This document shows positions 1-64,000 of a stretch of DNA of 64,000 nucleotides, one piece after another. This stretch comes from Leisingera sp. ANG-M7. Its GTDB lineage: Bacteria > Pseudomonadota > Alphaproteobacteria > Rhodobacterales > Rhodobacteraceae. Under the pieces are notes generated by a model. That model saw nothing but the letters and a program-made list of their open reading frames with translations, did no database searches and had not been told where the DNA came from. The DNA lies in NCBI RefSeq assembly GCF_000813965.1, contig NZ_JWLI01000016.1, forward strand, positions 186,001 through 250,000, in the 5' to 3' direction. The position numbers and the translations under genes are program-made. Within the stretch, counting starts at the first letter, position 1, and each line of letters starts with the position of its first letter.

Positions 1-689
<689 letters not shown>

Positions 690-1250
690 TTATCCGACCT
701 CTTTCATTGCATTCTGTAGGGAGTTGAGCTTGGAGCGGATCGAACTGTCGATCATCTTCGAGCCCACTTTAACGACAAGACCGCCGATGATGGAGGCATC
801 GACGGAAGCATTGATGGTAACTTTCTTGCCCACGCGCTCGGCCAGGGTCTTGGCCAGCTTTTCGCTTTGGGTCTTGGTCAGCGCCTTGGCAGAGACCACC
901 TCGGCGGTGACTTCGCCGCGGGCGTCGGCCAGACGGGCGCGCAGCGCCTCGATCAGCGCGGGCAGCACAAACAGACGGCGCTTGTCGGCCATCAGCGCCA
1001 GGGTGTTGCGCAGCACAGGGTCCAGGCCCATCTTGTCTGCCACCGCGGTGATTGCGGCACCCTGCTCTTCGCGCGACACCAGCGGCGACTGGATCAGGCT
1101 GTTGAGCTCTTCGCTGTCAGCCAGGGCGGCTGCCAGATCATTGATGCTGGTTTCAAGGCTGTCGAGCGCCTTGTTCTCTTCCGCGATGTCGAACACCGCC
1201 GTGGCATAGCGCGCGGCAATGCCTGCAGAAATCGAAGCTGGTTCGGACAC
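690..1250 (-). CDS. atpH: ATP synthase F1 subunit delta
   Basis: The delta subunit forms the peripheral stalk connection between the F1 alpha/beta head and the membrane b subunits. The product is 186 aa, normal for the family, and begins VSEPASISAGIAARYATAVF. I chose GTG 1250 because GGAAGG lies six bases upstream. A longer frame to 1325 lacks the family's N-terminus and has no better ribosome site. It is the first gene of the atp operon, contiguous with atpA, and a candidate promoter lies about 110 bp upstream. Confidence 0.95.
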   Translation of the reverse strand: MSEPASISAGIAARYATAVFDIAEENKALDSLETSINDLAAALADSEELNSLIQSPLVSREEQGAAITAVADKMGLDPVLRNTLALMADKRRLFVLPALIEALRARLADARGEVTAEVVSAKALTKTQSEKLAKTLAERVGKKVTINASVDASIIGGLVVKVGSKMIDSSIRSKLNSLQNAMKEVG

Positions 1251-1625
1251 GTCCACCCTTCCGATATGTTTTTGGCCCCGGTTGGCGTACCTGGCGATCA
1301 GGAGGCGTCCGGGGGCGTGAGACATCCCCCTTGGCAGCGGGGCGTTGAAATCAGCGTGGGTCTAGCAGAGCGGATGCGACCTATCAACTGCCTATAACGG
1401 TAACAGGAAAAAGCATGTTTCGTTTACTTTCAATGGCTTGCAGCAAGTGCGGCCCTTTGACCACAGATGATTTTTAAAAAAGTGCGGCTGAACTGCAGGA
1501 TTTGGCGATTCCGGAAAGCGGCATTTGCGGCAAAAATCGTCACATATGCCCTTTGAACCGCTGTTCCGGGCGCTTCGGAAGGCGCTGCAGCAGTTTCAGG
1601 GAATCGAAATCCGCCACCCTTCGGG
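1251..1625. other. Intergenic region between atpH and a methyltransferase gene
   Basis: This 375-bp stretch holds the presumed atp promoter and leader. The part near 1390-1510 is clearly more A/T-rich than its surroundings, including a T/A run around 1472-1481. I see no convincing gene in it. A small plus-strand frame at 1525-1719 is antisense to the methyltransferase end and has no family features. Confidence 0.6.
1359..1387 (-). promoter_or_regulatory. Candidate sigma-70-type promoter of the atp operon
   Basis: On the minus strand TTGATA (1387-1382) is followed after 17 bases by TAGACC (1364-1359), about 110 bp before the atpH GTG. The -35 matches consensus at five of six positions and the -10 only moderately. 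This is inference from sequence alone. Confidence 0.4.
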
Positions 1626-2372
1626 TCACACCGGTTCCGGCATCGGGTTAGAGAGCCCTTCCAGCACCCGGATGCGGCTGGGGGCCTTGGTGCGGGTCAT
1701 GTGGCCCTTCTGCGGATAGGTCTGTTTGCTGACCTCAACCATGAACACGCCGCCGGCCAGCATTGCGGGCAGCTTGCGGCCCATCTTTTCCAGCATGGCA
1801 CCGGATTTCAGCCAGAACCGTTTGTGGCTGGGAAGCCTGTAGAGCGCTGCCGTGTGCTGCTCGATGGCGAACTGATGCTGCCGCAGCTGCCCCTCCAGCT
1901 GGCGCAGTGTGTAGGGGCGGCCATAGCCGAAAGGTGTCAGATCGGAGCGCGCCCAGAGGCCGGCCCGGTTCGGCACAATGAAAATCGCACGCCCGCCCGG
2001 TCCCAGCACCCGCCAGCATTCCTCCAGCAGCTTGCTGGGGCGTTCCGAAGTTTCCAGCCCGTGCATCACCACCAGCCGGTCGGCGCGGCCGGTGTCGATG
2101 GGCCAGCTGGTCTCCTCGCACAGGACCGAGACATTGGGCAGGCCTGCAGGCCATTGCATCACCCCCTGCGGCCCTGGCATCAGCGCCATAACCCGGCGTG
2201 CTTCCGGCAGGTAAGGACGCAACAGCGGAGCGGCAAAGCCAAAGCCCGCCACGGTCAGCCCCTCTGCCTCTGGCCACAGTTCCAGCAGGCGGCCGCGGAT
2301 CGAAGCCTGCGCCGCACGCCCCAGGGTGCTGCGGTAGTAGAAGTTCCTGAGATCCTGAACATCAAGATGCAT
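1626..2372 (-). CDS. Class I SAM-dependent methyltransferase (type 11-like)
   Basis: The 248-aa product resembles Methyltransf_11 proteins. A glycine-containing first motif ([15 protein letters not shown]) is followed by an acidic stretch and [16 protein letters not shown], the typical post-motif II segment. The substrate is unknown. The ATG at 2372 begins [13 protein letters not shown]; an in-frame extension to 2453 would overlap the divergent gloB start, so I reject it. The C-terminal 70 residues are basic and outside the Rossmann core. It is divergent from gloB with only about 60 bp between starts, an arrangement that suggests shared promoter DNA but not a shared pathway. Confidence 0.85.
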
Positions 2373-2433
2373 TGCGGGCGCCTGCTGCTTCGGCCAATCT
2401 GGGCGCAGTTTAGCAATGTAAAGGCGAATGACC

Positions 2434-3201
2434 ATGCCTCTTGAGATCATCACCCTGCCCTGCCTGTCGGATAACTATGCCTTTTTGATCCATAATCCGG
2501 CCTCCGGGGAGACCGCGCTGGTGGATGCGCCCGAGGCAGGCGCCGTCAAGGCCGCCCTGTCTGAGCGCGGCTGGGGGCTGGACTGGATCCTGCTGACCCA
2601 CCACCACTGGGACCACGTGGACGGTGTGGCGGAGCTGCGCGCGGCTTATGGTGCCAAGGTGATCGGTGCCGCGGTGGACGCGCACCGGCTGCCAGAGCTG
2701 GATATGGCCGTTGCGGACGGCGGCACTTTCACCCTGCTAGGCGAGGAGGTGCAGGTGATGGATGTATCCGGCCACACGGTCGGCCATATCGCCTTTTACA
2801 TGCCCGGCGCCGAGGCGGTTTTCACCGCCGACAGCCTGATGGCGCTGGGCTGCGGGCGGCTTTTTGAAGGCACACCGCAGCAGATGTGGGCCAGCCTGTC
2901 AAAACTTGCCACGCTACCGCCGCAAACTATGGTTTATTCAGGACATGAATACACCCAGACGAACGGTGCCTTTGCGGTCACCGTGGACCCCGGCAACCCG
3001 GCGTTGCAGGCGCGGGTGAGCGATATCGCACAGGCCCGGGAAAACGGTGTCCCGACGGTGCCGTCCTCTTTGCAATTGGAACTTGACACCAATCCCTTCC
3101 TGCGCGCTGCTGACACTGCTGTTAGAGCGCATTTGGGCATGCAAGACGCTGAAGATTCAGAAGTTTTTGCCGAAATTCGCCAGCGGAAGGACAATTTCTG
3201 A
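2434..3201 (+). CDS. gloB: Hydroxyacylglutathione hydrolase (glyoxalase II)
   Basis: The enzyme hydrolyses S-D-lactoylglutathione to D-lactate and glutathione, the second step of methylglyoxal detoxification, in the cytoplasm. The 255-aa product has the metallo-beta-lactamase motif THHHWDH at residues 55-61, later metal ligands in SGHTVGH and SGHEYT, and the C-terminal RQRKDNF found in GloB. ATG 2434 is preferred over ATG 2428 because AAGG at 2421-2424 is nine bases from the former and only three from the latter. No formaldehyde or glutathione partner gene is adjacent. Confidence 0.96.
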
Positions 3202-3377
3202 GCCAATCAAGTGTATCGGGGCGCAACAGCGAGAAAATAATTGTGACCCCAAAATGAAGAAAAGACCTTGAAGCCGGCGCTCTATCAACCAAACTCTAAC
3301 CTTATAAGCACATGGTTGAACTGAGGGGTTGGTTAATACCGCCCCACCGGCCAACCCAAGATCAGAGGAGCACGACC

Positions 3378-5702
3378 GTGCCTTCATTCTCGAGCACCCT
3401 GGAACAGGCCATTCACGCAGCGCTGGCGCTGGCGAATGAACGCCGTCATGAATTTGCAACCCTGGAACATCTGCTTCTGGCCCTGATCGACGAGCCCGAC
3501 GCGGCCCGCGTGATGCGCGCCTGCAGTGTCGACCTGAGTGAATTGCGATCATCGCTGGTGGAGTTCGTGGATGAGGATCTTGCCAACCTTGTGACCGATA
3601 TCGACGGATCGGAGGCGGTGCCGACTGCTGCCTTCCAGCGCGTCATCCAACGCGCCGCGATCCACGTCCAGAGTTCTGGCCGCACTGAGGTAACGGGGGC
3701 GAATGTGCTGGTCGCCATCTTTGCCGAACGCGAGAGCGATGCCGCCTATTTCCTGCAGGACCAGGAGATGACCCGCTATGATGCGGTCAACTTCATTGCC
3801 CATGGCGTCGCCAAGGACCCGGCCTACGGGGAATCCCGCCCCGTAACCGGCGCGACCGAGCAGGAAGAGGACAACCTGACCGCCGCGCCCGAGGGCGAGA
3901 AGAAAGAGTCGGCGCTGGCGAAATACTGCGTCGACCTGAACGCGAAATCCCGCGACGGCGACATCGACCCGCTGATCGGCCGCGATCACGAGGTGGAGCG
4001 CTGCATCCAGGTGCTGTGCCGCCGCCGCAAGAACAACCCGCTGCTGGTGGGCGACCCCGGTGTCGGCAAGACCGCCATCGCGGAAGGCCTGGCGCGCCGC
4101 ATTGTCTCTGGCGAAACCCCGGAGATCCTGTCGGAGACCACGATCTATTCGCTCGACATGGGCGCATTGCTGGCCGGCACCCGTTACCGCGGCGATTTCG
4201 AGGAACGCCTGAAGGCTGTCGTCTCCGAACTGGAGGAACACCCGGACGCGGTGCTGTTCATCGACGAGATCCACACCGTGATCGGTGCCGGCGCCACCTC
4301 TGGCGGTGCGATGGATGCGTCCAACCTGCTGAAACCTGCGCTGCAGGGCGGCAAGCTGCGCACCATGGGCTCCACCACCTACAAGGAGTTCCGCCAGCAC
4401 TTCGAGAAGGACCGCGCGCTGTCCCGCCGGTTCCAGAAGATCGACGTGAACGAGCCGACGGTGGAGGATTCCATCGAGATCCTGAAGGGCCTGAAACCCT
4501 ATTTCGAGGAGCATCACGGCATCAAGTTCACCGGCGATGCAATCAAGACCGCGGTGGAGCTGTCGGCGCGCTACATCAACGACCGCAAGCTGCCGGACAA
4601 GGCCATCGACGTGATCGACGAGGCCGGCGCCGCGCAGCATCTGATCATCGAGAGCAAGCGCCGCAAGACCATCGGCGTCAAGGAGATCGAGGCTGTCGTG
4701 GCGAAGATCGCCCGCATCCCGCCCAAGAACGTCTCCAAGGACGATGCCGAGGTGCTGAAGGATCTGGAGAAGTCGCTGAAACGCGTGGTCTTCGGCCAGG
4801 ACGATGCCATCACCGCCCTGTCGAGCGCTATCAAGTTGGCCCGTGCCGGCCTGCGCGAACCGGAAAAGCCGATTGGCAACTACCTGTTTGCAGGTCCCAC
4901 CGGTGTCGGCAAAACCGAGGTCGCGAAACAGCTGGCGGATCAGCTGGGCGTCGAGCTGCTGCGCTTCGACATGTCGGAATACATGGAGAAACATGCGGTT
5001 TCCCGCCTGATCGGCGCGCCTCCGGGCTATGTCGGGTTTGATCAGGGCGGCCTTCTGACGGATGGTGTTGACCAGCACCCGCACTGCGTGCTGCTGCTGG
5101 ATGAGATCGAGAAGGCGCACCCGGATGTCTACAACATCCTGCTGCAGGTGATGGATAACGGCCAGCTGACCGACCACAACGGCCGCACCGTGAACTTCCG
5201 CAACGTGATCCTGATCATGACCTCCAACGCGGGCGCATCGGAGCAGGCGAAGGCCGCCATCGGCTTTGGCCGCGACCGCCGCGAGGGTGAGGACACCGCC
5301 GCCATTGAGCGCACCTTCACACCGGAGTTCCGCAACCGCCTGGATGCGGTGATCTCCTTCGCGCCGCTGGGCAAAGAGGTGATCCTGCAGGTGGTCGAGA
5401 AGTTCGTGCTGCAGCTGGAAGCGCAGCTGATGGACCGCAACGTCTCGATCGAACTGACCCGCAAGGCTGCCGAATGGCTGGCCGACAAGGGTTACGACGA
5501 CCGTATGGGCGCGCGTCCCCTGGGCCGGGTCATTCAGGAGCACATCAAGAAACCGCTGGCCGAAGAGCTGCTGTTCGGCAAGCTGACCAAGGGCGGCGTG
5601 GTCCAGGTCGGCATCAAGGATGGCAAATTGGACCTGCGACTGGAAGGCCCGAGCAAGCCGCGGATCTCTGGCGACAAGCCGCCGCTTCTGACCGCGGACT
5701 GA
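3378..5702 (+). CDS. clpA: ATP-dependent Clp protease ATP-binding subunit ClpA
   Basis: ClpA is the AAA+ unfoldase that feeds substrates to ClpP. The 774-aa product has an N-terminal Clp-N repeat domain (about 1-145), a first AAA module with GDPGVGKT near residue 225 and VLFIDEIH, and a second with GPTGVGKT near 506 and [18 protein letters not shown] near 626 supplies the IGF loop that docks on ClpP. The start is GTG 3378, seven bases after AGAGGAG; the frame extends upstream to 3312 without family similarity. No clpS adaptor gene lies next to it. It ends in a TGATG overlap with the M23 peptidase gene. Confidence 0.97.
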
Positions 5703-6673
5703 TGCGCCTCCTAGCGCTGATGACATCCTTATCGCTCGCCGCGCCTGCCGCGGCGGGCGATTTGGTTTTGCAGTTCCCGCTGGACTGTACCCTGGGCGAG
5801 GACTGCCGCATCCAGCAATTCGTGGACCGCGACCCCGGTAAGGGGGCCACGGATTTCACCTGCGGCACGCTCAGCTATGACGGGCACAAGGGCACTGACA
5901 TCGCCCTGCCCTACCTTTCGGACATGCAGGCAGGCGTTCAGGTGCGTGCGGCCGCGGACGGGGTTGTGCTGGGCACCCGCAACACAATGGCGGACCAGTA
6001 TGCCACAGCGGATAATGCAGACAGCATCGACGGCAAGGAATGCGGCAATGGCGTGGTGCTGCGCCATGGCGGCGGCTGGGAGACCCAGTACTGCCACATG
6101 AAGCGCGGTTCGGTGCTGGTGGAGAACGGCCAGAAGGTGAAGGCCGGTGATGTTCTGGGCGAGGTTGGCCTTTCTGGCAAGACCCAGTTCCCGCATCTGC
6201 ATCTGTCAGTGCGCAAGGACGGTGCGGTCGTGGATCCGTTTTCCCCAGGCGCACTGGACACCTGCGGCAGCCCCGCAGCGCAAACACTTTGGGCTGATCC
6301 CCTGCCCTACCAGCCAGGCGGGCTGATCGGAGCTGGTTTTTCCACTGCCGTTCCGGAGTTCGACGCAATTCAGGCCGGCACCGCCAATCAGGCGCCACTG
6401 GCTGCGGATGCGCCTGCACTGGTGTTCTGGGCCTATGCCTATGGCAGCCAGGCCGGCGACCGGCTGGAACTGAACGTAACAGGGCCGGGCGGCGAGCTGG
6501 TCTCCCACAGCGAGGCGCTGGAGCGGACACAGGCTCAGTTGTTCCGCGCCGCCGGGCGGCGCCTGCGCGGCGGGCAATGGCCTGCGGGCAGCTATACCGG
6601 TGTAGCCCGGTTGCTCCGGGACGGTCAGGAGATTGCCCGCTTCGCCCGCAGCATGACTGTAGCGGCCCAATAA
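5702..6673 (+). CDS. M23 (LytM) family metallopeptidase, exported
   Basis: This is a predicted periplasmic zinc endopeptidase or regulator acting on peptidoglycan cross-bridges. The 323-aa product starts with a short signal peptide (residues 1-19, ending APAAAG). The LytM metal ligands are complete: HKGTD supplies H62 and D66, and HLHLS supplies H165 and H167. The last 120 residues form a beta-rich tail of unknown role. The ATG overlaps the clpA stop (TGATG), implying translational coupling, although no functional link with ClpA is established. The longer in-frame extension lies wholly inside clpA and is rejected. Confidence 0.9.
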   Translation: MRLLALMTSLSLAAPAAAGDLVLQFPLDCTLGEDCRIQQFVDRDPGKGATDFTCGTLSYDGHKGTDIALPYLSDMQAGVQVRAAADGVVLGTRNTMADQYATADNADSIDGKECGNGVVLRHGGGWETQYCHMKRGSVLVENGQKVKAGDVLGEVGLSGKTQFPHLHLSVRKDGAVVDPFSPGALDTCGSPAAQTLWADPLPYQPGGLIGAGFSTAVPEFDAIQAGTANQAPLAADAPALVFWAYAYGSQAGDRLELNVTGPGGELVSHSEALERTQAQLFRAAGRRLRGGQWPAGSYTGVARLLRDGQEIARFARSMTVAAQ

Positions 6674-7005
6674 CGCGCCCGGGAAACCGACCTGGAGCCG
6701 CAGCGCGGCTGCCTGGCCCAACGGGCGCAGCCGTCATTGCAAGGGCGAATTAGCTTCGGCCGCGAGCCTCCCGCGCCTGCATATGGTGCTTGGACTGAGG
6801 CCGGAAATCCACCTGCTGGATTTGATAAAGCCCGCATCCGCAATAGTTTATAGCTAGCCCTGCTGCCCGGCGGGGCCGCAACCCGCGTGTAACTAGTAGC
6901 TTGTCTCCATTAGTGAAGCGGGTTGCACCTTGCTGTGGCCGCAGGACAGGCAGACGCCGGCCACCAGCAACCTGGCCTTGTGGTCATCCGGCACAGTTAT
7001 CCGGT
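6674..7005. other. Convergent intergenic region, no gene seen
   Basis: These 332 bp separate the convergent M23 and OmpA-like genes. Besides the hairpin at 6706-6733 I see nothing that resembles a gene, RNA or repeat. Confidence 0.6.
6706..6733 (+). terminator. Weak terminator-like hairpin after the M23 gene
   Basis: CGGCTGC at 6706-6712 can pair with GCAGCCG at 6727-6733 over a 14-base loop, about 30 bp after the stop codon. There is no T tract, so a Rho-independent role is uncertain. Confidence 0.3.
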
Positions 7006-8847
7006 TCATTTTTCAGTGAATTTCAACTCGATCCGGCGGTTTTGCGCACGCGCCTCCGGTGTGTCTTCCGGGTTCACCGGCTGATATTCCCCGAAACCGT
7101 TGGCCGCCAGCCGCGAGGGCGGCACGCCCAGCGCCTCAACCATGTAGCGCACGACAGACAGCGCCCGGCCTTGGCTGAGCTCCCAGTTGTCGGCAAATTT
7201 CGGATGCACTCCCAAAGGCGTATTGTCGGTGTGCCCGTCCACCCGGATGATCCAGTTGATCTCCGGCGGGATCGCAGTCATCACGCTTTGCAGGATCGAC
7301 ACCACCTTGGCGATCTCCACCCGGCCCGCAGGCGACAGGGTGGCGCTGCCGGGTGGGAACAGCACCTCGGAGGCAAAGACAAAGCGGTCGCCCTGGATGC
7401 GGACGCCCTCCTGCGTGCCCAGCAGGTCGCGCAGGCGTCCGAAGAACTCTGAGCGGTAGCGCTCCAGGTCCTGTGCCTTGGCGGTAAGCGCCTCCGCTTC
7501 GGCCTCCAGCCGCTTGCGCTCCTGCTCTTCCAGCAGCCGCCGCTTGCGTTCTTCGGATGCCGCGCGGGCCAGGGCCGCGTTCAGGTCCTGGCCGAGGTTC
7601 TGCAACTGCACCTGCTGCGCCGCGTCGCGGGCCTGATAGTCGTCGAGGATGGCCTGCAGTCCGCCCAGCTGTTCGCGCAAGGCCGCGACCTGCTGATTGA
7701 GCAGCGCGGTTTCGCGGCGGGCCTCTTCTGACACGGCCTGCTCTTGCGACAGCGCGTCCCGCGCCTGCGCCAGCAGGGCGGCGCGTTCTTCGGCCCGGGT
7801 CAACTGCTCAGCGGCGCTGGCTTCTGCAGTCTCCTGCGCGGCCAGTGCGGCGAGCAGGCGCTGGCGCAGGACATCCAGGTCTTCCGACTGGGTTTCCGCC
7901 GCGACCAGAGCTGCCTTGGCCGCGGCCAGTTCAGCTTCCAGCCGCCCGGCCTCAGCGTCTGAGCCTGCACGTGCGGTTTCCAGTTCAGAGAGCTGCGCAT
8001 CCAGCTGCTTTCGCGCCGCCTCTGCCGCGGCCAGCAGGGTCAGGGTGTCCTCCGCCTGCTGACGCTGCGCCTCCAAGGCCAGGGTCATGGCGGTCAGTTC
8101 GGCATCCGCCGACTGCAGTTTTTCGCGCAAGGCTTCGGCGGCTGCGGCCTCCAGCAACCGGGCTGTTTCCTCCGCATTCAGTTGCTCCTGCAGGCCCGCG
8201 ATTTCTTCAGTTCTCGCGGCTTGCTCCGATTCAAGGCTGGCGATCAGCGCCTCCATTGCCTCGCGCTCGGCCGCCGCCAGCCGGGCGGCTTCTGCCTGGG
8301 CATCGATTTCGCCGCGGGCCTGGGCCAACGCGAGGTTCAGGGCGTCCTGCTCGCTGAGGAGTGCGGCGCGGGCTGCCTCGAGGGTTTCGCGTTCGGCGTC
8401 CAGATCCGCAACCCGCGCCTGGGCGGCGTCGCGGCTGGCGATCAGAGCCGCCACTTGGGCCTCGAAACTGGTGATGCGGCTGGCAGCCTCGGCCAGTTCT
8501 CCGGCCTGGCGGTCGCGTTCAGCCGTCAGCGAGGTGATCAGGCTGCGGGCATGCGCCAGATCCTGTTCCGCCGTGTTGAGGGTCGAGGTCAATGCCCCCA
8601 GCCGGGCGTTCAGCCGGCTGTTCTCGCGTTCCTCAAGCCCCAGTGCTGAGGCCAGTGCGCGGACCTCGGCGGAGAGTTCATCCAGCTGGCTTTCCTGTCC
8701 GGTGATGGTTTCGCGCAGCACGAATTGCACTACCATGAAGATGGTCAGCACAAACATCAGAACCAGCAGCAGCCCGGTCATGGCATCGACGAAGCCGGGC
8801 CAGATCGAGGCCTGGAACCGCTGCCCTGTGCGCCGGGAAAGGGCCAT
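7006..8847 (-). CDS. MotB/OmpA-like inner-membrane protein with long coiled coil
   Basis: The 613-aa product has one N-terminal membrane segment (about 17-45, starting at WPGFVDAMTGLLLVL, the MotB-like position). A very long Ala/Glu/Gln-rich coiled coil (about 50-460) follows, then a C-terminal OmpA peptidoglycan-binding domain with DGHTDNTPLG near residue 540. It is probably the stator B-type partner of the ExbB-like protein encoded three bases upstream, spanning from the inner membrane to peptidoglycan. Flagellar MotB is much shorter and no flagellar genes are nearby. The coil explains the strongly repetitive composition and the long spurious frames on the other strand. Confidence 0.85.
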   Translation of the reverse strand: MALSRRTGQRFQASIWPGFVDAMTGLLLVLMFVLTIFMVVQFVLRETITGQESQLDELSAEVRALASALGLEERENSRLNARLGALTSTLNTAEQDLAHARSLITSLTAERDRQAGELAEAASRITSFEAQVAALIASRDAAQARVADLDAERETLEAARAALLSEQDALNLALAQARGEIDAQAEAARLAAAEREAMEALIASLESEQAARTEEIAGLQEQLNAEETARLLEAAAAEALREKLQSADAELTAMTLALEAQRQQAEDTLTLLAAAEAARKQLDAQLSELETARAGSDAEAGRLEAELAAAKAALVAAETQSEDLDVLRQRLLAALAAQETAEASAAEQLTRAEERAALLAQARDALSQEQAVSEEARRETALLNQQVAALREQLGGLQAILDDYQARDAAQQVQLQNLGQDLNAALARAASEERKRRLLEEQERKRLEAEAEALTAKAQDLERYRSEFFGRLRDLLGTQEGVRIQGDRFVFASEVLFPPGSATLSPAGRVEIAKVVSILQSVMTAIPPEINWIIRVDGHTDNTPLGVHPKFADNWELSQGRALSVVRYMVEALGVPPSRLAANGFGEYQPVNPEDTPEARAQNRRIELKFTEK

Positions 8848-8850
8848 CCG

Positions 8851-10041
8851 TTATTCCCCCGGGCCCCGGTCCGGCAGACCGCCGCGGGACAGTCCGCGCG
8901 GACGCGCGAAGGCCTTGATCATCAGGTCGATATCCTTGCGCAGTTCGGCCAGGCTCTCCTGGCGGCCTGCGGAGATTTCTTCGAGGATGCGCAGCATCTG
9001 CACGTCGATGGAGCGCAGCCGCATCCGGCTTTCGGCGTCGATGCCGCCGTGCTCTCCCTGCGCGCGCAGGATCTCGGTCAGCGCCTCCTGCCCTACCGCA
9101 ACCCGGTCCAGTGCCGCGGTGATGGTGCCGGTCTGATCCTGGCGGCGGTTCATTTCCTGAATGGTTTCCACCAGCTCGGTTAGCCGCTGGTCCACCGCTG
9201 CGCGGCCTTCGGCAGTCTCGACAAACATTTCCTGAAGCATCTCCATCTGCTCCGCCATGGTGTCGAGCACCTGGGAAACCACGCCGCTTTCGCCGGCGCC
9301 CTCCTCGCCTGAGGAGAAGCTGACGCGGGTGATGGAGGAAAGCCATTCCTCCAGCTCGCGGTAAAAGCGGTTCTGGCCATGGCCCGCAAACAGCTCCAGC
9401 AGGCCGACGATCAGCGATCCGGCAAGGCCCAGCAGCGAGGAAGCGAAGGCCACGCCCATGCCGCCCAGCTGCGCTTCAAGGCCTGTCATCAGGCGGTTGA
9501 AAACCGACAGGCCTTCTTCGCCCTCCTGCGGCGCCAGGCTGCGGATGGTGTCGACGACGGCGGGAACGGTGGTGGCAAGGCCGTAGAACGTGCCGAGAAG
9601 GCCCAGGAAAATCAGCAAGTTGACGATATACCGGGTGATTTCGCGGTCTTCGTCAATACGGCTGGCCACCGAGTCCAGTATGGAGCGGGTGGAGGCCGAA
9701 CCCAGCTGCATCCGGGCGCTGCGCGAGCCCAGGAGCGAGGCCAGAGGCGCCAGTATCGAGGGCGGGCGGCGGTGCTCCTGATTGTCGCCGCCGGCAAAGC
9801 GTTCGATCCAGCGCACCGAGCCGATCAGCTGCACCACCTGCCAGAAGCAGGCCAGCACCCCGATCACAAAGACAAAGACGATGAACCCGTTGAGCCAAGG
9901 ATTGGCCTGGAACACCGGCAGCACCCGCGGCAGCGCCACAAAGGCGCCAAACCCGGATAGCCCCAGCGCGATCAGCATCATGATGATCTGCCGCACCGGC
10001 TGGGAGAACTGCGGCCGGGTCTTACGGTCTGGCTGCGCCAT
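8851..10041 (-). CDS. MotA/TolQ/ExbB-type proton channel-like protein
   Basis: The 396-aa product has four hydrophobic segments (about 18-40, 53-75, 135-160 and 195-225). Between the last two lies a segment with GLLGTFYGLATTVPAVVD and GMGVAFASSLLGLAGS, characteristic of the MotA/TolQ/ExbB channel family. The C-terminal 160 residues are a soluble predicted helical tail facing the cytoplasm. The OmpA-like gene follows after three bases, so the two form a bicistronic ion-driven A/B stator pair. The cargo of the motor is unknown; TolR, TonB and zorC/D/E genes are all absent. Confidence 0.85.
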   Translation of the reverse strand: MAQPDRKTRPQFSQPVRQIIMMLIALGLSGFGAFVALPRVLPVFQANPWLNGFIVFVFVIGVLACFWQVVQLIGSVRWIERFAGGDNQEHRRPPSILAPLASLLGSRSARMQLGSASTRSILDSVASRIDEDREITRYIVNLLIFLGLLGTFYGLATTVPAVVDTIRSLAPQEGEEGLSVFNRLMTGLEAQLGGMGVAFASSLLGLAGSLIVGLLELFAGHGQNRFYRELEEWLSSITRVSFSSGEEGAGESGVVSQVLDTMAEQMEMLQEMFVETAEGRAAVDQRLTELVETIQEMNRRQDQTGTITAALDRVAVGQEALTEILRAQGEHGGIDAESRMRLRSIDVQMLRILEEISAGRQESLAELRKDIDLMIKAFARPRGLSRGGLPDRGPGE

Positions 10042-10118
10042 TTCCTGTGGCTCCTGACACTTTTGTCTGCTCGTGTTGCCACGCAGCCTATAAGCAAAGT
10101 GTCAGAACCGCCAAGGCT

Positions 10119-10649
10119 TTATGCGGTGATTTCCCGCACCCGGCTTGCCAGCCAGTCCAGATCGCTGTCATGCAGGCCGATCTCGGCCAGGTGCTCCGCC
10201 GTGTTATAAAGGTATTCGGTGTTGGGACCGCGGCCGCCCACGGCATGGGCGATGATCTGGGCCTGATCCTCCAGGCTGAGGCCGCCGCAGTACTGCACAT
10301 GATGCGGGTCGATCACGTAGGTGACGGCGGTGACCAAGGCACCATCCGCCAGTTCCACCTTGAGGTCGCGCTCCAGATAGGCCGAGGAGATCAGCTCGCG
10401 CTCCCGCAGCTCTGCCAGGGTCTGTTCCTCGTTGCCCGTTTCGACAGCCAGGGCAATGCCCTTGCAATGGGCGTCTTGAACGGCATCCAGCGCCAGCACC
10501 AGGCCGGGCTTTTCCTCGCTGCCGCGGTGGTGGATCGAGGACATGCAGAAGGACCGGGCATAACCGTGCAGCACCGCGACCTCGCGCCGCGCCACCGGGA
10601 AACCGGGGTTCCAAAGAAGTGATCCGTATCCGAAAACCCACATTGTCAT
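10119..10649 (-). CDS. ChaC-like gamma-glutamylcyclotransferase
   Basis: This family cleaves glutathione to 5-oxoproline and Cys-Gly. The 176-aa product begins MTMWVFGYGSLLWNPGF, the ChaC glycine-rich loop, and carries the LRERELISSAYLER region where the family's catalytic glutamate lies. ATG 10649 and ATG 10643 are both possible; the first is better spaced from GGAAAGG. Earlier in-frame codons overlap the divergent DUF2125 gene and are rejected. The gene stands alone on the minus strand and its link to glutathione turnover rests on the family. Confidence 0.88.
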   Translation of the reverse strand: MTMWVFGYGSLLWNPGFPVARREVAVLHGYARSFCMSSIHHRGSEEKPGLVLALDAVQDAHCKGIALAVETGNEEQTLAELRERELISSAYLERDLKVELADGALVTAVTYVIDPHHVQYCGGLSLEDQAQIIAHAVGGRGPNTEYLYNTAEHLAEIGLHDSDLDWLASRVREITA

Positions 10650-10716
10650 GTCATCTGGCCCTTTCCGTGCCCTCCCTATAAACAGCAATCCTGACCCGGA
10701 CAAAAGAGGCTATGCG

Positions 10717-11715
10717 ATGCGCCTGGCAAAACTGCTGATTGCGGCCCTGCTGCTGTGGAGCCTGTATTGGGCAGCGGCCGCATGGGGGCTGAAGCGCGGC
10801 ATTGCCGCCTGGTTCGAAGTGCAGGAAAACCGCGGCTGGCAGGCGGAGTATGCAGGGCTGGAGACGCAGGGCTATCCATTCCGCCACCAGACCCGGATCA
10901 GCCGCCTGGCGCTGGCGGATCCGCGCAGCGGCACTGCCTGGCGGGCGGATTGGCTGGACCTGGACAGCCCCGCCGCCTGGCCCGGGCATTTGGAGCTGCA
11001 TTTCCCGGCGACGGCGCAGCGACTGTCCTATTATGACCAGACCGCGGTGACCACCGCTAACGGACTGCAGGCCAGCCTGCATCTGAAGCCTGGTGCGGCG
11101 CTGGAGCTGGAGCAGATGGCGGCTGTTGCTGACAGTTGGCAGATTGCAAGGGATGGCGAAACGGTGCTGAGCGGTGCGGCGCTGGATCTGCGGGCGGTTC
11201 AGTCGGAGAGCCTGGAAACCTACCGGATCACTGCAGACATCAGGGAGTTTGCCCCGCGGGCCGCCTGGCGGCGGCTCTTGGCGGCCAGTGCGCCGCTGCC
11301 GGAGCGCTTCGACACGCTGGCGCTTGAGATGACGGTGGCCTTTGACGCACCCTGGGACCGCTCCGCACTGGAGCAGCGGCGGCCGCAGCCGCGCCGGATT
11401 GATCTGAAGCTGGCCGATGCCCGCTGGGGCGATCTGCGGCTCAAGGCCACTGGCGCGCTGACGGTGGATGAACAGGGTCTGCCGGAGGGAGAGATTGCCC
11501 TGCAGGCGGAAAACTGGCGCGGGCTAGTGCTGATGGCTGAGCGCAGTGGCGCATTGCCCCCTTCCTTGCGCAACTCGGTGGAGCGGGTGCTGGGACTGCT
11601 GGCCGGCGCCAGCGGCAACCCGCAGAACCTGGATATCACGCTGGGGTTTGCGGACGGCTATGTCACCCTTGGTCCGCTGCCGCTGGGCTACGCACCGCGG
11701 CTGATCATCCGCTAG
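10717..11715 (+). CDS. DUF2125 domain-containing membrane-anchored protein
   Basis: The 332-aa product has an uncleaved N-terminal hydrophobic helix (residues 3-23) followed by a beta-rich periplasmic domain, including the LETQGYPFRHQ segment seen in alphaproteobacterial DUF2125 proteins. Its function is unknown. The start is set by AGAGG at 10705-10709, seven bases before ATG 10717. It is divergent from the ChaC gene. The extensin/prephenate dehydrogenase/hisC genes downstream are convergent with it and conserved in this position in roseobacters. Confidence 0.82.
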   Translation: MRLAKLLIAALLLWSLYWAAAAWGLKRGIAAWFEVQENRGWQAEYAGLETQGYPFRHQTRISRLALADPRSGTAWRADWLDLDSPAAWPGHLELHFPATAQRLSYYDQTAVTTANGLQASLHLKPGAALELEQMAAVADSWQIARDGETVLSGAALDLRAVQSESLETYRITADIREFAPRAAWRRLLAASAPLPERFDTLALEMTVAFDAPWDRSALEQRRPQPRRIDLKLADARWGDLRLKATGALTVDEQGLPEGEIALQAENWRGLVLMAERSGALPPSLRNSVERVLGLLAGASGNPQNLDITLGFADGYVTLGPLPLGYAPRLIIR

Positions 11716-11750
11716 GCCAAACGCTGGCTCGTATCCATCCGGGAATTTTT

Positions 11751-11769
11751 CGCGAGGCTCTGCCTCGCG
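11751..11769. repeat. Short perfect palindrome (REP-like)
   Basis: CGCGAGGC and GCCTCGCG are separated by TCT between two convergent genes. There is no adjacent T tract on either strand's downstream side, so it looks more like a dispersed intergenic palindrome than a terminator. Whether copies exist elsewhere cannot be seen here. Confidence 0.5.
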
Positions 11770-11824
11770 CTCCGGGGCATTGGGGGTCAGAGGAACAGGG
11801 GATCCTGGATTGCTGCCCGGGGCC

Positions 11825-12640
11825 TCAACGGCAATAGGTGCCGCCGCGGTGGCGAGCCACGTCCAGGTGGAAATGGTCCTTGTGATAGCGGTCCGCCTCT
11901 GGCCCCAGCACGGTACCGAAGGGGCCGCAGGCGGCGCGCCAGATCTTTTTCAGCTTCTTGCGGGTCTTGCGGTTCTGCCAGCCGTGCAGGACTGTGACAG
12001 TCTCACCGCTGGCAAGCGTAAAACCGGAGATGTCGATCGCCTTTCCCTTGCCGTGCTCCGAGATCTTGGCTCCGGGGCGGTTGTTCCGGGTGCGGCAGGC
12101 GTAATGGGCGGCAACGCGCAGAGACACCACCTTGTTGCCGCGGCCAAAGGCGGTTTCGACCTCACGGTTGATCCAGGTCTTCAGCGCCCGGGCGGTGTTG
12201 CAGGTCATCAGCGAAGCCTGGCTGAGGCGCACCCCGGCGATCTCGCGCACCCTCACCGCGTCCTTGGCACCGCAGCCCGGCAGCGTGCCAGAGACATGGC
12301 CCACATCGTCCCCCTGGATGTCGATGTCACCGCAGACCGAGCCCTTGCGGCGCTGGCGGCGTTTGAAAAGCACTTGTTCTGCCAGGCTGTCCGGGCGTGC
12401 AAATGGCTGCAAGGATGCACCGGGGGCCAGCAGCGGAAGGTCCGCGGGCCGTGAGGCTGCTGCAAGGCGCTGCTCCGAAGGCGGACGGGAGACCGGGCGC
12501 ATGCCCGGCAACGGTGCTGCCGCGGCTTCAAGGCGCGCGTCCGGTACCGGACGTGCGGGCGGCTCCATCGAGGCATCCGGTGTCGAGGCCAGAGATGCCC
12601 CGCCGAACGCGGCAGCCAGGATCAGCACGCCCGCACGCAT
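11825..12640 (-). CDS. Extensin-like C-terminal domain protein (putative M15-like peptidase)
   Basis: The 271-aa product has a signal peptide (about 1-17), a proline/alanine-rich linker (about 18-100) and an Extensin-like_C domain. Within the domain, SEHGKGKAIDISGF and HKDHFHLDV place His, Asp and His as in the zinc site of M15 (VanY-type) carboxypeptidases. A periplasmic peptidoglycan hydrolase role is therefore inferred. ATG 12640 overlaps the upstream TGA by one base; ATG 12643 is also possible. It is the last gene of an apparent operon with hisC and the prephenate dehydrogenase gene, although nothing links their functions. Confidence 0.85.
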   Translation of the reverse strand: MRAGVLILAAAFGGASLASTPDASMEPPARPVPDARLEAAAAPLPGMRPVSRPPSEQRLAAASRPADLPLLAPGASLQPFARPDSLAEQVLFKRRQRRKGSVCGDIDIQGDDVGHVSGTLPGCGAKDAVRVREIAGVRLSQASLMTCNTARALKTWINREVETAFGRGNKVVSLRVAAHYACRTRNNRPGAKISEHGKGKAIDISGFTLASGETVTVLHGWQNRKTRKKLKKIWRAACGPFGTVLGPEADRYHKDHFHLDVARHRGGTYCR

Positions 12641-13560
12641 CATTTCTTCTGCCCCCGGCCGAAGTCCGGCGCGTCCGTGTCCTGGCCTGCTTCGATGATG
12701 CCGCGGCGGATGGCGCGGGTGCGGGTGAAATAATCGTGCAGGTGGTCGCCGTCGCCGGTGCGGATCGCGCGCTGGAGGGCAAACAGCTCTTCGGTGAAGC
12801 GCCCCAGGATTTCCAGCGTCGCGTCCTTGTTGGTCAGGAACACGTCGCGCCACATGGTGGGATCCGAGGCGGCGATGCGGGTGAAATCGCGGAAACCGGC
12901 GGCGGAATACTTGATCACTTCGCTGTCTGTCACCCGGCGCAGGTCATCCGCCACGCCGACCATGGTGTAGGCAATCAGGTGCGGCGTGTGCGAGGTGACG
13001 GCCAGCACCAGGTCATGGTGGTCGGCGTCCATCTCGTCGACATGCGCCCCCATGCCCTCCCAAAGCGCGCGCAGGCGGGCGGTGGCCTCGGGGTCGGTGC
13101 CTTCGACCGGGACCAGCAGCGACCAGCGGTTGTCGAACAGTTCGGCAAACCCGGATTCGGGACCGGAATGCTCAGTCCCTGCCAGCGGGTGAGCGGGGAC
13201 GAAGTGCACACCGTCTGGAATATGCGGCTGCACCGCCTCGATCACATGGCGCTTGACCGAGCCGACGTCCGACACGGTCGCGCCGGGCTTCAGCACCGGC
13301 GCGATGTCTTCCATCACCGGCCCCATGGCGCCGACCGGCACACAGAGCACAATCAGATCGGCGTCCTGCACCGCTTCGCGTGCGCTGTCGCAGACGCGGT
13401 CGCAGAGGCCGATCCTGCGAGCCGTCGCACGGGTTTCTTCGCTCCTGGCATAGCCGGTAACCTCGCCTGCCAGCCCTGCGCGTTTCATCGCCCAGAACAT
13501 TGAAGAAGCAATCAGGCCCAGGCCGATCAGCGCGACGCGGCCATATACTTGCTCGCTCAT
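12640..13560 (-). CDS. Prephenate/arogenate dehydrogenase (TyrA/TyrC type)
   Basis: It catalyses oxidative decarboxylation of prephenate or arogenate in tyrosine biosynthesis. The 306-aa product has an N-terminal dinucleotide fold ([12 protein letters not shown], residues 9-20) and the family segments DVGSVK and [10 protein letters not shown] that bind the substrate, followed by the helical C-terminal dimer domain. There is no chorismate mutase or ACT domain. The ATG overlaps the hisC stop by four bases. HisC-type aminotransferases can also transaminate aromatic keto acids, which makes this gene pair biochemically sensible. Confidence 0.93.
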
Positions 13561-14642
13561 GCCTTGCCCTCTTTGAACGCTTTGACACCTTGCGCAATAC
13601 GGCGGCAGGAGTCCTCGTCACCGATGGTAATGCGCAATGCGGTGGGCAGGTTGTAGCCCGCCACCCGGCGCACAATCAGCCCCTGCGCCTGCAGGTAAAG
13701 ATCGCAGGCCTCCGCCTCCGCCTGGCTGGAAAAGCGGGCCAGAATAAAGTTGGTGCTGGAGACGTCAGACGGTACGCCGAGTTCGGCCAGCGCATTGGCC
13801 AGCCAGGCGCGCCACTTGGCATTCTCGGCGCGGCAGTGGTCCACGTAATCCGTGTCGCGCACCGATGCCTCGGCCCCGGCCAGCGCTGTGCTGGACACAT
13901 TGAAGGGGCCGCGCACCCGGTTCAGCACGTTGATGATTTCCCTGGGTCCATAGCCCCAGCCGATCCGGGCGCCGCCCAAACCGTAGATCTTGGAGAAGGT
14001 GCGGGTCATGAAAACGTTGCTGCGGGAGGAAATGATGGCCGCGCCGGCATCAAAACCCTCGACATATTCCGCATAGGCGCCGTCCAGCACCAGCAGCGCA
14101 CCCGCGGGGATGCCATCGGCCAGCCGGGCCACCTCGGCCTCGCTGATCATGGTGCCAGTCGGGTTGTTGGGGTTGGCGATGAACACCAGCTTGGTCCTGG
14201 CGGTGCAGCCTGCCAGCAGCGCATCCACGTCTGTAACACGCTCGCGCTCCTTCACCTCTACCGGGGTGGCGCCGGCAGCCAGCGCGCTGATCCGGTACAT
14301 CGCAAAGCCGTGTTCGGTGTAAAGCACCTCATCCCCCGGGCCGGCGTAGGCCTGGCACAGGAAGGCGATAATCTCGTCGCTGCCGGCGCCGCAGATGATC
14401 TGCTCCGGTTCCAGCCCGTGCACCTCGCCGATCGCCTGCCGCAGCGCCGCGTGATCCGAGCCGGGATAGCGGTGCATATTCGCCGCCGCATCCTGCATCG
14501 CCTGAACGGCGCGCGGGCTGGGGCCAAGCGGGTTCTCGTTCGAGGAGAGCTTCACAACATTGCTCACCCCTTTCACATGGGCAGCCCCGCCCTGATACAG
14601 AGCGATGTCCATGATACCGGGCTGCGGTGTGAGTTGGGTCAT
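13557..14642 (-). CDS. hisC: Histidinol-phosphate aminotransferase
   Basis: This PLP enzyme converts imidazole-acetol phosphate to histidinol phosphate; homologues also act on aromatic amino acids. The 361-aa product shows [11 protein letters not shown] near residue 33, NPNNPTGT at 158-165 and the PLP lysine K218 in [18 protein letters not shown]. The start ATG at 14642 follows a purine-rich region (AAGGAG). It is the first gene of hisC / prephenate dehydrogenase / extensin-like, each overlapping the next. Confidence 0.95.
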
Positions 14643-14690
14643 AATACGGGCTCCTTAATTCCAACCCGTCATAACGGCCCAAACGCTGGC

Positions 14691-14717
14691 GGGGAAGCAC
14701 CAAGATGACGCTTCCCC
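14691..14717 (-). terminator. Hairpin after the orphan 548-aa gene
   Basis: GGGGAAGC at 14691-14698 and GCTTCCCC at 14710-14717 form a perfect eight-base stem with an 11-base loop. It lies between the end of the orphan gene and the hisC start. The T tract is poor, so it may be a weak terminator. Confidence 0.45.
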
Positions 14718-14764
14718 CTTGCTGCCACCCCCCAGCGGCAGCCTGCCCCGGCCGCATGCTCGCG

Positions 14765-16411
14765 TTAATGCGCGGCTGCGCCCTTGGGCATTTTGCGTTT
14801 GGCTTCTGCCATGATGATCTTCTGGATCTGCTTACGCAGCTCCATGTCTTTGCGCATCGCCTCATTTGCCTGCTTTTGCATGGTCGAGGCCGATTGCGAG
14901 CCATCCGCGCCGTTCAGCGCCTCGCCAGCATATTTGCTGAGCGTCTTGCCGGAAATCTGCTTGGCGATTTCGCCATAGATGGCATCCCCGTGCAGCTTGA
15001 TAAAATCCTCGGTCGCCTTGGTGCCGTATTTGGCGATGAGATCCTTCTTGACCGCGCCCTCCATGGCGGCAGGGGCCAGTTTCGTCTTGAGGAACTTCTC
15101 GGCACCCGAAGTGAAACCCGAAGAGAATTTGTCGAGCACCTTGCCAGCACCTGCGGACATGATGCCCGCGGTCAGGATCTTGGCGATGCTTTCCTTGATC
15201 TCCTTGGTGTTCGGCGGGCGGCCCTTTTCGATTAGGGGCTTGGCCAGACCGATGGTTTCCTTCAAGGCTTCTGTCACCATGGCTTCGCCGGCCTTGGACT
15301 TCAGGAACTTTTCGAAAAAGACCTTCACCGCCTTTTTGGGCATCTCGCGCGAAAGCTTGGAGGCGGCGGCCTTGGCCAGGTCATCGGCAAGGCCCGCGGA
15401 CAGCTTGGCCGTCAGCTTGCCACCCGCTGCGCCCGCGAGGCCCGCGATGAAGCTGTCGATGAAGACCTTCTTGGCGGCACCGTCCCAGGTGACCTTGTTG
15501 CCTGCCAGATGCTCACCCAGCTGGCCTGCACTGGATTTCAGAGCCTCGGTGCTGGCTGCCGCGATGGCGTGGGCCTTGGCCGGTGACATACCCTTGGTCG
15601 CCACAAGACGCGCTGTCATGTAGGTTTCGACCACGGCAAAGGAGACTTCCCGCACCACTTCCAGTTTCCAGACTATGCCGCCGGCCGTGGCGATCCGCTG
15701 GTCGATAAACTTTTTGAAAGCCTTGCCACCGGTGTTATAGGCCTTGGAGGCCTTCACATCCTGCTTGTAGACCTTTTTCCAGTCCGGTTTTTTCTTGCTG
15801 GTCAGTGTCTTGAGGAAGCTTGCCTCGGATCGCGCATTCAGGATCGGGGTCCAAGGCGGATCGGTCTTGTCGTTAACCATGCTGACGGCAAATTCGGTCA
15901 GCGCATTCAGAAAGGTTTCGTTGCCCTGGCGGGTATTCTCCACTTCGTTACAGAAATCCACCCAGGATTCCGCCTGGCCGTACATCATGTTGGCCTTGGC
16001 CAGAAGCTTGCGGCGCAGTTCCTCCTGACCGGCCTCGAACTCAGCAACCGTGATGAGCTTGGTTTTGCCGTTCTCGACCACCTCGACCCGCTCGATCTTG
16101 GTGTCGGCGGCATGCATTGCTGCCAGTTTGGGCAGACCCGCGTTCCAAGTGCGCATGCCGGGATCGACGATGCCGTCGGGCTTTCTGAAACCCAGCTTCT
16201 TCTTCTGGAAATCCTTGATGGTGCTTATCAGTCCGGAATCGCATTTGGTGCTGATGCCGATGGAATAGCCGTTCGCCTTGAGCATGAGGCGCACAAGTTC
16301 GACATCTGCCGGGGCATTCTTGACCGGTTTGAATTTGCTTTCGCCGGTTTTCGGGTCCGGCTTGGTAATCCGTTTCTTGTCGCCAACAGGGGCGGAAAGC
16401 TTGAGAGCCAT
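14765..16411 (-). CDS. Orphan protein with peptidoglycan-binding-like N-terminal domain
   Basis: The 548-aa product is not assigned to a known gene. Residues about 20-95 resemble a PG_binding_1-like domain (ADVELVRLMLKANGY, then STIKDFQKKK, DGIVDPGMRTWNAG). Residues 100-548 are lysine-rich and mostly helical, with Gly/Ala-rich amphipathic stretches around 300-345 (FIAGLAGAAGGKLTAKL). There is no signal peptide or clear membrane helix. It is monocistronic, flanked by hairpins. Peptidoglycan-binding-like N-termini without signal peptides occur in some contact-dependent effectors, so a cargo or toxin role is possible, but no immunity or secretion gene is adjacent. The boundaries are firm; the function is unknown. 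Confidence 0.75.
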   Translation of the reverse strand: MALKLSAPVGDKKRITKPDPKTGESKFKPVKNAPADVELVRLMLKANGYSIGISTKCDSGLISTIKDFQKKKLGFRKPDGIVDPGMRTWNAGLPKLAAMHAADTKIERVEVVENGKTKLITVAEFEAGQEELRRKLLAKANMMYGQAESWVDFCNEVENTRQGNETFLNALTEFAVSMVNDKTDPPWTPILNARSEASFLKTLTSKKKPDWKKVYKQDVKASKAYNTGGKAFKKFIDQRIATAGGIVWKLEVVREVSFAVVETYMTARLVATKGMSPAKAHAIAAASTEALKSSAGQLGEHLAGNKVTWDGAAKKVFIDSFIAGLAGAAGGKLTAKLSAGLADDLAKAAASKLSREMPKKAVKVFFEKFLKSKAGEAMVTEALKETIGLAKPLIEKGRPPNTKEIKESIAKILTAGIMSAGAGKVLDKFSSGFTSGAEKFLKTKLAPAAMEGAVKKDLIAKYGTKATEDFIKLHGDAIYGEIAKQISGKTLSKYAGEALNGADGSQSASTMQKQANEAMRKDMELRKQIQKIIMAEAKRKMPKGAAAH

Positions 16412-16541
16412 GACGTTGCTCCAACAAAATAACTACTGTCGGAAGCCTGACATGCCCGCGGCGTGCAGTCGCGGGGGATTTGGAATAGACATTCCCCCTT
16501 TAAATACCGGGGGCGGCTGCCTACATATCACAAGTATGTGA

Positions 16542-16568
16542 GGTGCTTCCCTAAAGCAGGAAAGCACC
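16542..16568 (-). terminator. Hairpin after the class V aminotransferase gene
   Basis: GGTGCTTCC at 16542-16550 pairs with GGAAAGCACC at 16559-16568 with a single bulge, 14 bp beyond the stop codon. No strong T run follows, so the terminator call is moderate. Confidence 0.5.
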
Positions 16569-16581
16569 CCTTGCGTTTGCT

Positions 16582-18006
16582 TCAGGCGGCCTGGGATTTG
16601 AACCGCGCGGTCGCAGGGTCAGCATTGTAGCGAACAGAAAATTCCCCTGCCTTCTTTGTCAGGTCATTGACGCAATCAATGATGTACTGCGCCTTCTCCT
16701 CCTCCATCAGGTAGGAGAAGTTGAGCCGAACCCAACCGGGTTTCTTCATCTCTTCCCCCGCCTGCAGGTCGGCAAACAGGGTTTCGGATTCCGGCTGCGC
16801 GATGCCCAGCAGACGGTGCGCATACGGGCCTGCACAGGCGCAGCCGCCGCGGGCCTGGATGCCGTAAACATCGCTGAGCATACGGGTGAACAGTTGCTGG
16901 TGCACCGGGTTGCCGGCCGCATCCCTGACCAGGAAAGAGAAGATCGGCAGCCGGTGCGCACCACGATGGCCGAGGATGCGCAGGCGCGGGTTGGCGGACC
17001 AGCCCTGCCAGGCCATCTGCGCGAATTTCGCCTCGCGGGATTCGATCTGCTCTTGACCCACGGCTTCCTTGACCAGAAACGCCAGCGCCGCACGGATGTC
17101 ACCAATCACGTTGGGGGTTCCGGCCTCCTCGCGGGCGGCCAGGTCCTGGCTGTATTCATGCCGCCAGGGAGAAACAAAGCTGACGGTGCCGCCGCCGGGC
17201 CAGGACGGGCAGCGGCGGCGCACTGCGGTCTGGTTGACGATCAGCACGCCGGAGGCGCCGGGGCCACCAGGGAACTTGTGCGGCGAGACCACGACAGCAT
17301 CTTTGCGCGCAGCGCCGCCCTGCCCCATGTCGATAGGCAAATAGGGGCCGCCGCCGGCGTAATCCCAGACCGACAGCGCGCCGTGTTCGCGCAGCAGGCG
17401 GCTGATGGGATCGGGGTCAGTCACGATGCCGGTGACGTTGGAAGCGGCAGAGAAGCTGCCGATTTTCAGCTCGCTGTCCGCATGCTGCTTCAGCGCCAAT
17501 TCCAGCACCGCAAGGTCCGGGCCGCCTTCTGCGGCCTCCGGGATCTCCACCACCTCTGCCTTGCTTTCGCGCCAGGGCAGGATGTTGGAGTGATGCTCAT
17601 ACGGGCCGATGAAGACAACCGGGCGGGCGGCCTCGTTCACACCAAACAGGCTGACCAGCCGGTTGAGGCCCGCAGTGGCGCCGGAGCCGGTGAAGATCAC
17701 CGCGTCCTGTGCAGTGGCGCCGGTGAGACGGGCGATCTCGGCCCGTGCCTCGCGGCGCAGGCGGGTCATCTGGGTGCCGCAATAGGACGCCTCAGTGTGG
17801 GAGTTGGCGTAGAAGGGCAGGACCTGGCCGACCACGAAATCCTCCACCTGGCGCAGGGCGCGGCCAGAGGCGACATAGTCGGCATAGACCAGCGGCACAT
17901 CGCCATCGAGGCCGGGGATCATCACCCCGTCGCCAATCACGCTGCGGCCAAGGGTGCCGTCCTGTGCGGCTTGCCGGACTGTCTGTTTGAATGCTGCCAA
18001 GGTCAT
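16582..18006 (-). CDS. Class V aminotransferase / cysteine desulfurase-like PLP enzyme
   Basis: The 474-aa product belongs to the SufS/NifS-like fold. The PLP lysine is K244 in SPHKFPGGPG, an earlier TGSGATAGLNRL loop binds phosphate, and ARGGCACAGPYAH sits where cysteine desulfurases carry their catalytic cysteine. It may be a selenocysteine lyase or desulfurase-like enzyme; the substrate is unknown and no Fe-S assembly genes are near. The divergent Lrp-type gene 104 bp away is the obvious candidate regulator. Confidence 0.85.
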   Translation of the reverse strand: MTLAAFKQTVRQAAQDGTLGRSVIGDGVMIPGLDGDVPLVYADYVASGRALRQVEDFVVGQVLPFYANSHTEASYCGTQMTRLRREARAEIARLTGATAQDAVIFTGSGATAGLNRLVSLFGVNEAARPVVFIGPYEHHSNILPWRESKAEVVEIPEAAEGGPDLAVLELALKQHADSELKIGSFSAASNVTGIVTDPDPISRLLREHGALSVWDYAGGGPYLPIDMGQGGAARKDAVVVSPHKFPGGPGASGVLIVNQTAVRRRCPSWPGGGTVSFVSPWRHEYSQDLAAREEAGTPNVIGDIRAALAFLVKEAVGQEQIESREAKFAQMAWQGWSANPRLRILGHRGAHRLPIFSFLVRDAAGNPVHQQLFTRMLSDVYGIQARGGCACAGPYAHRLLGIAQPESETLFADLQAGEEMKKPGWVRLNFSYLMEEEKAQYIIDCVNDLTKKAGEFSVRYNADPATARFKSQAA

Positions 18007-18110
18007 GTCGCGCCTCCGAATTCTATTGAAGAATTATGAACGGAAACTGGCGCGTAAACTTTATCAATAACTGAGTAGATATCGCATTTTTTGTGTCATA
18101 TGATCGCACC

Positions 18111-18572
18111 ATGAGCAAAAATGCTGATAAGATTGACCGCGCCATTTTGCGTGCCCTGCAACAGGATGCCAGCCTGTCCCAGCGGGAGCTGGCGGATCAA
18201 GTGGGGCTGTCGCAGAATGCCTGCTGGCGGCGGCTGAAGGCGCTGAACGAAAGCGGGCTGCTGAAGGGCTCCACCGCTCGGCTGGACCGCAAGCAGCTGG
18301 GGCTGGATCTGGTGGTGTTTGTGCTCTTGCGCACCCGGCATCATTCGGCGGACTGGCTGCAGAAGTTCCGCCGCCACGTGCTGACCATCCCGGAAGTGGT
18401 GGATTTCCACCGCATCGGCGGCGACTACGACTACCAGCTGAAAGTGGTGACCGAGGACATGGCCAGCTATGACAAGGTCTACCAGCGGCTGATCGCAGGC
18501 GTGGAGCTGGACAGCGTGACATCCTATTTTGCGATGGAAGCCATCACTGAGGGGCGCCCGCTGCCCTTGTGA
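18111..18572 (+). CDS. Lrp/AsnC family transcriptional regulator
   Basis: The 153-aa product has an N-terminal winged HTH (about 5-60, DRAILRALQQDASLSQREL then LSQNACWRRLKAL) and a C-terminal RAM/AsnC ligand-binding domain (about 70-150) containing GGDYDYQLKV. I use ATG 18111 (MSKNADKIDRAIL); a GTG six codons upstream is possible. It is transcribed away from the class V aminotransferase gene and probably controls it in response to an amino acid. The A/T-rich gap 18007-18110 would hold the shared operator. Confidence 0.9.
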   Translation: MSKNADKIDRAILRALQQDASLSQRELADQVGLSQNACWRRLKALNESGLLKGSTARLDRKQLGLDLVVFVLLRTRHHSADWLQKFRRHVLTIPEVVDFHRIGGDYDYQLKVVTEDMASYDKVYQRLIAGVELDSVTSYFAMEAITEGRPLPL

Positions 18573-18616
18573 GGATGCTGGCAGGGAATGCGCACCCTGC
18601 CCCGCAGTCTTGACTG

Positions 18617-19189
18617 TCAGTGCCCGAAGGCGCTGTCTTTCATCCATTTCGGCCGCTTGCCATCCGGCCCCATCCGCATGTGCAGGCAGGCGGTGCCAAG
18701 ACGCTGGAAATAGAGGATGTCAACCGGGTACCAGCCGGCCGAGGGTACCTCGACTTGGGTGAGGATGGTGCTGTCGCAGGACTGACGGCCATCGTATTCA
18801 CCCACGACCTGACCGCCGATCCTAGCCAGCAGCCCGTCGTTGGTCAGAAAGTCGATATTGTGGACACCCGGGGTGTCCAGCTTGACATAGCCGGTGATGC
18901 GGGCCGCCACATGCATCGGCCGTTTGGCAGTTAGTGTGTTCTGCCCTTCTTCGGTATCTCGGTTGTCCAGCCCGGCAATCGGACGGCCCGGTTCGCTGCT
19001 GATTTTCAGCGCTGAGGAGGCTTCGGCCAGAGTCTTCACATCCTGTGGATAAGCGTAAACCACCGCCAGGCCAGGCATGACGCCTGAGGGCTGGGGATTC
19101 GCTGGTGTGAGCTTCAGCGGTGCGGCGCCAGCCGATGCAGCCAGCACCGCGAGCGTTGCCGCGGCGGCGGCTTTCATCAAGATCTTCAT
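18617..19189 (-). CDS. Exported PA14-like domain protein
   Basis: The 190-aa product starts with a signal peptide (about 1-23, cleaved after AGAA). Residues about 95-170 resemble a PA14 beta-barrel: GYVKLDTPGVHNIDFLTNDG, then ARIGGQVVGEYDGRQ and VPSAGWYPVDILYFQRLG. PA14 domains commonly bind carbohydrates. The start is supported by GGGAG ahead of ATG 19189. It lies downstream of rpsD beyond a strong terminator, so it is probably transcribed separately. Confidence 0.75.
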   Translation of the reverse strand: MKILMKAAAAATLAVLAASAGAAPLKLTPANPQPSGVMPGLAVVYAYPQDVKTLAEASSALKISSEPGRPIAGLDNRDTEEGQNTLTAKRPMHVAARITGYVKLDTPGVHNIDFLTNDGLLARIGGQVVGEYDGRQSCDSTILTQVEVPSAGWYPVDILYFQRLGTACLHMRMGPDGKRPKWMKDSAFGH

Positions 19190-19293
19190 TGGTCACTCCC
19201 TGATGTTTTGCCTCAGGATAGACCCAATACCGCCGCCGAGCCACCGCTTTTGGGGTGCCCGTCCGGCACGGTTCCAGCCTGGCAAACCGGCAA

Positions 19294-19325
19294 AGAAAAA
19301 GGGCTGCCCGAATGGACAGCCCTTC
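19294..19325 (-). terminator. Rho-independent terminator of rpsD
   Basis: On the minus strand AAGGGCTG pairs with CAGCCCTT around a short loop, followed by a TTTTTCTTT tract, about 30 bp after the rpsD stop. This is a textbook intrinsic terminator. Confidence 0.9.
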
Positions 19326-19352
19326 CGCCAGATGCCCCAGTGGGCAGCAGGC

Positions 19353-19973
19353 TTAGTTCTTGGCGTAGAATTCGACGACCAGGTTCGGTTCCATCACAAC
19401 CGGGTACGGCACGTCGCCCAGACCGGGGGTGCGCACGAAGGTTGCGGTCATCTTGGAGTGGTCGGCTTCGATGTAGTCCGGAACGTCGCGCTCAGCCAGC
19501 TGGGTGGCTTCCAGAAGCGCAACCATCTGCTTGGACTTGTCGCGGACCTCAATCACGTCGCCCTCTTTCACACGGTAGGAGGGGATGTTCACGCGCTTGC
19601 CGTTCACGGTCACGTGGCCGTGGTTCACAAACTGGCGGGCAGCAAAGACGGTTGCCACGAACTTGGCGCGGTAGACGACGGCGTCCAGGCGGCGCTCCAG
19701 CAGACCGATCAGGTTTTCACCGGTGTCGCCGGTCACACGCACGGCTTCGCCGTAGATGCGGCGGAACTGCTTTTCGGTCAGGTCGCCATAGTAGCCCTTG
19801 AGCTTCTGCTTGGCGCGCAGCTGGATGCCGAAGTCGGACAGCTTGCCCTTGCGGCGCTGGCCGTGCTGCCCCGGGCCGTAGTCGCGGCGGTTGACCGGGG
19901 ACTTCGGGCGGCCCCAGATGTTTTCGCCCATGCGGCGGTCGATTTTGTACTTGGCAGACGTGCGTTTGGTCAC
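19353..19973 (-). CDS. rpsD: 30S ribosomal protein S4
   Basis: S4 is a primary 16S rRNA-binding protein that nucleates assembly of the small subunit body. The 206-aa product begins [20 protein letters not shown], and an S4 RNA-binding domain lies around residues 95-160 ([33 protein letters not shown]). The start is GTG 19973, seven bases after AAGGAG; an in-frame extension to 20027 is not family-like. As in many alphaproteobacteria it stands alone rather than in the spc/alpha operon. It has its own promoter-like site and a strong terminator. Confidence 0.98.
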
Positions 19974-20072
19974 GGCTGATCTCCTTCTTAAGTTTCGAAG
20001 GGCGTTGTCCTCTTGCCTTTTCGGCATGACAGGGATCCCCTTGCGGGGGCCACCAACACCAATGAAGCCGCG

Positions 20073-20100
20073 CTTATATAGGGGGATGGGGCAGAGTCAA
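20073..20100 (-). promoter_or_regulatory. Probable rpsD promoter
   Basis: On the minus strand TTGACT (20100-20095) and TATAAG (20078-20073) are separated by 16 bases, about 100 bp upstream of the rpsD GTG. Both hexamers match the sigma-70 consensus well, as expected for a ribosomal protein gene. Confidence 0.65.
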
Positions 20101-20188
20101 CACAGTGATTGCCTGTCCGGCAGGAAATCTGCATCGCCTCCCCGCTTCTGGCCGTGAAGTAACCCTCTGCCCCTGCCGCCGAAAGGGG

Positions 20189-21250
20189 TCAGGCTGCCTC
20201 ATGCCCCAGAATCGCCGCCTCCGTGGCGCTGAGGTTACGGCGCGCATGGGCGCCATAGGCCAGCGGATCGTGCTCCAGCTCCGGCTGCAGGTGGAACAGG
20301 CGTTCCCGGTCAGGCTGGCTGAGTGCAGTCAGCGATGTGTTGCAGGGATGGAAGCTCTCTGTTTCCACCCCGTTGGCCCAGAGCACCTGGTGATTGGCCA
20401 GCATCAGGTGAATGTAGGTGACTTCTCGCACGGAGGTGTCGGGCTGGATGGTGGAGCCATTGACCAGATCACCGGCAGCAACCAGTACCTCGGGCGTGTT
20501 GAACAGTGTCCGCACTCCGGCACCGCGCAGAAGCATCCGGTGATCAGGGGACACCAGAAGTTCCCGCTCCGGCCGGTCAATGCCCAAGGCCCCCGCCTGA
20601 ATGCGGACTGGCCGCAACTGCGGCATGACGTACAGCCGTGCGCCGCTGATCCGGCGGGAACCGATCCAGAGGATTTCCTGCACGCCATTGTCCCGGGTCT
20701 GAACCTTGCCGCCTTCGCGCAGCTGCTCCACCGGCTGCGGCCCGTCAGGGGTTGCAATCCGCGTGCCAGGAGTAAAGCAGATGACCCCGGCTTCGCCGCC
20801 TGGGCGGGCTGTCCCGGCGGTGCCAAGCACGTGGTGCACGACCCACAGGTCGGTTCCGCGTGGCGGCAGCTGATCGACAAACATCAACAGCGGGTTCTGG
20901 TCCGGCCCTGCCTCAATTAGCGTTGCCGTAAAGCTTTGCACTCCATTGGTGACGACAAACCAGCTGTCCATCAGCGGCTCGTCAATTTCAACCGCATCGA
21001 CATCGGTCCGGTTCTGCACCGCAGCCCCAACCAGCCTGCGCACAGAACGTGCCGCCCGGCGGCGCAACTCTGCCTCGCCGTTTGCCCCACCCAGCCGCAA
21101 CAGCCCTGCAGGCCCATCCACCTGCACGGCATCTCCGTGCCAGGACCACGCCGCCCCCGCATCAAGTGCGTCCTTGGGAGCAGCCGGGAGGCCGTCGATC
21201 TCAGTTTGCGACCAGGAAATAACAAACGTGCCACGAAAGCCCGTTTTCAT
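20189..21250 (-). CDS. Hint (Hedgehog/intein-like) domain protein
   Basis: The 353-aa product has an N-terminal region of about 155 residues of unknown fold, then a Hint domain beginning at Cys158 (CFTPGTRIATPDG). Typical blocks follow: VQEILWIGSR, LLVSPDHRMLL and HLMLANHQVLWANGVETESF. Hint proteins of this type are abundant in roseobacters. The Cys at the domain start could drive N-S acyl shift and self-cleavage, but no C-extein splice junction is seen. There is no signal peptide. Its role is unknown. Confidence 0.85.
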   Translation of the reverse strand: MKTGFRGTFVISWSQTEIDGLPAAPKDALDAGAAWSWHGDAVQVDGPAGLLRLGGANGEAELRRRAARSVRRLVGAAVQNRTDVDAVEIDEPLMDSWFVVTNGVQSFTATLIEAGPDQNPLLMFVDQLPPRGTDLWVVHHVLGTAGTARPGGEAGVICFTPGTRIATPDGPQPVEQLREGGKVQTRDNGVQEILWIGSRRISGARLYVMPQLRPVRIQAGALGIDRPERELLVSPDHRMLLRGAGVRTLFNTPEVLVAAGDLVNGSTIQPDTSVREVTYIHLMLANHQVLWANGVETESFHPCNTSLTALSQPDRERLFHLQPELEHDPLAYGAHARRNLSATEAAILGHEAA

Positions 21251-21443
21251 CTGCCTGTATGCCTGCTTCGTCTTTTATTAACGGTACGTTAACAATGTGA
21301 CGCGCCACTGGAAACAGTGAGCCGTTAAAATGCCTGTGAGCGTGCCCAATGCGCACCATTTCTGGGGCATCTGGTCCTGATGCGTCCGCCTTGCCACGGA
21401 GGCAGGCGGCCAGCTGTTCACCACAACGGGCCCCTGCCCCGCT

Positions 21444-22361
21444 TCAGCTCATTGGAGCATAGCTGGCCCGCAGGCCGTCCGCAGCCTGGCGGACCACTTC
21501 AGCCACCTGCATCAGCTGCCGTGCCAGCGGGTTGCTGCGGCGCCAGATCATGCCAATGGTGCGCGAGGGCTGCGGATCACGGAAGCGGGAAACTGACACC
21601 ACGGCAGACCGGGTTTCCACTGGCACCGCCATTTCCGGGATCAGCGTCACGCCTATTCCGGCGCTGACCATTTGCACCAGTGTCGACAAAGAACTGCCGT
21701 CCAGCAGTTCCCGCGGGGCGGCGGACTGCATATTGCAGAAGGAAAGCGCCTGATCGCGGAAGCAATGCCCCTCCTCCAGAAGCAGGAGGCGCATTTCGCG
21801 CAGGCCATCCGGGCCAGGAGCAGGGGTGCCCGCATCCTCGCCAGGGCGCACAAGGACGAAGTCCTCGGAGAACAGCGGCACCTCTTCATAGGATGGCTCA
21901 GAAACCGGCAGTGCGACGATGGCCGTGTCCAGCCGCCCCTCCCCCAATTCCTCCAGCAGCTTGGGCGTCACCGTTTCGCGAACGCGAATGTCGGCCTCGG
22001 GGTACTGACGAGTGAGCGTGCCCACGATGGAGGGCAGCAGATAGGGGGCAATGGTGGGAATCACCCCGATACGCAGCCGCCCTGCCAGCCCGTCACGCGA
22101 GGCCCGGGCCAGCTCGCCCAGCTCATCCACCGAGCGCAGGATGCCGCGCACACGGGCGGCCAGATCCTCGCCCAGGCTGGTGAGCCGCACCTGCCGGGCG
22201 CCGCGTTCCACCAGCTGCACCCCCAGTGCCTCCTCCAACTCTTTGATCTGAACAGACAAAGCCGGCTGAGAAACCGCGCAGGCATCGGCCGCGCGTCCGA
22301 AATGGCGATGCAGGGCCAGCGCCTCGAAGTAGCGCATCTGGCGAAGGGTCACGTTTATCAT
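21444..22361 (-). CDS. oxyR: OxyR-type LysR hydrogen peroxide sensor
   Basis: The 305-aa product has an LTTR winged HTH (about 1-60, FGRAADACAVSQPALSVQI) and an effector domain with Cys200 and Cys209 in EEGHCFRDQALSFC. This spacing matches the peroxide-reactive cysteine pair of OxyR. It is divergent from katG with about 210 bp between starts, the usual OxyR arrangement, so direct activation of katG is likely. The start ATG has no obvious ribosome site, but the N-terminus aligns with OxyR proteins. Confidence 0.93.
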   Translation of the reverse strand: MINVTLRQMRYFEALALHRHFGRAADACAVSQPALSVQIKELEEALGVQLVERGARQVRLTSLGEDLAARVRGILRSVDELGELARASRDGLAGRLRIGVIPTIAPYLLPSIVGTLTRQYPEADIRVRETVTPKLLEELGEGRLDTAIVALPVSEPSYEEVPLFSEDFVLVRPGEDAGTPAPGPDGLREMRLLLLEEGHCFRDQALSFCNMQSAAPRELLDGSSLSTLVQMVSAGIGVTLIPEMAVPVETRSAVVSVSRFRDPQPSRTIGMIWRRSNPLARQLMQVAEVVRQAADGLRASYAPMS

Positions 22362-22422
22362 AGGAATTGATTATCAGAGCGATGAATAAATGCAACTTAT
22401 CCCAATGGCTTTTCCCTGCTAG

Positions 22423-24771
<2,349 letters not shown>

Positions 24772-24794
24772 ACCGCCACAGGCAAGACATAGAG

Positions 24795-24822
24795 GCGCCC
24801 CGGATATCCGGGGCGCTTTTTT
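24795..24822 (+). terminator. Rho-independent terminator of katG
   Basis: GCGCCCCGGA and TCCGGGGCGC form a near-uninterrupted palindromic stem followed directly by six T residues, 24 bp after the katG stop. Confidence 0.92.
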
Positions 24823-24854
24823 GTGCGCGGTTTTCCAGCCCGCCGCTGCACGGC

Positions 24855-24890
24855 GAAAAAAGAAGCCGAAGGATCTCTCCTCCGGCTTCT
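24855..24890 (-). terminator. Rho-independent terminator of the BCCT operon
   Basis: On the minus strand AGAAGCCG pairs with CGGCTTCT, with a partly paired loop, followed by a TTTTTT tract, about 65 bp beyond the BCCT stop. It faces the katG terminator. Confidence 0.85.
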
Positions 24891-24954
24891 CAACCCCATC
24901 AGGGGTGGTTCGAAAACGGCCGGGCAAACGCGGCAGCGCTGCCCGGTGTTTTGT

Positions 24955-26778
24955 TCATTCGGCCGGAGCCGCAGCCTTTTCACGCTGGCCGTCGCGGAAC
25001 AGCGCCTTGGCCAGTGACACGCACATCAGGCCCATGACCATGGTGAAAGGCAGCGCGCCGATAATCATCGCGCTTTTCAGCGCTTCCATCGGGTCGGCTC
25101 CGCCATTCTGCTTGCCTGCGAACAGCAGGGTGCCGATCACGGCGGTCAGGATCAGGCCCCAAACGATCTTGTGCTTGTTGCCGATGTTCTGGTCGCCGCC
25201 GGACATGATGGTGTTCATCACCAGGATGCCGGAGTCTGCCGAAGTGACCAGGAAGGTCATGATCAGCACAACGCACATGATGGTGATGCCGGAAAGCAGG
25301 CCTCCGTCGATCATGCTCTGAAGGGTCACAAACAGCTTGGCGGTGTTGGAGGCGCCGATGATGGCACCTTCGGCTGCACCGTTCAGTTCCAGGTCGATGG
25401 CAGTGCCGCCCAGGATGGCCATCCAGGCAAAGCAGACCAGTGCCGGAGCGATCACACAACCGAGGATGAACTCACGCACCGAGCGGCCGCGGGAAATGCG
25501 CGCCAGGAACAGGCCCACGAAGGGCGAGAACGCGATCCACCAGGCCCAATAGAAGGTGGTCCAGCCTGCCTGCCAGCCGAACTGGCGCTGCGCCTCACCG
25601 GCTGCGTAGGTTGCTGCCAGAACGTCGTCGGACAGAGCTGCGGCTTCACCTTCCAGGCCGGACTTGAAGCCATCGAAGGAGCCCCAGGCGTTGGTTGCAC
25701 CGCCGCGCAGCGCGTCGGCGTAAGGTGCTGCCTCAGCCGGCAGGGCTGCTGCGAAGTCAGCCGGGGACTGCGGGCCGTAGGCACCGAAGCTGAGCGATGT
25801 GAAGTGCAGGATGTAGTCCACGAAAGCCGAGGCATAGGTGGTCATGGCGAACATGAAGGAGCCGAAGACCACGAAGGTCAGCAGCAGGATCAGCGACAGA
25901 ACCAGGTTCAGGTTCGACAGATACTTCACGCCGCGGCCAACACCGGACACAGCCGAGATGATCGACAGGCCCATGATTGCGAACAGGCCGGCCAGCAGGC
26001 CAACGGTGCCCGGAGCAGGCGCGTCGCCGCTCATGTCCATCATCCATTCCATGCCGGTGATGGCATAGACGCCGTCCACGAACTGCGAGACGCCGAAGCC
26101 GATGGTCACGGAGACACCCAAGATGGTGGCAACAACGCCCAGCACGTCAACGACATGGCCCAGGAAGCCGTTCATGAGCTTGCCGAACAGCGGTGTCAGC
26201 GCGGTGCGGATGGTGAGGGGCATATCACGGGTATAGGCGTAGTAGGCCAGCGACAGGCCGGTCACCACGTAGATCGCCCAGGCATGGAAGCCGTAGTGCA
26301 GGAACGTGTAGCGGAAGCCGGACTGAACGGCCTCTTCGGTGTTGGCAGTCACTTCCTGTGCCAGGACCACCGGGTTGGAGCCCCAGAGGCCCAGCGGTTC
26401 GGCGGTTGCAAAGACCATCAGGCCGACGCCCAATCCGGCGCCGAACATCATCGAGAACCAGGAGAAATCCGAGAACTCCTTGCCTTGGCCCGGTCCCCCC
26501 ATGATCCGCTTACCGGTTTGCGGCAATGCGGCGACCACAAACAGGAAAAAGGCGAAGAAACCGACGATGATGATGTAGAAGGCGTTGAAATCCTCAAGGA
26601 TCCGCCAATTGAGGCTGCCCAGAACGCCCGTGGCGTTTGCCGGCCAGACCAGGGCCCAGAGAACCAGGGCGACCATGATCCCCTTGCTGAGCAAGGCGAT
26701 CTCGACGCTGTGCCCCTTATAGAAGCCCTCGTCGGAGGTCTTGATCTCCAGATCCGTAAAAGGTTGCTTTATTGACAT
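24955..26778 (-). CDS. BCCT family betaine/carnitine/choline transporter
   Basis: The 607-aa protein is a secondary transporter of the inner membrane with about 12 transmembrane helices. The family's aromatic segment FYWAWWIAFSPFVGLFLARIS and the adjacent GRSVREF are intact. BCCT carriers import quaternary ammonium or sulfonium compounds with sodium or protons. The start is ATG 26778 (MSIKQPFTDLEIK) with GGGAGG upstream. It is the last gene of an operon with an Ldh-family oxidoreductase, DUF3726, an unknown protein, an M19-like protein and ALDH. This context suggests uptake for catabolism rather than osmoprotection. Substrate unknown. Confidence 0.93.
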   Translation of the reverse strand: MSIKQPFTDLEIKTSDEGFYKGHSVEIALLSKGIMVALVLWALVWPANATGVLGSLNWRILEDFNAFYIIIVGFFAFFLFVVAALPQTGKRIMGGPGQGKEFSDFSWFSMMFGAGLGVGLMVFATAEPLGLWGSNPVVLAQEVTANTEEAVQSGFRYTFLHYGFHAWAIYVVTGLSLAYYAYTRDMPLTIRTALTPLFGKLMNGFLGHVVDVLGVVATILGVSVTIGFGVSQFVDGVYAITGMEWMMDMSGDAPAPGTVGLLAGLFAIMGLSIISAVSGVGRGVKYLSNLNLVLSLILLLTFVVFGSFMFAMTTYASAFVDYILHFTSLSFGAYGPQSPADFAAALPAEAAPYADALRGGATNAWGSFDGFKSGLEGEAAALSDDVLAATYAAGEAQRQFGWQAGWTTFYWAWWIAFSPFVGLFLARISRGRSVREFILGCVIAPALVCFAWMAILGGTAIDLELNGAAEGAIIGASNTAKLFVTLQSMIDGGLLSGITIMCVVLIMTFLVTSADSGILVMNTIMSGGDQNIGNKHKIVWGLILTAVIGTLLFAGKQNGGADPMEALKSAMIIGALPFTMVMGLMCVSLAKALFRDGQREKAAAPAE

Positions 26779-26802
26779 GCGTTTCCTCCCGTTTCGCACG
26801 TG

Positions 26803-26846
26803 CCGCACCGGGGTGCGGATTGTCCGGCGGTTCGCGCAACCGCCGG
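26803..26846 (-). other. Two intercistronic hairpins between the Ldh and BCCT genes
   Basis: CCGGCGGTT/AACCGCCGG (26824-26846, five-base loop) and CCGCACC/GGTGCGG (26803-26817) lie in the only sizeable gap within the downstream half of the operon. Neither is followed by a T tract. They may stabilise or partially terminate the transcript before the transporter gene. Confidence 0.6.
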
Positions 26847-26855
26847 TATCTGGCG

Positions 26856-27866
26856 TCAGCCCAGCAGGGCTTCGATCCTTGCCAGCGTTGCCACGCTGAC
26901 AGCGACGCCGTCCTGACGGGCCTGCAAGCGTTTTGCCCGCCGCCCGTCTCCGGGCAGATGTGCGCCGTCTTGGCCGCGCACCGCTTCTACGATCCCGGCC
27001 ATTCCGGCACTAAAAGCGTCATTTGCTGTCGCAACCGGGTCGATTACGATGAACATCTGGCCGGTTTTCGGCGGTCCGCCTGCTGTGCCGGAGAACGGCG
27101 AGGCGTTGATGCCCAGCGTGGCACCGGTCAGCGCAGCAGCCATGATTTCGGTCAGCAGCGCCACGCCGACGCCCTTGTAGCCGCCCGAAGGCGCCATTGA
27201 GCCTTTGAGGCCCGCGTCCGGATCGGTGGTCGGGTTGCCGTCGGCATCCAGCGCCCAGCCCAACGGGATCTCCTTGCCTTCCCGGGCGTGCTTCATTACT
27301 TCGCTTTTGGCGATGGTGCTGGCGCTCTGGTCGATCAGCAGCTCCGGCTCGCCATCCGCGCCAGGTACAGCAACGGAGAACGGGTTGGTGCCGACAACCG
27401 GCTTCTTGCCGCCGGAGGGCGCGATTGAGGCCGGCGCGTTGGTGAAGCCCAGCCCCACCAGTCCGGCGCGCGCCAGGCGGGCGGTATGGTAGCCCAGAAC
27501 ACCGCAGTTGTAGCTGTTGCGGATGGCCAGCACCGCAACGCCCTGCTCGCGGGCGGCAGGGATCAGCGCTTCAAAGCCCTGGTCGATGGCGGAATGGGCA
27601 AAACCAGTGGCCGCATCCACTGCAACAACACCGGGACGGGGACGGGTCAGAACCGGAGCCGCCTGCCCGTCCACCTTGCCGCATTGCACATGCTCAGCAT
27701 AGATCGGGATGTAAGCGAGGCCGTGGCTGGCAACGCCGTCCGCCTCGGTGGCCGCGGTGGCAACCGCCAGCGGACGGGCATTGGCCTCGGACGTGCCTGC
27801 GGCCACCAGGGCACGGAAGGCGATATCCTCGATCTCAGCAAGGGTCATGGTTCTGGTTTCGGTCAT
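26856..27866 (-). CDS. Ldh family (malate/L-lactate/ureidoglycolate DH-like) oxidoreductase
   Basis: The 336-aa product belongs to the non-Rossmann NAD(P)H-dependent family that includes YlbC/ComC-type malate and sulfolactate dehydrogenases and delta-1-piperideine-2-carboxylate reductases. The family hallmark around EADGVASHGLAYIP supplies the conserved His, and VVGTNPFSVAVPG and GGYKGVGVALL follow. Its place between DUF3726 and a BCCT carrier suggests reduction of a keto or cyclic imino acid intermediate, but the substrate is not deducible. The start ATG 27866 is preceded by AGAGG. Confidence 0.88.
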   Translation of the reverse strand: MTETRTMTLAEIEDIAFRALVAAGTSEANARPLAVATAATEADGVASHGLAYIPIYAEHVQCGKVDGQAAPVLTRPRPGVVAVDAATGFAHSAIDQGFEALIPAAREQGVAVLAIRNSYNCGVLGYHTARLARAGLVGLGFTNAPASIAPSGGKKPVVGTNPFSVAVPGADGEPELLIDQSASTIAKSEVMKHAREGKEIPLGWALDADGNPTTDPDAGLKGSMAPSGGYKGVGVALLTEIMAAALTGATLGINASPFSGTAGGPPKTGQMFIVIDPVATANDAFSAGMAGIVEAVRGQDGAHLPGDGRRAKRLQARQDGVAVSVATLARIEALLG

Positions 27867-27878
27867 GTCGACGCCTCT

Positions 27879-28508
27879 TCAGTCGTTGTCCGACAACCCG
27901 GCGCCGGCGCCCAGCAGGCGCGACTCCTCGGTGGCCGGAGCGTAGGTTTTATGGGCAAAGCGGTTGAGGACGGCCCAGGCCGCCTCCGCTGGTTCAGCCC
28001 GAGTATGGCTGCGGTTCGGACGGGCAACAGTGCCCTCAGCGCGGACTGTCAGCCTGTCCGCCGCATCCGGCAGTTCGCCTTCGCACTGCAGCTGGAACCC
28101 GTCGGTGACGGCCTGAATGCCCTCCGCCTCGACAGCGATGCAGGCGCCAAGCTGGCGGGCCGCCAGCGCGGCGAATGGCAGGATCATCGCGGGCTGTGTG
28201 ACAGATCCGAGCACCAGCGGTGCCTGCTTAAGACCGGCAGCACAGTCCGACAAGGCTGCGCCGGTTGCCAGCGGACAGAGAGGTGCCCCTGCCTGCCACT
28301 CTCCTTGCAAGCTTTGCGGCGCATGGGCGGACAAGTCCGCGGCATGTCCCGCTTCAAGCAGGCCTGCCAGCACAGCGGAACCGTCCAGCCCCTGCGCAGA
28401 GAGCCAGCGGGTGGCCTTTGCAGCCTCTTCGGCCAGACCCCAGCTGTAGCCAGCGCCGCGGGCGGCGCGTTTGGCGGTGGCTTCGACTTCGTTCAGCGAA
28501 TAGCTCAT
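27879..28508 (-). CDS. DUF3726 domain-containing protein
   Basis: The 209-aa product starts MSYSLNEVEATAKRAARGAG and continues YSWGLAEEAAKATRWL, the recognisable DUF3726 beginning. No catalytic motif or signal peptide is visible. ATG 28508 overlaps the preceding stop by four bases and has GGAGG upstream, implying translational coupling with the 562-aa protein. DUF3726 members typically sit beside Ldh-family oxidoreductases. The function is unknown. Confidence 0.8.
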   Translation of the reverse strand: MSYSLNEVEATAKRAARGAGYSWGLAEEAAKATRWLSAQGLDGSAVLAGLLEAGHAADLSAHAPQSLQGEWQAGAPLCPLATGAALSDCAAGLKQAPLVLGSVTQPAMILPFAALAARQLGACIAVEAEGIQAVTDGFQLQCEGELPDAADRLTVRAEGTVARPNRSHTRAEPAEAAWAVLNRFAHKTYAPATEESRLLGAGAGLSDND

Positions 28509-30193
28509 TGATCTGCCTCCGGATAAACCCACAGGTCGGCATTGGCGGTGGTCAGGTCCTCCGGGTAGGGCGCGCCTGCATACATGCAGATCCGCACCCA
28601 GCGGTCGGAGCGTGGGTCGAAATGCGTCGCCCCGAAAAACGAGAGTTTCGCCCGCAGCATGTCGATTGGCAGCACCCGGTCGCTGATGGTGTTACTGCGG
28701 ATTTCGCCGTAAGGCGCCACCAGGCTCATTTGCGCCCGGCGCACGGTATGGCGGTGTTCCGGGTGGCGCAGCAGGAAGGCTGCGATGGGCTCCTCCGCTT
28801 GCCAATCTGCCAGCGCGGCATGGGCCAAGGCCGCGTCACGGGCCGGGGCCAGCGGCTGCTCATACTCGGCAATCGGCTCATCAAAGCGTTCGCCCATGCG
28901 CGGTTCCAGTTTCTCCTCCGAAACATACCAGGCGCGGGCGATGTTTTCACGGGCAGCCCAATCCAGTTCCAGCGCCCAGCCAAAGCTGTCTTTCAGCAGC
29001 TGCCGCACCTGCGCGACCGGCATTGCACCGTCGATGATGAAAGCATCCTTGTTGGCGTCAGCCATGCAGTCAGACAGCCCGTCCACCAGATCGGCATAGG
29101 GTTCTAGGATCAGCGAGGCCGCCAGCTCCTGCCCCTCCAGGCTCAGCTCTGTCTCGCTCCAGCGGATCAAGCGGTCCCAGGGTTTATCATTGAGCAGATC
29201 ATCTGAGGCGGTCCATGCGGCCAGAGCCTCAAGGTCCCTGTGAAGACTGGCCAGCTTCTCGATCTGAACTGGGTGTTCGGAGCGCCAGCGCGCTGCCGAC
29301 AGCTCACTCCGCCGCAGCATGCGGCGGAAGCAGGCTGCTTCCTCTGCCGTGGCCGTTTCAACCGAGCGCACCCGGGCAATCGCCTCTTCCCGCGCCATGA
29401 TCCAGTTGTTGAACAGCACCGGGTGGTTGACGATGTAGGGCGCCATACCGAGGCCGGTGGAGTTTCCGATACCCAGCCGAAGCGCGGTTTCCGGCGCCAG
29501 CGGCACGGCGTTTTCGCCGCCCTTTGCACGGGCCATGTACTCGACCAGATCGCGGACAAAGACGCGGGTGAGGTAAACCGACAGCATCTCTGCCTGGAAC
29601 GGCGCGTTGAGTTCGGGGCGGTCCGCAATCGCCTCCCGGTCGGCAGCACCCAGCTTGCCGGAGCCGTAGACGGCGGTGGTGCGCATCAAGTAGCCGACGG
29701 CGTCCACCTGCGCGGGATCCGGCTGCTGGCCCTGCGACAAAGCATCGACGAAATGCGCCCACAGGCGCACAGAGCGATTGGCGCGAGAGACAGACAAGGA
29801 TTTCTCGTTGACCCGCCCGGCTTCCTGATAAGGCACGTTCTTAGACAGACGCTCAATGTCAGCATCTGTTGGCACCCCGTCGAACAGGGTAAAGGTCGCA
29901 TCCCAGGCGGTGGCGATCACCCGGTCCGACCGCATCTCCGGCGGCAGATCGTGGGCAAAGGCAATCAAGGAATAGGTCCGCGCAGGGCCGGTGGCGGTAT
30001 AGACCGCCACCCCGACGCCCTTAGCATCGATATCGAACTTGGGGCGCGCAAAGCTCCAGTTTTCCCGGGCCATGCGGCGTGTCAGCACCCGCATGAAGCT
30101 GAGGCGGCACTGATGCAGGGAGCCGAGACGGCTTAGGCGCATCACCCGAGCCGGATCCCGTCGTGATATCGTTGTCTGCGCGGTTGTTTCCAT
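28505..30193 (-). CDS. Unknown 562-aa protein of the betaine-type operon
   Basis: I do not recognise a family. The protein is soluble, rich in Ala, Arg and acidic residues, with no signal peptide and no membrane helix. Conspicuous conserved-looking segments are SRLGSLHQCRLSFMRVLTRR near the N-terminus, SGKLGAADREAIADRPELNA in the middle and SDRWVRICMYAGAPYPEDLT near the C-terminus. It starts three bases after the M19 stop and overlaps DUF3726 by four bases, so it is co-translated with both. A role as an enzyme or subunit in the same catabolic route is inferred from position only. Confidence 0.7.
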   Translation of the reverse strand: METTAQTTISRRDPARVMRLSRLGSLHQCRLSFMRVLTRRMARENWSFARPKFDIDAKGVGVAVYTATGPARTYSLIAFAHDLPPEMRSDRVIATAWDATFTLFDGVPTDADIERLSKNVPYQEAGRVNEKSLSVSRANRSVRLWAHFVDALSQGQQPDPAQVDAVGYLMRTTAVYGSGKLGAADREAIADRPELNAPFQAEMLSVYLTRVFVRDLVEYMARAKGGENAVPLAPETALRLGIGNSTGLGMAPYIVNHPVLFNNWIMAREEAIARVRSVETATAEEAACFRRMLRRSELSAARWRSEHPVQIEKLASLHRDLEALAAWTASDDLLNDKPWDRLIRWSETELSLEGQELAASLILEPYADLVDGLSDCMADANKDAFIIDGAMPVAQVRQLLKDSFGWALELDWAARENIARAWYVSEEKLEPRMGERFDEPIAEYEQPLAPARDAALAHAALADWQAEEPIAAFLLRHPEHRHTVRRAQMSLVAPYGEIRSNTISDRVLPIDMLRAKLSFFGATHFDPRSDRWVRICMYAGAPYPEDLTTANADLWVYPEADQ

Positions 30194-30196
30194 GAC

Positions 30197-31180
30197 CTAT
30201 CCCTTTGGGCCAAAGTTTTCGGCAAAGAACCGGTACCAGTTCCCTCCCATGATGCCGCTGACCTCGTCATCGTTCATGCCCGTCGCGCGAAGGCCTTCTT
30301 CGATATTTCCAAAGTCGCGGTTGTCCTTGAACCAGCTGGGCATTTCCGGGAAACCCGGAGCGGCGGCTGATCCTTCGCCGTAATCGATTTCCTTGGTCCA
30401 GCGACCGACCCGCATCCATTCAACGATGCTGTCGGGCTGATCCTGGCAAAGGTCGGTGCCGATGCCGAGATGTTCTGCCCCGTATTTTTCTGCGGTGCGT
30501 GCAATCATCTCGCAGAAGCTTTGCAGGGTGCAGTCGGACTTGTCCTTCAGGTGGTGCGGATAGACCGAAAAGCCCAGCATGCCGCCGTGGCCGGTGACTG
30601 CGCGTATGACATCATCCTTCTTGTTGCGCAGCGCAGGCGACCATTCATGCGGGTTGGCATGGGTGATGGCGATCGGACGGGTGGAAATCTCCGCCGCCTC
30701 AATGGTGGAGCGGTCGGCGGAATGACTCATATCCACGACCAGGCCGACCCGGTTCATTTCCTTGATCACCTGCTTGCCCATGCGGGTGATCCCCATGTCG
30801 TCTGCCTCGTAGCAGCCGGTCGCCAGCAGAGACTGGTTGTTATAGGTTAGCTGCATGAAACGGGCGCCGAGCGTGTGCAGGATCTCGACCAGGCCGATGT
30901 CGTCCTCCATCGGCGAGGGGTTCTGGAAGCCGAAGAACACCGCGGTACGGCCGGTATCGCGGGCCTTGTCGATGTCCGAGGCCCACTGCCCCTTCATGAT
31001 CAGATCCGGGTACTGCTCGAACCAGCGGTTCCATTTCTCGAAGTTCAGGACCGTCTCGCGGAAGTTCTCGTGATAGGCAATGGTGACATGGATCGCGTCC
31101 ACGTTGCCTTCGCGCAGCTGGCGGAAGATCTTTTCCGACCAGTTGGCATATTGCAGGCAGTCGATACGGTATCCGGTCAT
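30197..31180 (-). CDS. M19 (renal dipeptidase-like) family protein with altered metal site
   Basis: The 327-aa product aligns with membrane dipeptidases over its whole length: LGARFMQLTYNNQSLLATGC, VDMSHSADRST, ITHAN, then LGIGTDL. The N-terminal His-x-Asp metal pair is absent (RIDCLQYANW instead), and the bridging Glu position reads GFQN rather than GVEG. The later histidines in DMSHS and ITHAN remain. It resembles the dipeptidase-like protein encoded beside dimethylglycine and betaine genes in Pseudomonas. A true dipeptidase activity is therefore doubtful. Cytoplasmic, no signal peptide. Confidence 0.82.
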   Translation of the reverse strand: MTGYRIDCLQYANWSEKIFRQLREGNVDAIHVTIAYHENFRETVLNFEKWNRWFEQYPDLIMKGQWASDIDKARDTGRTAVFFGFQNPSPMEDDIGLVEILHTLGARFMQLTYNNQSLLATGCYEADDMGITRMGKQVIKEMNRVGLVVDMSHSADRSTIEAAEISTRPIAITHANPHEWSPALRNKKDDVIRAVTGHGGMLGFSVYPHHLKDKSDCTLQSFCEMIARTAEKYGAEHLGIGTDLCQDQPDSIVEWMRVGRWTKEIDYGEGSAAAPGFPEMPSWFKDNRDFGNIEEGLRATGMNDDEVSGIMGGNWYRFFAENFGPKG

Positions 31181-31231
31181 TCAAGCACCTCGGTTTTATA
31201 AGTCCAGCACCCGGCCCTCAGGCAGCGGGCA

Positions 31232-31274
31232 GGAAGCGCCCGCCGCAGGGGAAACAAGGCGGGCGGGCGCTTCC
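31232..31274 (-). other. Large intercistronic hairpin between ALDH and M19-like genes
   Basis: A perfect 13-base stem (31232-31244 with 31262-31274, GGAAGCGCCCGCC and its complement) with a 17-base loop sits in the 137-bp gap. There is no T tract. It could attenuate transcription or protect the mRNA, separating ALDH expression from the rest of the operon. Confidence 0.6.
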
Positions 31275-31317
31275 GCAAACTGGCATGCCGGGGTCCGGCG
31301 CTGCCACGGTTTCATTC

Positions 31318-32763
31318 TCAGACCGGCTTGCCGGCGCTGATGTAGGCGGTCTTGACGGTGGTGTAGAACTCCGCCGCTGCCTTGCCCTGCTCGCGCGGGC
31401 CATAGGAGCTGTCGCCGCGGCCGCCGAAGGGCACGTGGTAGTCGGTGCCTGCGGTCGGCAGGTTGACGGTCACCACACCGGTGCGCGCATTGCGGCGGAA
31501 GTGGGTGGCGCGGGCCAGCGACTGGGTGACAATTCCCGAGGTAAGGCCAAAGTTGGTGTCATTCACCACGGACAGCGCCTCGTCGTAGCTGCCGACCTTG
31601 ATCACGCTGGTCAGCGGCGCAAACATTTCTTCGCGGTTGATGCGCATGTCGTTGGTGGTGTTCAGGAACACGCCCGGGGACATGTAGAAGCCTTCGTGCG
31701 GCATCTCCAGGCGCTGGCCGCCGCAGGCCAGCTCGGCGCCTTCAGATTTGCCGAGGTCTACATAGGCCAGGTTTTCATTCAGCTGCTGCTCGCTGACCAC
31801 CGGCCCCATCTGCACGCCCTCTTCCAGCGCGTGGCCCACTTTCATGGCCTGCGCCCCGGCGACAAGCTTGTCGACAAAGGCATCGTGAATGGCCGCGTGG
31901 ACCACGAGCCGGGAGGAAGCGGTGCATTTCTGCCCGGTACCGCCAAAGGCACCGCCCAGCGCCAAGGAGACGGCCAGATCCAGGTCGGCGTCGTCCATTA
32001 CGGCGAGCGCGTTCTTGGAGCCCATCTCCATCTGCACCTTGGTCAGGTTCTGGATAGCAGCAGACGCAATGCCCTTGCCCACCGGCACCGAGCCAGTGAA
32101 GGAGATTGCGTTCACCTTGGGACTTTCGACCAGGCGCTGGCCGATCGAACGGCCCGAACCCATAACCAGCGAGAACAGGCCCTTGGGGATGTCCTGCTTG
32201 GCAATGATTTCAGTCAGGGCAACAGCGGATGCCGGAGTGATATTCGCAGGCTTCCAAACAACGGCGTTGCCGTAGCACAGCGCCGGCGCGATTTTCCAGG
32301 ATGCGGTTGCGGTCGGGAAGTTCCAAGGAGAGATGATTGCCACCACGCCCACCGCTTCGCGGCGCACGTCCACCTCGATGTCAGGGCGCACGGAGTCGGC
32401 ATTTTCACCGATCTGACGCAGGCATTCGGCCGCATAATAGGTGAAGAATTGGCCGGCGCGGTAGACTTCGCCCTTGCCCTCGGCCAGCGGCTTGCCTTCT
32501 TCGCGGCTCAAGAGCGTGCCCAGTTCTTCGGCGCGGGCCATCAGCTCATTACCGATGTTCATCAGCACTGCCTGCTTGCGCTCCAGCCCGTAGGCAGCCC
32601 ATTCGCGCTGTGCGGTCTGCGCCTGAGCCAGAGTGGCGTCTAGCTGATCGGAGCTGGCTTGGGCAAACATACCAACCAGATCGCTCAGGTCCGAAGGGTT
32701 GCGGTTTTCGATTTCGCTTTCGCCCGCCAGCCATTCGCCGGCAATCAGGTTCAGTTTGGTCAC
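31318..32763 (-). CDS. NAD(P)-dependent aldehyde dehydrogenase
   Basis: The 481-aa product has the ALDH landmarks: SPWNFPTATASWKIAPAL, a SFTGSVPVGKGI cofactor loop, catalytic Glu in QMEMGSKNALAV, catalytic Cys in GGTGQKCTASSR, and INREEMFAPLTSV. The closest style is succinate- or oxo-acid semialdehyde dehydrogenase (alpha-ketoglutaric semialdehyde type). The start is GTG 32763 (VTKLNLIAGEW); a longer frame to 33168 crosses the divergent LysR gene and is rejected. It is the first gene of the operon and divergent from its presumed LysR regulator. Confidence 0.92.
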   Translation of the reverse strand: MTKLNLIAGEWLAGESEIENRNPSDLSDLVGMFAQASSDQLDATLAQAQTAQREWAAYGLERKQAVLMNIGNELMARAEELGTLLSREEGKPLAEGKGEVYRAGQFFTYYAAECLRQIGENADSVRPDIEVDVRREAVGVVAIISPWNFPTATASWKIAPALCYGNAVVWKPANITPASAVALTEIIAKQDIPKGLFSLVMGSGRSIGQRLVESPKVNAISFTGSVPVGKGIASAAIQNLTKVQMEMGSKNALAVMDDADLDLAVSLALGGAFGGTGQKCTASSRLVVHAAIHDAFVDKLVAGAQAMKVGHALEEGVQMGPVVSEQQLNENLAYVDLGKSEGAELACGGQRLEMPHEGFYMSPGVFLNTTNDMRINREEMFAPLTSVIKVGSYDEALSVVNDTNFGLTSGIVTQSLARATHFRRNARTGVVTVNLPTAGTDYHVPFGGRGDSSYGPREQGKAAAEFYTTVKTAYISAGKPV

Positions 32764-32867
32764 GGAAAAGCCCCAGATGCAGAATTTCAGGTTTACAGCA
32801 GGATGGACTCCACGGACCACATCAGTCAAACTCAATAAACTGTAAGCAACTTCAGGAAACTTAAAGC

Positions 32868-33752
32868 GTGGCCCTAAAAGTCGAAATGCTGCGCGCCTTC
32901 TGCACTGTGGCGCAGACCGGCAACCTGTCAGAAGCCGCAAACCGGCTGGGACGGACCCAATCCGCCGTTTCAATGACGCTGAAGCAGATGGAGGACCATC
33001 TGGGAAAGAAGCTGTTTGAGGGCGAGCGCAAGAACCAGCTGTCGCCGCTGGGTGCGCAGGTCTTTGAGCTGGCCCAGCAGCAAGTGCGCCGCTTTGACCA
33101 GACCGTGCAGAGCATCGAACTGGCAGCGGAAGCAGCGCACGGACTGCTGCAGATCGTGTCTGTCCCATCGGTTGCGGCGCTGGTTTTTCCGGAAGTGCTG
33201 GAGCACATGACAGCGCGCCACCCCGGTCTCAAGGTGGAACTGCGCGACACGGACACTCAGGAGGTGCTGGATGCGCTGGCAGAAGGCAAGGCGGACATCG
33301 GCATCGCCTCCGGCTACCACCCGCTGAACGGTGTTAAGGCGGTTCCCTTGTTCGAGGACCGTTTTGGACTGGTCTGTGCCACGGATCATCCGCTGTACCG
33401 GCAACAGGCCGCCCCAACCATCGCCGATGTGACCGGCGCATCCTTTGTCCGCAATGCGTTGTGCGACCTGATCCGCAACGAGTGCTTTGTGGAGGCCAGC
33501 AGCAATGCCGACGTGACGATCCACAACACCCATTCGCTGATCACCATGGTGCGCACCGGGAAATGGGTGACGGTGCTGCCGCAGACCGTTGCCCGCTTCA
33601 TGCCGGAAGCCACCGCCTTCCGTCCGATTGCCGACCTGCCCGACAAGCGCGCGGTTTACCTGTACCAGCGCGAGCGGTCCCGCTTTGCCGCGCTGACAGA
33701 GGAGTGCTGCGCCTTTATCCAATCGTGCAACCTGTCCGGCGAGCCTAGCTGA
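32868..33752 (+). CDS. LysR family transcriptional regulator (ALDH operon)
   Basis: The 294-aa product has an N-terminal winged HTH (NLSEAANRLGRTQSAVSMTLKQ) and a periplasmic-binding-like effector domain. The start appears to be GTG 32868 with AGGAA upstream; ATG 32886 is the alternative. The 104-bp A/T-richer gap to the divergent ALDH gene is the likely LysR binding region, so this protein probably activates the ALDH-M19-DUF3726-Ldh-BCCT operon in response to its substrate. Confidence 0.9.
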   Translation: MALKVEMLRAFCTVAQTGNLSEAANRLGRTQSAVSMTLKQMEDHLGKKLFEGERKNQLSPLGAQVFELAQQQVRRFDQTVQSIELAAEAAHGLLQIVSVPSVAALVFPEVLEHMTARHPGLKVELRDTDTQEVLDALAEGKADIGIASGYHPLNGVKAVPLFEDRFGLVCATDHPLYRQQAAPTIADVTGASFVRNALCDLIRNECFVEASSNADVTIHNTHSLITMVRTGKWVTVLPQTVARFMPEATAFRPIADLPDKRAVYLYQRERSRFAALTEECCAFIQSCNLSGEPS

Positions 33753-33790
33753 AACTTCCTGCCTGTGGCCCTCTGCTCAGGCAGATAGTT

Positions 33791-34552
33791 TCAGGCAAGC
33801 TGGAACGATAGAAAGGGGGCTGTGCCCTCGGCATCCCGGACCCAGCGGGCCTTGATCCCGAATATGTCCGACACTGTTTCCGGAGCCAGCGCCTGCCCTG
33901 GTTCGCCAAAGGCCACCAGACGCCCATGCGACAGCACCGCTACCTTGTCGCAGGTCAGGGCCTGGTTGAGGTCATGCAAGGCAACCACAGTGGTCACCTT
34001 CAGGTTCCGGATGCAGTTCAAAATCGAAAGCTGATGGTGAATGTCCAGATGGTTTGTCGGCTCATCCAGCAGCAACAGCCCCGGGCGCTGCGCGAGGGCG
34101 CGGGCGATATGCAGCCGCTGCCGTTCGCCGCCAGACAATGTGGACCATTCACGGCTGTCAAAGCTTTCCATCTCGACCGTGCTCAGCGCTTTGTCCACCA
34201 GAGCCGTATCCTCGCCGCTCCAAGGTTTCAGCGCCGACAGCCAGGGGGTGCGGCCCAGCTCGACGACGGACCGTGCGGTGATGCGCTCGGCCGTGTCGGC
34301 CTGCTGTTCGACAATGGCAATCCGCTGGGCGATATCGCGGCGTGTCAGCTGCGCCAGCGGCTTGTCTGCCAGCAGCACCTGTCCTTGCGAGGGCTTCGCG
34401 ATGCCGGACAGCAGACGCATCAGGGTCGACTTGCCAGAGCCGTTGGGACCAACCAGCGCCAGCGTCTCGCCCGGCTGAACGGACAGAGACACATCCTGCA
34501 GCAGGGTTTTGCCGCGCACGGCAAAGGACAGGCTGCGGGCTTCGATCTTCAT
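33791..34552 (-). CDS. btuD: Vitamin B12 ABC transporter ATP-binding protein
   Basis: The 253-aa ATPase has Walker A GPNGSGKST (35-43), signature LSGGERQRLHIARAL, Walker B LLLLDEPTNHLD and an H-loop in ALHDLNQ. It belongs to the FecE/BtuD/HmuV group that energises metal-chelate importers. Its ATG overlaps the permease stop by four bases. B12 rather than siderophore or haem specificity is inferred from the cobalamin riboswitch ahead of the operon. Confidence 0.88.
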   Translation of the reverse strand: MKIEARSLSFAVRGKTLLQDVSLSVQPGETLALVGPNGSGKSTLMRLLSGIAKPSQGQVLLADKPLAQLTRRDIAQRIAIVEQQADTAERITARSVVELGRTPWLSALKPWSGEDTALVDKALSTVEMESFDSREWSTLSGGERQRLHIARALAQRPGLLLLDEPTNHLDIHHQLSILNCIRNLKVTTVVALHDLNQALTCDKVAVLSHGRLVAFGEPGQALAPETVSDIFGIKARWVRDAEGTAPFLSFQLA

Positions 34553-35598
34553 CGCGCAGCCCTTTGCCCACGCACCAGGATCACCGCAAAGGACGGCGCG
34601 CCAATCAGCGCTGTGACAACTCCGATGGGCAGCACCTGGCCGGGGATGATGACGCGGGACACGATGTCGGCAGCAATCAGGAACACCGCACCGGTCAGTG
34701 CTGCGGCAGGCATCAGCCTGCGGTGGCCGGGGCCGACCAGAAACCGCGCCGCATGGGGGATCACCAGACCGACAAAGCCGATGGAGCCGACAACCGACAC
34801 CATCACCGCGGTCATCAGTGCGGTGGCAAAGATCAGCACCACTTGCACGCGGCGGACCGGGATACCAAGCGAAGCTGCGGAATCGGTGCCAAAGGTGAAA
34901 GCGTCAAGGGCGCGGGCATGAAACCGGCAGATCATCCAGCCTGCCAGCGCCAGCGGCACTGCCAGCCACACATCCGGCCAGCGCACGCCGCTGAGGTTGC
35001 CCATCAGCCAGAACATGATGCCGCGGGCCTGATCGGCGTTGGCAGACTTGGCGATGATGAAGGCGGTCAGCGCATTGAACAGCTGCGAGCCCGCAATGCC
35101 GGCCAGCACGATCTGCGCGGCGGCCGCACGATTGCCCCCTGCCCCAGCGGCGCGTGCCAGGATGGCGACAAAGCCAAAGGCCAGGAGCGCCCCGTTGAAG
35201 GCGCCGAAAGAGAGCGACAGGGCACCGCCGCCAAGCCCTGCAATGGCCACCGCAACCGCCCCGGTCGAGGCGCCAGCGGAAATGCCTAGAATGTAAGGGT
35301 CCGCCAGCGCGTTGCGCAGCAGCGCCTGCAGCACCACGCCAGCCACTGCCAGCGCCGCTCCGCAAGCCGCTGCCACCAGTGCCCGCGGCACCCGGTAGCT
35401 CCAGATGATGCCCTGGTCCACCGGATCAACCGGCAGGCCTGCGCCCGCCAGCTTATTGGCCAGAACGGCCAGCACAAGGTCAGGCGCAAGCGAGGTTTCC
35501 CCGATCATCGCGCCCGCCAGAACCGCCGCCGCCAGAACCGGCAGGGCCAGGCAGACGCCCCGGATGCCCTGCAAGGCCAGTGCGGCGGCTGCACTCAT
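34549..35598 (-). CDS. btuC: Vitamin B12 ABC transporter permease (FecCD family)
   Basis: The 349-aa protein has about ten predicted transmembrane segments and FecCD family landmarks: the LRNALADPYILGISAGAS loop, GIPVRRVQ and GFVGLVIPHAARFLVGPGHR. It forms the membrane channel of the importer with the ATPase encoded immediately downstream. Its start overlaps the binding-protein gene by four bases. Confidence 0.9.
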   Translation of the reverse strand: MSAAAALALQGIRGVCLALPVLAAAVLAGAMIGETSLAPDLVLAVLANKLAGAGLPVDPVDQGIIWSYRVPRALVAAACGAALAVAGVVLQALLRNALADPYILGISAGASTGAVAVAIAGLGGGALSLSFGAFNGALLAFGFVAILARAAGAGGNRAAAAQIVLAGIAGSQLFNALTAFIIAKSANADQARGIMFWLMGNLSGVRWPDVWLAVPLALAGWMICRFHARALDAFTFGTDSAASLGIPVRRVQVVLIFATALMTAVMVSVVGSIGFVGLVIPHAARFLVGPGHRRLMPAAALTGAVFLIAADIVSRVIIPGQVLPIGVVTALIGAPSFAVILVRGQRAAR

Positions 35599-36605
35599 AC
35601 GCCGTTGCCGATCGCTCTGAGTTCAGCAGCCAGGTCCTCCAGCGCCGGAATGGCGCGGATGGTGGCGTCCATCGCCTGGGCGTCCATCACCACGATGCGG
35701 TTGTTCTTGACCGCGTCCATCTGGCTGGCAACCGGGTCATTGCGCAGGAATTCCAGCTTCTTCTCGTAGTCGTCGGCGGCAAAGCGGCGGCGGTCCATAC
35801 GGGCAATCACAATCACCGTCGGGTTAGCTTTGGCGATGGTTTCCCAGCCGACAGTCGGCCATTCTTCGTCAGTCTCGATGACATTGCGCAGGCCCAGCTG
35901 TTGCATCATGTAGCCCGGTGCCCCCTTCTGGCCGGCCACAAACGGATCGCTTTCCATTTCAGGCGAAGAAAACCAGAACACGGCAGAGGCATCTTCGAGC
36001 GCAACCTCTTGCGCCTTCGCAACCGCTGCCGCCTCACGAGCCTTGTAGTCGGCAACCAGTTCTGCACCCTTTTCGGCCTCGCCAAAGATCGCTGCCAATT
36101 CCTCGATGCCCTGATAAAGGCTGTCGGTGGTGAACATTTCGGTCCGGGTGCCGTCGCCGCCGGTGGTGTTGTCCTTGCCGACGCAATCCGCGGGCATCAC
36201 ATAGGTCGGGATGCCGAGGTCGTGGAACTGCTCGCGCTTGGCGACCACGCCTTCGGGGCCGACGTGCCATTCATACTGAGCCGCCACCAGACCCGGGCGC
36301 TTGGCCACCACGCTCTCAAAACTCGGGTCGTTGTCGGCGAGGCGCTCGACCTTGGCGTTCAGCTCAGCATATTCGGGCAGCACGTCATTGAACCAGACCG
36401 AGGTGCCCAGCACCTTATCACCCAGGCCCAGCGCATAGAGCACCTCTGTTGCCGCCTGGCCAACGGTCACGGAGGACCCAACCGGCGCCTCGAAAGTGAC
36501 GGTCTCACCGCAGTTCTGAAGGGTCAGCGGAAAGGTCTCGCTGGCGGCGGCTGCCTGAGCGGCCGCAATGAAGTAAAGGCCCATCAGGCCAGAACGCAGG
36601 AACAT
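35595..36605 (-). CDS. btuF: Periplasmic B12-binding ABC transporter protein (BtuF-like)
   Basis: The 336-aa product has a signal peptide (about 1-21, cleaved near AAAAS) and a cluster 8-type substrate-binding fold. VTVGQAATEVLYALGLGDKV, AKRPGLVAAQYEWH and VIVIARMDRRRF are typical of BtuF/FecB/FepB proteins. I prefer ATG 36605 because GGAG lies nine bases upstream; ATG 36620 has no ribosome site. The riboswitch 150 bp upstream argues for cobalamin or a cobinamide precursor as ligand. Confidence 0.88.
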   Translation of the reverse strand: MFLRSGLMGLYFIAAAQAAAASETFPLTLQNCGETVTFEAPVGSSVTVGQAATEVLYALGLGDKVLGTSVWFNDVLPEYAELNAKVERLADNDPSFESVVAKRPGLVAAQYEWHVGPEGVVAKREQFHDLGIPTYVMPADCVGKDNTTGGDGTRTEMFTTDSLYQGIEELAAIFGEAEKGAELVADYKAREAAAVAKAQEVALEDASAVFWFSSPEMESDPFVAGQKGAPGYMMQQLGLRNVIETDEEWPTVGWETIAKANPTVIVIARMDRRRFAADDYEKKLEFLRNDPVASQMDAVKNNRIVVMDAQAMDATIRAIPALEDLAAELRAIGNGV

Positions 36606-36754
36606 GATTTCGATCTCCATGTGTCAATGACCGGAGAACGGGTGAAAAGGGCATTGACCGGTCAGACGAAGGGTTTTGGCCCTTCTTGCAGCCTCCAGTA
36701 CTGGTGGCGCAATTCACCGGCAACCTCCCCGGACAACCCCGTCCGGTGTGCTTC

Positions 36755-36925
36755 AGTTTTCACCGGCAGGTCTCCTGACTGGCGGGTCATTGCCTGTGCC
36801 GTCTTCCCGGACTAGATGGTCCAGTGACTTTATGGCACAGCACTCGCCGCCTACAGTTGCGGGGGCAGTTCCGGTTGGCGCCAGACGGCGCCGCGGATTC
36901 CCTCTTAGCCCTTGCAGGACCGGTA
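36755..36925 (-). promoter_or_regulatory. Cobalamin riboswitch
   Basis: The minus strand carries the ordered AdoCbl riboswitch landmarks: AAGAGGGAATCCG, CCCCCGCAACTGTAGGCGGC, a GTCACTGG element close to the usual GCCACTG, CCGGGAAGACGGC, and the B12 box CCAGTCAGGAGACCTGCC. It lies upstream of btuFCD, so excess cobalamin should shut the importer down. A hairpin CCGGAC/GTCCGG (36729-36746) just downstream may be part of the expression platform. Edges are approximate. Confidence 0.93.
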
Positions 36926-37084
36926 AAGCGCGGGTAGCGCATCACCTCTCTTGCGGCAAGAAAAACTTCACTGGAAAGCTGATTTCCCCGAACACGCCAA
37001 GCAATGCCACATGCTGCGAAGAACTGTGAACAGAAAACACAGCTGCTTCCTTGTCAGATCGCTATCGGGCGGCACCACCTGCCC

Positions 37085-38698
37085 TTAGGCGGCCTGGAAG
37101 CAGCGCTCCACCAGCGCAGTTGTGTCGAGGATCAAAATCGACTCGTGCCTGCCATCCGCTGTTTTATGCTGCAGGCAGCCGGACACATCCTCTGCGATAC
37201 TCTTCGAGGTGTTTTGCTGATCCAGGGGTTTCAGTTCAGCCACACGGTTTTCCGTCGAAATAATAATCTCGTCGACAGAGTCCACGAGTATCCCGAACTT
37301 CTGCACTCCGTGCCTGAAAATCAGAACCTTCTGATCCCGGCTGGATGCCGGCGGCAGACCGTACAGCACCCGGGGATTGAACAAGGTAATCAACTCCCCC
37401 CGCAAATTGAGGATGCCTTCGACGAATTCCAAGGAAAACGGCGGTTCCAGAAGATCCTTGGGCCGGTTGATGATCTCGCTGACGTGCGCGGTGTCCAACG
37501 CAAACCTTTTCTCAAAAGTGAATTTAATGAAGGTGCGCCGCGCCGACCGGGCTTCCTGCTCCTCAGCCTCGCCCTCTGCCGTCTCAGGCGGGAAAACCTC
37601 CTGACATGCCTTTGCGGCAGCCAGAAAGCTCGGCTCCTGCAGTAGCTTGCCAGGGTCCAGCATCATGACGATCTGATTGTCTTTGTCCAGAAGGCACCCG
37701 TTCACCAGGTCGCCGCGCGGCAAGGCCAGCTTGGCAAAGGGCAGCACTTCGTCCTCAAAGAACGGCAGGATGCTGTCAATCGAGAAGACCATGAGCCCTA
37801 CCGGCCCCTCGCGGGTATCTATCACCAGCATGCGCCGTTCCTTGGGGATGGTTGCCCCAAGCTTAAATTTTGCGTCATCGCCCATGAAACCGCGAAAATC
37901 TATCACTGGCAGAATGACGCCGCGCATGTTTGCGGTACCGATCACGTTGCCACCGGTCAGCAGGGACTGCTCCAACTCGGGAACCGTTCTAACCTCTTTC
38001 ACGAAGCGAAGGTCAATTGCACAGGTCGTGTGCCCGGTTTGAAAGGATACACAGGCGAGCTTTTTGCCCCTGTTGAGCTTGACGCTTTCCTTGCTGGCCT
38101 CATTGTCCGCCCGAGGCAGCTTCTCCAGGTTCAGCAATTCATGCGGGTCCAGTATCTGCACCAGCCTTTCGCCGCCGTCGAATTTCAGCACCCCGTCGAT
38201 GACCACATCCTTGATGCCGTCGCCTTTGGGCCGGAAATCCACCCGAGCCACGCCTTTTCCATTCAAGACCTCGCCGGTCCTGTCAAAGAGCAGGCCAATG
38301 CAGTGTTCACCGTGTTCTATGATTGCCACCTTGCGCGCAGTCACGCTGCCAGTCGCTGGGAACTCCAGCAGGCTGCGCAAGTCTATCACCGGAACAATCA
38401 TGCCGCGAAGGTTGAACAGCCCCAGCATAAAAGACGGAGCAAGCGGCACCGGTGAAATATCCTCCGGTTCGTTCACGATCTCCTGGAGCGAGGAGACCGG
38501 TATGGCAAATTCGCTGTCGTCAATCAGGAAAGACCCGTATTTGTTGGAGTGGCTGCGCTTCGCTTTGGCCGAGGGCGGCGATACAGTGGCTGGCCCAGCT
38601 GCTGCGCGGCCCTCCGCCCCGACCGAGGAACAGCCCACTCGTCCATGGGATGCACCTTCCGCGCCAAGGATCAGAGGCGTCGAGGTTTCTGTTTTCAT
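37085..38698 (-). CDS. Triple CheW-domain chemotaxis scaffold protein
   Basis: The 537-aa product contains three consecutive CheW domains (about 52-200, 212-365 and 385-535). Each shows the repeating pattern of a ligand strand, an isoleucine/valine-rich segment and NLRG or NMRG (LGLFNLRGMIVPVIDLR, IGTANMRGVILPVIDFR, EGILNLRGELITLFN). CheW couples receptors to CheA. Three in tandem could cross-link receptor arrays. The first 50 residues are disordered and basic. The start overlaps cheD by four bases, making this the last gene of an MCP-cheR-cheD-cheW operon. Confidence 0.9.
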   Translation of the reverse strand: MKTETSTPLILGAEGASHGRVGCSSVGAEGRAAAGPATVSPPSAKAKRSHSNKYGSFLIDDSEFAIPVSSLQEIVNEPEDISPVPLAPSFMLGLFNLRGMIVPVIDLRSLLEFPATGSVTARKVAIIEHGEHCIGLLFDRTGEVLNGKGVARVDFRPKGDGIKDVVIDGVLKFDGGERLVQILDPHELLNLEKLPRADNEASKESVKLNRGKKLACVSFQTGHTTCAIDLRFVKEVRTVPELEQSLLTGGNVIGTANMRGVILPVIDFRGFMGDDAKFKLGATIPKERRMLVIDTREGPVGLMVFSIDSILPFFEDEVLPFAKLALPRGDLVNGCLLDKDNQIVMMLDPGKLLQEPSFLAAAKACQEVFPPETAEGEAEEQEARSARRTFIKFTFEKRFALDTAHVSEIINRPKDLLEPPFSLEFVEGILNLRGELITLFNPRVLYGLPPASSRDQKVLIFRHGVQKFGILVDSVDEIIISTENRVAELKPLDQQNTSKSIAEDVSGCLQHKTADGRHESILILDTTALVERCFQAA

Positions 38699-39186
38699 GA
38701 CGCCCCCCCTAAGCGCGGAATGGGTTTGACAGTGAACTCACCGCTGGAGCAGTCGATGGTCACTTGCCGCCCCTGCATACCTCCGACATCTTCGTGGATA
38801 TTGCGGACGCCGACGTCCCGCAACGCCCGATAGGCTGAACGCGCATTGATGCTCCCGACAAGACGCTTTGGATCCGTATCTGCCGGCATCGTCATATTGG
38901 CGCCGCCAACGACAATTGCCTGAAGCTTGCGCAGATCCTTGCCGGACACCTCCATCAGGGACTGCAATGATCTGAGCGCCTGATCGACATGCCTGCCGCT
39001 GATAGCCTCCGAGGTATCCGGAGACTTGGACAGCAGGCAATGCGCCAGCCCATAGATCCCCTTGGCGGGGTGCAGAATCCCGAGACCGATGCAGGAGCCG
39101 AGAATAGCGTTCAGCGACTGTCCTGCCCGGCCGGTTTTCACCTGTCCGATTTGCACATGGATTTTTTGAACATCATTCACGCACAT
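38695..39186 (-). CDS. cheD: Chemoreceptor glutamine deamidase CheD
   Basis: CheD deamidates receptor glutamines to tune adaptation. The 163-aa product has the catalytic Cys32 in LGSCIGLGI and His49 in GLAHCLLS, in the spacing known for CheD, and ends with a basic tail. It overlaps the cheR end by ten bases and the CheW gene by four bases. Its likely substrate is the receptor encoded two genes upstream. Confidence 0.93.
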   Translation of the reverse strand: MCVNDVQKIHVQIGQVKTGRAGQSLNAILGSCIGLGILHPAKGIYGLAHCLLSKSPDTSEAISGRHVDQALRSLQSLMEVSGKDLRKLQAIVVGGANMTMPADTDPKRLVGSINARSAYRALRDVGVRNIHEDVGGMQGRQVTIDCSSGEFTVKPIPRLGGAS

Positions 39187-40031
39187 GGGCTGCTTACCCT
39201 GGCGGACGGCCGGTAGATAATCGGTGCCAGCTGCTCAAACCCGGTCCGAAGATTGTTCAGTGTCTCGCTTTCACCGATGAACAGAACACCATCTGGTTTG
39301 ATAAGTTCCCTGACATGCTGGAGGATTTTCTCCTGATCTTCGTCAGTGAAGTAAATCAGCACATTGCGCAGGAAAACAACATCGAACGGGCTGGTGCCGC
39401 CAAGCCTTTCCAGAAGGTTATGCAACTTAAACTTCAGCCGGGCCCGGATCTGCGGCACCGCTTTGTATCCGTCCGCATCGCTGCCTTTCATGTGGCTGGC
39501 AAACAGGTCGGGCTTTTCTTTGCGGAAGCGGGCAATCGAGCGGCCATTGTAAACCCCCTTTTGCGCCACATCCAGAACCCGCGAAGAAACATCCGTGCCA
39601 AGCACGGAATAGTCGAAACCCGGTTTCTCCAGCCGCTTCTGCTCCAGGATGGTGCCGATGGTATGGGCCTCCTCCCCGGTTGAAGCCGCGGCTGACCAGA
39701 CCCGCATCCGGAGGTTTTCGCCCCGTGCCTGGAATTCCGGTAGGAACACATCCTGAAAATAGTCCCAAACCCGCGGCGTGCGATAAAAATAGGTTTCGTT
39801 GGTGGTCACCCGGTTTGTCAGTTCCTGCATCTCCGCAGGGTCAGAGGCGAGACGGGAGATATAAGACGCGAAGCTCGGCTCTTCGACCTCCCGCAGCCGC
39901 CGCCGCAAACGGCTGACCAGCATTGTCTTGCGGGTCTCGCCGATTGTTATTCCAGTATTCCGGTGAACGATAGCGCGGAGTTTGGTAAAGTCCCCATCGC
40001 TCATGGTGATGTCGGTGTCAGGTTTTCTCAT
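39177..40031 (-). CDS. cheR: Chemotaxis protein methyltransferase CheR
   Basis: CheR methylates glutamates on chemoreceptors using SAM. The 284-aa product has the helical N-terminal domain (about 10-85, with NRVTTNETYFYR at the junction) and the SAM-binding domain with VWSAAASTGEEAHTI and DVVFLRNVLIYF. ATG 40031 has AAAGGA six bases upstream. The matching methylesterase CheB is not in the window, so adaptation here may rely on CheD or on a partner elsewhere. Confidence 0.94.
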   Translation of the reverse strand: MRKPDTDITMSDGDFTKLRAIVHRNTGITIGETRKTMLVSRLRRRLREVEEPSFASYISRLASDPAEMQELTNRVTTNETYFYRTPRVWDYFQDVFLPEFQARGENLRMRVWSAAASTGEEAHTIGTILEQKRLEKPGFDYSVLGTDVSSRVLDVAQKGVYNGRSIARFRKEKPDLFASHMKGSDADGYKAVPQIRARLKFKLHNLLERLGGTSPFDVVFLRNVLIYFTDEDQEKILQHVRELIKPDGVLFIGESETLNNLRTGFEQLAPIIYRPSARVSSPCA

Positions 40032-40058
40032 CCCCGGTCCTTTCGCCAATACAATGGG

Positions 40059-42320
40059 TCAGCAGCCAAGCCGGCCGACTTCCGTCTTCAGTTCCTGCGC
40101 TCCGCTGTTCAGCTCCTCGGTCGCAGCGGCGATGGAATCCGACGCGATGACAGCTTCTTCGGACGCGTCCACAATGCTCTGGATGGCTTCAGAGACGTCC
40201 CGCGCCGCGGTCTGCTGCTCATTTGCTGCCACTGAGATTTGAGCGATGGAATCGGTGGTATCCGAGATGCCCGTCAGGATCTTAGTGAAGGCCGCGCCAG
40301 CCTCTCTCGAGACCTCGCTGCCCAGGGTCACGCGTTTCACCGTTTCATTGATCAGCTTGCTGATTTCCTTGGCGGATTGCGACGACCGCTCCGCTAGCTT
40401 GCGCACCTCGTCAGCCACCACAGAGAAGCCGAGACCGTGTTCGCCTGCCCGCGCTGCCTCAATCGCGGCATTGAAGGCCAGCAGGTTGGTCTGCCCGGCA
40501 ATCTCGCTGATCGTCTTGACGATTTCGCTGATCTCCTCGGAAGAAGCGTTGATCAGGTCCATGGCCTCAATAGACCGTTCAATCGCCTTTGCCCCCAAGT
40601 CGGCTTCTTCCTTGGTTTTCTGGGCGATCTCGTCGGAATGATTGCTGTTCTGTGCAATCGAGTCGATGGAGGCGCTCAGTTCCTCAACGGAGGCGCTGAT
40701 TTCCTCGGTTGTGCAGCCGAGGGTCTGGGCACCGCCGGCAACAGTATGGGCCTGCTCCGAAATCTTCTTGGACTGTTCAGCAAACTGCGTTGCAATCCGT
40801 GTCACTTCCTGTGCCACCTGCTTTTCAGCGGTGATGTTGGTGGCGAATTTCACAACCTTGAAAGGTTTGCCATCGGCATTGAACACCGGGTTGTAGGAGG
40901 CATTGATCCAGACCTCCTTGCCGCCCTTGCCAAAGCGTTTGTATTCGCCGGCCGAGAACTCGCCTGAGGCCAGATCTGCCCAGAACTTCCTGTACTCAGG
41001 CGAGCTTGTGTACTCCGGATCGCAGAACATCCGGTGATGCTGACCGACGATCTCATCCATGGAGTACCCTACAGTGGCCAGGAAATTCTGGTTGGCGGTC
41101 AGAATGGTGCCGTCCAGTTCAAACTCGATCATGGCCTGGGCCCGGCAGATGGCCGCCATTTTGCCATCCTGTTCAGCGGTGCGCTGTTTTTCTTCGGTGA
41201 TGTCGCTGGCGAATTTGACCACTTTGAAGGTCTTGCCGCCTGCATCCAGGATCGGATTGTAAGAGGCGTTGATCCAGACCTCCGCCCCGCCCTTGCCGAA
41301 GCGCTTGAATTCGCCGGCCGCAAACTCTCCGGCGGCCAGATCGGCCCAGAACTTCTTGTATTCTGGAGAGCTCGCGTAATCCGGGTCGCAGAACATCCGG
41401 TGATGCTGACCGACGATCTCATCCAGCGAATATCCCACCGTTGCCAGAAAATTCTCGTTGGCGTTGGTGATTTTGCCATCCGGCGTGAATTCGATGATGG
41501 CCTGCGCACGGTCCAGAGCGGCAAGAACGCCGGCATTCATCCGGGCCTCTGTCACATCGGCCCACTCCAGCATGTTGCCGACATATTCACCGCTTTGATC
41601 GAAGACACCGCCAACATTCAACGCGAACTTGTAGTCCCCGATTGTAATGTCGGTCTTGTACGGAAGATTGGTTGGGTCCGACAGCAGCTTGCGCTGGTGG
41701 GCCGGGTTCTTGTGGAACTGATCGATGCAGGTTCCGATGATATGAGCCGGATCGAAATTCGGCCAGACTTGTGCAAAAGCTTCTGCACTTCGGCTCAACA
41801 ACTCACGGGTCGCTGCGTTGACATCGGTTACGATGAAGTCGCGGTCAACGGTCATCATGGCCGCGGACGCATTTTCATACCCCGTGGTCTTGCGCAGGTT
41901 CACCTGTTCCAGCTGTTTCTGCTTGGAAACATCGGTGGCAAACTTAACGACTTTGTACGGCCTGCCATCCGCGCTGAAGACCGGATTGTAGGAGGCATTG
42001 ATCCACACTTCTGCGCCATTCTTGCCCAGGCGTTTGTATTCGCCGGCCGAAAACTCGCCCATCGCGAGCTGAAGCCAGAAGTCCCGGTATTCGTCAGACG
42101 CCGCATAGGCCGGATCGCAGAACATGCGGTGGTGCTTGCCTTCGATCTCCCCCAGCGTGTATCCGACCGTTGCAAGGAAATTCTCGTTCGCAGTTATGAT
42201 TGTGCCATCCAGCTCAAACTCAATGACAGCCTGAACACGGTTAATGGCGTCCACGACCCCCTGAACGTCCTTGCTAGCCTGATCTGACTCCGGCGTCGCG
42301 GCTTTTTCATTCGCACCCAT
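40059..42320 (-). CDS. Cytoplasmic methyl-accepting chemotaxis protein with four PAS domains
   Basis: The 753-aa product has no membrane segment. Four PAS/PAC domains lie at about 25-135, 148-262, 268-384 and 390-505, followed by the signalling hairpin with the invariant [19 protein letters not shown] tip. PAS 1, 3 and 4 are close copies (each has [11 protein letters not shown] or [21 protein letters not shown] or [27 protein letters not shown] or YKVVKFA), while PAS 2 is different. The architecture resembles the biofilm-dispersal receptor BdlA and Aer2-type redox receptors; PAS ligands may be haem, FAD or small metabolites. It is the first gene of the operon with cheR, cheD and cheW. Confidence 0.93.
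40870..41480. repeat. Direct repeat of PAS-coding DNA, period 366 bp
   Basis: Forty bases at 41020-41059 are identical to 41386-41425, within longer similar stretches coding for PAS 4 and PAS 3; a third, more diverged copy codes for PAS 1 near 41940-42215. The 366-bp period equals 122 codons, one PAS/PAC unit, which indicates recent tandem duplication in frame. Confidence 0.85.
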
Positions 42321-42962
42321 AGTTTCGCCTCACTCATATAAACGTTTCGAGGCCAAGTTGGGGGACAGCTGTTAACAACGAGATACCAATGCACCCATAA
42401 CGTGCATTCACGGGTGTTTTTATACATAAAATGCAACCCAAGGACTCACCCGGCAACACAACGCCACCCATGATTGCATCCACCTCGCTGTCCGCCAAGC
42501 TACGTGTTTCTCCACTCCTGAAGTGGTCCGCTGTTATGCTTGGAAAACGGTGGATCAGAATGGGTACGAAGCTGCATAAGTTCGACGAGATTGTCACAAA
42601 GTTGCTGCAGGATGAGGTGCCCGACCTCTGGACCTGCGGTTTTCTTAGAATTACTTCCGCTTACATTAAGCACCAGCATTCGTTGCCAGTTTGGATGATG
42701 TCATGGTGAAGGCTGAACCGGCCGAACAGCCATTCGCCGGAGGCGAGATCGTTTGGACGGCAATCAAGACGCGTTCGCAGAGGCGGCTGATCATAGCGGT
42801 CGATCGTGCAGGTCCGGCGAAAGAAGAGCTCAAATTGCCTTAGGTTCTGCACGAAGGATGCGAGTAGCTCACTCGCCGAAAATCAATGGGGCTCCTCTTA
42901 GATCATTCCTGAAATGCGCGGGAAAATACTTTGCTCATTGCCGTTAACTTTGCCGAACCAGC
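42321..42962. other. Low-GC 640-bp gap with degraded sequence
   Basis: This gap between the MCP gene and the DeoR-type gene is more A/T-rich than the surrounding DNA. It holds the presumed promoter of the chemotaxis operon near 42321-42430 and the possible transposase remnant listed separately. Several frames of 60-90 codons exist on both strands, none with family features. It looks like an insertion scar. Confidence 0.55.
42560..42625 (+). pseudogene. Possible IS3-family orfA N-terminal remnant
   Basis: The frame from ATG 42560 reads MGTKLHKFDEIVTKLLQDEV, which resembles the beginning of IS3-type OrfA proteins (HKPEEIVTKLRQ-like). The similarity then stops. Only about 20 residues support this, no terminal repeats were found, and the call is tentative. 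Confidence 0.3.
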
Positions 42963-43748
42963 TTACCAGCCTTCAGTTTTGACAATGACGGTTTCGATCT
43001 CGTGCTTTTCCAGCATGGCCCTGATGCCGTCCGGTGGAGGGGTGTCGGTGAAGAAGACGTCGATCGCCGACATCTTGTCGAGAGAGACCGGAGCGCGTTT
43101 GTTGAACTTGCCGCTGTCCGCCACGACGATGCAGACCTGCGCATTCTCAGCTGCGATGCGCGCAATATTGGCTTCCTCAAGATCGTGCAGCATGAAGCCC
43201 AGTTCACTGTTCACAGCGCCAACCGAGAACACCGCCAATTGAACATTGAGGCGCCGCACCAGGTCCAGCGCCTCCGCGCCGAAAGCGCCGCCGTCATGGG
43301 CGCGCAGCTCGCCGCCTGCCAGAAAAACCCGGTTGTTGTTCCGCGTGGCCAGCGTTTGTGCCACAAAAACCGAGTTGGTAACCACAAACAGGTTGCTGTG
43401 ATTTCTAAGCGCCAGCGCGACATAGGCCGTTGTCGACCCGATATCCAGAAATACTGAATCTCCGTCGCTAATTGTGTCCGCCACGGCTTGGGCCAGTACT
43501 GTTTTCACATCGGCATGTGCGCTGAGGCGGTTTTCAAAAGGCGGCTCGATGACATCTTCATTCAGATGCACACCGCCATGCACCTTGCGCACTATTCTGC
43601 GCTCCTCGAGTGTCTTGACGTTGCGCCGAATGGTTTCGTTGGAGACGTTCAGCTGCTCCGCAAGCGCGCTTACGCGGCAGGATCCTCCTGCGCGATGAAG
43701 CTCGCGCAGTATCTCTTCTTCTCGCTGATTTGTGGTTTTCTGGTTCAT
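42963..43748 (-). CDS. DeoR/GlpR family transcriptional regulator
   Basis: The 261-aa product has a DeoR HTH (about 6-60, VSALAEQLNVSNETIRRNVKTLE followed by VRKVHGG) and a DeoR C-terminal sugar-phosphate-type sensor domain (FLDIGSTTAYVALAL, DGGAFGAEA, VVADSGKF). It is divergent from a ProX-type transporter gene and is its likely repressor. Such regulators usually respond to phosphorylated effectors, which fits the kinase-like gene further down the cluster. A 12-bp direct repeat lies at its start codon region and in the intergenic DNA. Confidence 0.9.
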   Translation of the reverse strand: MNQKTTNQREEEILRELHRAGGSCRVSALAEQLNVSNETIRRNVKTLEERRIVRKVHGGVHLNEDVIEPPFENRLSAHADVKTVLAQAVADTISDGDSVFLDIGSTTAYVALALRNHSNLFVVTNSVFVAQTLATRNNNRVFLAGGELRAHDGGAFGAEALDLVRRLNVQLAVFSVGAVNSELGFMLHDLEEANIARIAAENAQVCIVVADSGKFNKRAPVSLDKMSAIDVFFTDTPPPDGIRAMLEKHEIETVIVKTEGW

Positions 43749-43880
43749 TTCACAAGCAGGACATTGTTCTTGGCGCCCCCTTAGCCGTACTTAAAAAAGC
43801 CACACAATGCAACACGAAACCTCGTGTTTTGGCGCTGATCTCGGCATATTGGGCGCAATTATGTTGTTATTTGTGGTTTT
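43728..43880. promoter_or_regulatory. Candidate DeoR-type operator pair (12-bp direct repeat)
   Basis: ATTTGTGGTTTT occurs at 43728-43739, at the start of the regulator gene, and again at 43869-43880, 86 bp before the transporter gene. TTGACG overlaps the region just after the second copy. Direct repeats spaced this way fit looping by a DeoR-family repressor, but this is inference. Confidence 0.35.
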
Positions 43881-43965
43881 TATTGACGAAAAGCCCAGCA
43901 AACTGCACGATACCCCTACGCGACGTCAAGAATCGCACACAACACCACACAACAGGGAAATCCAC

Positions 43966-44913
43966 ATGCGACAGAATCTCAGTATATTGGGAGCCGCTGC
44001 GCTGACAGCCGCCCTTTCCGTATCATCCGCCCGGTCTGCAGAATCCGCCGATCCGATCAAACTGACACTGCACGATTGGTCCGGTCAGCTGATCAACACA
44101 AAGATCATGGGCAGCATCCTGCAGGAGGCCGGATACAACGTCGAATACGTCCAGGCGGATTATATCGCGCAGTTTGCCGGGCTGAAGACCGGCGACCTGC
44201 ATCTGGCCATGGAGATCTGGGAGACAACGGGCCGCGAAGCGCTGGACGAGGCCACTGCCTCTGGCAAGGTGGTCAATGCAGGCGAGACCGGTCTGATGGC
44301 GATCGAGGAATGGTGGTACCCAGCCTATATGAAGGACCGCTGCCCGGGTCTGCCCGACTGGCAGGCCCTGAAGGACTGCGCCGACGAATTTGCCACCGCG
44401 GAAACCTCGCCCTACGGCCGCTATGTCGGCGGTCCGGTAACCTGGGGTGGTTTCGACGAAGAGCGCGTCGAAGCGCTGGAGCTTGAGTTTGAGGTGGTGC
44501 ATGCCGGCACCGATGCGGCACTGTTTGCAGAACTGGAATCCGCATATCAGCGCCAGGACCCGATTGTCCTGTGGGTCTATGTTCCCCACTGGGCTCCCTC
44601 GAAATACGACGGGGAGTTTGTTGAGTTTCCCGCCTATTCTCCGGAATGCTATTCTGATCCGTCGGTGGGCGTGAACCCGGACATGGCCTATGACTGCGGC
44701 AAGCCGCGCGGCCCGATCTGGAAAGCTGCCTGGGCCGGCCTGCCGGAGAAATGGCCGGGCGCCTATGACGTCATTCAGGCTTACAGCATCACCAACGAAG
44801 AAATGAGCGCCATGGTCGGCAAGGCGGACCTGGAAGGCGTTGAAGTGGACGCCGTGGTCTCCGACTGGATGGCTGCGAACAAGGATCGCTGGTCCGGCTG
44901 GATCAGCAACTGA
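43966..44913 (+). CDS. Glycine betaine/choline-type ABC transporter substrate-binding protein
   Basis: The 315-aa product has a signal peptide (about 1-25, ending SARSAE) and an OpuAC/ProX-like fold with LTLHDWSGQLINTKIMGSIL, LHLAMEIWETTGREALDEA and many Trp and Tyr residues able to cage a quaternary ammonium group. Start ATG 43966 is preceded by AGGG. A strong hairpin follows before the ATPase gene. The ligand could be choline, a betaine or a related methylated amine. Confidence 0.88.
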   Translation: MRQNLSILGAAALTAALSVSSARSAESADPIKLTLHDWSGQLINTKIMGSILQEAGYNVEYVQADYIAQFAGLKTGDLHLAMEIWETTGREALDEATASGKVVNAGETGLMAIEEWWYPAYMKDRCPGLPDWQALKDCADEFATAETSPYGRYVGGPVTWGGFDEERVEALELEFEVVHAGTDAALFAELESAYQRQDPIVLWVYVPHWAPSKYDGEFVEFPAYSPECYSDPSVGVNPDMAYDCGKPRGPIWKAAWAGLPEKWPGAYDVIQAYSITNEEMSAMVGKADLEGVEVDAVVSDWMAANKDRWSGWISN

Positions 44914-44923
44914 TCCCACTCCT

Positions 44924-44966
44924 CCGGGGCTGCCCTTACGCTCTCAGGCGGCCCCGGCTTTTCTTC
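44924..44966 (+). terminator. Intra-operon terminator after the binding-protein gene
   Basis: CCGGGGCTGCC (44924-44934) pairs with GGCGGCCCCGG (44947-44957) through eleven base pairs including one G-U, with a 12-base loop and a CTTTTCTTCT tract. It sits 10 bp after the binding-protein stop and 60 bp before the ATPase start. It probably acts as a partial terminator that makes the binding protein more abundant than the membrane parts. Confidence 0.75.
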
Positions 44967-45019
44967 TGACCCGTCAATTTTCCCCGGCTGCCCTTGCGGG
45001 CCGGGTCCGGAGCTGCGTG

Positions 45020-46042
45020 ATGACACCCAAGACCAAATTATCCTGCCGCAATGTCTGGAAGCTTTACGGCGCGAACCCTGAAAGCTTTCTGCGCGAAAAT
45101 CCCGCCCCTAGCGGCGAAGATATCCGGCGTGCAGGCATCATCGGTGCCGTGCGCAATGCCAGCATCGACATTGCCGAGGGGGAAATCTTCATCATCATGG
45201 GGCTGTCCGGCTCCGGTAAGTCGACCCTGGTGCGCTGCCTGTCCCGGCTGATCGAACCGACTGGCGGCGAAGTGCTGTTTGACGGCGTCGACCTTTTGCG
45301 TGCCAGCGAGCAGGAATTGATTGAAATCCGCCGCCACAAGATGGGAATGGTGTTCCAGCACTTTGCCCTGCTGCCGCATTTGACCGTTCTGCAGAACGTG
45401 ATGTTCCCGCTGACCGTTCAGGCCGCCCCAAGGGCCAAAGCCGAAGCCAAGGCCCGGGAAGTTGTGGAACTTGTCGGATTGAAGGGGCGCGAGGACTATT
45501 ACCCGCGAGAGCTGTCCGGCGGCCAGCAGCAGCGTGTCGGCATCGCCCGTTCGCTGGTGACGGAACCCGACCTGTGGTTCCTGGACGAGCCCTTCTCTGC
45601 GCTTGACCCGCTGATCCGCCGCGAGATGCAGGACGAGTTCATGCGCCTGCAGGCACGCCTGCACAAAACCATCGTCTTTATCACCCACGACTTCGAGGAG
45701 GCAGTGCGCCTCGCCGACCGCATTGCCATCATGAAAGACGGCGAGATCATTCAGGTCGCCACTCCGGAGGACCTCGTGCTGAACCCAGCCACGGCTTACG
45801 TCGCTGAATTCACCCGCCACATCCCGCGCTCCAAGGTGCTGACGGTGGGGGGCATCATGACCCCGGACGCACAAGCCGAGGGCGTGCCCGTTCCGGCAGC
45901 CGCCCGGGTGTCGGAAGTTGCGGAACAGATCATTGCCGCAGATGCCCCGCGCCCGGTGTGTGATGCGAACGGCCGGATCGTCGGCAGCATTGGCCGCACG
46001 GCGGTGGCACGGGTGCTGTTCGGCACGGGAGAGGCGGCATGA
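45020..46042 (+). CDS. ProV/OpuAA-type ABC transporter ATP-binding protein
   Basis: The 340-aa product is a glycine betaine/proline-type ATPase: Walker A GLSGSGKST, signature LSGGQQQRVGIARSL, Walker B LWFLDEPFSALDPL, and the ProV-specific KLYGANPESFL N-terminal extension. The C-terminal 80 residues (SKVLTVGGIMTPDAQAEG onward) are a CBS-like regulatory region, which senses ionic strength in osmotic ProU systems. ATG 45020 has GGAG seven bases upstream. The permease start overlaps its stop by four bases. Confidence 0.92.
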   Translation: MTPKTKLSCRNVWKLYGANPESFLRENPAPSGEDIRRAGIIGAVRNASIDIAEGEIFIIMGLSGSGKSTLVRCLSRLIEPTGGEVLFDGVDLLRASEQELIEIRRHKMGMVFQHFALLPHLTVLQNVMFPLTVQAAPRAKAEAKAREVVELVGLKGREDYYPRELSGGQQQRVGIARSLVTEPDLWFLDEPFSALDPLIRREMQDEFMRLQARLHKTIVFITHDFEEAVRLADRIAIMKDGEIIQVATPEDLVLNPATAYVAEFTRHIPRSKVLTVGGIMTPDAQAEGVPVPAAARVSEVAEQIIAADAPRPVCDANGRIVGSIGRTAVARVLFGTGEAA

Positions 46043-48033
46043 AAGTGCATCTGACCCGGCAGGCTGCGATCTGCTGGGGGCTTGTGCTGGCGACAATTCT
46101 GCTGGGCTGGTTCGGCCGCGATCTAGCCAAGGCGCTGGATGCGCGCTGGCTGGTCAAGGTTCCGCCCTCCTGGGATATCCCGTTCAACACATACATCTCC
46201 GCTGCCATGGCCTGGCTGATGGAGGAGGCAGCCGTCGGCCCGGTCTCCTTCACCGATGCCACCCGTTCCATCGCCTGGCTGATCGAGCAGCCCTATGAAT
46301 TGGCGTTGAACCTGCTGGCACACGGCTTTCTGTTCGATCCCGGCCCGGAGCCGCAGGTTCTGCTCCCAGCCGCCAGCTGGATCGCCGTCACCGCTGCGGT
46401 GATCGCCCTGGGGCATTACTGCCGCAGTTGGGGTCTGGCCGCGCTTGTCGGCGCCTGCTTTGCCTATCTCGCGGTTTTCGGGCAATGGGACAGCGCCATG
46501 GTCACGCTGGCCTCAGTGCTCATCGCGGTGCCGATCGGCGCGGGCGGCGGGCTACTGGCCGGCATCTGGGCCTACCGCCATCCGCTGGGTGAGCGCATCC
46601 TCTCCCCCGTTCTGGACCTGATGCAGACCATCCCGATCTTCGCCTACTTGGTACCGATCCTGTTCATGTTCGGCTTTGGTCCGGTATCGGCGTTGGTCGC
46701 CACCATCATCTATGCAACCCCGCCGATGATCCGCATCACCATCATGGCGCTCAAGGCAGTGGACCCGGAAATCCTCGACTTCGGGCGGATGGCCGGCACC
46801 ACCCGGCGGCAGTTGATGTGGCGGGTGCTTGTGCCCTCGGCCAGCCAGAGCCTGATGATCGGCGTCAACCAGGTGATCATGCTGACGCTCAACATGGTGA
46901 TCATCGCCTCGATGATCGGCGCGGGCGGTCTTGGCTTCGACGTGCTGGCCGCGCTGCGCCGCCTCGACATTGGCGCAGGCTTTGAGGCAGGCATCGCAAT
47001 CGTAGTCCTGGCGATTGCGGTGGACCGGCTGAGCCAGGCCTTCGCAGAGCGCATTGGCCAGGCCCACCACACCAAGCCTGGCTCCTGGGCCGCCCGAAAC
47101 AAGCGCACAGTGCTGGTGCTCTGCCTGCTGACGGTCACTTGGGTGCTGGGCCGATTCTCGCCCTTGCTGCTGGACTACCCGCAAAGCCAAACCATCACCA
47201 CCGGCGCTTTCTGGAATGACACCGTCAAGTACCTGAACGTGAACTACTTCGATGCGTTCGAGGCCGTGAAAATCTTCTTCCTGCAGTGGTTCCTGCTGCC
47301 AATCAAGAAAACCCTGCTCGGCATTCCCTGGCCCTGGACCATTGCCATGCTGACGCTGCTTGGCTGGCGCGCCGGCGGCTGGAAGCTGGCAGCCCTGTGC
47401 GGCGCGATGTCTGCCCTGATTGCAGTCAGCGGCCTGTGGGCCAAGGCGATGGTCACTGTCTATCTCTGCGGTGCCTCGGTGATCCTTGCCACCCTGATCG
47501 GGGTTCCCCTGGGCGTGCTGGCGGCGCTGAACCGCCGCGCGGGCATCGCCATCAACTTGCTGATCGACACGCTGCAGACCCTGCCCAGTTTCGTCTACCT
47601 GATCCCGGTGGTGATGCTGTTCCGGGTTGGCGACTTCACCGCAATGATCGCCATCGTCCTTTACGCGCTGGCACCGGCTGTCCGCTATGCCGCCCACGGG
47701 GTGCGCAGCGTCAGCGGCGAGCTGATTGAGGCAGGCCTGGTATCCGGTTGCACCAAATGGCAACTGCTGCGCCTTGTGCGGCTGCCGATGGCGCTGCCGG
47801 AAATCCTGCTGGGTATCAACCAGACCATCATGCTGGCGCTTTCGATGCTGGTGATTACCGCGCTGGTCGGCACCCGCGACCTGGGTCAGGAGGTCTATAT
47901 TGCACTGACCAAGGCCGACACTGGGCGCGGTCTGGTCGCCGGGCTCGCCATCGCCTTTATCGCCATCATCGCCGACCGGCTGGTCAATGCCGGAGCCCGC
48001 GGCGCCCGCATCCGCTTTGGACTGGAGAGCTGA
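46039..48033 (+). CDS. Fused double permease of a ProW-type ABC importer
   Basis: The 664-aa protein contains two complete BPD_transp_1 permease domains (about 155-335 and 465-650). Each ends with an EAA-type loop and a family-typical segment (IASMIGAGGLGFDVL in the first, ALVGTRDLGQEVY in the second). Most ProW proteins have one such domain and homodimerise; here both halves of the channel are encoded in one chain. Together with the preceding genes it forms a complete ProU-type importer. Confidence 0.9.
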   Translation: MKVHLTRQAAICWGLVLATILLGWFGRDLAKALDARWLVKVPPSWDIPFNTYISAAMAWLMEEAAVGPVSFTDATRSIAWLIEQPYELALNLLAHGFLFDPGPEPQVLLPAASWIAVTAAVIALGHYCRSWGLAALVGACFAYLAVFGQWDSAMVTLASVLIAVPIGAGGGLLAGIWAYRHPLGERILSPVLDLMQTIPIFAYLVPILFMFGFGPVSALVATIIYATPPMIRITIMALKAVDPEILDFGRMAGTTRRQLMWRVLVPSASQSLMIGVNQVIMLTLNMVIIASMIGAGGLGFDVLAALRRLDIGAGFEAGIAIVVLAIAVDRLSQAFAERIGQAHHTKPGSWAARNKRTVLVLCLLTVTWVLGRFSPLLLDYPQSQTITTGAFWNDTVKYLNVNYFDAFEAVKIFFLQWFLLPIKKTLLGIPWPWTIAMLTLLGWRAGGWKLAALCGAMSALIAVSGLWAKAMVTVYLCGASVILATLIGVPLGVLAALNRRAGIAINLLIDTLQTLPSFVYLIPVVMLFRVGDFTAMIAIVLYALAPAVRYAAHGVRSVSGELIEAGLVSGCTKWQLLRLVRLPMALPEILLGINQTIMLALSMLVITALVGTRDLGQEVYIALTKADTGRGLVAGLAIAFIAIIADRLVNAGARGARIRFGLES

Positions 48034-48035
48034 GC

Positions 48036-48917
48036 ATGAGCCAATCCGACCTGCTTCACAAAATCCGCGCACTGCCCATCTGGCAGGGGGATATCACCGT
48101 TGCTCCGTTGAAAGGCGGCATCACCAACGAGAACTACTTGGTTGAGGACAGCGCCGGAAAATACGTGGTGCGGGCGGGCGACGACATCCCGCTGCATCAG
48201 GTGCTGCGCTTCAACGAACTGGCCGCCAGCCGCGCCGCCCATGCTGCAGGCCTGTCGCCTGCGGTGCTGCATGCCGAAGTCGGCCTGACGGTGCTGGAGT
48301 TCATCGAAAGCCGTACCCTGACCGAGAAGGACGTGGGCGATCCGGCAATGCTGCCGCGGGTGCTGGAGCTGGTTAAATCCTGCCACCGCGATGTGCCCGG
48401 GCATCTGCGCGGCCCGGCGCTGGTGTTCTGGGTCTTCCATGTGATCCGGGATTATGCGGCCACCCTGCGGGATATGGACAGCTCGCATGCGGCACTGGCC
48501 TTGGAACTGGCAGGCATCGGCAGCATGCTGGAACAGGAGGCAGGCCCCTTCGACATAGTCTTCGGACACAACGACCTCTTGTGCGGCAATTTCCTTGATG
48601 ACGGGGAACGGCTCTGGCTGATCGACTTCGACTATGCCGGCTTCGACTCGCCGCTGTTCGACCTTGGAGGCCTCGCCTCGAATAACGGGCTGTCGCAGGC
48701 GCAGGAGCAATGGCTGCTGGAATCCTACTTCGAGGCACCTGTGACCGATGACCTGCTGCATCGCTACAGTGCCATGAAATGTGCTTCGCTTCTGCGCGAG
48801 ACCATGTGGAGCATGGTGTCAGAGATCACTTCCGAAATCGACTTTGACTACGCGGCCTACACCGCCAGCAACCTCGCGCGCTTCCGCGCGGCGCTTGACG
48901 ACTTTCAAAACACCTGA
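48036..48917 (+). CDS. Choline/ethanolamine kinase-like phosphotransferase
   Basis: The 293-aa product belongs to the APH/choline kinase superfamily. PLKGGITNENYLVEDSAGKYVVR forms the nucleotide-binding hairpin with the ATP lysine, HNDLLCGNFL is the catalytic Brenner loop, and WLIDFDYAGFDSPLFDLG carries the metal-binding Asp. This last motif favours choline or ethanolamine kinases over aminoglycoside kinases. Placed directly after a ProU-type importer, it may phosphorylate the imported amino alcohol; the DeoR-type regulator could then sense the phosphorylated product. Confidence 0.85.
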   Translation: MSQSDLLHKIRALPIWQGDITVAPLKGGITNENYLVEDSAGKYVVRAGDDIPLHQVLRFNELAASRAAHAAGLSPAVLHAEVGLTVLEFIESRTLTEKDVGDPAMLPRVLELVKSCHRDVPGHLRGPALVFWVFHVIRDYAATLRDMDSSHAALALELAGIGSMLEQEAGPFDIVFGHNDLLCGNFLDDGERLWLIDFDYAGFDSPLFDLGGLASNNGLSQAQEQWLLESYFEAPVTDDLLHRYSAMKCASLLRETMWSMVSEITSEIDFDYAAYTASNLARFRAALDDFQNT

Positions 48918-48925
48918 GGACTGAC

Positions 48926-51379
48926 ATGACTGAACTTCCCTCAACTGCCAAGGCAGTCATCATCGGCGGCGGCATCATCGGCTGCTCCACTGCCTACCAC
49001 CTGGCCAAGCTGGGCTGGACCGACACCGTTTTGCTGGAGCGGAAAAAGCTGACCTCGGGCACTACCTTCCACGCCGCCGGGTTGGTTGGGCAGCTGCGCT
49101 CGAACGCCAACATCACCCAGCTGCTGGGGTATTCGGTCGATCTCTACAACAAGATCGAAGAGGAAACCGGCCTGGGTACCGGCTGGAAGATGAACGGCGG
49201 ACTGCGGCTGGCCTGCAACGAGGAACGCTGGACAGAGGTCAAGCGCCAGGCCACCACAGCGCATTCCTTCGGTCTGGAGATGGAGCTGCTGACCCCGAAA
49301 GAGGCGCAGGAGCTGTGGCCGCTGATGGATATTTCCGACGTCATCGGCGCCGCCTTCATGCCGACCGACGGCCAGGCCAACCCCTCCGACATCACCCAGG
49401 CGCTGGCCAAGGGCGCGCGGATGGCCGGGGCCAGGATCTTTGAGGACACCAAAGTCACCGATATCGAGATCGAGGACGGCAAGATCCGCGCGGTGATTAC
49501 CGAACATGGCCGCATCGAATGCGAGAAGGTGATCTGCTGTGCCGGCCAATGGACCCGAACCTTTGCCAAGCGGTTCGGGGTCAACGTGCCGCTGGTGCCG
49601 ATGGAGCACCAGTATATGGTCACCGAGCCGTTTGAGGGTGTGCCCTCCGGCCTTCCTACCCTGCGCGACCCGGACCGGCTGACCTACTACAAGGAAGAGG
49701 TCGGCGGGCTGGTGATGGGCGGCTATGAGCCGAACCCGATCCCCTGGGCCACTGACGGCATCCCGCAGGGTTTCCACTACACCCTTTTGGACAGCAACTT
49801 CGACCATTTCGAGCAGTTGATGGAACAGGCGCTTGGCCGGGTGCCGGCACTGGAAAACGCCGGCATCAAAACCCTGACCAACGGGCCGGAAAGCTTCACC
49901 CCCGACGGCAACTTCATCATCGGCGAGGCGCCGGAGCTGCGGAACTTCTATGTTGGCGCGGGCTTCAACGCGTTTGGCATCGCCGCGGGCGGCGGCGCCG
50001 GTATGGCACTGGCGGAATGGGTGAAGAACGGCGAGCCGCCGTTTGACCTCTGGTCCGCTGACATTCGCCGCTTTGGCCGCCCGCATTTTGACACCGACTG
50101 GGTCCGCACCCGCACGGTGGAAGCCTACGGCAAGCATTACACCATGGCCTGGCCGTATGAAGAGCACGACAGCGGCCGCCCCTGCCGCAAGTCGCCGCTG
50201 TACGACACGCTGAAAAGCCAGGGGGCGTGCTTTGGCGAGAAACTCGGCTGGGAGCGCCCGAACTGGTTTGCCGATGCCGCCCGTGGCGAAACTCCCAAGG
50301 ACGTCTACAGCTTCGGCCGCCAGAATTGGTTCGACGCAGTGGGCCGCGAGCACAAGGCGGCGCGCAAGGCGGCAGTGCTGTATGACCAGACATCCTTTGC
50401 CAAATTCTCGCTGAAAGGCCCGGATGCGCTGGCCGCGATGAACTGGATCTGCGCCAACGACGTGAACAAGCCGGTGGGAACTCTGACCTACACCCAGATG
50501 CTGAATGACAAGGGCGGCATCGAATGCGATCTCACGGTGGGCCGCGTCGCGCATGACGAGTTCTACATCGTCACCGGCACCGGTTACGCCACCCATGACT
50601 TCGACTGGATCCGTCGCAATATCCCCGACGGCATGAACTGCCAGCTGTTCGATATCACCTCCTCCAACGCGGTGCTGTCGCTGATGGGGCCGAAGGCGCG
50701 CAGCATCCTCGCCGCTGTCACCCGCGACGATGTCTCCAACGACGAGTTCAAGTTCGGCACCATCCGCACCATCGGCATCGCCGGCTGCCCGGTGCAGGCG
50801 CTCCGCGTGACCTATGTGGGCGAGCTTGGCTGGGAACTGCACCTGCCGGTGGAATACGCCCATACCGTCTATGCCACGCTGATGGAGGCAGGCAAACCGC
50901 ACGGGCTGGTCAATGCCGGCTACCGCTCGATCGAATCCCTTCGTCTGGAAAAAGGCTATCGCGCCTGGGGATCGGACATCGGCCCCGACCACACCCCGTT
51001 CGAGGCCGGGCTCGGCTGGGCGGTCAAGCTCAGTAAGGATATCCCATTCAAGGGTCGTACCGCCGCCGAAGAGCAGAAGGCGCAAGGCGTCAAGAAGATG
51101 CTCGCCTGTTTCACCACAGATCCGGGCGTGGTGCTCCTGGGCCGCGAGACGATCTACCGCAACGGCAAGCGCGCCGGCTGGCTGACTTCCGGCGGCTATG
51201 GCCACACCGTCGGGCAGTCCATCGGCTACGGCTACATCCGCAATCCCGATGGCGTGGATGCCGAATACGTGCTGAGCGGGGACTACGAGTTGGAGGTCGC
51301 CACCGAACGCGTCCCCTGCAAGGTGCAGCTCTCACCTCTTTATGATCCGTCGATGAGCCGGGTGAAGATCTGTACCTGA
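48926..51379 (+). CDS. FAD-dependent oxidoreductase, dimethylglycine/sarcosine dehydrogenase family
   Basis: The 817-aa product has an N-terminal DAO domain (VIIGGGIIGCSTAYHLA at 11-27), the FAO_M central domain, and C-terminal GCV_T plus GCV_T_C domains (about 430-810). His49 in SGTTFHAAGL is where this family links FAD covalently. Such enzymes oxidise N-methyl groups and pass the one-carbon unit to tetrahydrofolate, acting here on a product of the imported methylated amine. It is the last intact gene of the DeoR/ProXVW/kinase cluster; what follows is degraded. Confidence 0.92.
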   Translation: MTELPSTAKAVIIGGGIIGCSTAYHLAKLGWTDTVLLERKKLTSGTTFHAAGLVGQLRSNANITQLLGYSVDLYNKIEEETGLGTGWKMNGGLRLACNEERWTEVKRQATTAHSFGLEMELLTPKEAQELWPLMDISDVIGAAFMPTDGQANPSDITQALAKGARMAGARIFEDTKVTDIEIEDGKIRAVITEHGRIECEKVICCAGQWTRTFAKRFGVNVPLVPMEHQYMVTEPFEGVPSGLPTLRDPDRLTYYKEEVGGLVMGGYEPNPIPWATDGIPQGFHYTLLDSNFDHFEQLMEQALGRVPALENAGIKTLTNGPESFTPDGNFIIGEAPELRNFYVGAGFNAFGIAAGGGAGMALAEWVKNGEPPFDLWSADIRRFGRPHFDTDWVRTRTVEAYGKHYTMAWPYEEHDSGRPCRKSPLYDTLKSQGACFGEKLGWERPNWFADAARGETPKDVYSFGRQNWFDAVGREHKAARKAAVLYDQTSFAKFSLKGPDALAAMNWICANDVNKPVGTLTYTQMLNDKGGIECDLTVGRVAHDEFYIVTGTGYATHDFDWIRRNIPDGMNCQLFDITSSNAVLSLMGPKARSILAAVTRDDVSNDEFKFGTIRTIGIAGCPVQALRVTYVGELGWELHLPVEYAHTVYATLMEAGKPHGLVNAGYRSIESLRLEKGYRAWGSDIGPDHTPFEAGLGWAVKLSKDIPFKGRTAAEEQKAQGVKKMLACFTTDPGVVLLGRETIYRNGKRAGWLTSGGYGHTVGQSIGYGYIRNPDGVDAEYVLSGDYELEVATERVPCKVQLSPLYDPSMSRVKICT

Positions 51380-51387
51380 TCAACGGG

Positions 51388-51576
51388 ATGAGCAACTACC
51401 GCCGCCCCTCGGACGGGATTGCTCAGCGCCCGATCCATATTGCCGCCGCGTTGGAGGAGCGCCAGGGCAAGCCGGTCATCGGCCATGACATCGCGCTTTA
51501 CTGGCGGATCTTCAAAACCCTCGGAATTGCACCGGAAACCGAACAGGGCAGTTTGCTCTCCTCACTGAAAGACTGA
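51388..51576 (+). pseudogene. C-terminal remnant of an Asp/Glu racemase or maleate isomerase-like gene
   Basis: The 62-codon frame contains IHIAAALEERQGKPVIGHD followed by IALYWRIFKTLGI. This resembles the C-terminal end of the maleate isomerase/arylmalonate decarboxylase superfamily, in which a LE-x-x-x-GKPV-x-x-x-x-AL pattern precedes the last helix. The N-terminal 170 or so residues expected for that family are missing, because the fragment begins nine bases after the oxidoreductase stop. It may instead be a genuine small gene; confidence is limited. Confidence 0.45.
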
Positions 51577-51578
51577 CC

Positions 51579-52318
51579 ATGCACAAGATCGTTGCCCTCT
51601 GGGCCATTCCCAGCTCCAGTTTCACCGCCTTCGAATGGATGATTCAGCAACGCGGTAACCTTGTCTGCCTGCACGAACCTTTTGGCTAAGCCTGGTATTA
51701 GGGAGAGGACCCGCTCTGGCCGCGTTTCAGGAAGGGGGAAAAGACAACCCCCAACCTGACTTTGGACAGCGCTTAGGGCGGCATCCGGGATACGGGCGCG
51801 CAAGGGCCCGGTCTTCATCAAGGATTTTCCGCGTTACATCAATCACATGTGGTACGCGGCCCTCTCCCATTTCACCCATGCTTTTCTGATCCGCAATCCG
51901 GCTAAAACCATCACGTCTATGCACCACAAGTGGCCCGGCTGGAAGTCGGGTTCCCCGAGCAGCGGGCCTTGTTCGAATTGCTGACGGCGCTGAAAGGCAA
52001 AACTCCGCCGGTTGTCGACAGTGACGACCTGCTGGAATACTCGGAGGAGTTGGCACGCGCCTTCTGCGATGCAGTTGGCATCTCCTTCTCACAAGAGGCA
52101 CTGACATGGGAAGCCGGAGGCGACCCTTTTGCTCACAACTGATGGGACGGAGGGTCGTTTCATGCAAACCTGGCGCAATCCACCGGCCTGACGCCGCAGA
52201 GGCGCAGGTACATCCGTCTTGAGGACACGCGGGAACGGGTCCAACGGGTACACCACCGGATGAGGCCGCACTACGATCACCTGTACAAACACCGCCTGCG
52301 TGTTCTGCAATCCGCCGG
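51579..52318 (+). pseudogene. Degraded sulfotransferase family gene
   Basis: The first frame reads MHKIVALWAIPSSSFTAFEW and then CLHEPFG before TAA at 51687 and TAG shortly after. Recognisable pieces continue in shifting frames: GEDPLWPRF, GPVFIKDFPRYINHMW, FLIRNPAKTITSMHHKWPG, LEVGFPEQRALFELL, EALTWEAGGDPFAHN, a TGA at 52141, then WDGGSFHANLAQSTGL and MRPHYDHLYKHRLRV. At least three in-frame stops and two or more frameshifts are visible. The intact ancestor would be a protein of roughly 245 residues. It is expected to be non-functional. Confidence 0.75.
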
Positions 52319-53345
52319 CTTAGGCAGGAGTATTTGGAGGATACGGCAGCGCGGGTCAGTGAAAGAAGTCGTCGAAGCCGGTCTATGCATCGGCTGCGGA
52401 CTGTGCGAGGCCCTGACGCCTGAACGCTGGAAAGTGGCCCATACGCCGCAGGGCCGCCTGCGTCCATCCAGGATGGTCGCAGGATCTGATGCGGAGATAC
52501 TGCAGGCCTGCACCGGGGCGGTTGCCCGCCCCAACGGCGAAACCGCCCCGCTCTGGGACGCAGTCTGGGGGTTACTACCGGATGCAGGAGGCCTGGGCTA
52601 GCGATCCTGACACCCGGTTCCGGGCGGCGGCGGGCGGTGTCCTGACCGCGCTTGCAGCACACCTGCTTCGGTCCAGCGAGGCACGTTTCATCCTGCATTG
52701 CGCCGCCGGCCCGCAAGCACCGATGCGATCGGTCTGGTGTCTCAGCGACACGCCCAGCCAGCTCTTGCAGCGCGCAGGATCGCGCTATAGCCCAAGCGAC
52801 ACACTGGCCGGGTTGCAAGCGGCGCTTGACCGCGACGAGCCTTTTGCCGTTATTGCAAAACCCTGCGATGCCGGCGCGCTGCGCGAAGTTGCTAAAACCG
52901 ATCAGCGGCTGGCCAGAAACCTCGTGGCCGTGCTCGATGATTGCAAGCTGTCCGAAACATACGTCGCACTGTCCCGCTACCGGGGCCATGGCAACCCCGG
53001 ACCGACAAGGATCGAAACGCGCGACGGCCGCGCTTTCCAGAAAACTCATGTCGAGATGTAGGCTGACGAAAGCGGCTGGCGAGCAACTTTGCCGCGCCGG
53101 GTGCGAAGCCGGGAGCCTCTCCGCCGACGCAGAGATCCCCCCGCCAGTTCGGCGCCTTTCAGCCGTCTCAAGTCCGCAAAAAGCACGCCTTGGCCGCGCC
53201 GCTTAGAGGTATGGCTGCCGCGGGCTCGCCGGTGTACCGGCATGAAGGCCTGAGGCTGGAAAAGCTCGACACCCGCGATGCCCAGGAGGAGGCGGGAACC
53301 CTGAAGCGTGTCCCCGATGGCAGGTTCTGTGAAAAACTTCCGTAG
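52319..53345 (+). pseudogene. Degraded coenzyme F420 hydrogenase/dehydrogenase beta subunit (FrhB) family gene
   Basis: Pieces of one gene are spread over several frames. RQEYLEDTAARVSE shifts near 52368 into VVEAGLCIGCGLCEAL, a CxxCxxC Fe-S motif. A shift near 52570 leads to GGYYRMQEAWASDPDTRFRA, then AVIAKPCDAGALREVAKTD. A stop at 53059 follows HVEM, and VRKKHALAARLRGMAAAGSP plus EEAGTLKRV appear up to the TAG at 53343-53345. A central section after residues LARNLVAVL is deleted. The family carries Fe-S/FAD domains and acts as an oxidoreductase subunit; here it is dead. Confidence 0.75.
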
Positions 53346-53980
53346 TGGGGGCCAGAGCAAAGGGTTTGACCTGCAATGAAATTGCTGCACGCCGCCCAGC
53401 AGCTTGCATTCAGGTTAGCCTTGATCCGAATTGATCGTTCTGGCGATGCGTTTCGGAAGTGCAGCCAAGGTCACATACCGCTTCGGTCAGTAGTGACGTT
53501 GGACCAGTTCTTCCCGATCATGTTGCACCCAGCATCCATCACAATAACCGCTTCCGGTTGGGTTGCTGGCATTGCTTCAGTCTCCTCAAAAGGAAACACG
53601 GTTCCGCACTGAGCAGGTTTACGATTTCAAGCCGTTTGTGCATTTCCAAGACAATTTCAGTTCGTTTTGCTTAGCAAAGCCGGATTAGCGGCAGAGCAGA
53701 AGGTTTTCGCGCAGCGCCCGCTCGCAGCTTTTAATAGCATTTCCGCAATTGCTCACAGCCGACATCGGTTTCAACGCAGAGCTATGGCGATGACGAAGAG
53801 ATCCGCCGCCATGATCGGCCCAAAGCTGCCGTATGTGCGGCATTCAAATTGCTGCCGTGCGGCCCGCAATTTCGGACTTTCGCGGCCAGCGCGAAACCGT
53901 GCTGGGCCCGCACTCGCGCGATTGGAGACAAGCCTGTTCGCGTAAAAGGAAGAAGAAGCAATTCAGCAAGATGTGCCAGT
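53346..53980. other. Gene-poor 635-bp stretch after the pseudogenes
   Basis: This stretch continues the decayed zone and ends at the convergent LysR gene. Short frames on the plus strand (about 53376-53612 and 53667-53945) lack family features, signal peptides or ribosome sites. Composition is less biased than in flanking genes. No repeat or transposase could be identified. Confidence 0.55.
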
Positions 53981-54850
53981 CTATTGGGTTTGCAACCATC
54001 TTGAAAACACCGCGGCGCAGTCTTGGGAAGCCGCTTTGCGCGGGCGGACCAGAAAGTAGCCGTAGTCCTGCAGCATATACGGTGACAGGCGGAACAGTTT
54101 CTCCTCCTCCAATTCCCGTTCGATCAGCGTGTCCATCAGGGCGATCCCCTGGCCATCTGCAACCGCCTGAACACGCACATTGGGGTCAGGGATGATCAGC
54201 GTGTCCCGGCGCGTCCGGTGCGGCAGCCCCGCGGTATTCAGCCAGTCAGTCCAAGCATCGCTGTCATCATGATCACGCAGCAGCGTAAAGGTTGAAACCG
54301 CTTGCTCCCAGCCGAGCCGCTCCACCGTTTCCAGGGCTGCAGCGTTGCCTGCGGGAAAGGCCGGGCAAGGCAGGAACGGCGCAACGTCGCCATCCCCCCA
54401 CTGCCCATTTCCCCAGCGGATTGCGATGTCAATGCCTTGCGCTTCAAGGTCGAACAGCCGGATCATCGGTTGCAGCCGGAGCTGGATATCCGGATGCGCC
54501 TGCATGAAGGACATCAGCCGCGGTGACAACCAGCGGGCGGCGAAATAGGTGGAGACACCCACCGTCAGGGTTTTGGCAGAGCCCCCTTTGAGGGCCAGAA
54601 TACCAGCCTCGATCTCTTCATAATGGCTTTGACAGGCAGCCAGCAGCTTGACTCCGTCCGGCGTCATCTCGACCCCGCGGACATTGCGATGAAACAGCGC
54701 AAATCCCAGATCCGCCTCCAGCGTTTTCACCTGATAGCTGACCGCGCCCTTGGTCATGTTCAGCGCTCCGGCCGCATCTGAAAAACTGCGGTAACGGGCG
54801 ATCTCAGCAAACAGGCGCAGGCTGTCGTGATGGCGGAATTCTATGGGCAT
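53981..54850 (-). CDS. LysR family regulator, GcvA-like
   Basis: The 289-aa product has an LTTR HTH (RYRSFSDAAGALNMTKGAVSYQ) and the GcvA-type effector domain (AARWLSPRLMSFMQAHPDI, FDLEAQGIDIAIRWGNGQW, NVRVQAVADGQGIALMD). GcvA proteins activate glycine cleavage genes, which fits the GcvT-like gene in the divergent unit. A 9-bp direct repeat TAAATTCCC at 54864-54872 and 54911-54919 lies in the shared 110-bp promoter gap and may be part of the binding site. Confidence 0.9.
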   Translation of the reverse strand: MPIEFRHHDSLRLFAEIARYRSFSDAAGALNMTKGAVSYQVKTLEADLGFALFHRNVRGVEMTPDGVKLLAACQSHYEEIEAGILALKGGSAKTLTVGVSTYFAARWLSPRLMSFMQAHPDIQLRLQPMIRLFDLEAQGIDIAIRWGNGQWGDGDVAPFLPCPAFPAGNAAALETVERLGWEQAVSTFTLLRDHDDSDAWTDWLNTAGLPHRTRRDTLIIPDPNVRVQAVADGQGIALMDTLIERELEEEKLFRLSPYMLQDYGYFLVRPRKAASQDCAAVFSRWLQTQ

Positions 54851-54960
54851 GATGTAATTCGTATAAATTCCCTAGACGCTGCGGGCAAATTATATCGATT
54901 GCTGGCGGCTTAAATTCCCAAAAATATGGATCAATAAACACATTTCCAGGAGTTGCATCG

Positions 54961-56511
54961 TTGGAAAATATGAACGCCGACACCCATATCACTCAGCGCG
55001 GAAAGCCGCGCCGGGGGCGGCTGACCCGGCACAATGCGCCGCAGGCGGCACCGGTGTACAGGCGCCGTCAGATCCCTGCCTACGATCTGCTGGACGAGAC
55101 CGCACTCCGGCGCATCGAAGCTCAGGCGGACTGGATCCTTGAGCATATCGGCGTCGAATTCCGCGGTGATGACACAGCACTTGCGCTGTTTGCCGCAGCC
55201 GGGGCACGCGTTGAGGGCGTCCGGATCCGCTTCGAACCGGGCCATGTGCGCCAGCTTTGCAAAACCGCTCCCGCCGAATTCCAGCTGCATGGCCGTGATC
55301 CCGCCCGCACGGTGACCTTGGGTGGCGACAACTTAGTGCTGATGCCCGGCTATGGCTCGCCCTTTGTCACCGACCTGGAGCAAGGCCGCCGCTATGCCAC
55401 GCTGGAAGATTTCGAAAACTTCGTGAAGCTTTCGCATATGTCGCCCGCCCTGCACCATACCGGCGGCACCGTGGTTGAACCGACCGATGTACCGGTGAAC
55501 AAGCGGCATCTGGACATGATGCTGGCGCATCTCACCCTTTCGGACAAACCCTTCATGGGCGGTGTCACTTCCCTGCAAGCTGCGCAGGAAAGCGTTGAGA
55601 TGGCGCGGCTGGCCTTCGGCGCGGGATTCCTGGACCAAAACGCGGTGATGCAGGCCAATATCAACGTTAATTCGCCGCTGATCTATGACGGGGTGATGTC
55701 TGCCTCCCTGCGCATTTATGCAGCGGCCAACCAATGCGTCTGCATCTCGCCCGCCATCTTTGCCGGCGCCATGGGACCGCTCTCACCGGCAGCGGTTGCC
55801 GCCCAAACCCTGGCAGAGGCGATGGCGGGTATCGCCCTCACCCAGCTGGTGCGCCCTGGCTGCCCGGTCGTCTTCGGCAGCTTTCATTCTTCCATGAACC
55901 TGCGCACCGGCGCGCTGACTTTTGGCTCTCCGGAGGCGAACCTCACCACCATGGCACTGAGCCAGCTGGGCCGCAGGCTGGGGGTGCCGGTGCGGTCCGG
56001 CGGCGGTCAGGTCACTGCCTCCAATACCGCCGACGGCCAGGCGATGCAGGACAGCGCCGGTGCGATGTGGGCCACTCTCCTGTCCGGCGGGCATCAGGTC
56101 TGGCACGCGGCAGGCTGGCTCGAAGGCGGGCTGGTGATGTCCTACGAGAAGTTCGTGATGGACCTCGACCATTGCGGCGCCATGCTGAAGATGCTGCAGG
56201 GGTTCAGCACGGACGACGAGGCCTTTGGCCGCGACGCCTATACCGAGGCCGGACCGGGCGAGAACTTCCTGTCCACCAGCCACACCCTGCGCCACTACAC
56301 AACCGCCAATTTTGAACCGCGGGTGCCCGAAGGCGGCCCCTTTGAAACCTGGGACGAGAACGGCCGCCAGACCGCTGATCAGCGGGCCGCGGCCCGATGG
56401 CGTCAGATGCTGACGGAATTTCAGCCACCGGAAATGCCAGCAGCCACCCGCACAGCCCTGAATGACTTCGTGGCGGAGCGCAAAGCCGCAATGCCCGACG
56501 AATGGTATTGA
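54961..56511 (+). CDS. MttB superfamily (trimethylamine methyltransferase-like) protein, non-pyrrolysine
   Basis: The 516-aa product aligns with MttB-type methyltransferases: ILEHIGVEFRGDDTALALF, PGYGSPFVTDLEQGRRYAT, GGVTSLQAAQESVEMARLAF, TNTADGQ-like ASNTADGQAMQDSAGAMW, and SYEKFVMDLDHCGAMLKML. The frame is continuous with no internal TAG, so no pyrrolysine is used. Relatives demethylate glycine betaine, proline betaine or carnitine. TTG 54961 has AGGAG eight bases upstream; ATG 54970 is the alternative. It forms a unit with the GcvT-like gene 16 bp downstream. Confidence 0.9.
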   Translation: MENMNADTHITQRGKPRRGRLTRHNAPQAAPVYRRRQIPAYDLLDETALRRIEAQADWILEHIGVEFRGDDTALALFAAAGARVEGVRIRFEPGHVRQLCKTAPAEFQLHGRDPARTVTLGGDNLVLMPGYGSPFVTDLEQGRRYATLEDFENFVKLSHMSPALHHTGGTVVEPTDVPVNKRHLDMMLAHLTLSDKPFMGGVTSLQAAQESVEMARLAFGAGFLDQNAVMQANINVNSPLIYDGVMSASLRIYAAANQCVCISPAIFAGAMGPLSPAAVAAQTLAEAMAGIALTQLVRPGCPVVFGSFHSSMNLRTGALTFGSPEANLTTMALSQLGRRLGVPVRSGGGQVTASNTADGQAMQDSAGAMWATLLSGGHQVWHAAGWLEGGLVMSYEKFVMDLDHCGAMLKMLQGFSTDDEAFGRDAYTEAGPGENFLSTSHTLRHYTTANFEPRVPEGGPFETWDENGRQTADQRAAARWRQMLTEFQPPEMPAATRTALNDFVAERKAAMPDEWY

Positions 56512-56527
56512 GAAAGGACCCTGAAAC

Positions 56528-57619
56528 ATGACCGAAGAACTGAACCGCACCTCGGCGCTTGCCTCCCGCCACATTGCCCTGGGATCAGGGCTTGAGGACT
56601 GGAACGGTATGGGCACCGCCTGGACCTACAGCACCGACCCGAACGATGAACACGACGCAGTGCGCGAGCGTGCCGGCATGTTCGATATGTCCCCGCTGAA
56701 GAAGGTGTTTGTCCGCGGCAAGGACGCGCAGGCCGTGCTGGATCACTTGACCACACGCGACCTGTCCAAACTGGCGCCGGGCAAAGCTGCCTACCTCTGC
56801 GTTTTGACCGAAGCGGGCGGCATTGCCGACGACGCCATTGTCTCGAACAACGGCGGCGATGAGTGGATGATCGTGCATGGATCCGGCGATACCATGGCGC
56901 TGCTGCAAGCCTCGGCAAAGGGCCGTGACGTCTGGCTGGAGTTCACCGACGACCTGCACGACGTCTCGGTCCAGGGTCCGGCGGCGCTGGACATCCTGAA
57001 CGCCCTTTGCGACATCGATCTTGCCGGGCTGCGGTATTTTGAACACGCCCCGGCAACCCTGTTTGGCCACCCCTGCCGGATCTCGCGCACCGGCTATTCG
57101 GGCGAACGCGGCTATGAGATCTTTGCCAGCGCCGCAGTGATTATTGATATCTGGGACAAGCTGGCAGAGGCGGGTGTCATGCCGTGCTCTTTCACCGCGC
57201 TCGACAAGGTGCGGATAGAAGCGGGATTGCTGTTCTACGGCTATGACATGACCGAGGTGCACACTCCATGGGAGGTCGGCCTGGGTTTCACAGTCAGCGC
57301 CACGAAGGGCGACTTCCGCGGCAGAGAGGCGGTGATGGCGTCGAAGGGCCGCGAAAAGACTTCAAACGTCTGCCTCGATATTGATCATTCGGACATGGTG
57401 GCGGGCGGAGAGACCTTGCTGCTGGATGGTGAAGAGATCGGCGTGATCAACAGCCCCTGCTATTCGCAACGGATGGGCAAATCGCTGGCGCTGGCACATG
57501 TCCGCCCTGGGATCGACGCGGGATCGGTTCTGCGGCTTAAAAGCGAGACTCTTCAAACCGCCGCAACAGTGGTTGGCAGCCCGGTCTACGACCCGCAAAA
57601 GACACGGACGCATCAATAG
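56528..57619 (+). CDS. Aminomethyltransferase (GcvT-like) family protein
   Basis: The 363-aa product has a GCV_T domain (FDMSPLKKVFVRGKDAQAVL, TEAGGIADDAIV with the catalytic-position Asp, and RTGYSGERGYEIF) and a C-terminal GCV_T_C barrel (EVGLGFTVSATKGDFRGREA). It is a stand-alone T-protein homologue outside a gcvTHP operon. Paired with an MttB-like gene it probably moves a methyl or methylene group to tetrahydrofolate. An AAAGGACC sequence lies just before ATG 56528. Confidence 0.9.
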   Translation: MTEELNRTSALASRHIALGSGLEDWNGMGTAWTYSTDPNDEHDAVRERAGMFDMSPLKKVFVRGKDAQAVLDHLTTRDLSKLAPGKAAYLCVLTEAGGIADDAIVSNNGGDEWMIVHGSGDTMALLQASAKGRDVWLEFTDDLHDVSVQGPAALDILNALCDIDLAGLRYFEHAPATLFGHPCRISRTGYSGERGYEIFASAAVIIDIWDKLAEAGVMPCSFTALDKVRIEAGLLFYGYDMTEVHTPWEVGLGFTVSATKGDFRGREAVMASKGREKTSNVCLDIDHSDMVAGGETLLLDGEEIGVINSPCYSQRMGKSLALAHVRPGIDAGSVLRLKSETLQTAATVVGSPVYDPQKTRTHQ

Positions 57620-57635
57620 CCTGGCTAAATATTCT

Positions 57636-57694
57636 GCTGGCGGGCGTGAGAGACATTGGTCCTATAGAAACTCTCGCCCGCCCTTCAGCATTTT
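57636..57694 (+). terminator. Probable terminator of the mttB-like/gcvT-like unit
   Basis: GGCGGGCG..AGAG (57639-57652) pairs with CTCTCGCCCGCC (57671-57682), with a two-base bulge and an 18-base loop, followed by CATTTT. It lies 20 bp after the GcvT-like stop. Confidence 0.6.
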
Positions 57695-57737
57695 GGCTCA
57701 ACAAAGGCGCTTACCGGAGCTTTTGCCCCCTCCTTAA

Positions 57738-57754
57738 CTGGTCGAAACGACCAG
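57738..57754. repeat. Perfect 7-bp inverted repeat
   Basis: CTGGTCG and CGACCAG flank AAA. It lies mid-gap, about 290 bp before the TetR gene start, and could be a protein-binding site. No adjacent gene feature fixes its role. Confidence 0.35.
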
Positions 57755-57991
57755 CCAAGGCCTTTCAGTGGACCAATTTATGCAGTTAGCACCTCACCGG
57801 CACAGCCGACCCATAGCTGACCGTCAACAGCCTGTATCAAGGCCGTCATGCAGCCCGCTTTTGGGGACCTTGGCTCATCGTACAGCATTGCAAGTAAACA
57901 ATTTTCGACAGCACACGGCGGAGCCGTCAATCGCAATTTCTGGGGAGGCTTGCTGAGGCGCAAGGACAGAGCGAACGTATATTTTTCAATA

Positions 57992-58032
57992 TTGACAATC
58001 AATCCAACACCATTATTGTCAAAAGTGACAAT
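57992..58032 (+). promoter_or_regulatory. Promoter and TetR-type operator of the Rieske operon
   Basis: ATTGTCA-AAAG-TGACAAT (58015-58032) is a perfect inverted repeat ending 13 bp before the TetR start, with a third half-site TTGACAAT at 57992-57999. TTGACA at 57992-57997 doubles as a -35, and TATTGT at 58014-58019, 16 bp further, can serve as a -10. The repressor would cover the -10 and the start region, giving autorepression. Confidence 0.65.
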
Positions 58033-58045
58033 TAATGGAGCTGCC

Positions 58046-58636
58046 ATGCCGCGCCCTAGTTTGAAAGACCAGCGTTCCGAGGAAATCCTAGACGCCTACC
58101 TGACTTGCGTTGCCCGCTTTGGGCTGGAAGGGGCAACACAAGAACGGATCGCCGCAGAAGCCGGAGTTAAGCGCCCGCTTCTGCGTCACTACCTCGGCAA
58201 TCGTGATCAAATGGTTGCTGCTCTGAACGCTCATGTCGTTGAGACTTTCAACGAGCTGACGGATACGCTGGCTGTTGCATTGGCCGGCGCACTAAACGCG
58301 GATGACATGGTTGAACTCTTGTTTACTGAGGATGCAGTCAATGATCCCAGGCTACTGCTCGCCTGGCAGGGGCTGTCAGTCTCCTCAGGCGAGAACCCGG
58401 AAATGCGGGCTGACCTGCTGGACAGCCTCGAGCAGTTTCTGAAAGTGCTTAGCGACACTTTGCACCGGATTGTGCCCGCGGCAGCCCCCGCAAAGACCCG
58501 GGCTGTGGCACAAGGTATCTCGTCATGTTTCGTGACGCTCGATTCCCTTTCACCGCTTTCACCACCCGCGGAATGGCGGCGGGAGCTGAAACAGGCAGCC
58601 CTGCTTCTGGCGCGCACTTTGGAGGTTCCGGCATGA
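58046..58636 (+). CDS. TetR family transcriptional regulator
   Basis: The 196-aa product has a TetR HTH (about 8-55: EEILDAYLTCVARFGLEGAT, QERIAAEAGVKRPLLRHYLG) and a variable helical ligand domain. ATG 58046 follows TGGAG; an upstream in-frame extension to 57848 crosses the operator and is rejected. It is the first gene of an operon with a small membrane protein, a Rieske oxygenase, an ABC membrane domain, an exported protein and a reductase, and probably represses them all. Confidence 0.9.
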   Translation: MPRPSLKDQRSEEILDAYLTCVARFGLEGATQERIAAEAGVKRPLLRHYLGNRDQMVAALNAHVVETFNELTDTLAVALAGALNADDMVELLFTEDAVNDPRLLLAWQGLSVSSGENPEMRADLLDSLEQFLKVLSDTLHRIVPAAAPAKTRAVAQGISSCFVTLDSLSPLSPPAEWRRELKQAALLLARTLEVPA

Positions 58637-58896
58637 ACCGCCAAAGGATTTTGAACTACATCGCCTTTCCGATCCTCGGGGCTGCTGCAGTTCTTGGCAT
58701 CTATTGGATTTGGGGGCTTTTGTTTCTGTGGTGGCTGGTCCCTGCTGTGATAAGCGGGCAAGCCCATTTCGTTTTTGAAGTCAGCCGCAGCAAGGATCCT
58801 CTGCTGTTCTGGGCAGTGGTAATCCTCTGGGCTTTAGCCGGGGTCATGATGATCGCGGCCAGCCTGTACCCGCAATACGCCCCATGGCTTGTCTGA
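58633..58896 (+). CDS. Small two-helix membrane protein
   Basis: The 87-aa product has two strongly hydrophobic segments (about 8-42 and 58-80), rich in Trp and Tyr (IYWIWGLLFLWWLVP). It is of unknown function. The ATG overlaps the TetR stop by four bases, with GGAGG seven bases upstream. Its place before a Rieske oxygenase suggests an accessory membrane role, perhaps substrate entry or anchoring of the oxygenase complex. Confidence 0.75.
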   Translation: MNRQRILNYIAFPILGAAAVLGIYWIWGLLFLWWLVPAVISGQAHFVFEVSRSKDPLLFWAVVILWALAGVMMIAASLYPQYAPWLV

Positions 58897-58905
58897 GGCA
58901 GCAAA

Positions 58906-60072
58906 ATGACCCGTATGTATCACAACCTCCCCGTCTCCGCTTACACGTCGCAGGAATGGTTCGACCATGAACAAGCTCTGATCTTTTCCCGCAGCTGGCG
59001 TTATGCCGGGCTTGCAGAAGATGTGCCGGAGCCTGGCCACTACATCTCAGTTCAGGCCGGGCTGAACAACCTCTTCATTGTGATGGGCCGCGACCGCCGT
59101 CTGCGTGCCTTTCACAACATCTGCCGCCATCGCGGAACCCAGCTGATCCGGGCTGTCGGCAAATCGCAGAAGGCGCTGACCTGCCCCTATCACGACTGGA
59201 CCTATGATCTGGAAGGCAACTTGATCTCGGTTCCCGACGAGGAGCGCGAGTATCCAAACGGTATCGACAAGAGCTGCCTTGGCCTGAAGCCTGCAAGTGT
59301 CGACGTCTGGCGCGGCATGCTGTTTGTGCATCCGGACCCGCAGGCCTCCAGCCTGACGCAATGGTTCGGTGCTGTGGATCCGCATCTGGGTCCTCATAAG
59401 CCCGAAGAACTGGCGGAATACACCGAAGCGCGCAATTCTTACGAGATCAAAGCCAACTGGAAAATCGTCGTAGAAAATTACATCGACGTCTATCACCTCA
59501 GCCATCTCCACGCGAACACGCTGCACATGTACGATCATTCTCAGGCTGAATACGGCTGGGTAGGGCCGCACTACCATTTCTGGGAACCTCCCAGCGAGGC
59601 CTATGGCAAGGAGCTGGAAAAAAACCTGCCAACCCCGCGGGTGATCCCTGAACCGCATCGCGGCACTTGGGTTCCAATGCTGTTTCCCGGCATCGGCATC
59701 GGTGCCAGCGAAGACAGCTGGAACCTGTTCACTATCACTCCTTTGGGCCCGGAACTGACGCGGGTCGAAAACCGCACGAAACTCGCCAACGTCTCAGACT
59801 GGGACTACAGCAAGCAGGCTTGGAGCAGCCACAGTTTCTGGAAAGACTTCGGCGGCGCGAAATACGAAGGGGATGACGTTTCGGACGAAGATGACCCAAT
59901 GGCGTCGGGCGATTTCACCGCCGAGGACATCTATGCGTGCGAGCAGCAGCAGAAATCTCTGCAAAGCCCCTATTTTGAGGTCGGCCCGGCGGCCGCGGGC
60001 GAAAGTCCGGTCACCCGGCACCAGCAAGCTGTGCTGGACTTCATTGCAGCGCAGGAGGCCCGAAACGCATGA
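58906..60072 (+). CDS. Rieske non-haem iron oxygenase, alpha subunit (GbcA/demethylase-like)
   Basis: The 388-aa product has a Rieske [2Fe-2S] site with Cys73, His75, Cys93 and His96 (CRHRG, CPYH). Its mononuclear iron site is built from D194, H197 and H202 with the bridging acid E190 (NWKIVVENYIDVYHLSHLH). The architecture matches glycine betaine, stachydrine and related N-demethylating monooxygenases. The electron donor is very likely the FNR/ferredoxin protein at the end of the same operon. The substrate is unknown. Confidence 0.93.
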   Translation: MTRMYHNLPVSAYTSQEWFDHEQALIFSRSWRYAGLAEDVPEPGHYISVQAGLNNLFIVMGRDRRLRAFHNICRHRGTQLIRAVGKSQKALTCPYHDWTYDLEGNLISVPDEEREYPNGIDKSCLGLKPASVDVWRGMLFVHPDPQASSLTQWFGAVDPHLGPHKPEELAEYTEARNSYEIKANWKIVVENYIDVYHLSHLHANTLHMYDHSQAEYGWVGPHYHFWEPPSEAYGKELEKNLPTPRVIPEPHRGTWVPMLFPGIGIGASEDSWNLFTITPLGPELTRVENRTKLANVSDWDYSKQAWSSHSFWKDFGGAKYEGDDVSDEDDPMASGDFTAEDIYACEQQQKSLQSPYFEVGPAAAGESPVTRHQQAVLDFIAAQEARNA

Positions 60073-60959
60073 GGTCCTCTACAAGGCGTCCCTCTGGACG
60101 GCTGACAGGCAGGCCGCTCACCCTGCAAGGGCTGCTGGGGGCTTTCTGGCCGCAGGTCAGTGTCACCTGGGGACTGACCCTGGCCGAAGTGATGATGTTC
60201 GCGCTAATCCCCTTGCTGATAGGGAAGGCCATCGACGGGCTGCTGGCCGCAAATTTCGAAGCGTTCATCCAACTTGGTGCGGTGTTGGGCGGGCTTGTCC
60301 TCCTTGGCACCCTGCGCCGGGTGTACGACACCCGCGCCTATGGCGTTATGCGGGTCGAACTCGGCAAAGAGCTAGCAAAGAGATCGGGAGGCACTCCTGT
60401 CACGCGGCTTAACGCGCGACTTGGCATGGGGCGCGAGCTTGTGGATTTCCTGGAATCCGAGGCTCCTCAGAGCATGACGGCAGTTATCCGGGTCCTTGCC
60501 GCAGTTGTCATTCTGGCAGGTTTCCACCCAGTGCTGGCATTGGCTGCGTTGGCGGCGTTGGCAGCAACCATGCTGACTTATACACTGGCGCACAAAAGGT
60601 TTTTCCGCCTGAATGCAGCTCTCAACGCGCGGGCTGAGCAGCAGGTTGGCGTGCTGGAAACCCGATCGCCCCCGCGGCTGGGGGCGCATCTTCTTTCATT
60701 ACGCAAATCAGAAATCCGCATCTCTGACACCGAGGGCCTGATCTACGGAATGATCCTCGCCGCCCTCCTCGGCATGGAGATGTTCAACCTTTGGTTTGCG
60801 ACCCAATCGCTGGGAGTCTCTGCTGGCGGCGTGTTTTCTATCGTCACCTACAGCTGGGACTTCGTTGAAAGCGCTCTGATCCTGCCGATGACCCTGCAAA
60901 CGCTTTCGCGCCTGTCCGAAATCACTGCACGCATCAACAAAATGGAGGCCGCTGAATGA
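60069..60959 (+). CDS. ABC transporter six-transmembrane domain protein without ATPase
   Basis: The 296-aa product is one ABC exporter-type membrane domain (about six hydrophobic segments between residues 30 and 275) and ends without any Walker motif. The segment RRVYDTRAYGVMRVELGKEL corresponds to the intracellular coupling loop. No ATPase gene lies in the operon. It overlaps the oxygenase stop by four bases and the next gene by four bases. It may be a substrate-binding or assembly protein, or may borrow an ATPase encoded elsewhere. Confidence 0.75.
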   Translation: MRSSTRRPSGRLTGRPLTLQGLLGAFWPQVSVTWGLTLAEVMMFALIPLLIGKAIDGLLAANFEAFIQLGAVLGGLVLLGTLRRVYDTRAYGVMRVELGKELAKRSGGTPVTRLNARLGMGRELVDFLESEAPQSMTAVIRVLAAVVILAGFHPVLALAALAALAATMLTYTLAHKRFFRLNAALNARAEQQVGVLETRSPPRLGAHLLSLRKSEIRISDTEGLIYGMILAALLGMEMFNLWFATQSLGVSAGGVFSIVTYSWDFVESALILPMTLQTLSRLSEITARINKMEAAE

Positions 60960-61435
60960 AACGCGTCACTGCTACCGCAATCGGAACTTTTCTTGCTGCC
61001 GGGCTGGCAATTGCAGCCCCTAGGGGCACGCCTGAAGACCTAGTCAAACGCCATTATTCTGCAATCTCGGTGCCTGCCGCGCACTGGCACGATTGGCACC
61101 CGGAAGCCACCCATAGCATTATCGTTCAATTGGGCACGGGCGCACCAGACTGGAAATTCAGCTATTCATTGTCCGAATGGGAAGTTCAGCCCAACTGGAC
61201 CGAGGACCCCAGGCTCATGGAAGCCATGCAAGGCTATAAGGAAACCGGCCGATCCGAAGCGGTGCTGGAAGTTACCCCAGAAGGCAGCGCAAGTGTCATT
61301 ACCGCCCGGACACAGGTCAGCTATGTCTGGGGTAAATATGATGGGGTGATGACCCAGACCGACCGCTTTGACATCACCACTCTTGCTGGGCGGCCTCTGA
61401 TACGGTCGCTGACTTCCACGTATGACTACCGCTGA
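60956..61435 (+). CDS. Exported protein of unknown function (159 aa)
   Basis: The product has a signal peptide (about 1-21, cleaved near AIAA) and a small alpha/beta domain that may be an NTF2-like fold (TPEDLVKRHYSAISVP at the start, SVITARTQVSYVWGKYDGVM, TQTDRFDITTLAGRPLIRSL). It contains HWHDWHPEATH, a histidine-rich stretch that could bind metal. It overlaps the ABC membrane protein gene by four bases and precedes the reductase gene by seven bases, so it belongs to the oxygenase operon although it acts in the periplasm. Confidence 0.7.
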   Translation: MKRVTATAIGTFLAAGLAIAAPRGTPEDLVKRHYSAISVPAAHWHDWHPEATHSIIVQLGTGAPDWKFSYSLSEWEVQPNWTEDPRLMEAMQGYKETGRSEAVLEVTPEGSASVITARTQVSYVWGKYDGVMTQTDRFDITTLAGRPLIRSLTSTYDYR

Positions 61436-61442
61436 GGCCGCA

Positions 61443-62504
61443 ATGAATACCCGATTTCATACCCTTACCATTGCAGGCATCCGCCAGGAGATTGGCGGCA
61501 ACGCCGCCAGCGTTACCTTTGCCGTGCCGCCGGAGCTGAACGAAACCTTTAGCTGGAGAGCCGGGCAGCATTTGCCCTTGCGGTTTAAGATCGACGGCAA
61601 AGAACACCGCCGCTGTTACACAATCTCCAACCCGCCCGGTGCTCCTCTGCGCATCACGGTCAAGCGGCTCAAAGACGGTGTGGTTTCGAACCATATCGCA
61701 GACAGCCTAAAGGCCGACCAATCCGTGGAGGCGATGCCGCCACTAGGGCAGTTTTCTCTCCAGCCCGACCCGATGGCGCGCCGCACCCACTATTTCTTTG
61801 GCGGCGGCAGCGGAATTACGCCCCTGTTCGCTATGATCAAAGAGCTCCTGGTGCATGAACCGCATTCAGTTGCCCACCTGATATTTGGCAACAAAACTGC
61901 TGACACGATCCTTTTCCGAGAGGAATTGGACGCACTCGCCGACGAACACCCGGATCGATTCACTCTGCGTTATATGCTCTCGTTACCGTCGATGTGGAGC
62001 TGGTTTTCCCCCTGGCGCAGTGGCCGTATCGGTGCTGAGGCCATCAGTGCAGCCTTCGCGGAAACCCCGCCGGTGGCGCAGGACGTAAGATATTGGATCT
62101 GCGGCCCGGGGGCGATGAACAAAAGTGTGCGCGACGCTTTGATGGCACTGGATGTGCCTGCAGGCCGCATTCGCCTGGAGAGCTTCGGCGGTGGTGAAAT
62201 GGAAACCGTTACCGCGATCAAAGGCATTGCCACCACAGCCTCATTTACCCTGAACGGCAGCCGCCAGAGCATTGCGGTGGCCGAAAATCAGACATTGTTG
62301 GAGGCGGCGCTCGCATTCGGGCTGAAACCTCCCTACAGCTGCCAGTCCGGGGTCTGCGGTGCTTGCAAGGCGCGGCTTAAATCAGGCAAGGTTCGCATGC
62401 GAACGCAAATGGCTCTTACCGAAAGAGACATTGAGCAAGGAGACATTCTCACCTGCCAAAGTCTCGCCAAAACGCCCAAACTAGAGATTGAGTTTCCATG
62501 CTAA
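61443..62504 (+). CDS. FNR-type oxidoreductase with C-terminal [2Fe-2S] ferredoxin (GbcB/PaaE-like)
   Basis: The 353-aa product has an FAD-binding domain (about 10-105, RRCYTISNPPG), an NAD(P)-binding domain (FFGGGSGITPLFAMI, YWICGPGAMN) and a plant-type [2Fe-2S] domain with CQSGVCGAC and a final Cys in ILTCQS. It is the electron-transfer partner expected for the Rieske oxygenase. ATG 61443 has GAGG upstream; ATG 61422 lies inside the previous gene without a ribosome site. It closes the operon. Confidence 0.93.
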   Translation: MNTRFHTLTIAGIRQEIGGNAASVTFAVPPELNETFSWRAGQHLPLRFKIDGKEHRRCYTISNPPGAPLRITVKRLKDGVVSNHIADSLKADQSVEAMPPLGQFSLQPDPMARRTHYFFGGGSGITPLFAMIKELLVHEPHSVAHLIFGNKTADTILFREELDALADEHPDRFTLRYMLSLPSMWSWFSPWRSGRIGAEAISAAFAETPPVAQDVRYWICGPGAMNKSVRDALMALDVPAGRIRLESFGGGEMETVTAIKGIATTASFTLNGSRQSIAVAENQTLLEAALAFGLKPPYSCQSGVCGACKARLKSGKVRMRTQMALTERDIEQGDILTCQSLAKTPKLEIEFPC

Positions 62505-62946
62505 CGTGCCAAATGAGGGGTCTCAATCCTTTTTCGGTCCGCTGCACATTACCCCACGCGAGATCCCTGACAGCCGCGCCTCATCTTCCGGCTCCCATTT
62601 CTGACGCAGGCCACGCACATAATCCGCGTCACTCTTCAAACGGGACACCCTTTTCGTGTAGTGCCACGCGCGCAATACGACTGTAGACGCTGAATTGGTA
62701 GCCAAGTAGCACAACAGGTTTTCTCATTCTTCCAGGATTAGCTATCAGATGCTCGCGCTGAAAGAGCCACGTGCAAATGGTTGCGAACGAAGTGCCACCT
62801 GAAACAATTTTCGCCGCACCTGGACTGCAGGCAGAACGCGGGCGGAGCCAGGTCGCGAACTGCAGGGCCGGGGTATTCCGTTCTGGAACGGCCATTCGCG
62901 CGGCGCGCGATGAGACCCTGGTCCGATCCCATTCATGCCCCAAAAG
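62505..62946. other. Junction region with gene fragments
   Basis: Between the reductase gene and the RidA gene, this 442-bp stretch contains the GST fragment and otherwise unassigned frames on the minus strand that look like pieces joined by recombination. No promoter, terminator or insertion sequence end was recognised. Confidence 0.5.
62629..62727 (-). pseudogene. Glutathione S-transferase N-terminal fragment
   Basis: The frame from ATG 62727 reads MRKPVVLLGYQFSVYSRIARV and then ALHEKGVPFEE before a stop, which is the first strand-helix-strand of a GST thioredoxin-like domain. The remaining 170 or so residues are missing. It is best read as a truncated GST gene at a recombination junction. 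Confidence 0.5.
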
Positions 62947-63345
62947 TTAGCTTGGCTCCATGGCGGCCACCACCTTGATCTCGACGACCACGCCCTCCCT
63001 GCGCAATCCTGCGACCTCAACCGCTGTCCATGCGGGAAAGGGGGCCGAAATATATTTGGAACGGACCGCGCAGAACCTATCGAAGTGATCCCGAAGGCCG
63101 ACATGATAGGTCGTCATCTCGACAATCGAGTCGAAGTCCAGTCCGGCTTCCCGAAGGACTGCACCGATCTTCTCGAATGCCTGCCGGAATTGCTCTTCCA
63201 GATTCTCTGGCGTCTCGCCGTCCTGGCCGCTTCCAGTCATGCCCGTCACAAAGACATGGTTGCCAGAAATGACCCCCGGTGAAAGCTTGATCTGGTCAGC
63301 CGTTGCCCGTGACTCTCTGGCCGGAAAGAGTGCGCGCCGCGCCAT
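62947..63345 (-). CDS. RidA (YjgF/YER057c/UK114) family protein
   Basis: The 132-aa product has the RidA trimer core: QIKLSPGVISGNHVFVTGMTG, QFRQAFEKIGAVLREAGL and VVEIKVVA. Canonical RidA hydrolyses reactive imines from PLP enzymes through an arginine in the FPAR segment. Here that segment reads FPAWTAVEVAGL, so the arginine is replaced by tryptophan and imine deaminase activity is doubtful. GAGGGA precedes ATG 63345. No obvious operon partner. Confidence 0.85.
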   Translation of the reverse strand: MARRALFPARESRATADQIKLSPGVISGNHVFVTGMTGSGQDGETPENLEEQFRQAFEKIGAVLREAGLDFDSIVEMTTYHVGLRDHFDRFCAVRSKYISAPFPAWTAVEVAGLRREGVVVEIKVVAAMEPS

Positions 63346-63652
63346 GTTCCCTCGCTCATCCGGTGCGGCATCAGAGTGTCTGACCGCTCTTCCTTCGTCA
63401 ACGGCAGCTTTGTCCCGCGCTCAGGGTGAGTTCGTGCCCGATGCGGCGAAATTGGGCTGCGAGCCCAGAACGGCCACTGCCCATGTCAGCCCCCTTGCTG
63501 CCGCAGCATATCCTTGCCCGAATTTCGTGCAAGGCACTTCGCCATTCCGTTGTGAGTGCGAAGTACTGTGGCAGCCTTGCCGAAAGCGGGCATCCATGAA
63601 CCATACAGGCGCCTCTCAACTCACGATCTGTCAAACGTCTTGAAAGCAGGTA
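63346..63652. other. Intergenic region, no gene seen
   Basis: These 307 bp separate the RidA gene from the L,D-transpeptidase gene. Both strands hold short frames without family features. It presumably contains the RidA promoter. Confidence 0.55.
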
Positions 63653-64000
63653 TCACGCTTCAATGCGGATAGGCGTACCGGTCGGAACCAGAGACCATAT
63701 CTCCTGCATTTCCTCATTGGTCACTGCAATACATCCGTTTGTCCAATCCCATAGCCGGTGCCATCCTCCCAGACCGCCCCATCCATTGAGAATGCCGTGG
63801 AGCATGATGTTTCCCCCTGGCGAAATGCCCCGCGCGGCAGCCTGGTCGGCATCTTCCTGATTTGGGTAGGAAATGTGCAAGCTGAGATGCGCAATGGAAT
63901 TGTCGTTGCGCCAATCGATCACATAAGAGCCTTCGGGGGTCCGCTCATCGCCTTCCTGCGTCTTGTGCCCCTGGGGATGGGCACCGAGAGACACTTTGTA
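63653..64000 (-). CDS. L,D-transpeptidase family protein (C-terminal part)
   Basis: The visible 115 residues are the end of a YkuD-type enzyme that forms 3-3 peptidoglycan cross-links or anchors lipoproteins. YKVSLGAHPQGHKTQEGDER and TPEGSYVIDW form the first half of the core, and HGILNGWGG with the catalytic Cys in WDWTNGCIAVTNEEM the second. The gene extends beyond the window end, so the signal peptide and start are not seen. Confidence 0.88.
   Translation of the reverse strand, partial: YKVSLGAHPQGHKTQEGDERTPEGSYVIDWRNDNSIAHLSLHISYPNQEDADQAAARGISPGGNIMLHGILNGWGGLGGWHRLWDWTNGCIAVTNEEMQEIWSLVPTGTPIRIEA

Follow-up and report, generated by a model that had tools for sequence, protein, structure and literature searches.

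A two-helix membrane protein that travels with a Rieske oxygenase in many bacteria points to a possible role of the enzyme at the cell membrane

We found that a two-helix membrane protein of 87 amino acids (Mem87) travels with a Rieske oxygenase (Rsk) in many bacteria, which suggests that Rsk works at the cell membrane, possibly as an inducible, membrane-docked Rieske monooxygenase acting on an N-methylated amphiphile. Bacterial Rieske oxygenases are usually regarded as soluble enzymes. A small membrane protein that accompanies one Rieske subfamily across genomes and MAGs whose titles name several phyla, and that is also fused to another class of enzyme, would define a new component of these systems; membrane-acting Rieske enzymes could then be sought by a rule that can be tested. 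A literature search, with subscription papers and preprints outside its reach, returned no description of the operon or of Mem87.

The window, i.e. the whole stretch of 64,000 nucleotides of Leisingera sp. ANG-M7 that was analysed, carries six open reading frames on the forward strand (58046-62504), which encode a TetR-family repressor (58046-58636), Mem87 (58633-58896), Rsk (58906-60072), a PF13748 membrane protein (60069-60959), an exported protein (60956-61435) and a reductase (ending at 62504). The TetR and Mem87 genes overlap by 4 nt, as do the Rsk and PF13748 genes and the PF13748 and exported-protein genes, while a gap of 9 nt separates Mem87 from Rsk. The listed start of the reductase (61422) makes a 14-nt overlap with the exported-protein gene; the start used in several relatives corresponds to the ATG at 61443 of the window, which would leave a 7-nt gap. 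The six reading frames, their Pfam hits and their overlaps all agree with the preliminary description, which reported six genes joined by overlaps or tiny gaps.

The full set of six genes, whose order that description proposed to look for in relatives, was present in seven named loci, and the TetR-Mem87-Rsk-reductase core occurred in dozens, so the gene set is not due to chance. Among the 80 nearest named loci (the denominator being 80, 76 or 73 depending on the gene), Mem87 lies directly 5' of Rsk in 71/80, the reductase accompanies Rsk in 71/76 and TetR in 53/73; the PF13748 and exported-protein genes occur in 13/76 and 30/76, respectively. The core consists of Mem87, Rsk and the reductase, usually with TetR, and the PF13748 and exported-protein genes are accessories. 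The three membrane or exported genes, initially taken as one group, must consequently be split: Mem87 belongs to the core, and the other two vary separately. With Mem87 at 71 of the 80 loci, the oxygenase/reductase pair is not stripped of these genes in all relatives, the outcome that had been named as speaking against the proposal.

The loci with Mem87 beside Rsk include MAGs titled Chloroflexi, Poribacteria, Dadabacteria and Acidimicrobiia. The distribution is patchy (6 of 248 family genomes), the flanking genes differ from genome to genome, and no flanking family outside the operon common to most of the related loci was found. In several loci, TctA/TctC-like transporter genes (recognised by eye) and a Lyase_1 gene occur 5' of TetR; Lyase_1 was scored in locus L022 only, and a link to the operon is possible. 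The genes 3' of the operon in a Dadabacteria locus were set aside as mostly of house-keeping types.

Mem87 comprises two hydrophobic segments with conserved positions (W27-G28, F31, W34, G42, R52, P56, W60 and W66), and matches no Pfam family at its cut-off. Because its N-terminus is positive and its loop negative, both termini are predicted to lie in the cytoplasm. When 385 genomes of the class were searched with a Mem87 profile, without regard to Rieske genes, all nine matches outside our own genome with E<1e-13 adjoined a Rieske gene, the Rieske proteins next to six of them being only 32-35% identical to Rsk. Placing the presence of Mem87 on the oxygenase tree takes 3 changes, forced by the starred branches, versus 18 in shuffles. 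In two Gammaproteobacteria genomes (the class of the genome of locus L084), Mem87 forms an in-frame fusion with two glyoxalase (VOC) domains, as is expected of an enzyme-docking module; in these fusions, and in a DUF2141/DUF1800-type cluster, Mem87 has no Rieske gene nearby. Conversely, at 9 of the 80 nearest named loci Rsk has no Mem87 at its side. A search of 23 genomes did not find it in four (those of L034, L083, L086 and L091) and located it on the contig of Rsk, more than 100 kb away, in those of L056 and L058; it is missing in 9 rows of the 32-row Rieske tree set, L150 and L151 having little upstream DNA. Mem87 is perhaps a portable membrane module.

Rsk (388 amino acids) matches the Pfam families Rieske (PF00355, 63.5 bits) and Ring_hydroxyl_A (PF00848, 78.2 bits) above their cut-offs. 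Judged by motif, the Rieske ligands are C73, H75, C93 and H96 (C-x-H...C-x2-H), those of the mononuclear iron are H197, H202 and probably D341, and the bridging residue is D194; all eight are invariant in the 52 aligned rows. By this motif and the predicted mononuclear-iron site, Rsk is assigned to the Rieske non-heme iron oxygenases. In the carnitine monooxygenase CntA the bridging residue is a glutamate, E205 (role described in PMC7948474), at the position of which the Rsk family has Asp194 in 52/52 rows. Some group V members have a Cys-x2-Cys next to the iron (PMC10952381); the corresponding pair of CntA, Cys206/Cys209, is replaced by V195/L198 in Rsk, and no aligned row of the Rsk family has a cysteine there. 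Rsk thus differs from CntA at two of three active-site positions. The third, Y192 (the pi-cation position 203 of CntA), is invariant in the 52 rows; tyrosine or phenylalanine is frequent there in the comparators too, HcaE included, and we dropped this residue as proof of a quaternary-ammonium substrate.

A structure search with Rsk placed CntA, Stc2/stachydrine demethylase and TM1040_3219 at ranks 1-18, the gap between the quaternary-ammonium oxygenases (E-value 1.7e-22) and an aromatic dioxygenase (7.3e-20) being modest. The best NCBIfam oxygenase model was GbcA (NF058607), at 131.1 bits for a cut-off of 670; a separate gene of the same genome is more GbcA-like, at 516.7 bits, also below the cut-off. 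In the oxygenase tree, from which one long L158 fragment, the short fragments L003, L005, YeaW and HcaE, five duplicates and the second L160 row were removed, YeaW and HcaE being re-entered from annotated genes, the Rsk family forms a starred clade of its own (18 rows, 98/99). This clade sits within a larger starred set of 32 rows, to which neither YeaW nor the GbcA-like rows L006 and L144 belong; the deepest forks are tentative. The comparison with GbcA, Stc2, CntA and YeaW suggested at the outset therefore separates Rsk from the GbcA-like rows and YeaW, in a tree whose rows include neither Stc2, CntA nor any GbcA above cut-off.

The PaaE-like NADH reductase (61443-62504) has the Pfam order FAD_binding_6, NAD_binding_1 and C-terminal Fer2 ([2Fe-2S]). 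PaaE (TIGR02160) is by far its best model, with 271 bits below a cut-off of 420.8, and the GbcB model gives 126.5 bits, also under its cut-off. Of the two-component demethylase design first proposed here, the pairing of an oxygenase with an FNR/[2Fe-2S] reductase looks right; the reductase scores better as PaaE than as GbcB, and Rsk does not group with the GbcA-like rows or YeaW.

The regulator (196 amino acids) matches TetR_N (PF00440, 26.4 bits); we ruled out that it is the choline repressor BetI, the scores of the two BetI models (42 and 40.7 bits) being far under their cut-offs (201.3 for TIGR03384, and 118). Two operator-like sites precede its gene: TTTTCA-N4-TGACAA at 57983-57998, with one mismatch to TTGTCA-N4-TGACAA and found at the same place in relatives, and a perfect copy at 58016-58031, inside a perfect 7-bp inverted repeat. 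At least one such site (up to one mismatch) occurs in 54 of 64 related loci, versus a mean of 0.02 after mononucleotide shuffling. Of the 45 perfect sites in 27 genomes, 34 are at the operon and 11 elsewhere, where the reversed pattern occurs once. The nine off-operon sites inspected were all within reading frames, of which four look MurE-like by eye, and the off-operon sites were accordingly read as chance or coding matches rather than second operator targets. Through the conserved operator the inducer, and with it the substrate, can be approached directly.

As for the accessories, the PF13748 protein (ABC_membrane_3, 166.7 bits versus a gathering score of 27) has no ATPase domain: neither Walker A nor LSGGQ was found in the protein of the window, and one of the 12 relatives listed has a Walker-A-like string. 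The exported protein (159 amino acids) has a hydrophobic, signal-like N-terminal helix and no Pfam match. Its AlphaFold model (pLDDT 79.2) indicates an NTF2-like fold (a helix with a curved antiparallel sheet), with many NTF2-like entries in the Foldseek top 50 (E-values of 5e-5 and weaker, TM-scores of about 0.4-0.5). The fold also matches dioxygenase beta subunits, an identity rejected on account of the signal-like N-terminus.

Adjacent to the operon, but outside it, lies a cassette encoding a LysR regulator (53981-54850, reverse strand; 54.5% to its counterpart in the Hoeflea poritis cassette), an MttB-superfamily methyltransferase (54961-56511, forward strand; PF06253, 674.5 bits) and a GcvT-like folate methyltransferase (56528-57619, forward strand; PF01571, 231.7 bits). 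This rare cassette is found next to the operon in two bacterial orders, represented by the window and by Hoeflea poritis, where it lies on opposite sides; of the upstream genes tested, it alone recurs there (1 of 80 named loci). MttB relatives of at least 64% occur in 6 of the 248 genomes of the family, counting our own; with our own genome left out, the subtype occurs in 1 of 5 Rsk genomes versus 4 of the 242 remaining genomes (Fisher p 0.098). In the closest relative (genome G200, locus L118), the MttB and GcvT of the window have no match beside the operon, and a distance of 344 kb separates the MttB gene from Rsk. The betaine-type transporter, DMGDH-like, MttB and GcvT genes just 5' in the window were for these reasons (L118, and one recurrence in 80) not retained as functional context, and a homarine pathway was abandoned when the literature search found nothing tying it to the operon. 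An N-methylated substrate for Rsk is possible, in view of its structural neighbours CntA and Stc2 and of the adjoining cassette. The idea that the set couples the oxidation of an N-methylated or lipophilic substrate to the membrane has thus gained a linked membrane gene, Mem87, and kept its N-methylated substrate as a possibility.

Computation established how TetR, Mem87, Rsk and the reductase are ordered and conserved, that the operators come in pairs, and that Mem87 is linked to Rieske genes; we favour, with slightly better than even confidence, an inducible, membrane-docked two-component Rieske monooxygenase. TetR would bind the paired palindromes 5' of its own gene and keep the operon off until its ligand comes. 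Mem87, a hairpin whose two termini face the cytoplasm, would hold the soluble Rsk at the inner membrane, where it would take a membrane-partitioning substrate, perhaps a lipophilic or amphiphilic N-methyl or quaternary amine. Electrons would pass from NADH to the flavin and the [2Fe-2S] cluster of the reductase, then to the Rieske centre and, via D194, to the mononuclear iron of the neighbouring subunit, which would hydroxylate or dealkylate the substrate. The PF13748 and NTF2-fold proteins would be optional helpers, present in some of the Rhodobacteraceae-type loci, which may handle a lipophilic ligand at the envelope; the neighbouring MttB-GcvT pair could, as a guess, demethylate the small head group of the substrate.

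It seems unlikely that Rsk is instead an ordinary soluble quaternary-ammonium N-demethylase of group V (like GbcA/GbcB, CntA/CntB or Stc2) acting on a small betaine taken up through the membrane and exported proteins. The top structural neighbours, the best NCBIfam model, the betaine-type genes just 5' and the cassette shared with Hoeflea all point that way. However, the GbcA score is far from its cut-off, the Rsk clade is separate, the bridging glutamate and the cysteine pair are lacking, the genome already has a more GbcA-like gene, the upstream genes hardly recur, and a protein with two helices is not recognisable as a betaine transporter. We are similarly doubtful that the operon serves detoxification, TetR sensing a toxic lipophilic compound that the membrane-docked oxygenase would oxidise in one step outside any catabolic pathway. 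A self-contained unit with its own repressor, operators that elsewhere are mostly inside reading frames, variable flanking genes and a patchy distribution would suit such a role, but neither an efflux pump nor a resistance enzyme accompanies the operon throughout, since no flanking family is common to most loci, the MttB-GcvT cassette is linked in two genomes, and an oxygenase with a reductase does not by itself tell detoxification from catabolism.

Quite improbable, in our opinion, is that Mem87 is a small transporter or ligand-delivery channel feeding the oxygenase. A pair of hydrophobic helices, together with the conserved W, R and P residues, could serve this purpose, and the PF13748 gene is in the operon at five loci without a local Mem87; nevertheless, two is a low number of helices for a transporter, and tethering better fits the in-frame fusion to VOC domains. 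Extending the docking reading, we propose tentatively, and with more doubt than belief, that Mem87 is a new portable docking domain which brings soluble metalloenzymes (Rieske in several phyla, VOC by fusion) to the inner membrane and which, with Rsk and the reductase, makes up a widespread membrane-surface oxygenase for amphiphilic N-methylated compounds, spread across phyla of marine bacteria.

Similarly to the carnitine monooxygenases CntA/CntB and YeaW/YeaX (group Va), the system combines a Rieske and 2-His-1-carboxylate layout with a separate reductase, and CntA gives the best PDB fold matches to Rsk, which has a tyrosine at the pi-cation position, as is also common among the comparators. 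It differs from CntA by Asp194 and by the missing cysteine pair, and from YeaW by its own clade and its conserved membrane partner, no such gene being annotated around yeaW in E. coli MG1655. With the glycine betaine monooxygenase GbcA/GbcB and Stc2 (group Vb) it shares the two-component layout, which the preliminary description linked to N-demethylases, and it departs from GbcA/GbcB in its low model score, in the placement of the GbcA-like rows in another clade and in its reductase, which is best described as PaaE. The 3-ketosteroid 9-alpha-hydroxylase KshA/KshB is also a Rieske monooxygenase with a reductase (in steroid degradation), and the domain order of KshB is that of the window reductase; Rsk, however, scores only 13.7 bits with KshA_C. 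Finally, some of the plant chloroplast Rieske oxygenases (TIC55, PAO, CAO and PTC52) act at a membrane, with membrane anchors, TIC55 being an envelope protein, whereas the membrane part described here is a separate bacterial gene, fused elsewhere to another enzyme.

The operon (window 58046-62504) is a known kind of enzyme system combined with a widely conserved membrane partner, and its product is likely a membrane-docked, TetR-controlled Rieske monooxygenase. Its six genes, all on the plus strand of one contig of a 4.58-Mb genome, are present as the preliminary description gave them, and Pfam assigned TetR_N to the regulator, Rieske and Ring_hydroxyl_A to the oxygenase (Rsk), ABC_membrane_3 (PF13748) to the membrane protein, and FAD_binding_6, NAD_binding_1 and Fer2 to the reductase. 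A Pfam search gave no family at its cut-off for Mem87, the 87-aa two-helix membrane protein, and no match for the exported 159-aa protein, for which a structural model predicts an NTF2-like fold behind a signal-like helix. The window's PF13748 protein has neither Walker A nor LSGGQ motifs, in agreement with its description as an ABC membrane domain without ATPase. The genes are joined by 4-nt overlaps or a 9-nt spacing; for the reductase, 61443 is a more probable start than 61422 and leaves a gap of 7 nt. On the minus strand (62523-63345), apparent pieces of a broken glutathione transferase, then a RidA-like reading frame, were recognized by eye.

An oxygenase scan of genome contigs gave 229 confirmed stretches, the best 80 of which are the nearest named loci (62-88% Rsk identity to the window's; many closely related to one another), and their neighbour genes were counted by profile searches. 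Mem87 lies directly upstream of Rsk in 71 of these best 80 of 229, the reductase downstream in 71 of 76 (the four excluded for less than 3 kb downstream all have it), and a same-strand TetR gene upstream in 53 of 73 (seven with less than 1.3 kb upstream excluded), replaced by a divergent one in 2/73. The three genes that the preliminary description had found foreign to known systems thus part company: Mem87 is a regular neighbour, but of 76 nearest loci only 13 have the PF13748 gene and 30 the exported one. The full set sought in relatives, with TetR, Mem87, reductase, PF13748 and exported genes together, was found in seven loci among the best 80 of 229. Record titles of the 80 span Alpha- and Gammaproteobacteria, Dadabacteria, Poribacteria, Chloroflexi, Acidimicrobiia and others, MAG titles possibly reflecting faulty binning; in Rhodobacteraceae Rsk is rare (6/248 drawn genomes at E <=1e-90, the window's own counted). 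A plasmid copy of the operon is annotated by NCBI as TetR / hypothetical / SRPBCC / 2Fe-2S protein.

The reduction of the PF13748 gene to a remnant in locus L025 and the tandem doubling of the exported gene in L063 fit optional, changing accessories. Five loci (L051, L052, L054, L056, L058) have the PF13748 gene without a local Mem87; there it occupies the place between the oxygenase and reductase genes, as though standing in for Mem87. Elsewhere, a PF13748 gene (L116:6740-7630; 51% to the window's) adjoins a divergent TetR gene, with no Rieske gene in the 16 kb examined, and a B12-binding radical SAM gene separates oxygenase and reductase at L085:9146-10402. Upstream of TetR, seven loci (L022, L024, L026, L037, L065, L069, L072) carry TctA/TctC-like transporters (by eye) and a Lyase_1-type gene, scored in L022 only and, in L069, with a DUF2141 gene in between.

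A Mem87 profile search of 385 alphaproteobacterial genomes gave 12 matches besides the window's own. The nine with E <1e-13 all adjoin a Rieske gene, whose product is 65% (one), 53% (two) or 32-35% (six) identical to Rsk; of the three weaker ones, one has a PF13748 gene as its neighbour and the other two match only in part, within large reading frames. Of 23 genomes picked because their named locus is distant or lacks a local Mem87, 19 have Mem87, and Rsk lies in the same fetched stretch for 16 of 21 matches. Strong matches came from only three, and weak ones from two, of the 321 genomes searched in the class to which the L084 genome (titled Gammaproteobacteria) belongs. The strong matches are L084 itself and two proteins in which Mem87 is fused in frame to the C-terminal side of two glyoxalase (VOC) domains (L197:595-1731, L198:1418-2485), with no Rieske gene on the 14-kb contig of one, nor in the 3.1 kb examined of the other's 4.6-kb contig. 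The DUF2141 family, of which Pfam scored one member, is found in eight loci, directly before TetR in six and beside a distant Mem87 in two (L052, L054). In L051-type Ruegeria genomes Mem87 is grouped with DUF2141/DUF1800/DUF1501-type genes (L187, L188, L193, L203, L204); Pfam scored DUF2141 in L187, DUF1800 in L188 and DUF1501 in L051, the others being recognized by eye. L188 also has a weak FadL/TodX-like outer-membrane protein upstream (24.1 bits, cut-off 29.7).

Mem87 is conserved at W27, G28, F31, W34, G42, R52, P56, W60 and W66. Charge averages +1.5 over its N-terminus and −1.7 over its loop; under the positive-inside rule this places both ends in the cytoplasm, and we infer that Mem87 docks an enzyme at the cytoplasmic side of the membrane. 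A search of openly accessible journal papers found no description of this partner.

Upstream of TetR, 54 of 64 loci have at least one TTGTCA-N4-TGACAA site with at most one mismatch, as compared with 0.02 loci on average in mononucleotide-shuffled upstream regions. The 64 include the window and four TetR genes that are not directly before Rsk; L051 was excluded for a wrong TetR start. The site is perfect in 44 loci, doubled in 36 of the 54 with a 34-bp spacing (33 bp in the window) and absent from ten. Genome-wide, 45 perfect sites fall in 23 of 27 genome handles (G110 and G633 represent the same genome), 34 at the operon and 11 elsewhere; the reversed pattern occurs once. Since each of the nine off-operon sites examined falls within a reading frame (MurE-like in four cases, by eye), the TetR protein most likely controls no target other than its own operon.

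Upstream of the operon lies a betaine-type island (window 42963-57619) encoding DeoR, an OpuAC binding protein, an ABC ATPase, a permease, a choline-kinase-like protein, a DMGDH-like FAD+GcvT protein, LysR, MttB and GcvT. Among the island genes tested, only the LysR-MttB-GcvT cassette recurs beside the operon, on its other side, in Hoeflea poritis (54.5, 69 and 72% identity, respectively). The window's MttB subtype (at least 64% identity) is rare (6/248 family genomes), and two of the six also have Rsk, namely the window's own and G200, that of its closest relative; if both surveys are taken to cover one set of 248 genomes, Fisher's test gives p = 0.007 with the own genome and 0.098 without it. 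In G200, MttB and Rsk are 344 kb apart. Together these results lend weak to moderate support to an N-methylated substrate, one of the options in the preliminary description. The LysR-MttB pair is a separate unit of its own; four more family genomes carry it (L208, L209, L210, L211; GcvT match only in L210), with no Rsk found there by the 248-genome survey.

A structure search with the AlphaFold model of Rsk (388 aa; pLDDT 86.1) ranked CntA, Stc2/stachydrine demethylase and TM1040_3219 at 1-18, followed by the aromatic dioxygenase HcaE and others. In a 56-row tree, the Rsk family forms a starred clade of 18 rows within a starred 32-row set, which also holds five of the six distant Mem87-linked enzymes (the sixth, L117, falls outside) and nine rows labelled as lacking Mem87. 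The Mem87 label requires three changes on this tree, with L051 counted as having Mem87 though its copy is about 6.5 kb off, and L150 and L151, with little upstream DNA, as lacking it. The GbcA-like rows of the own genome (516.7 bits) and Sinorhizobium meliloti (L144, 517.2 bits; cut-off 670) fall elsewhere and E. coli YeaW lies away from the Rsk clade; the tree, whose deepest forks are open, does not group Rsk with these rows. According to PMC7948474 and PMC10952381, the hallmarks of CntA are a bridging Glu, a pi-cation Tyr and a Cys pair. In Rsk, Asp194 stands for this Glu and V195/L198 for the Cys pair, whereas Y192 matches the Tyr, a position where Tyr or Phe is also frequent in the comparators. 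Rsk was therefore not filed as a group V oxygenase, the quaternary-ammonium type to which CntA belongs, but it may work like one.
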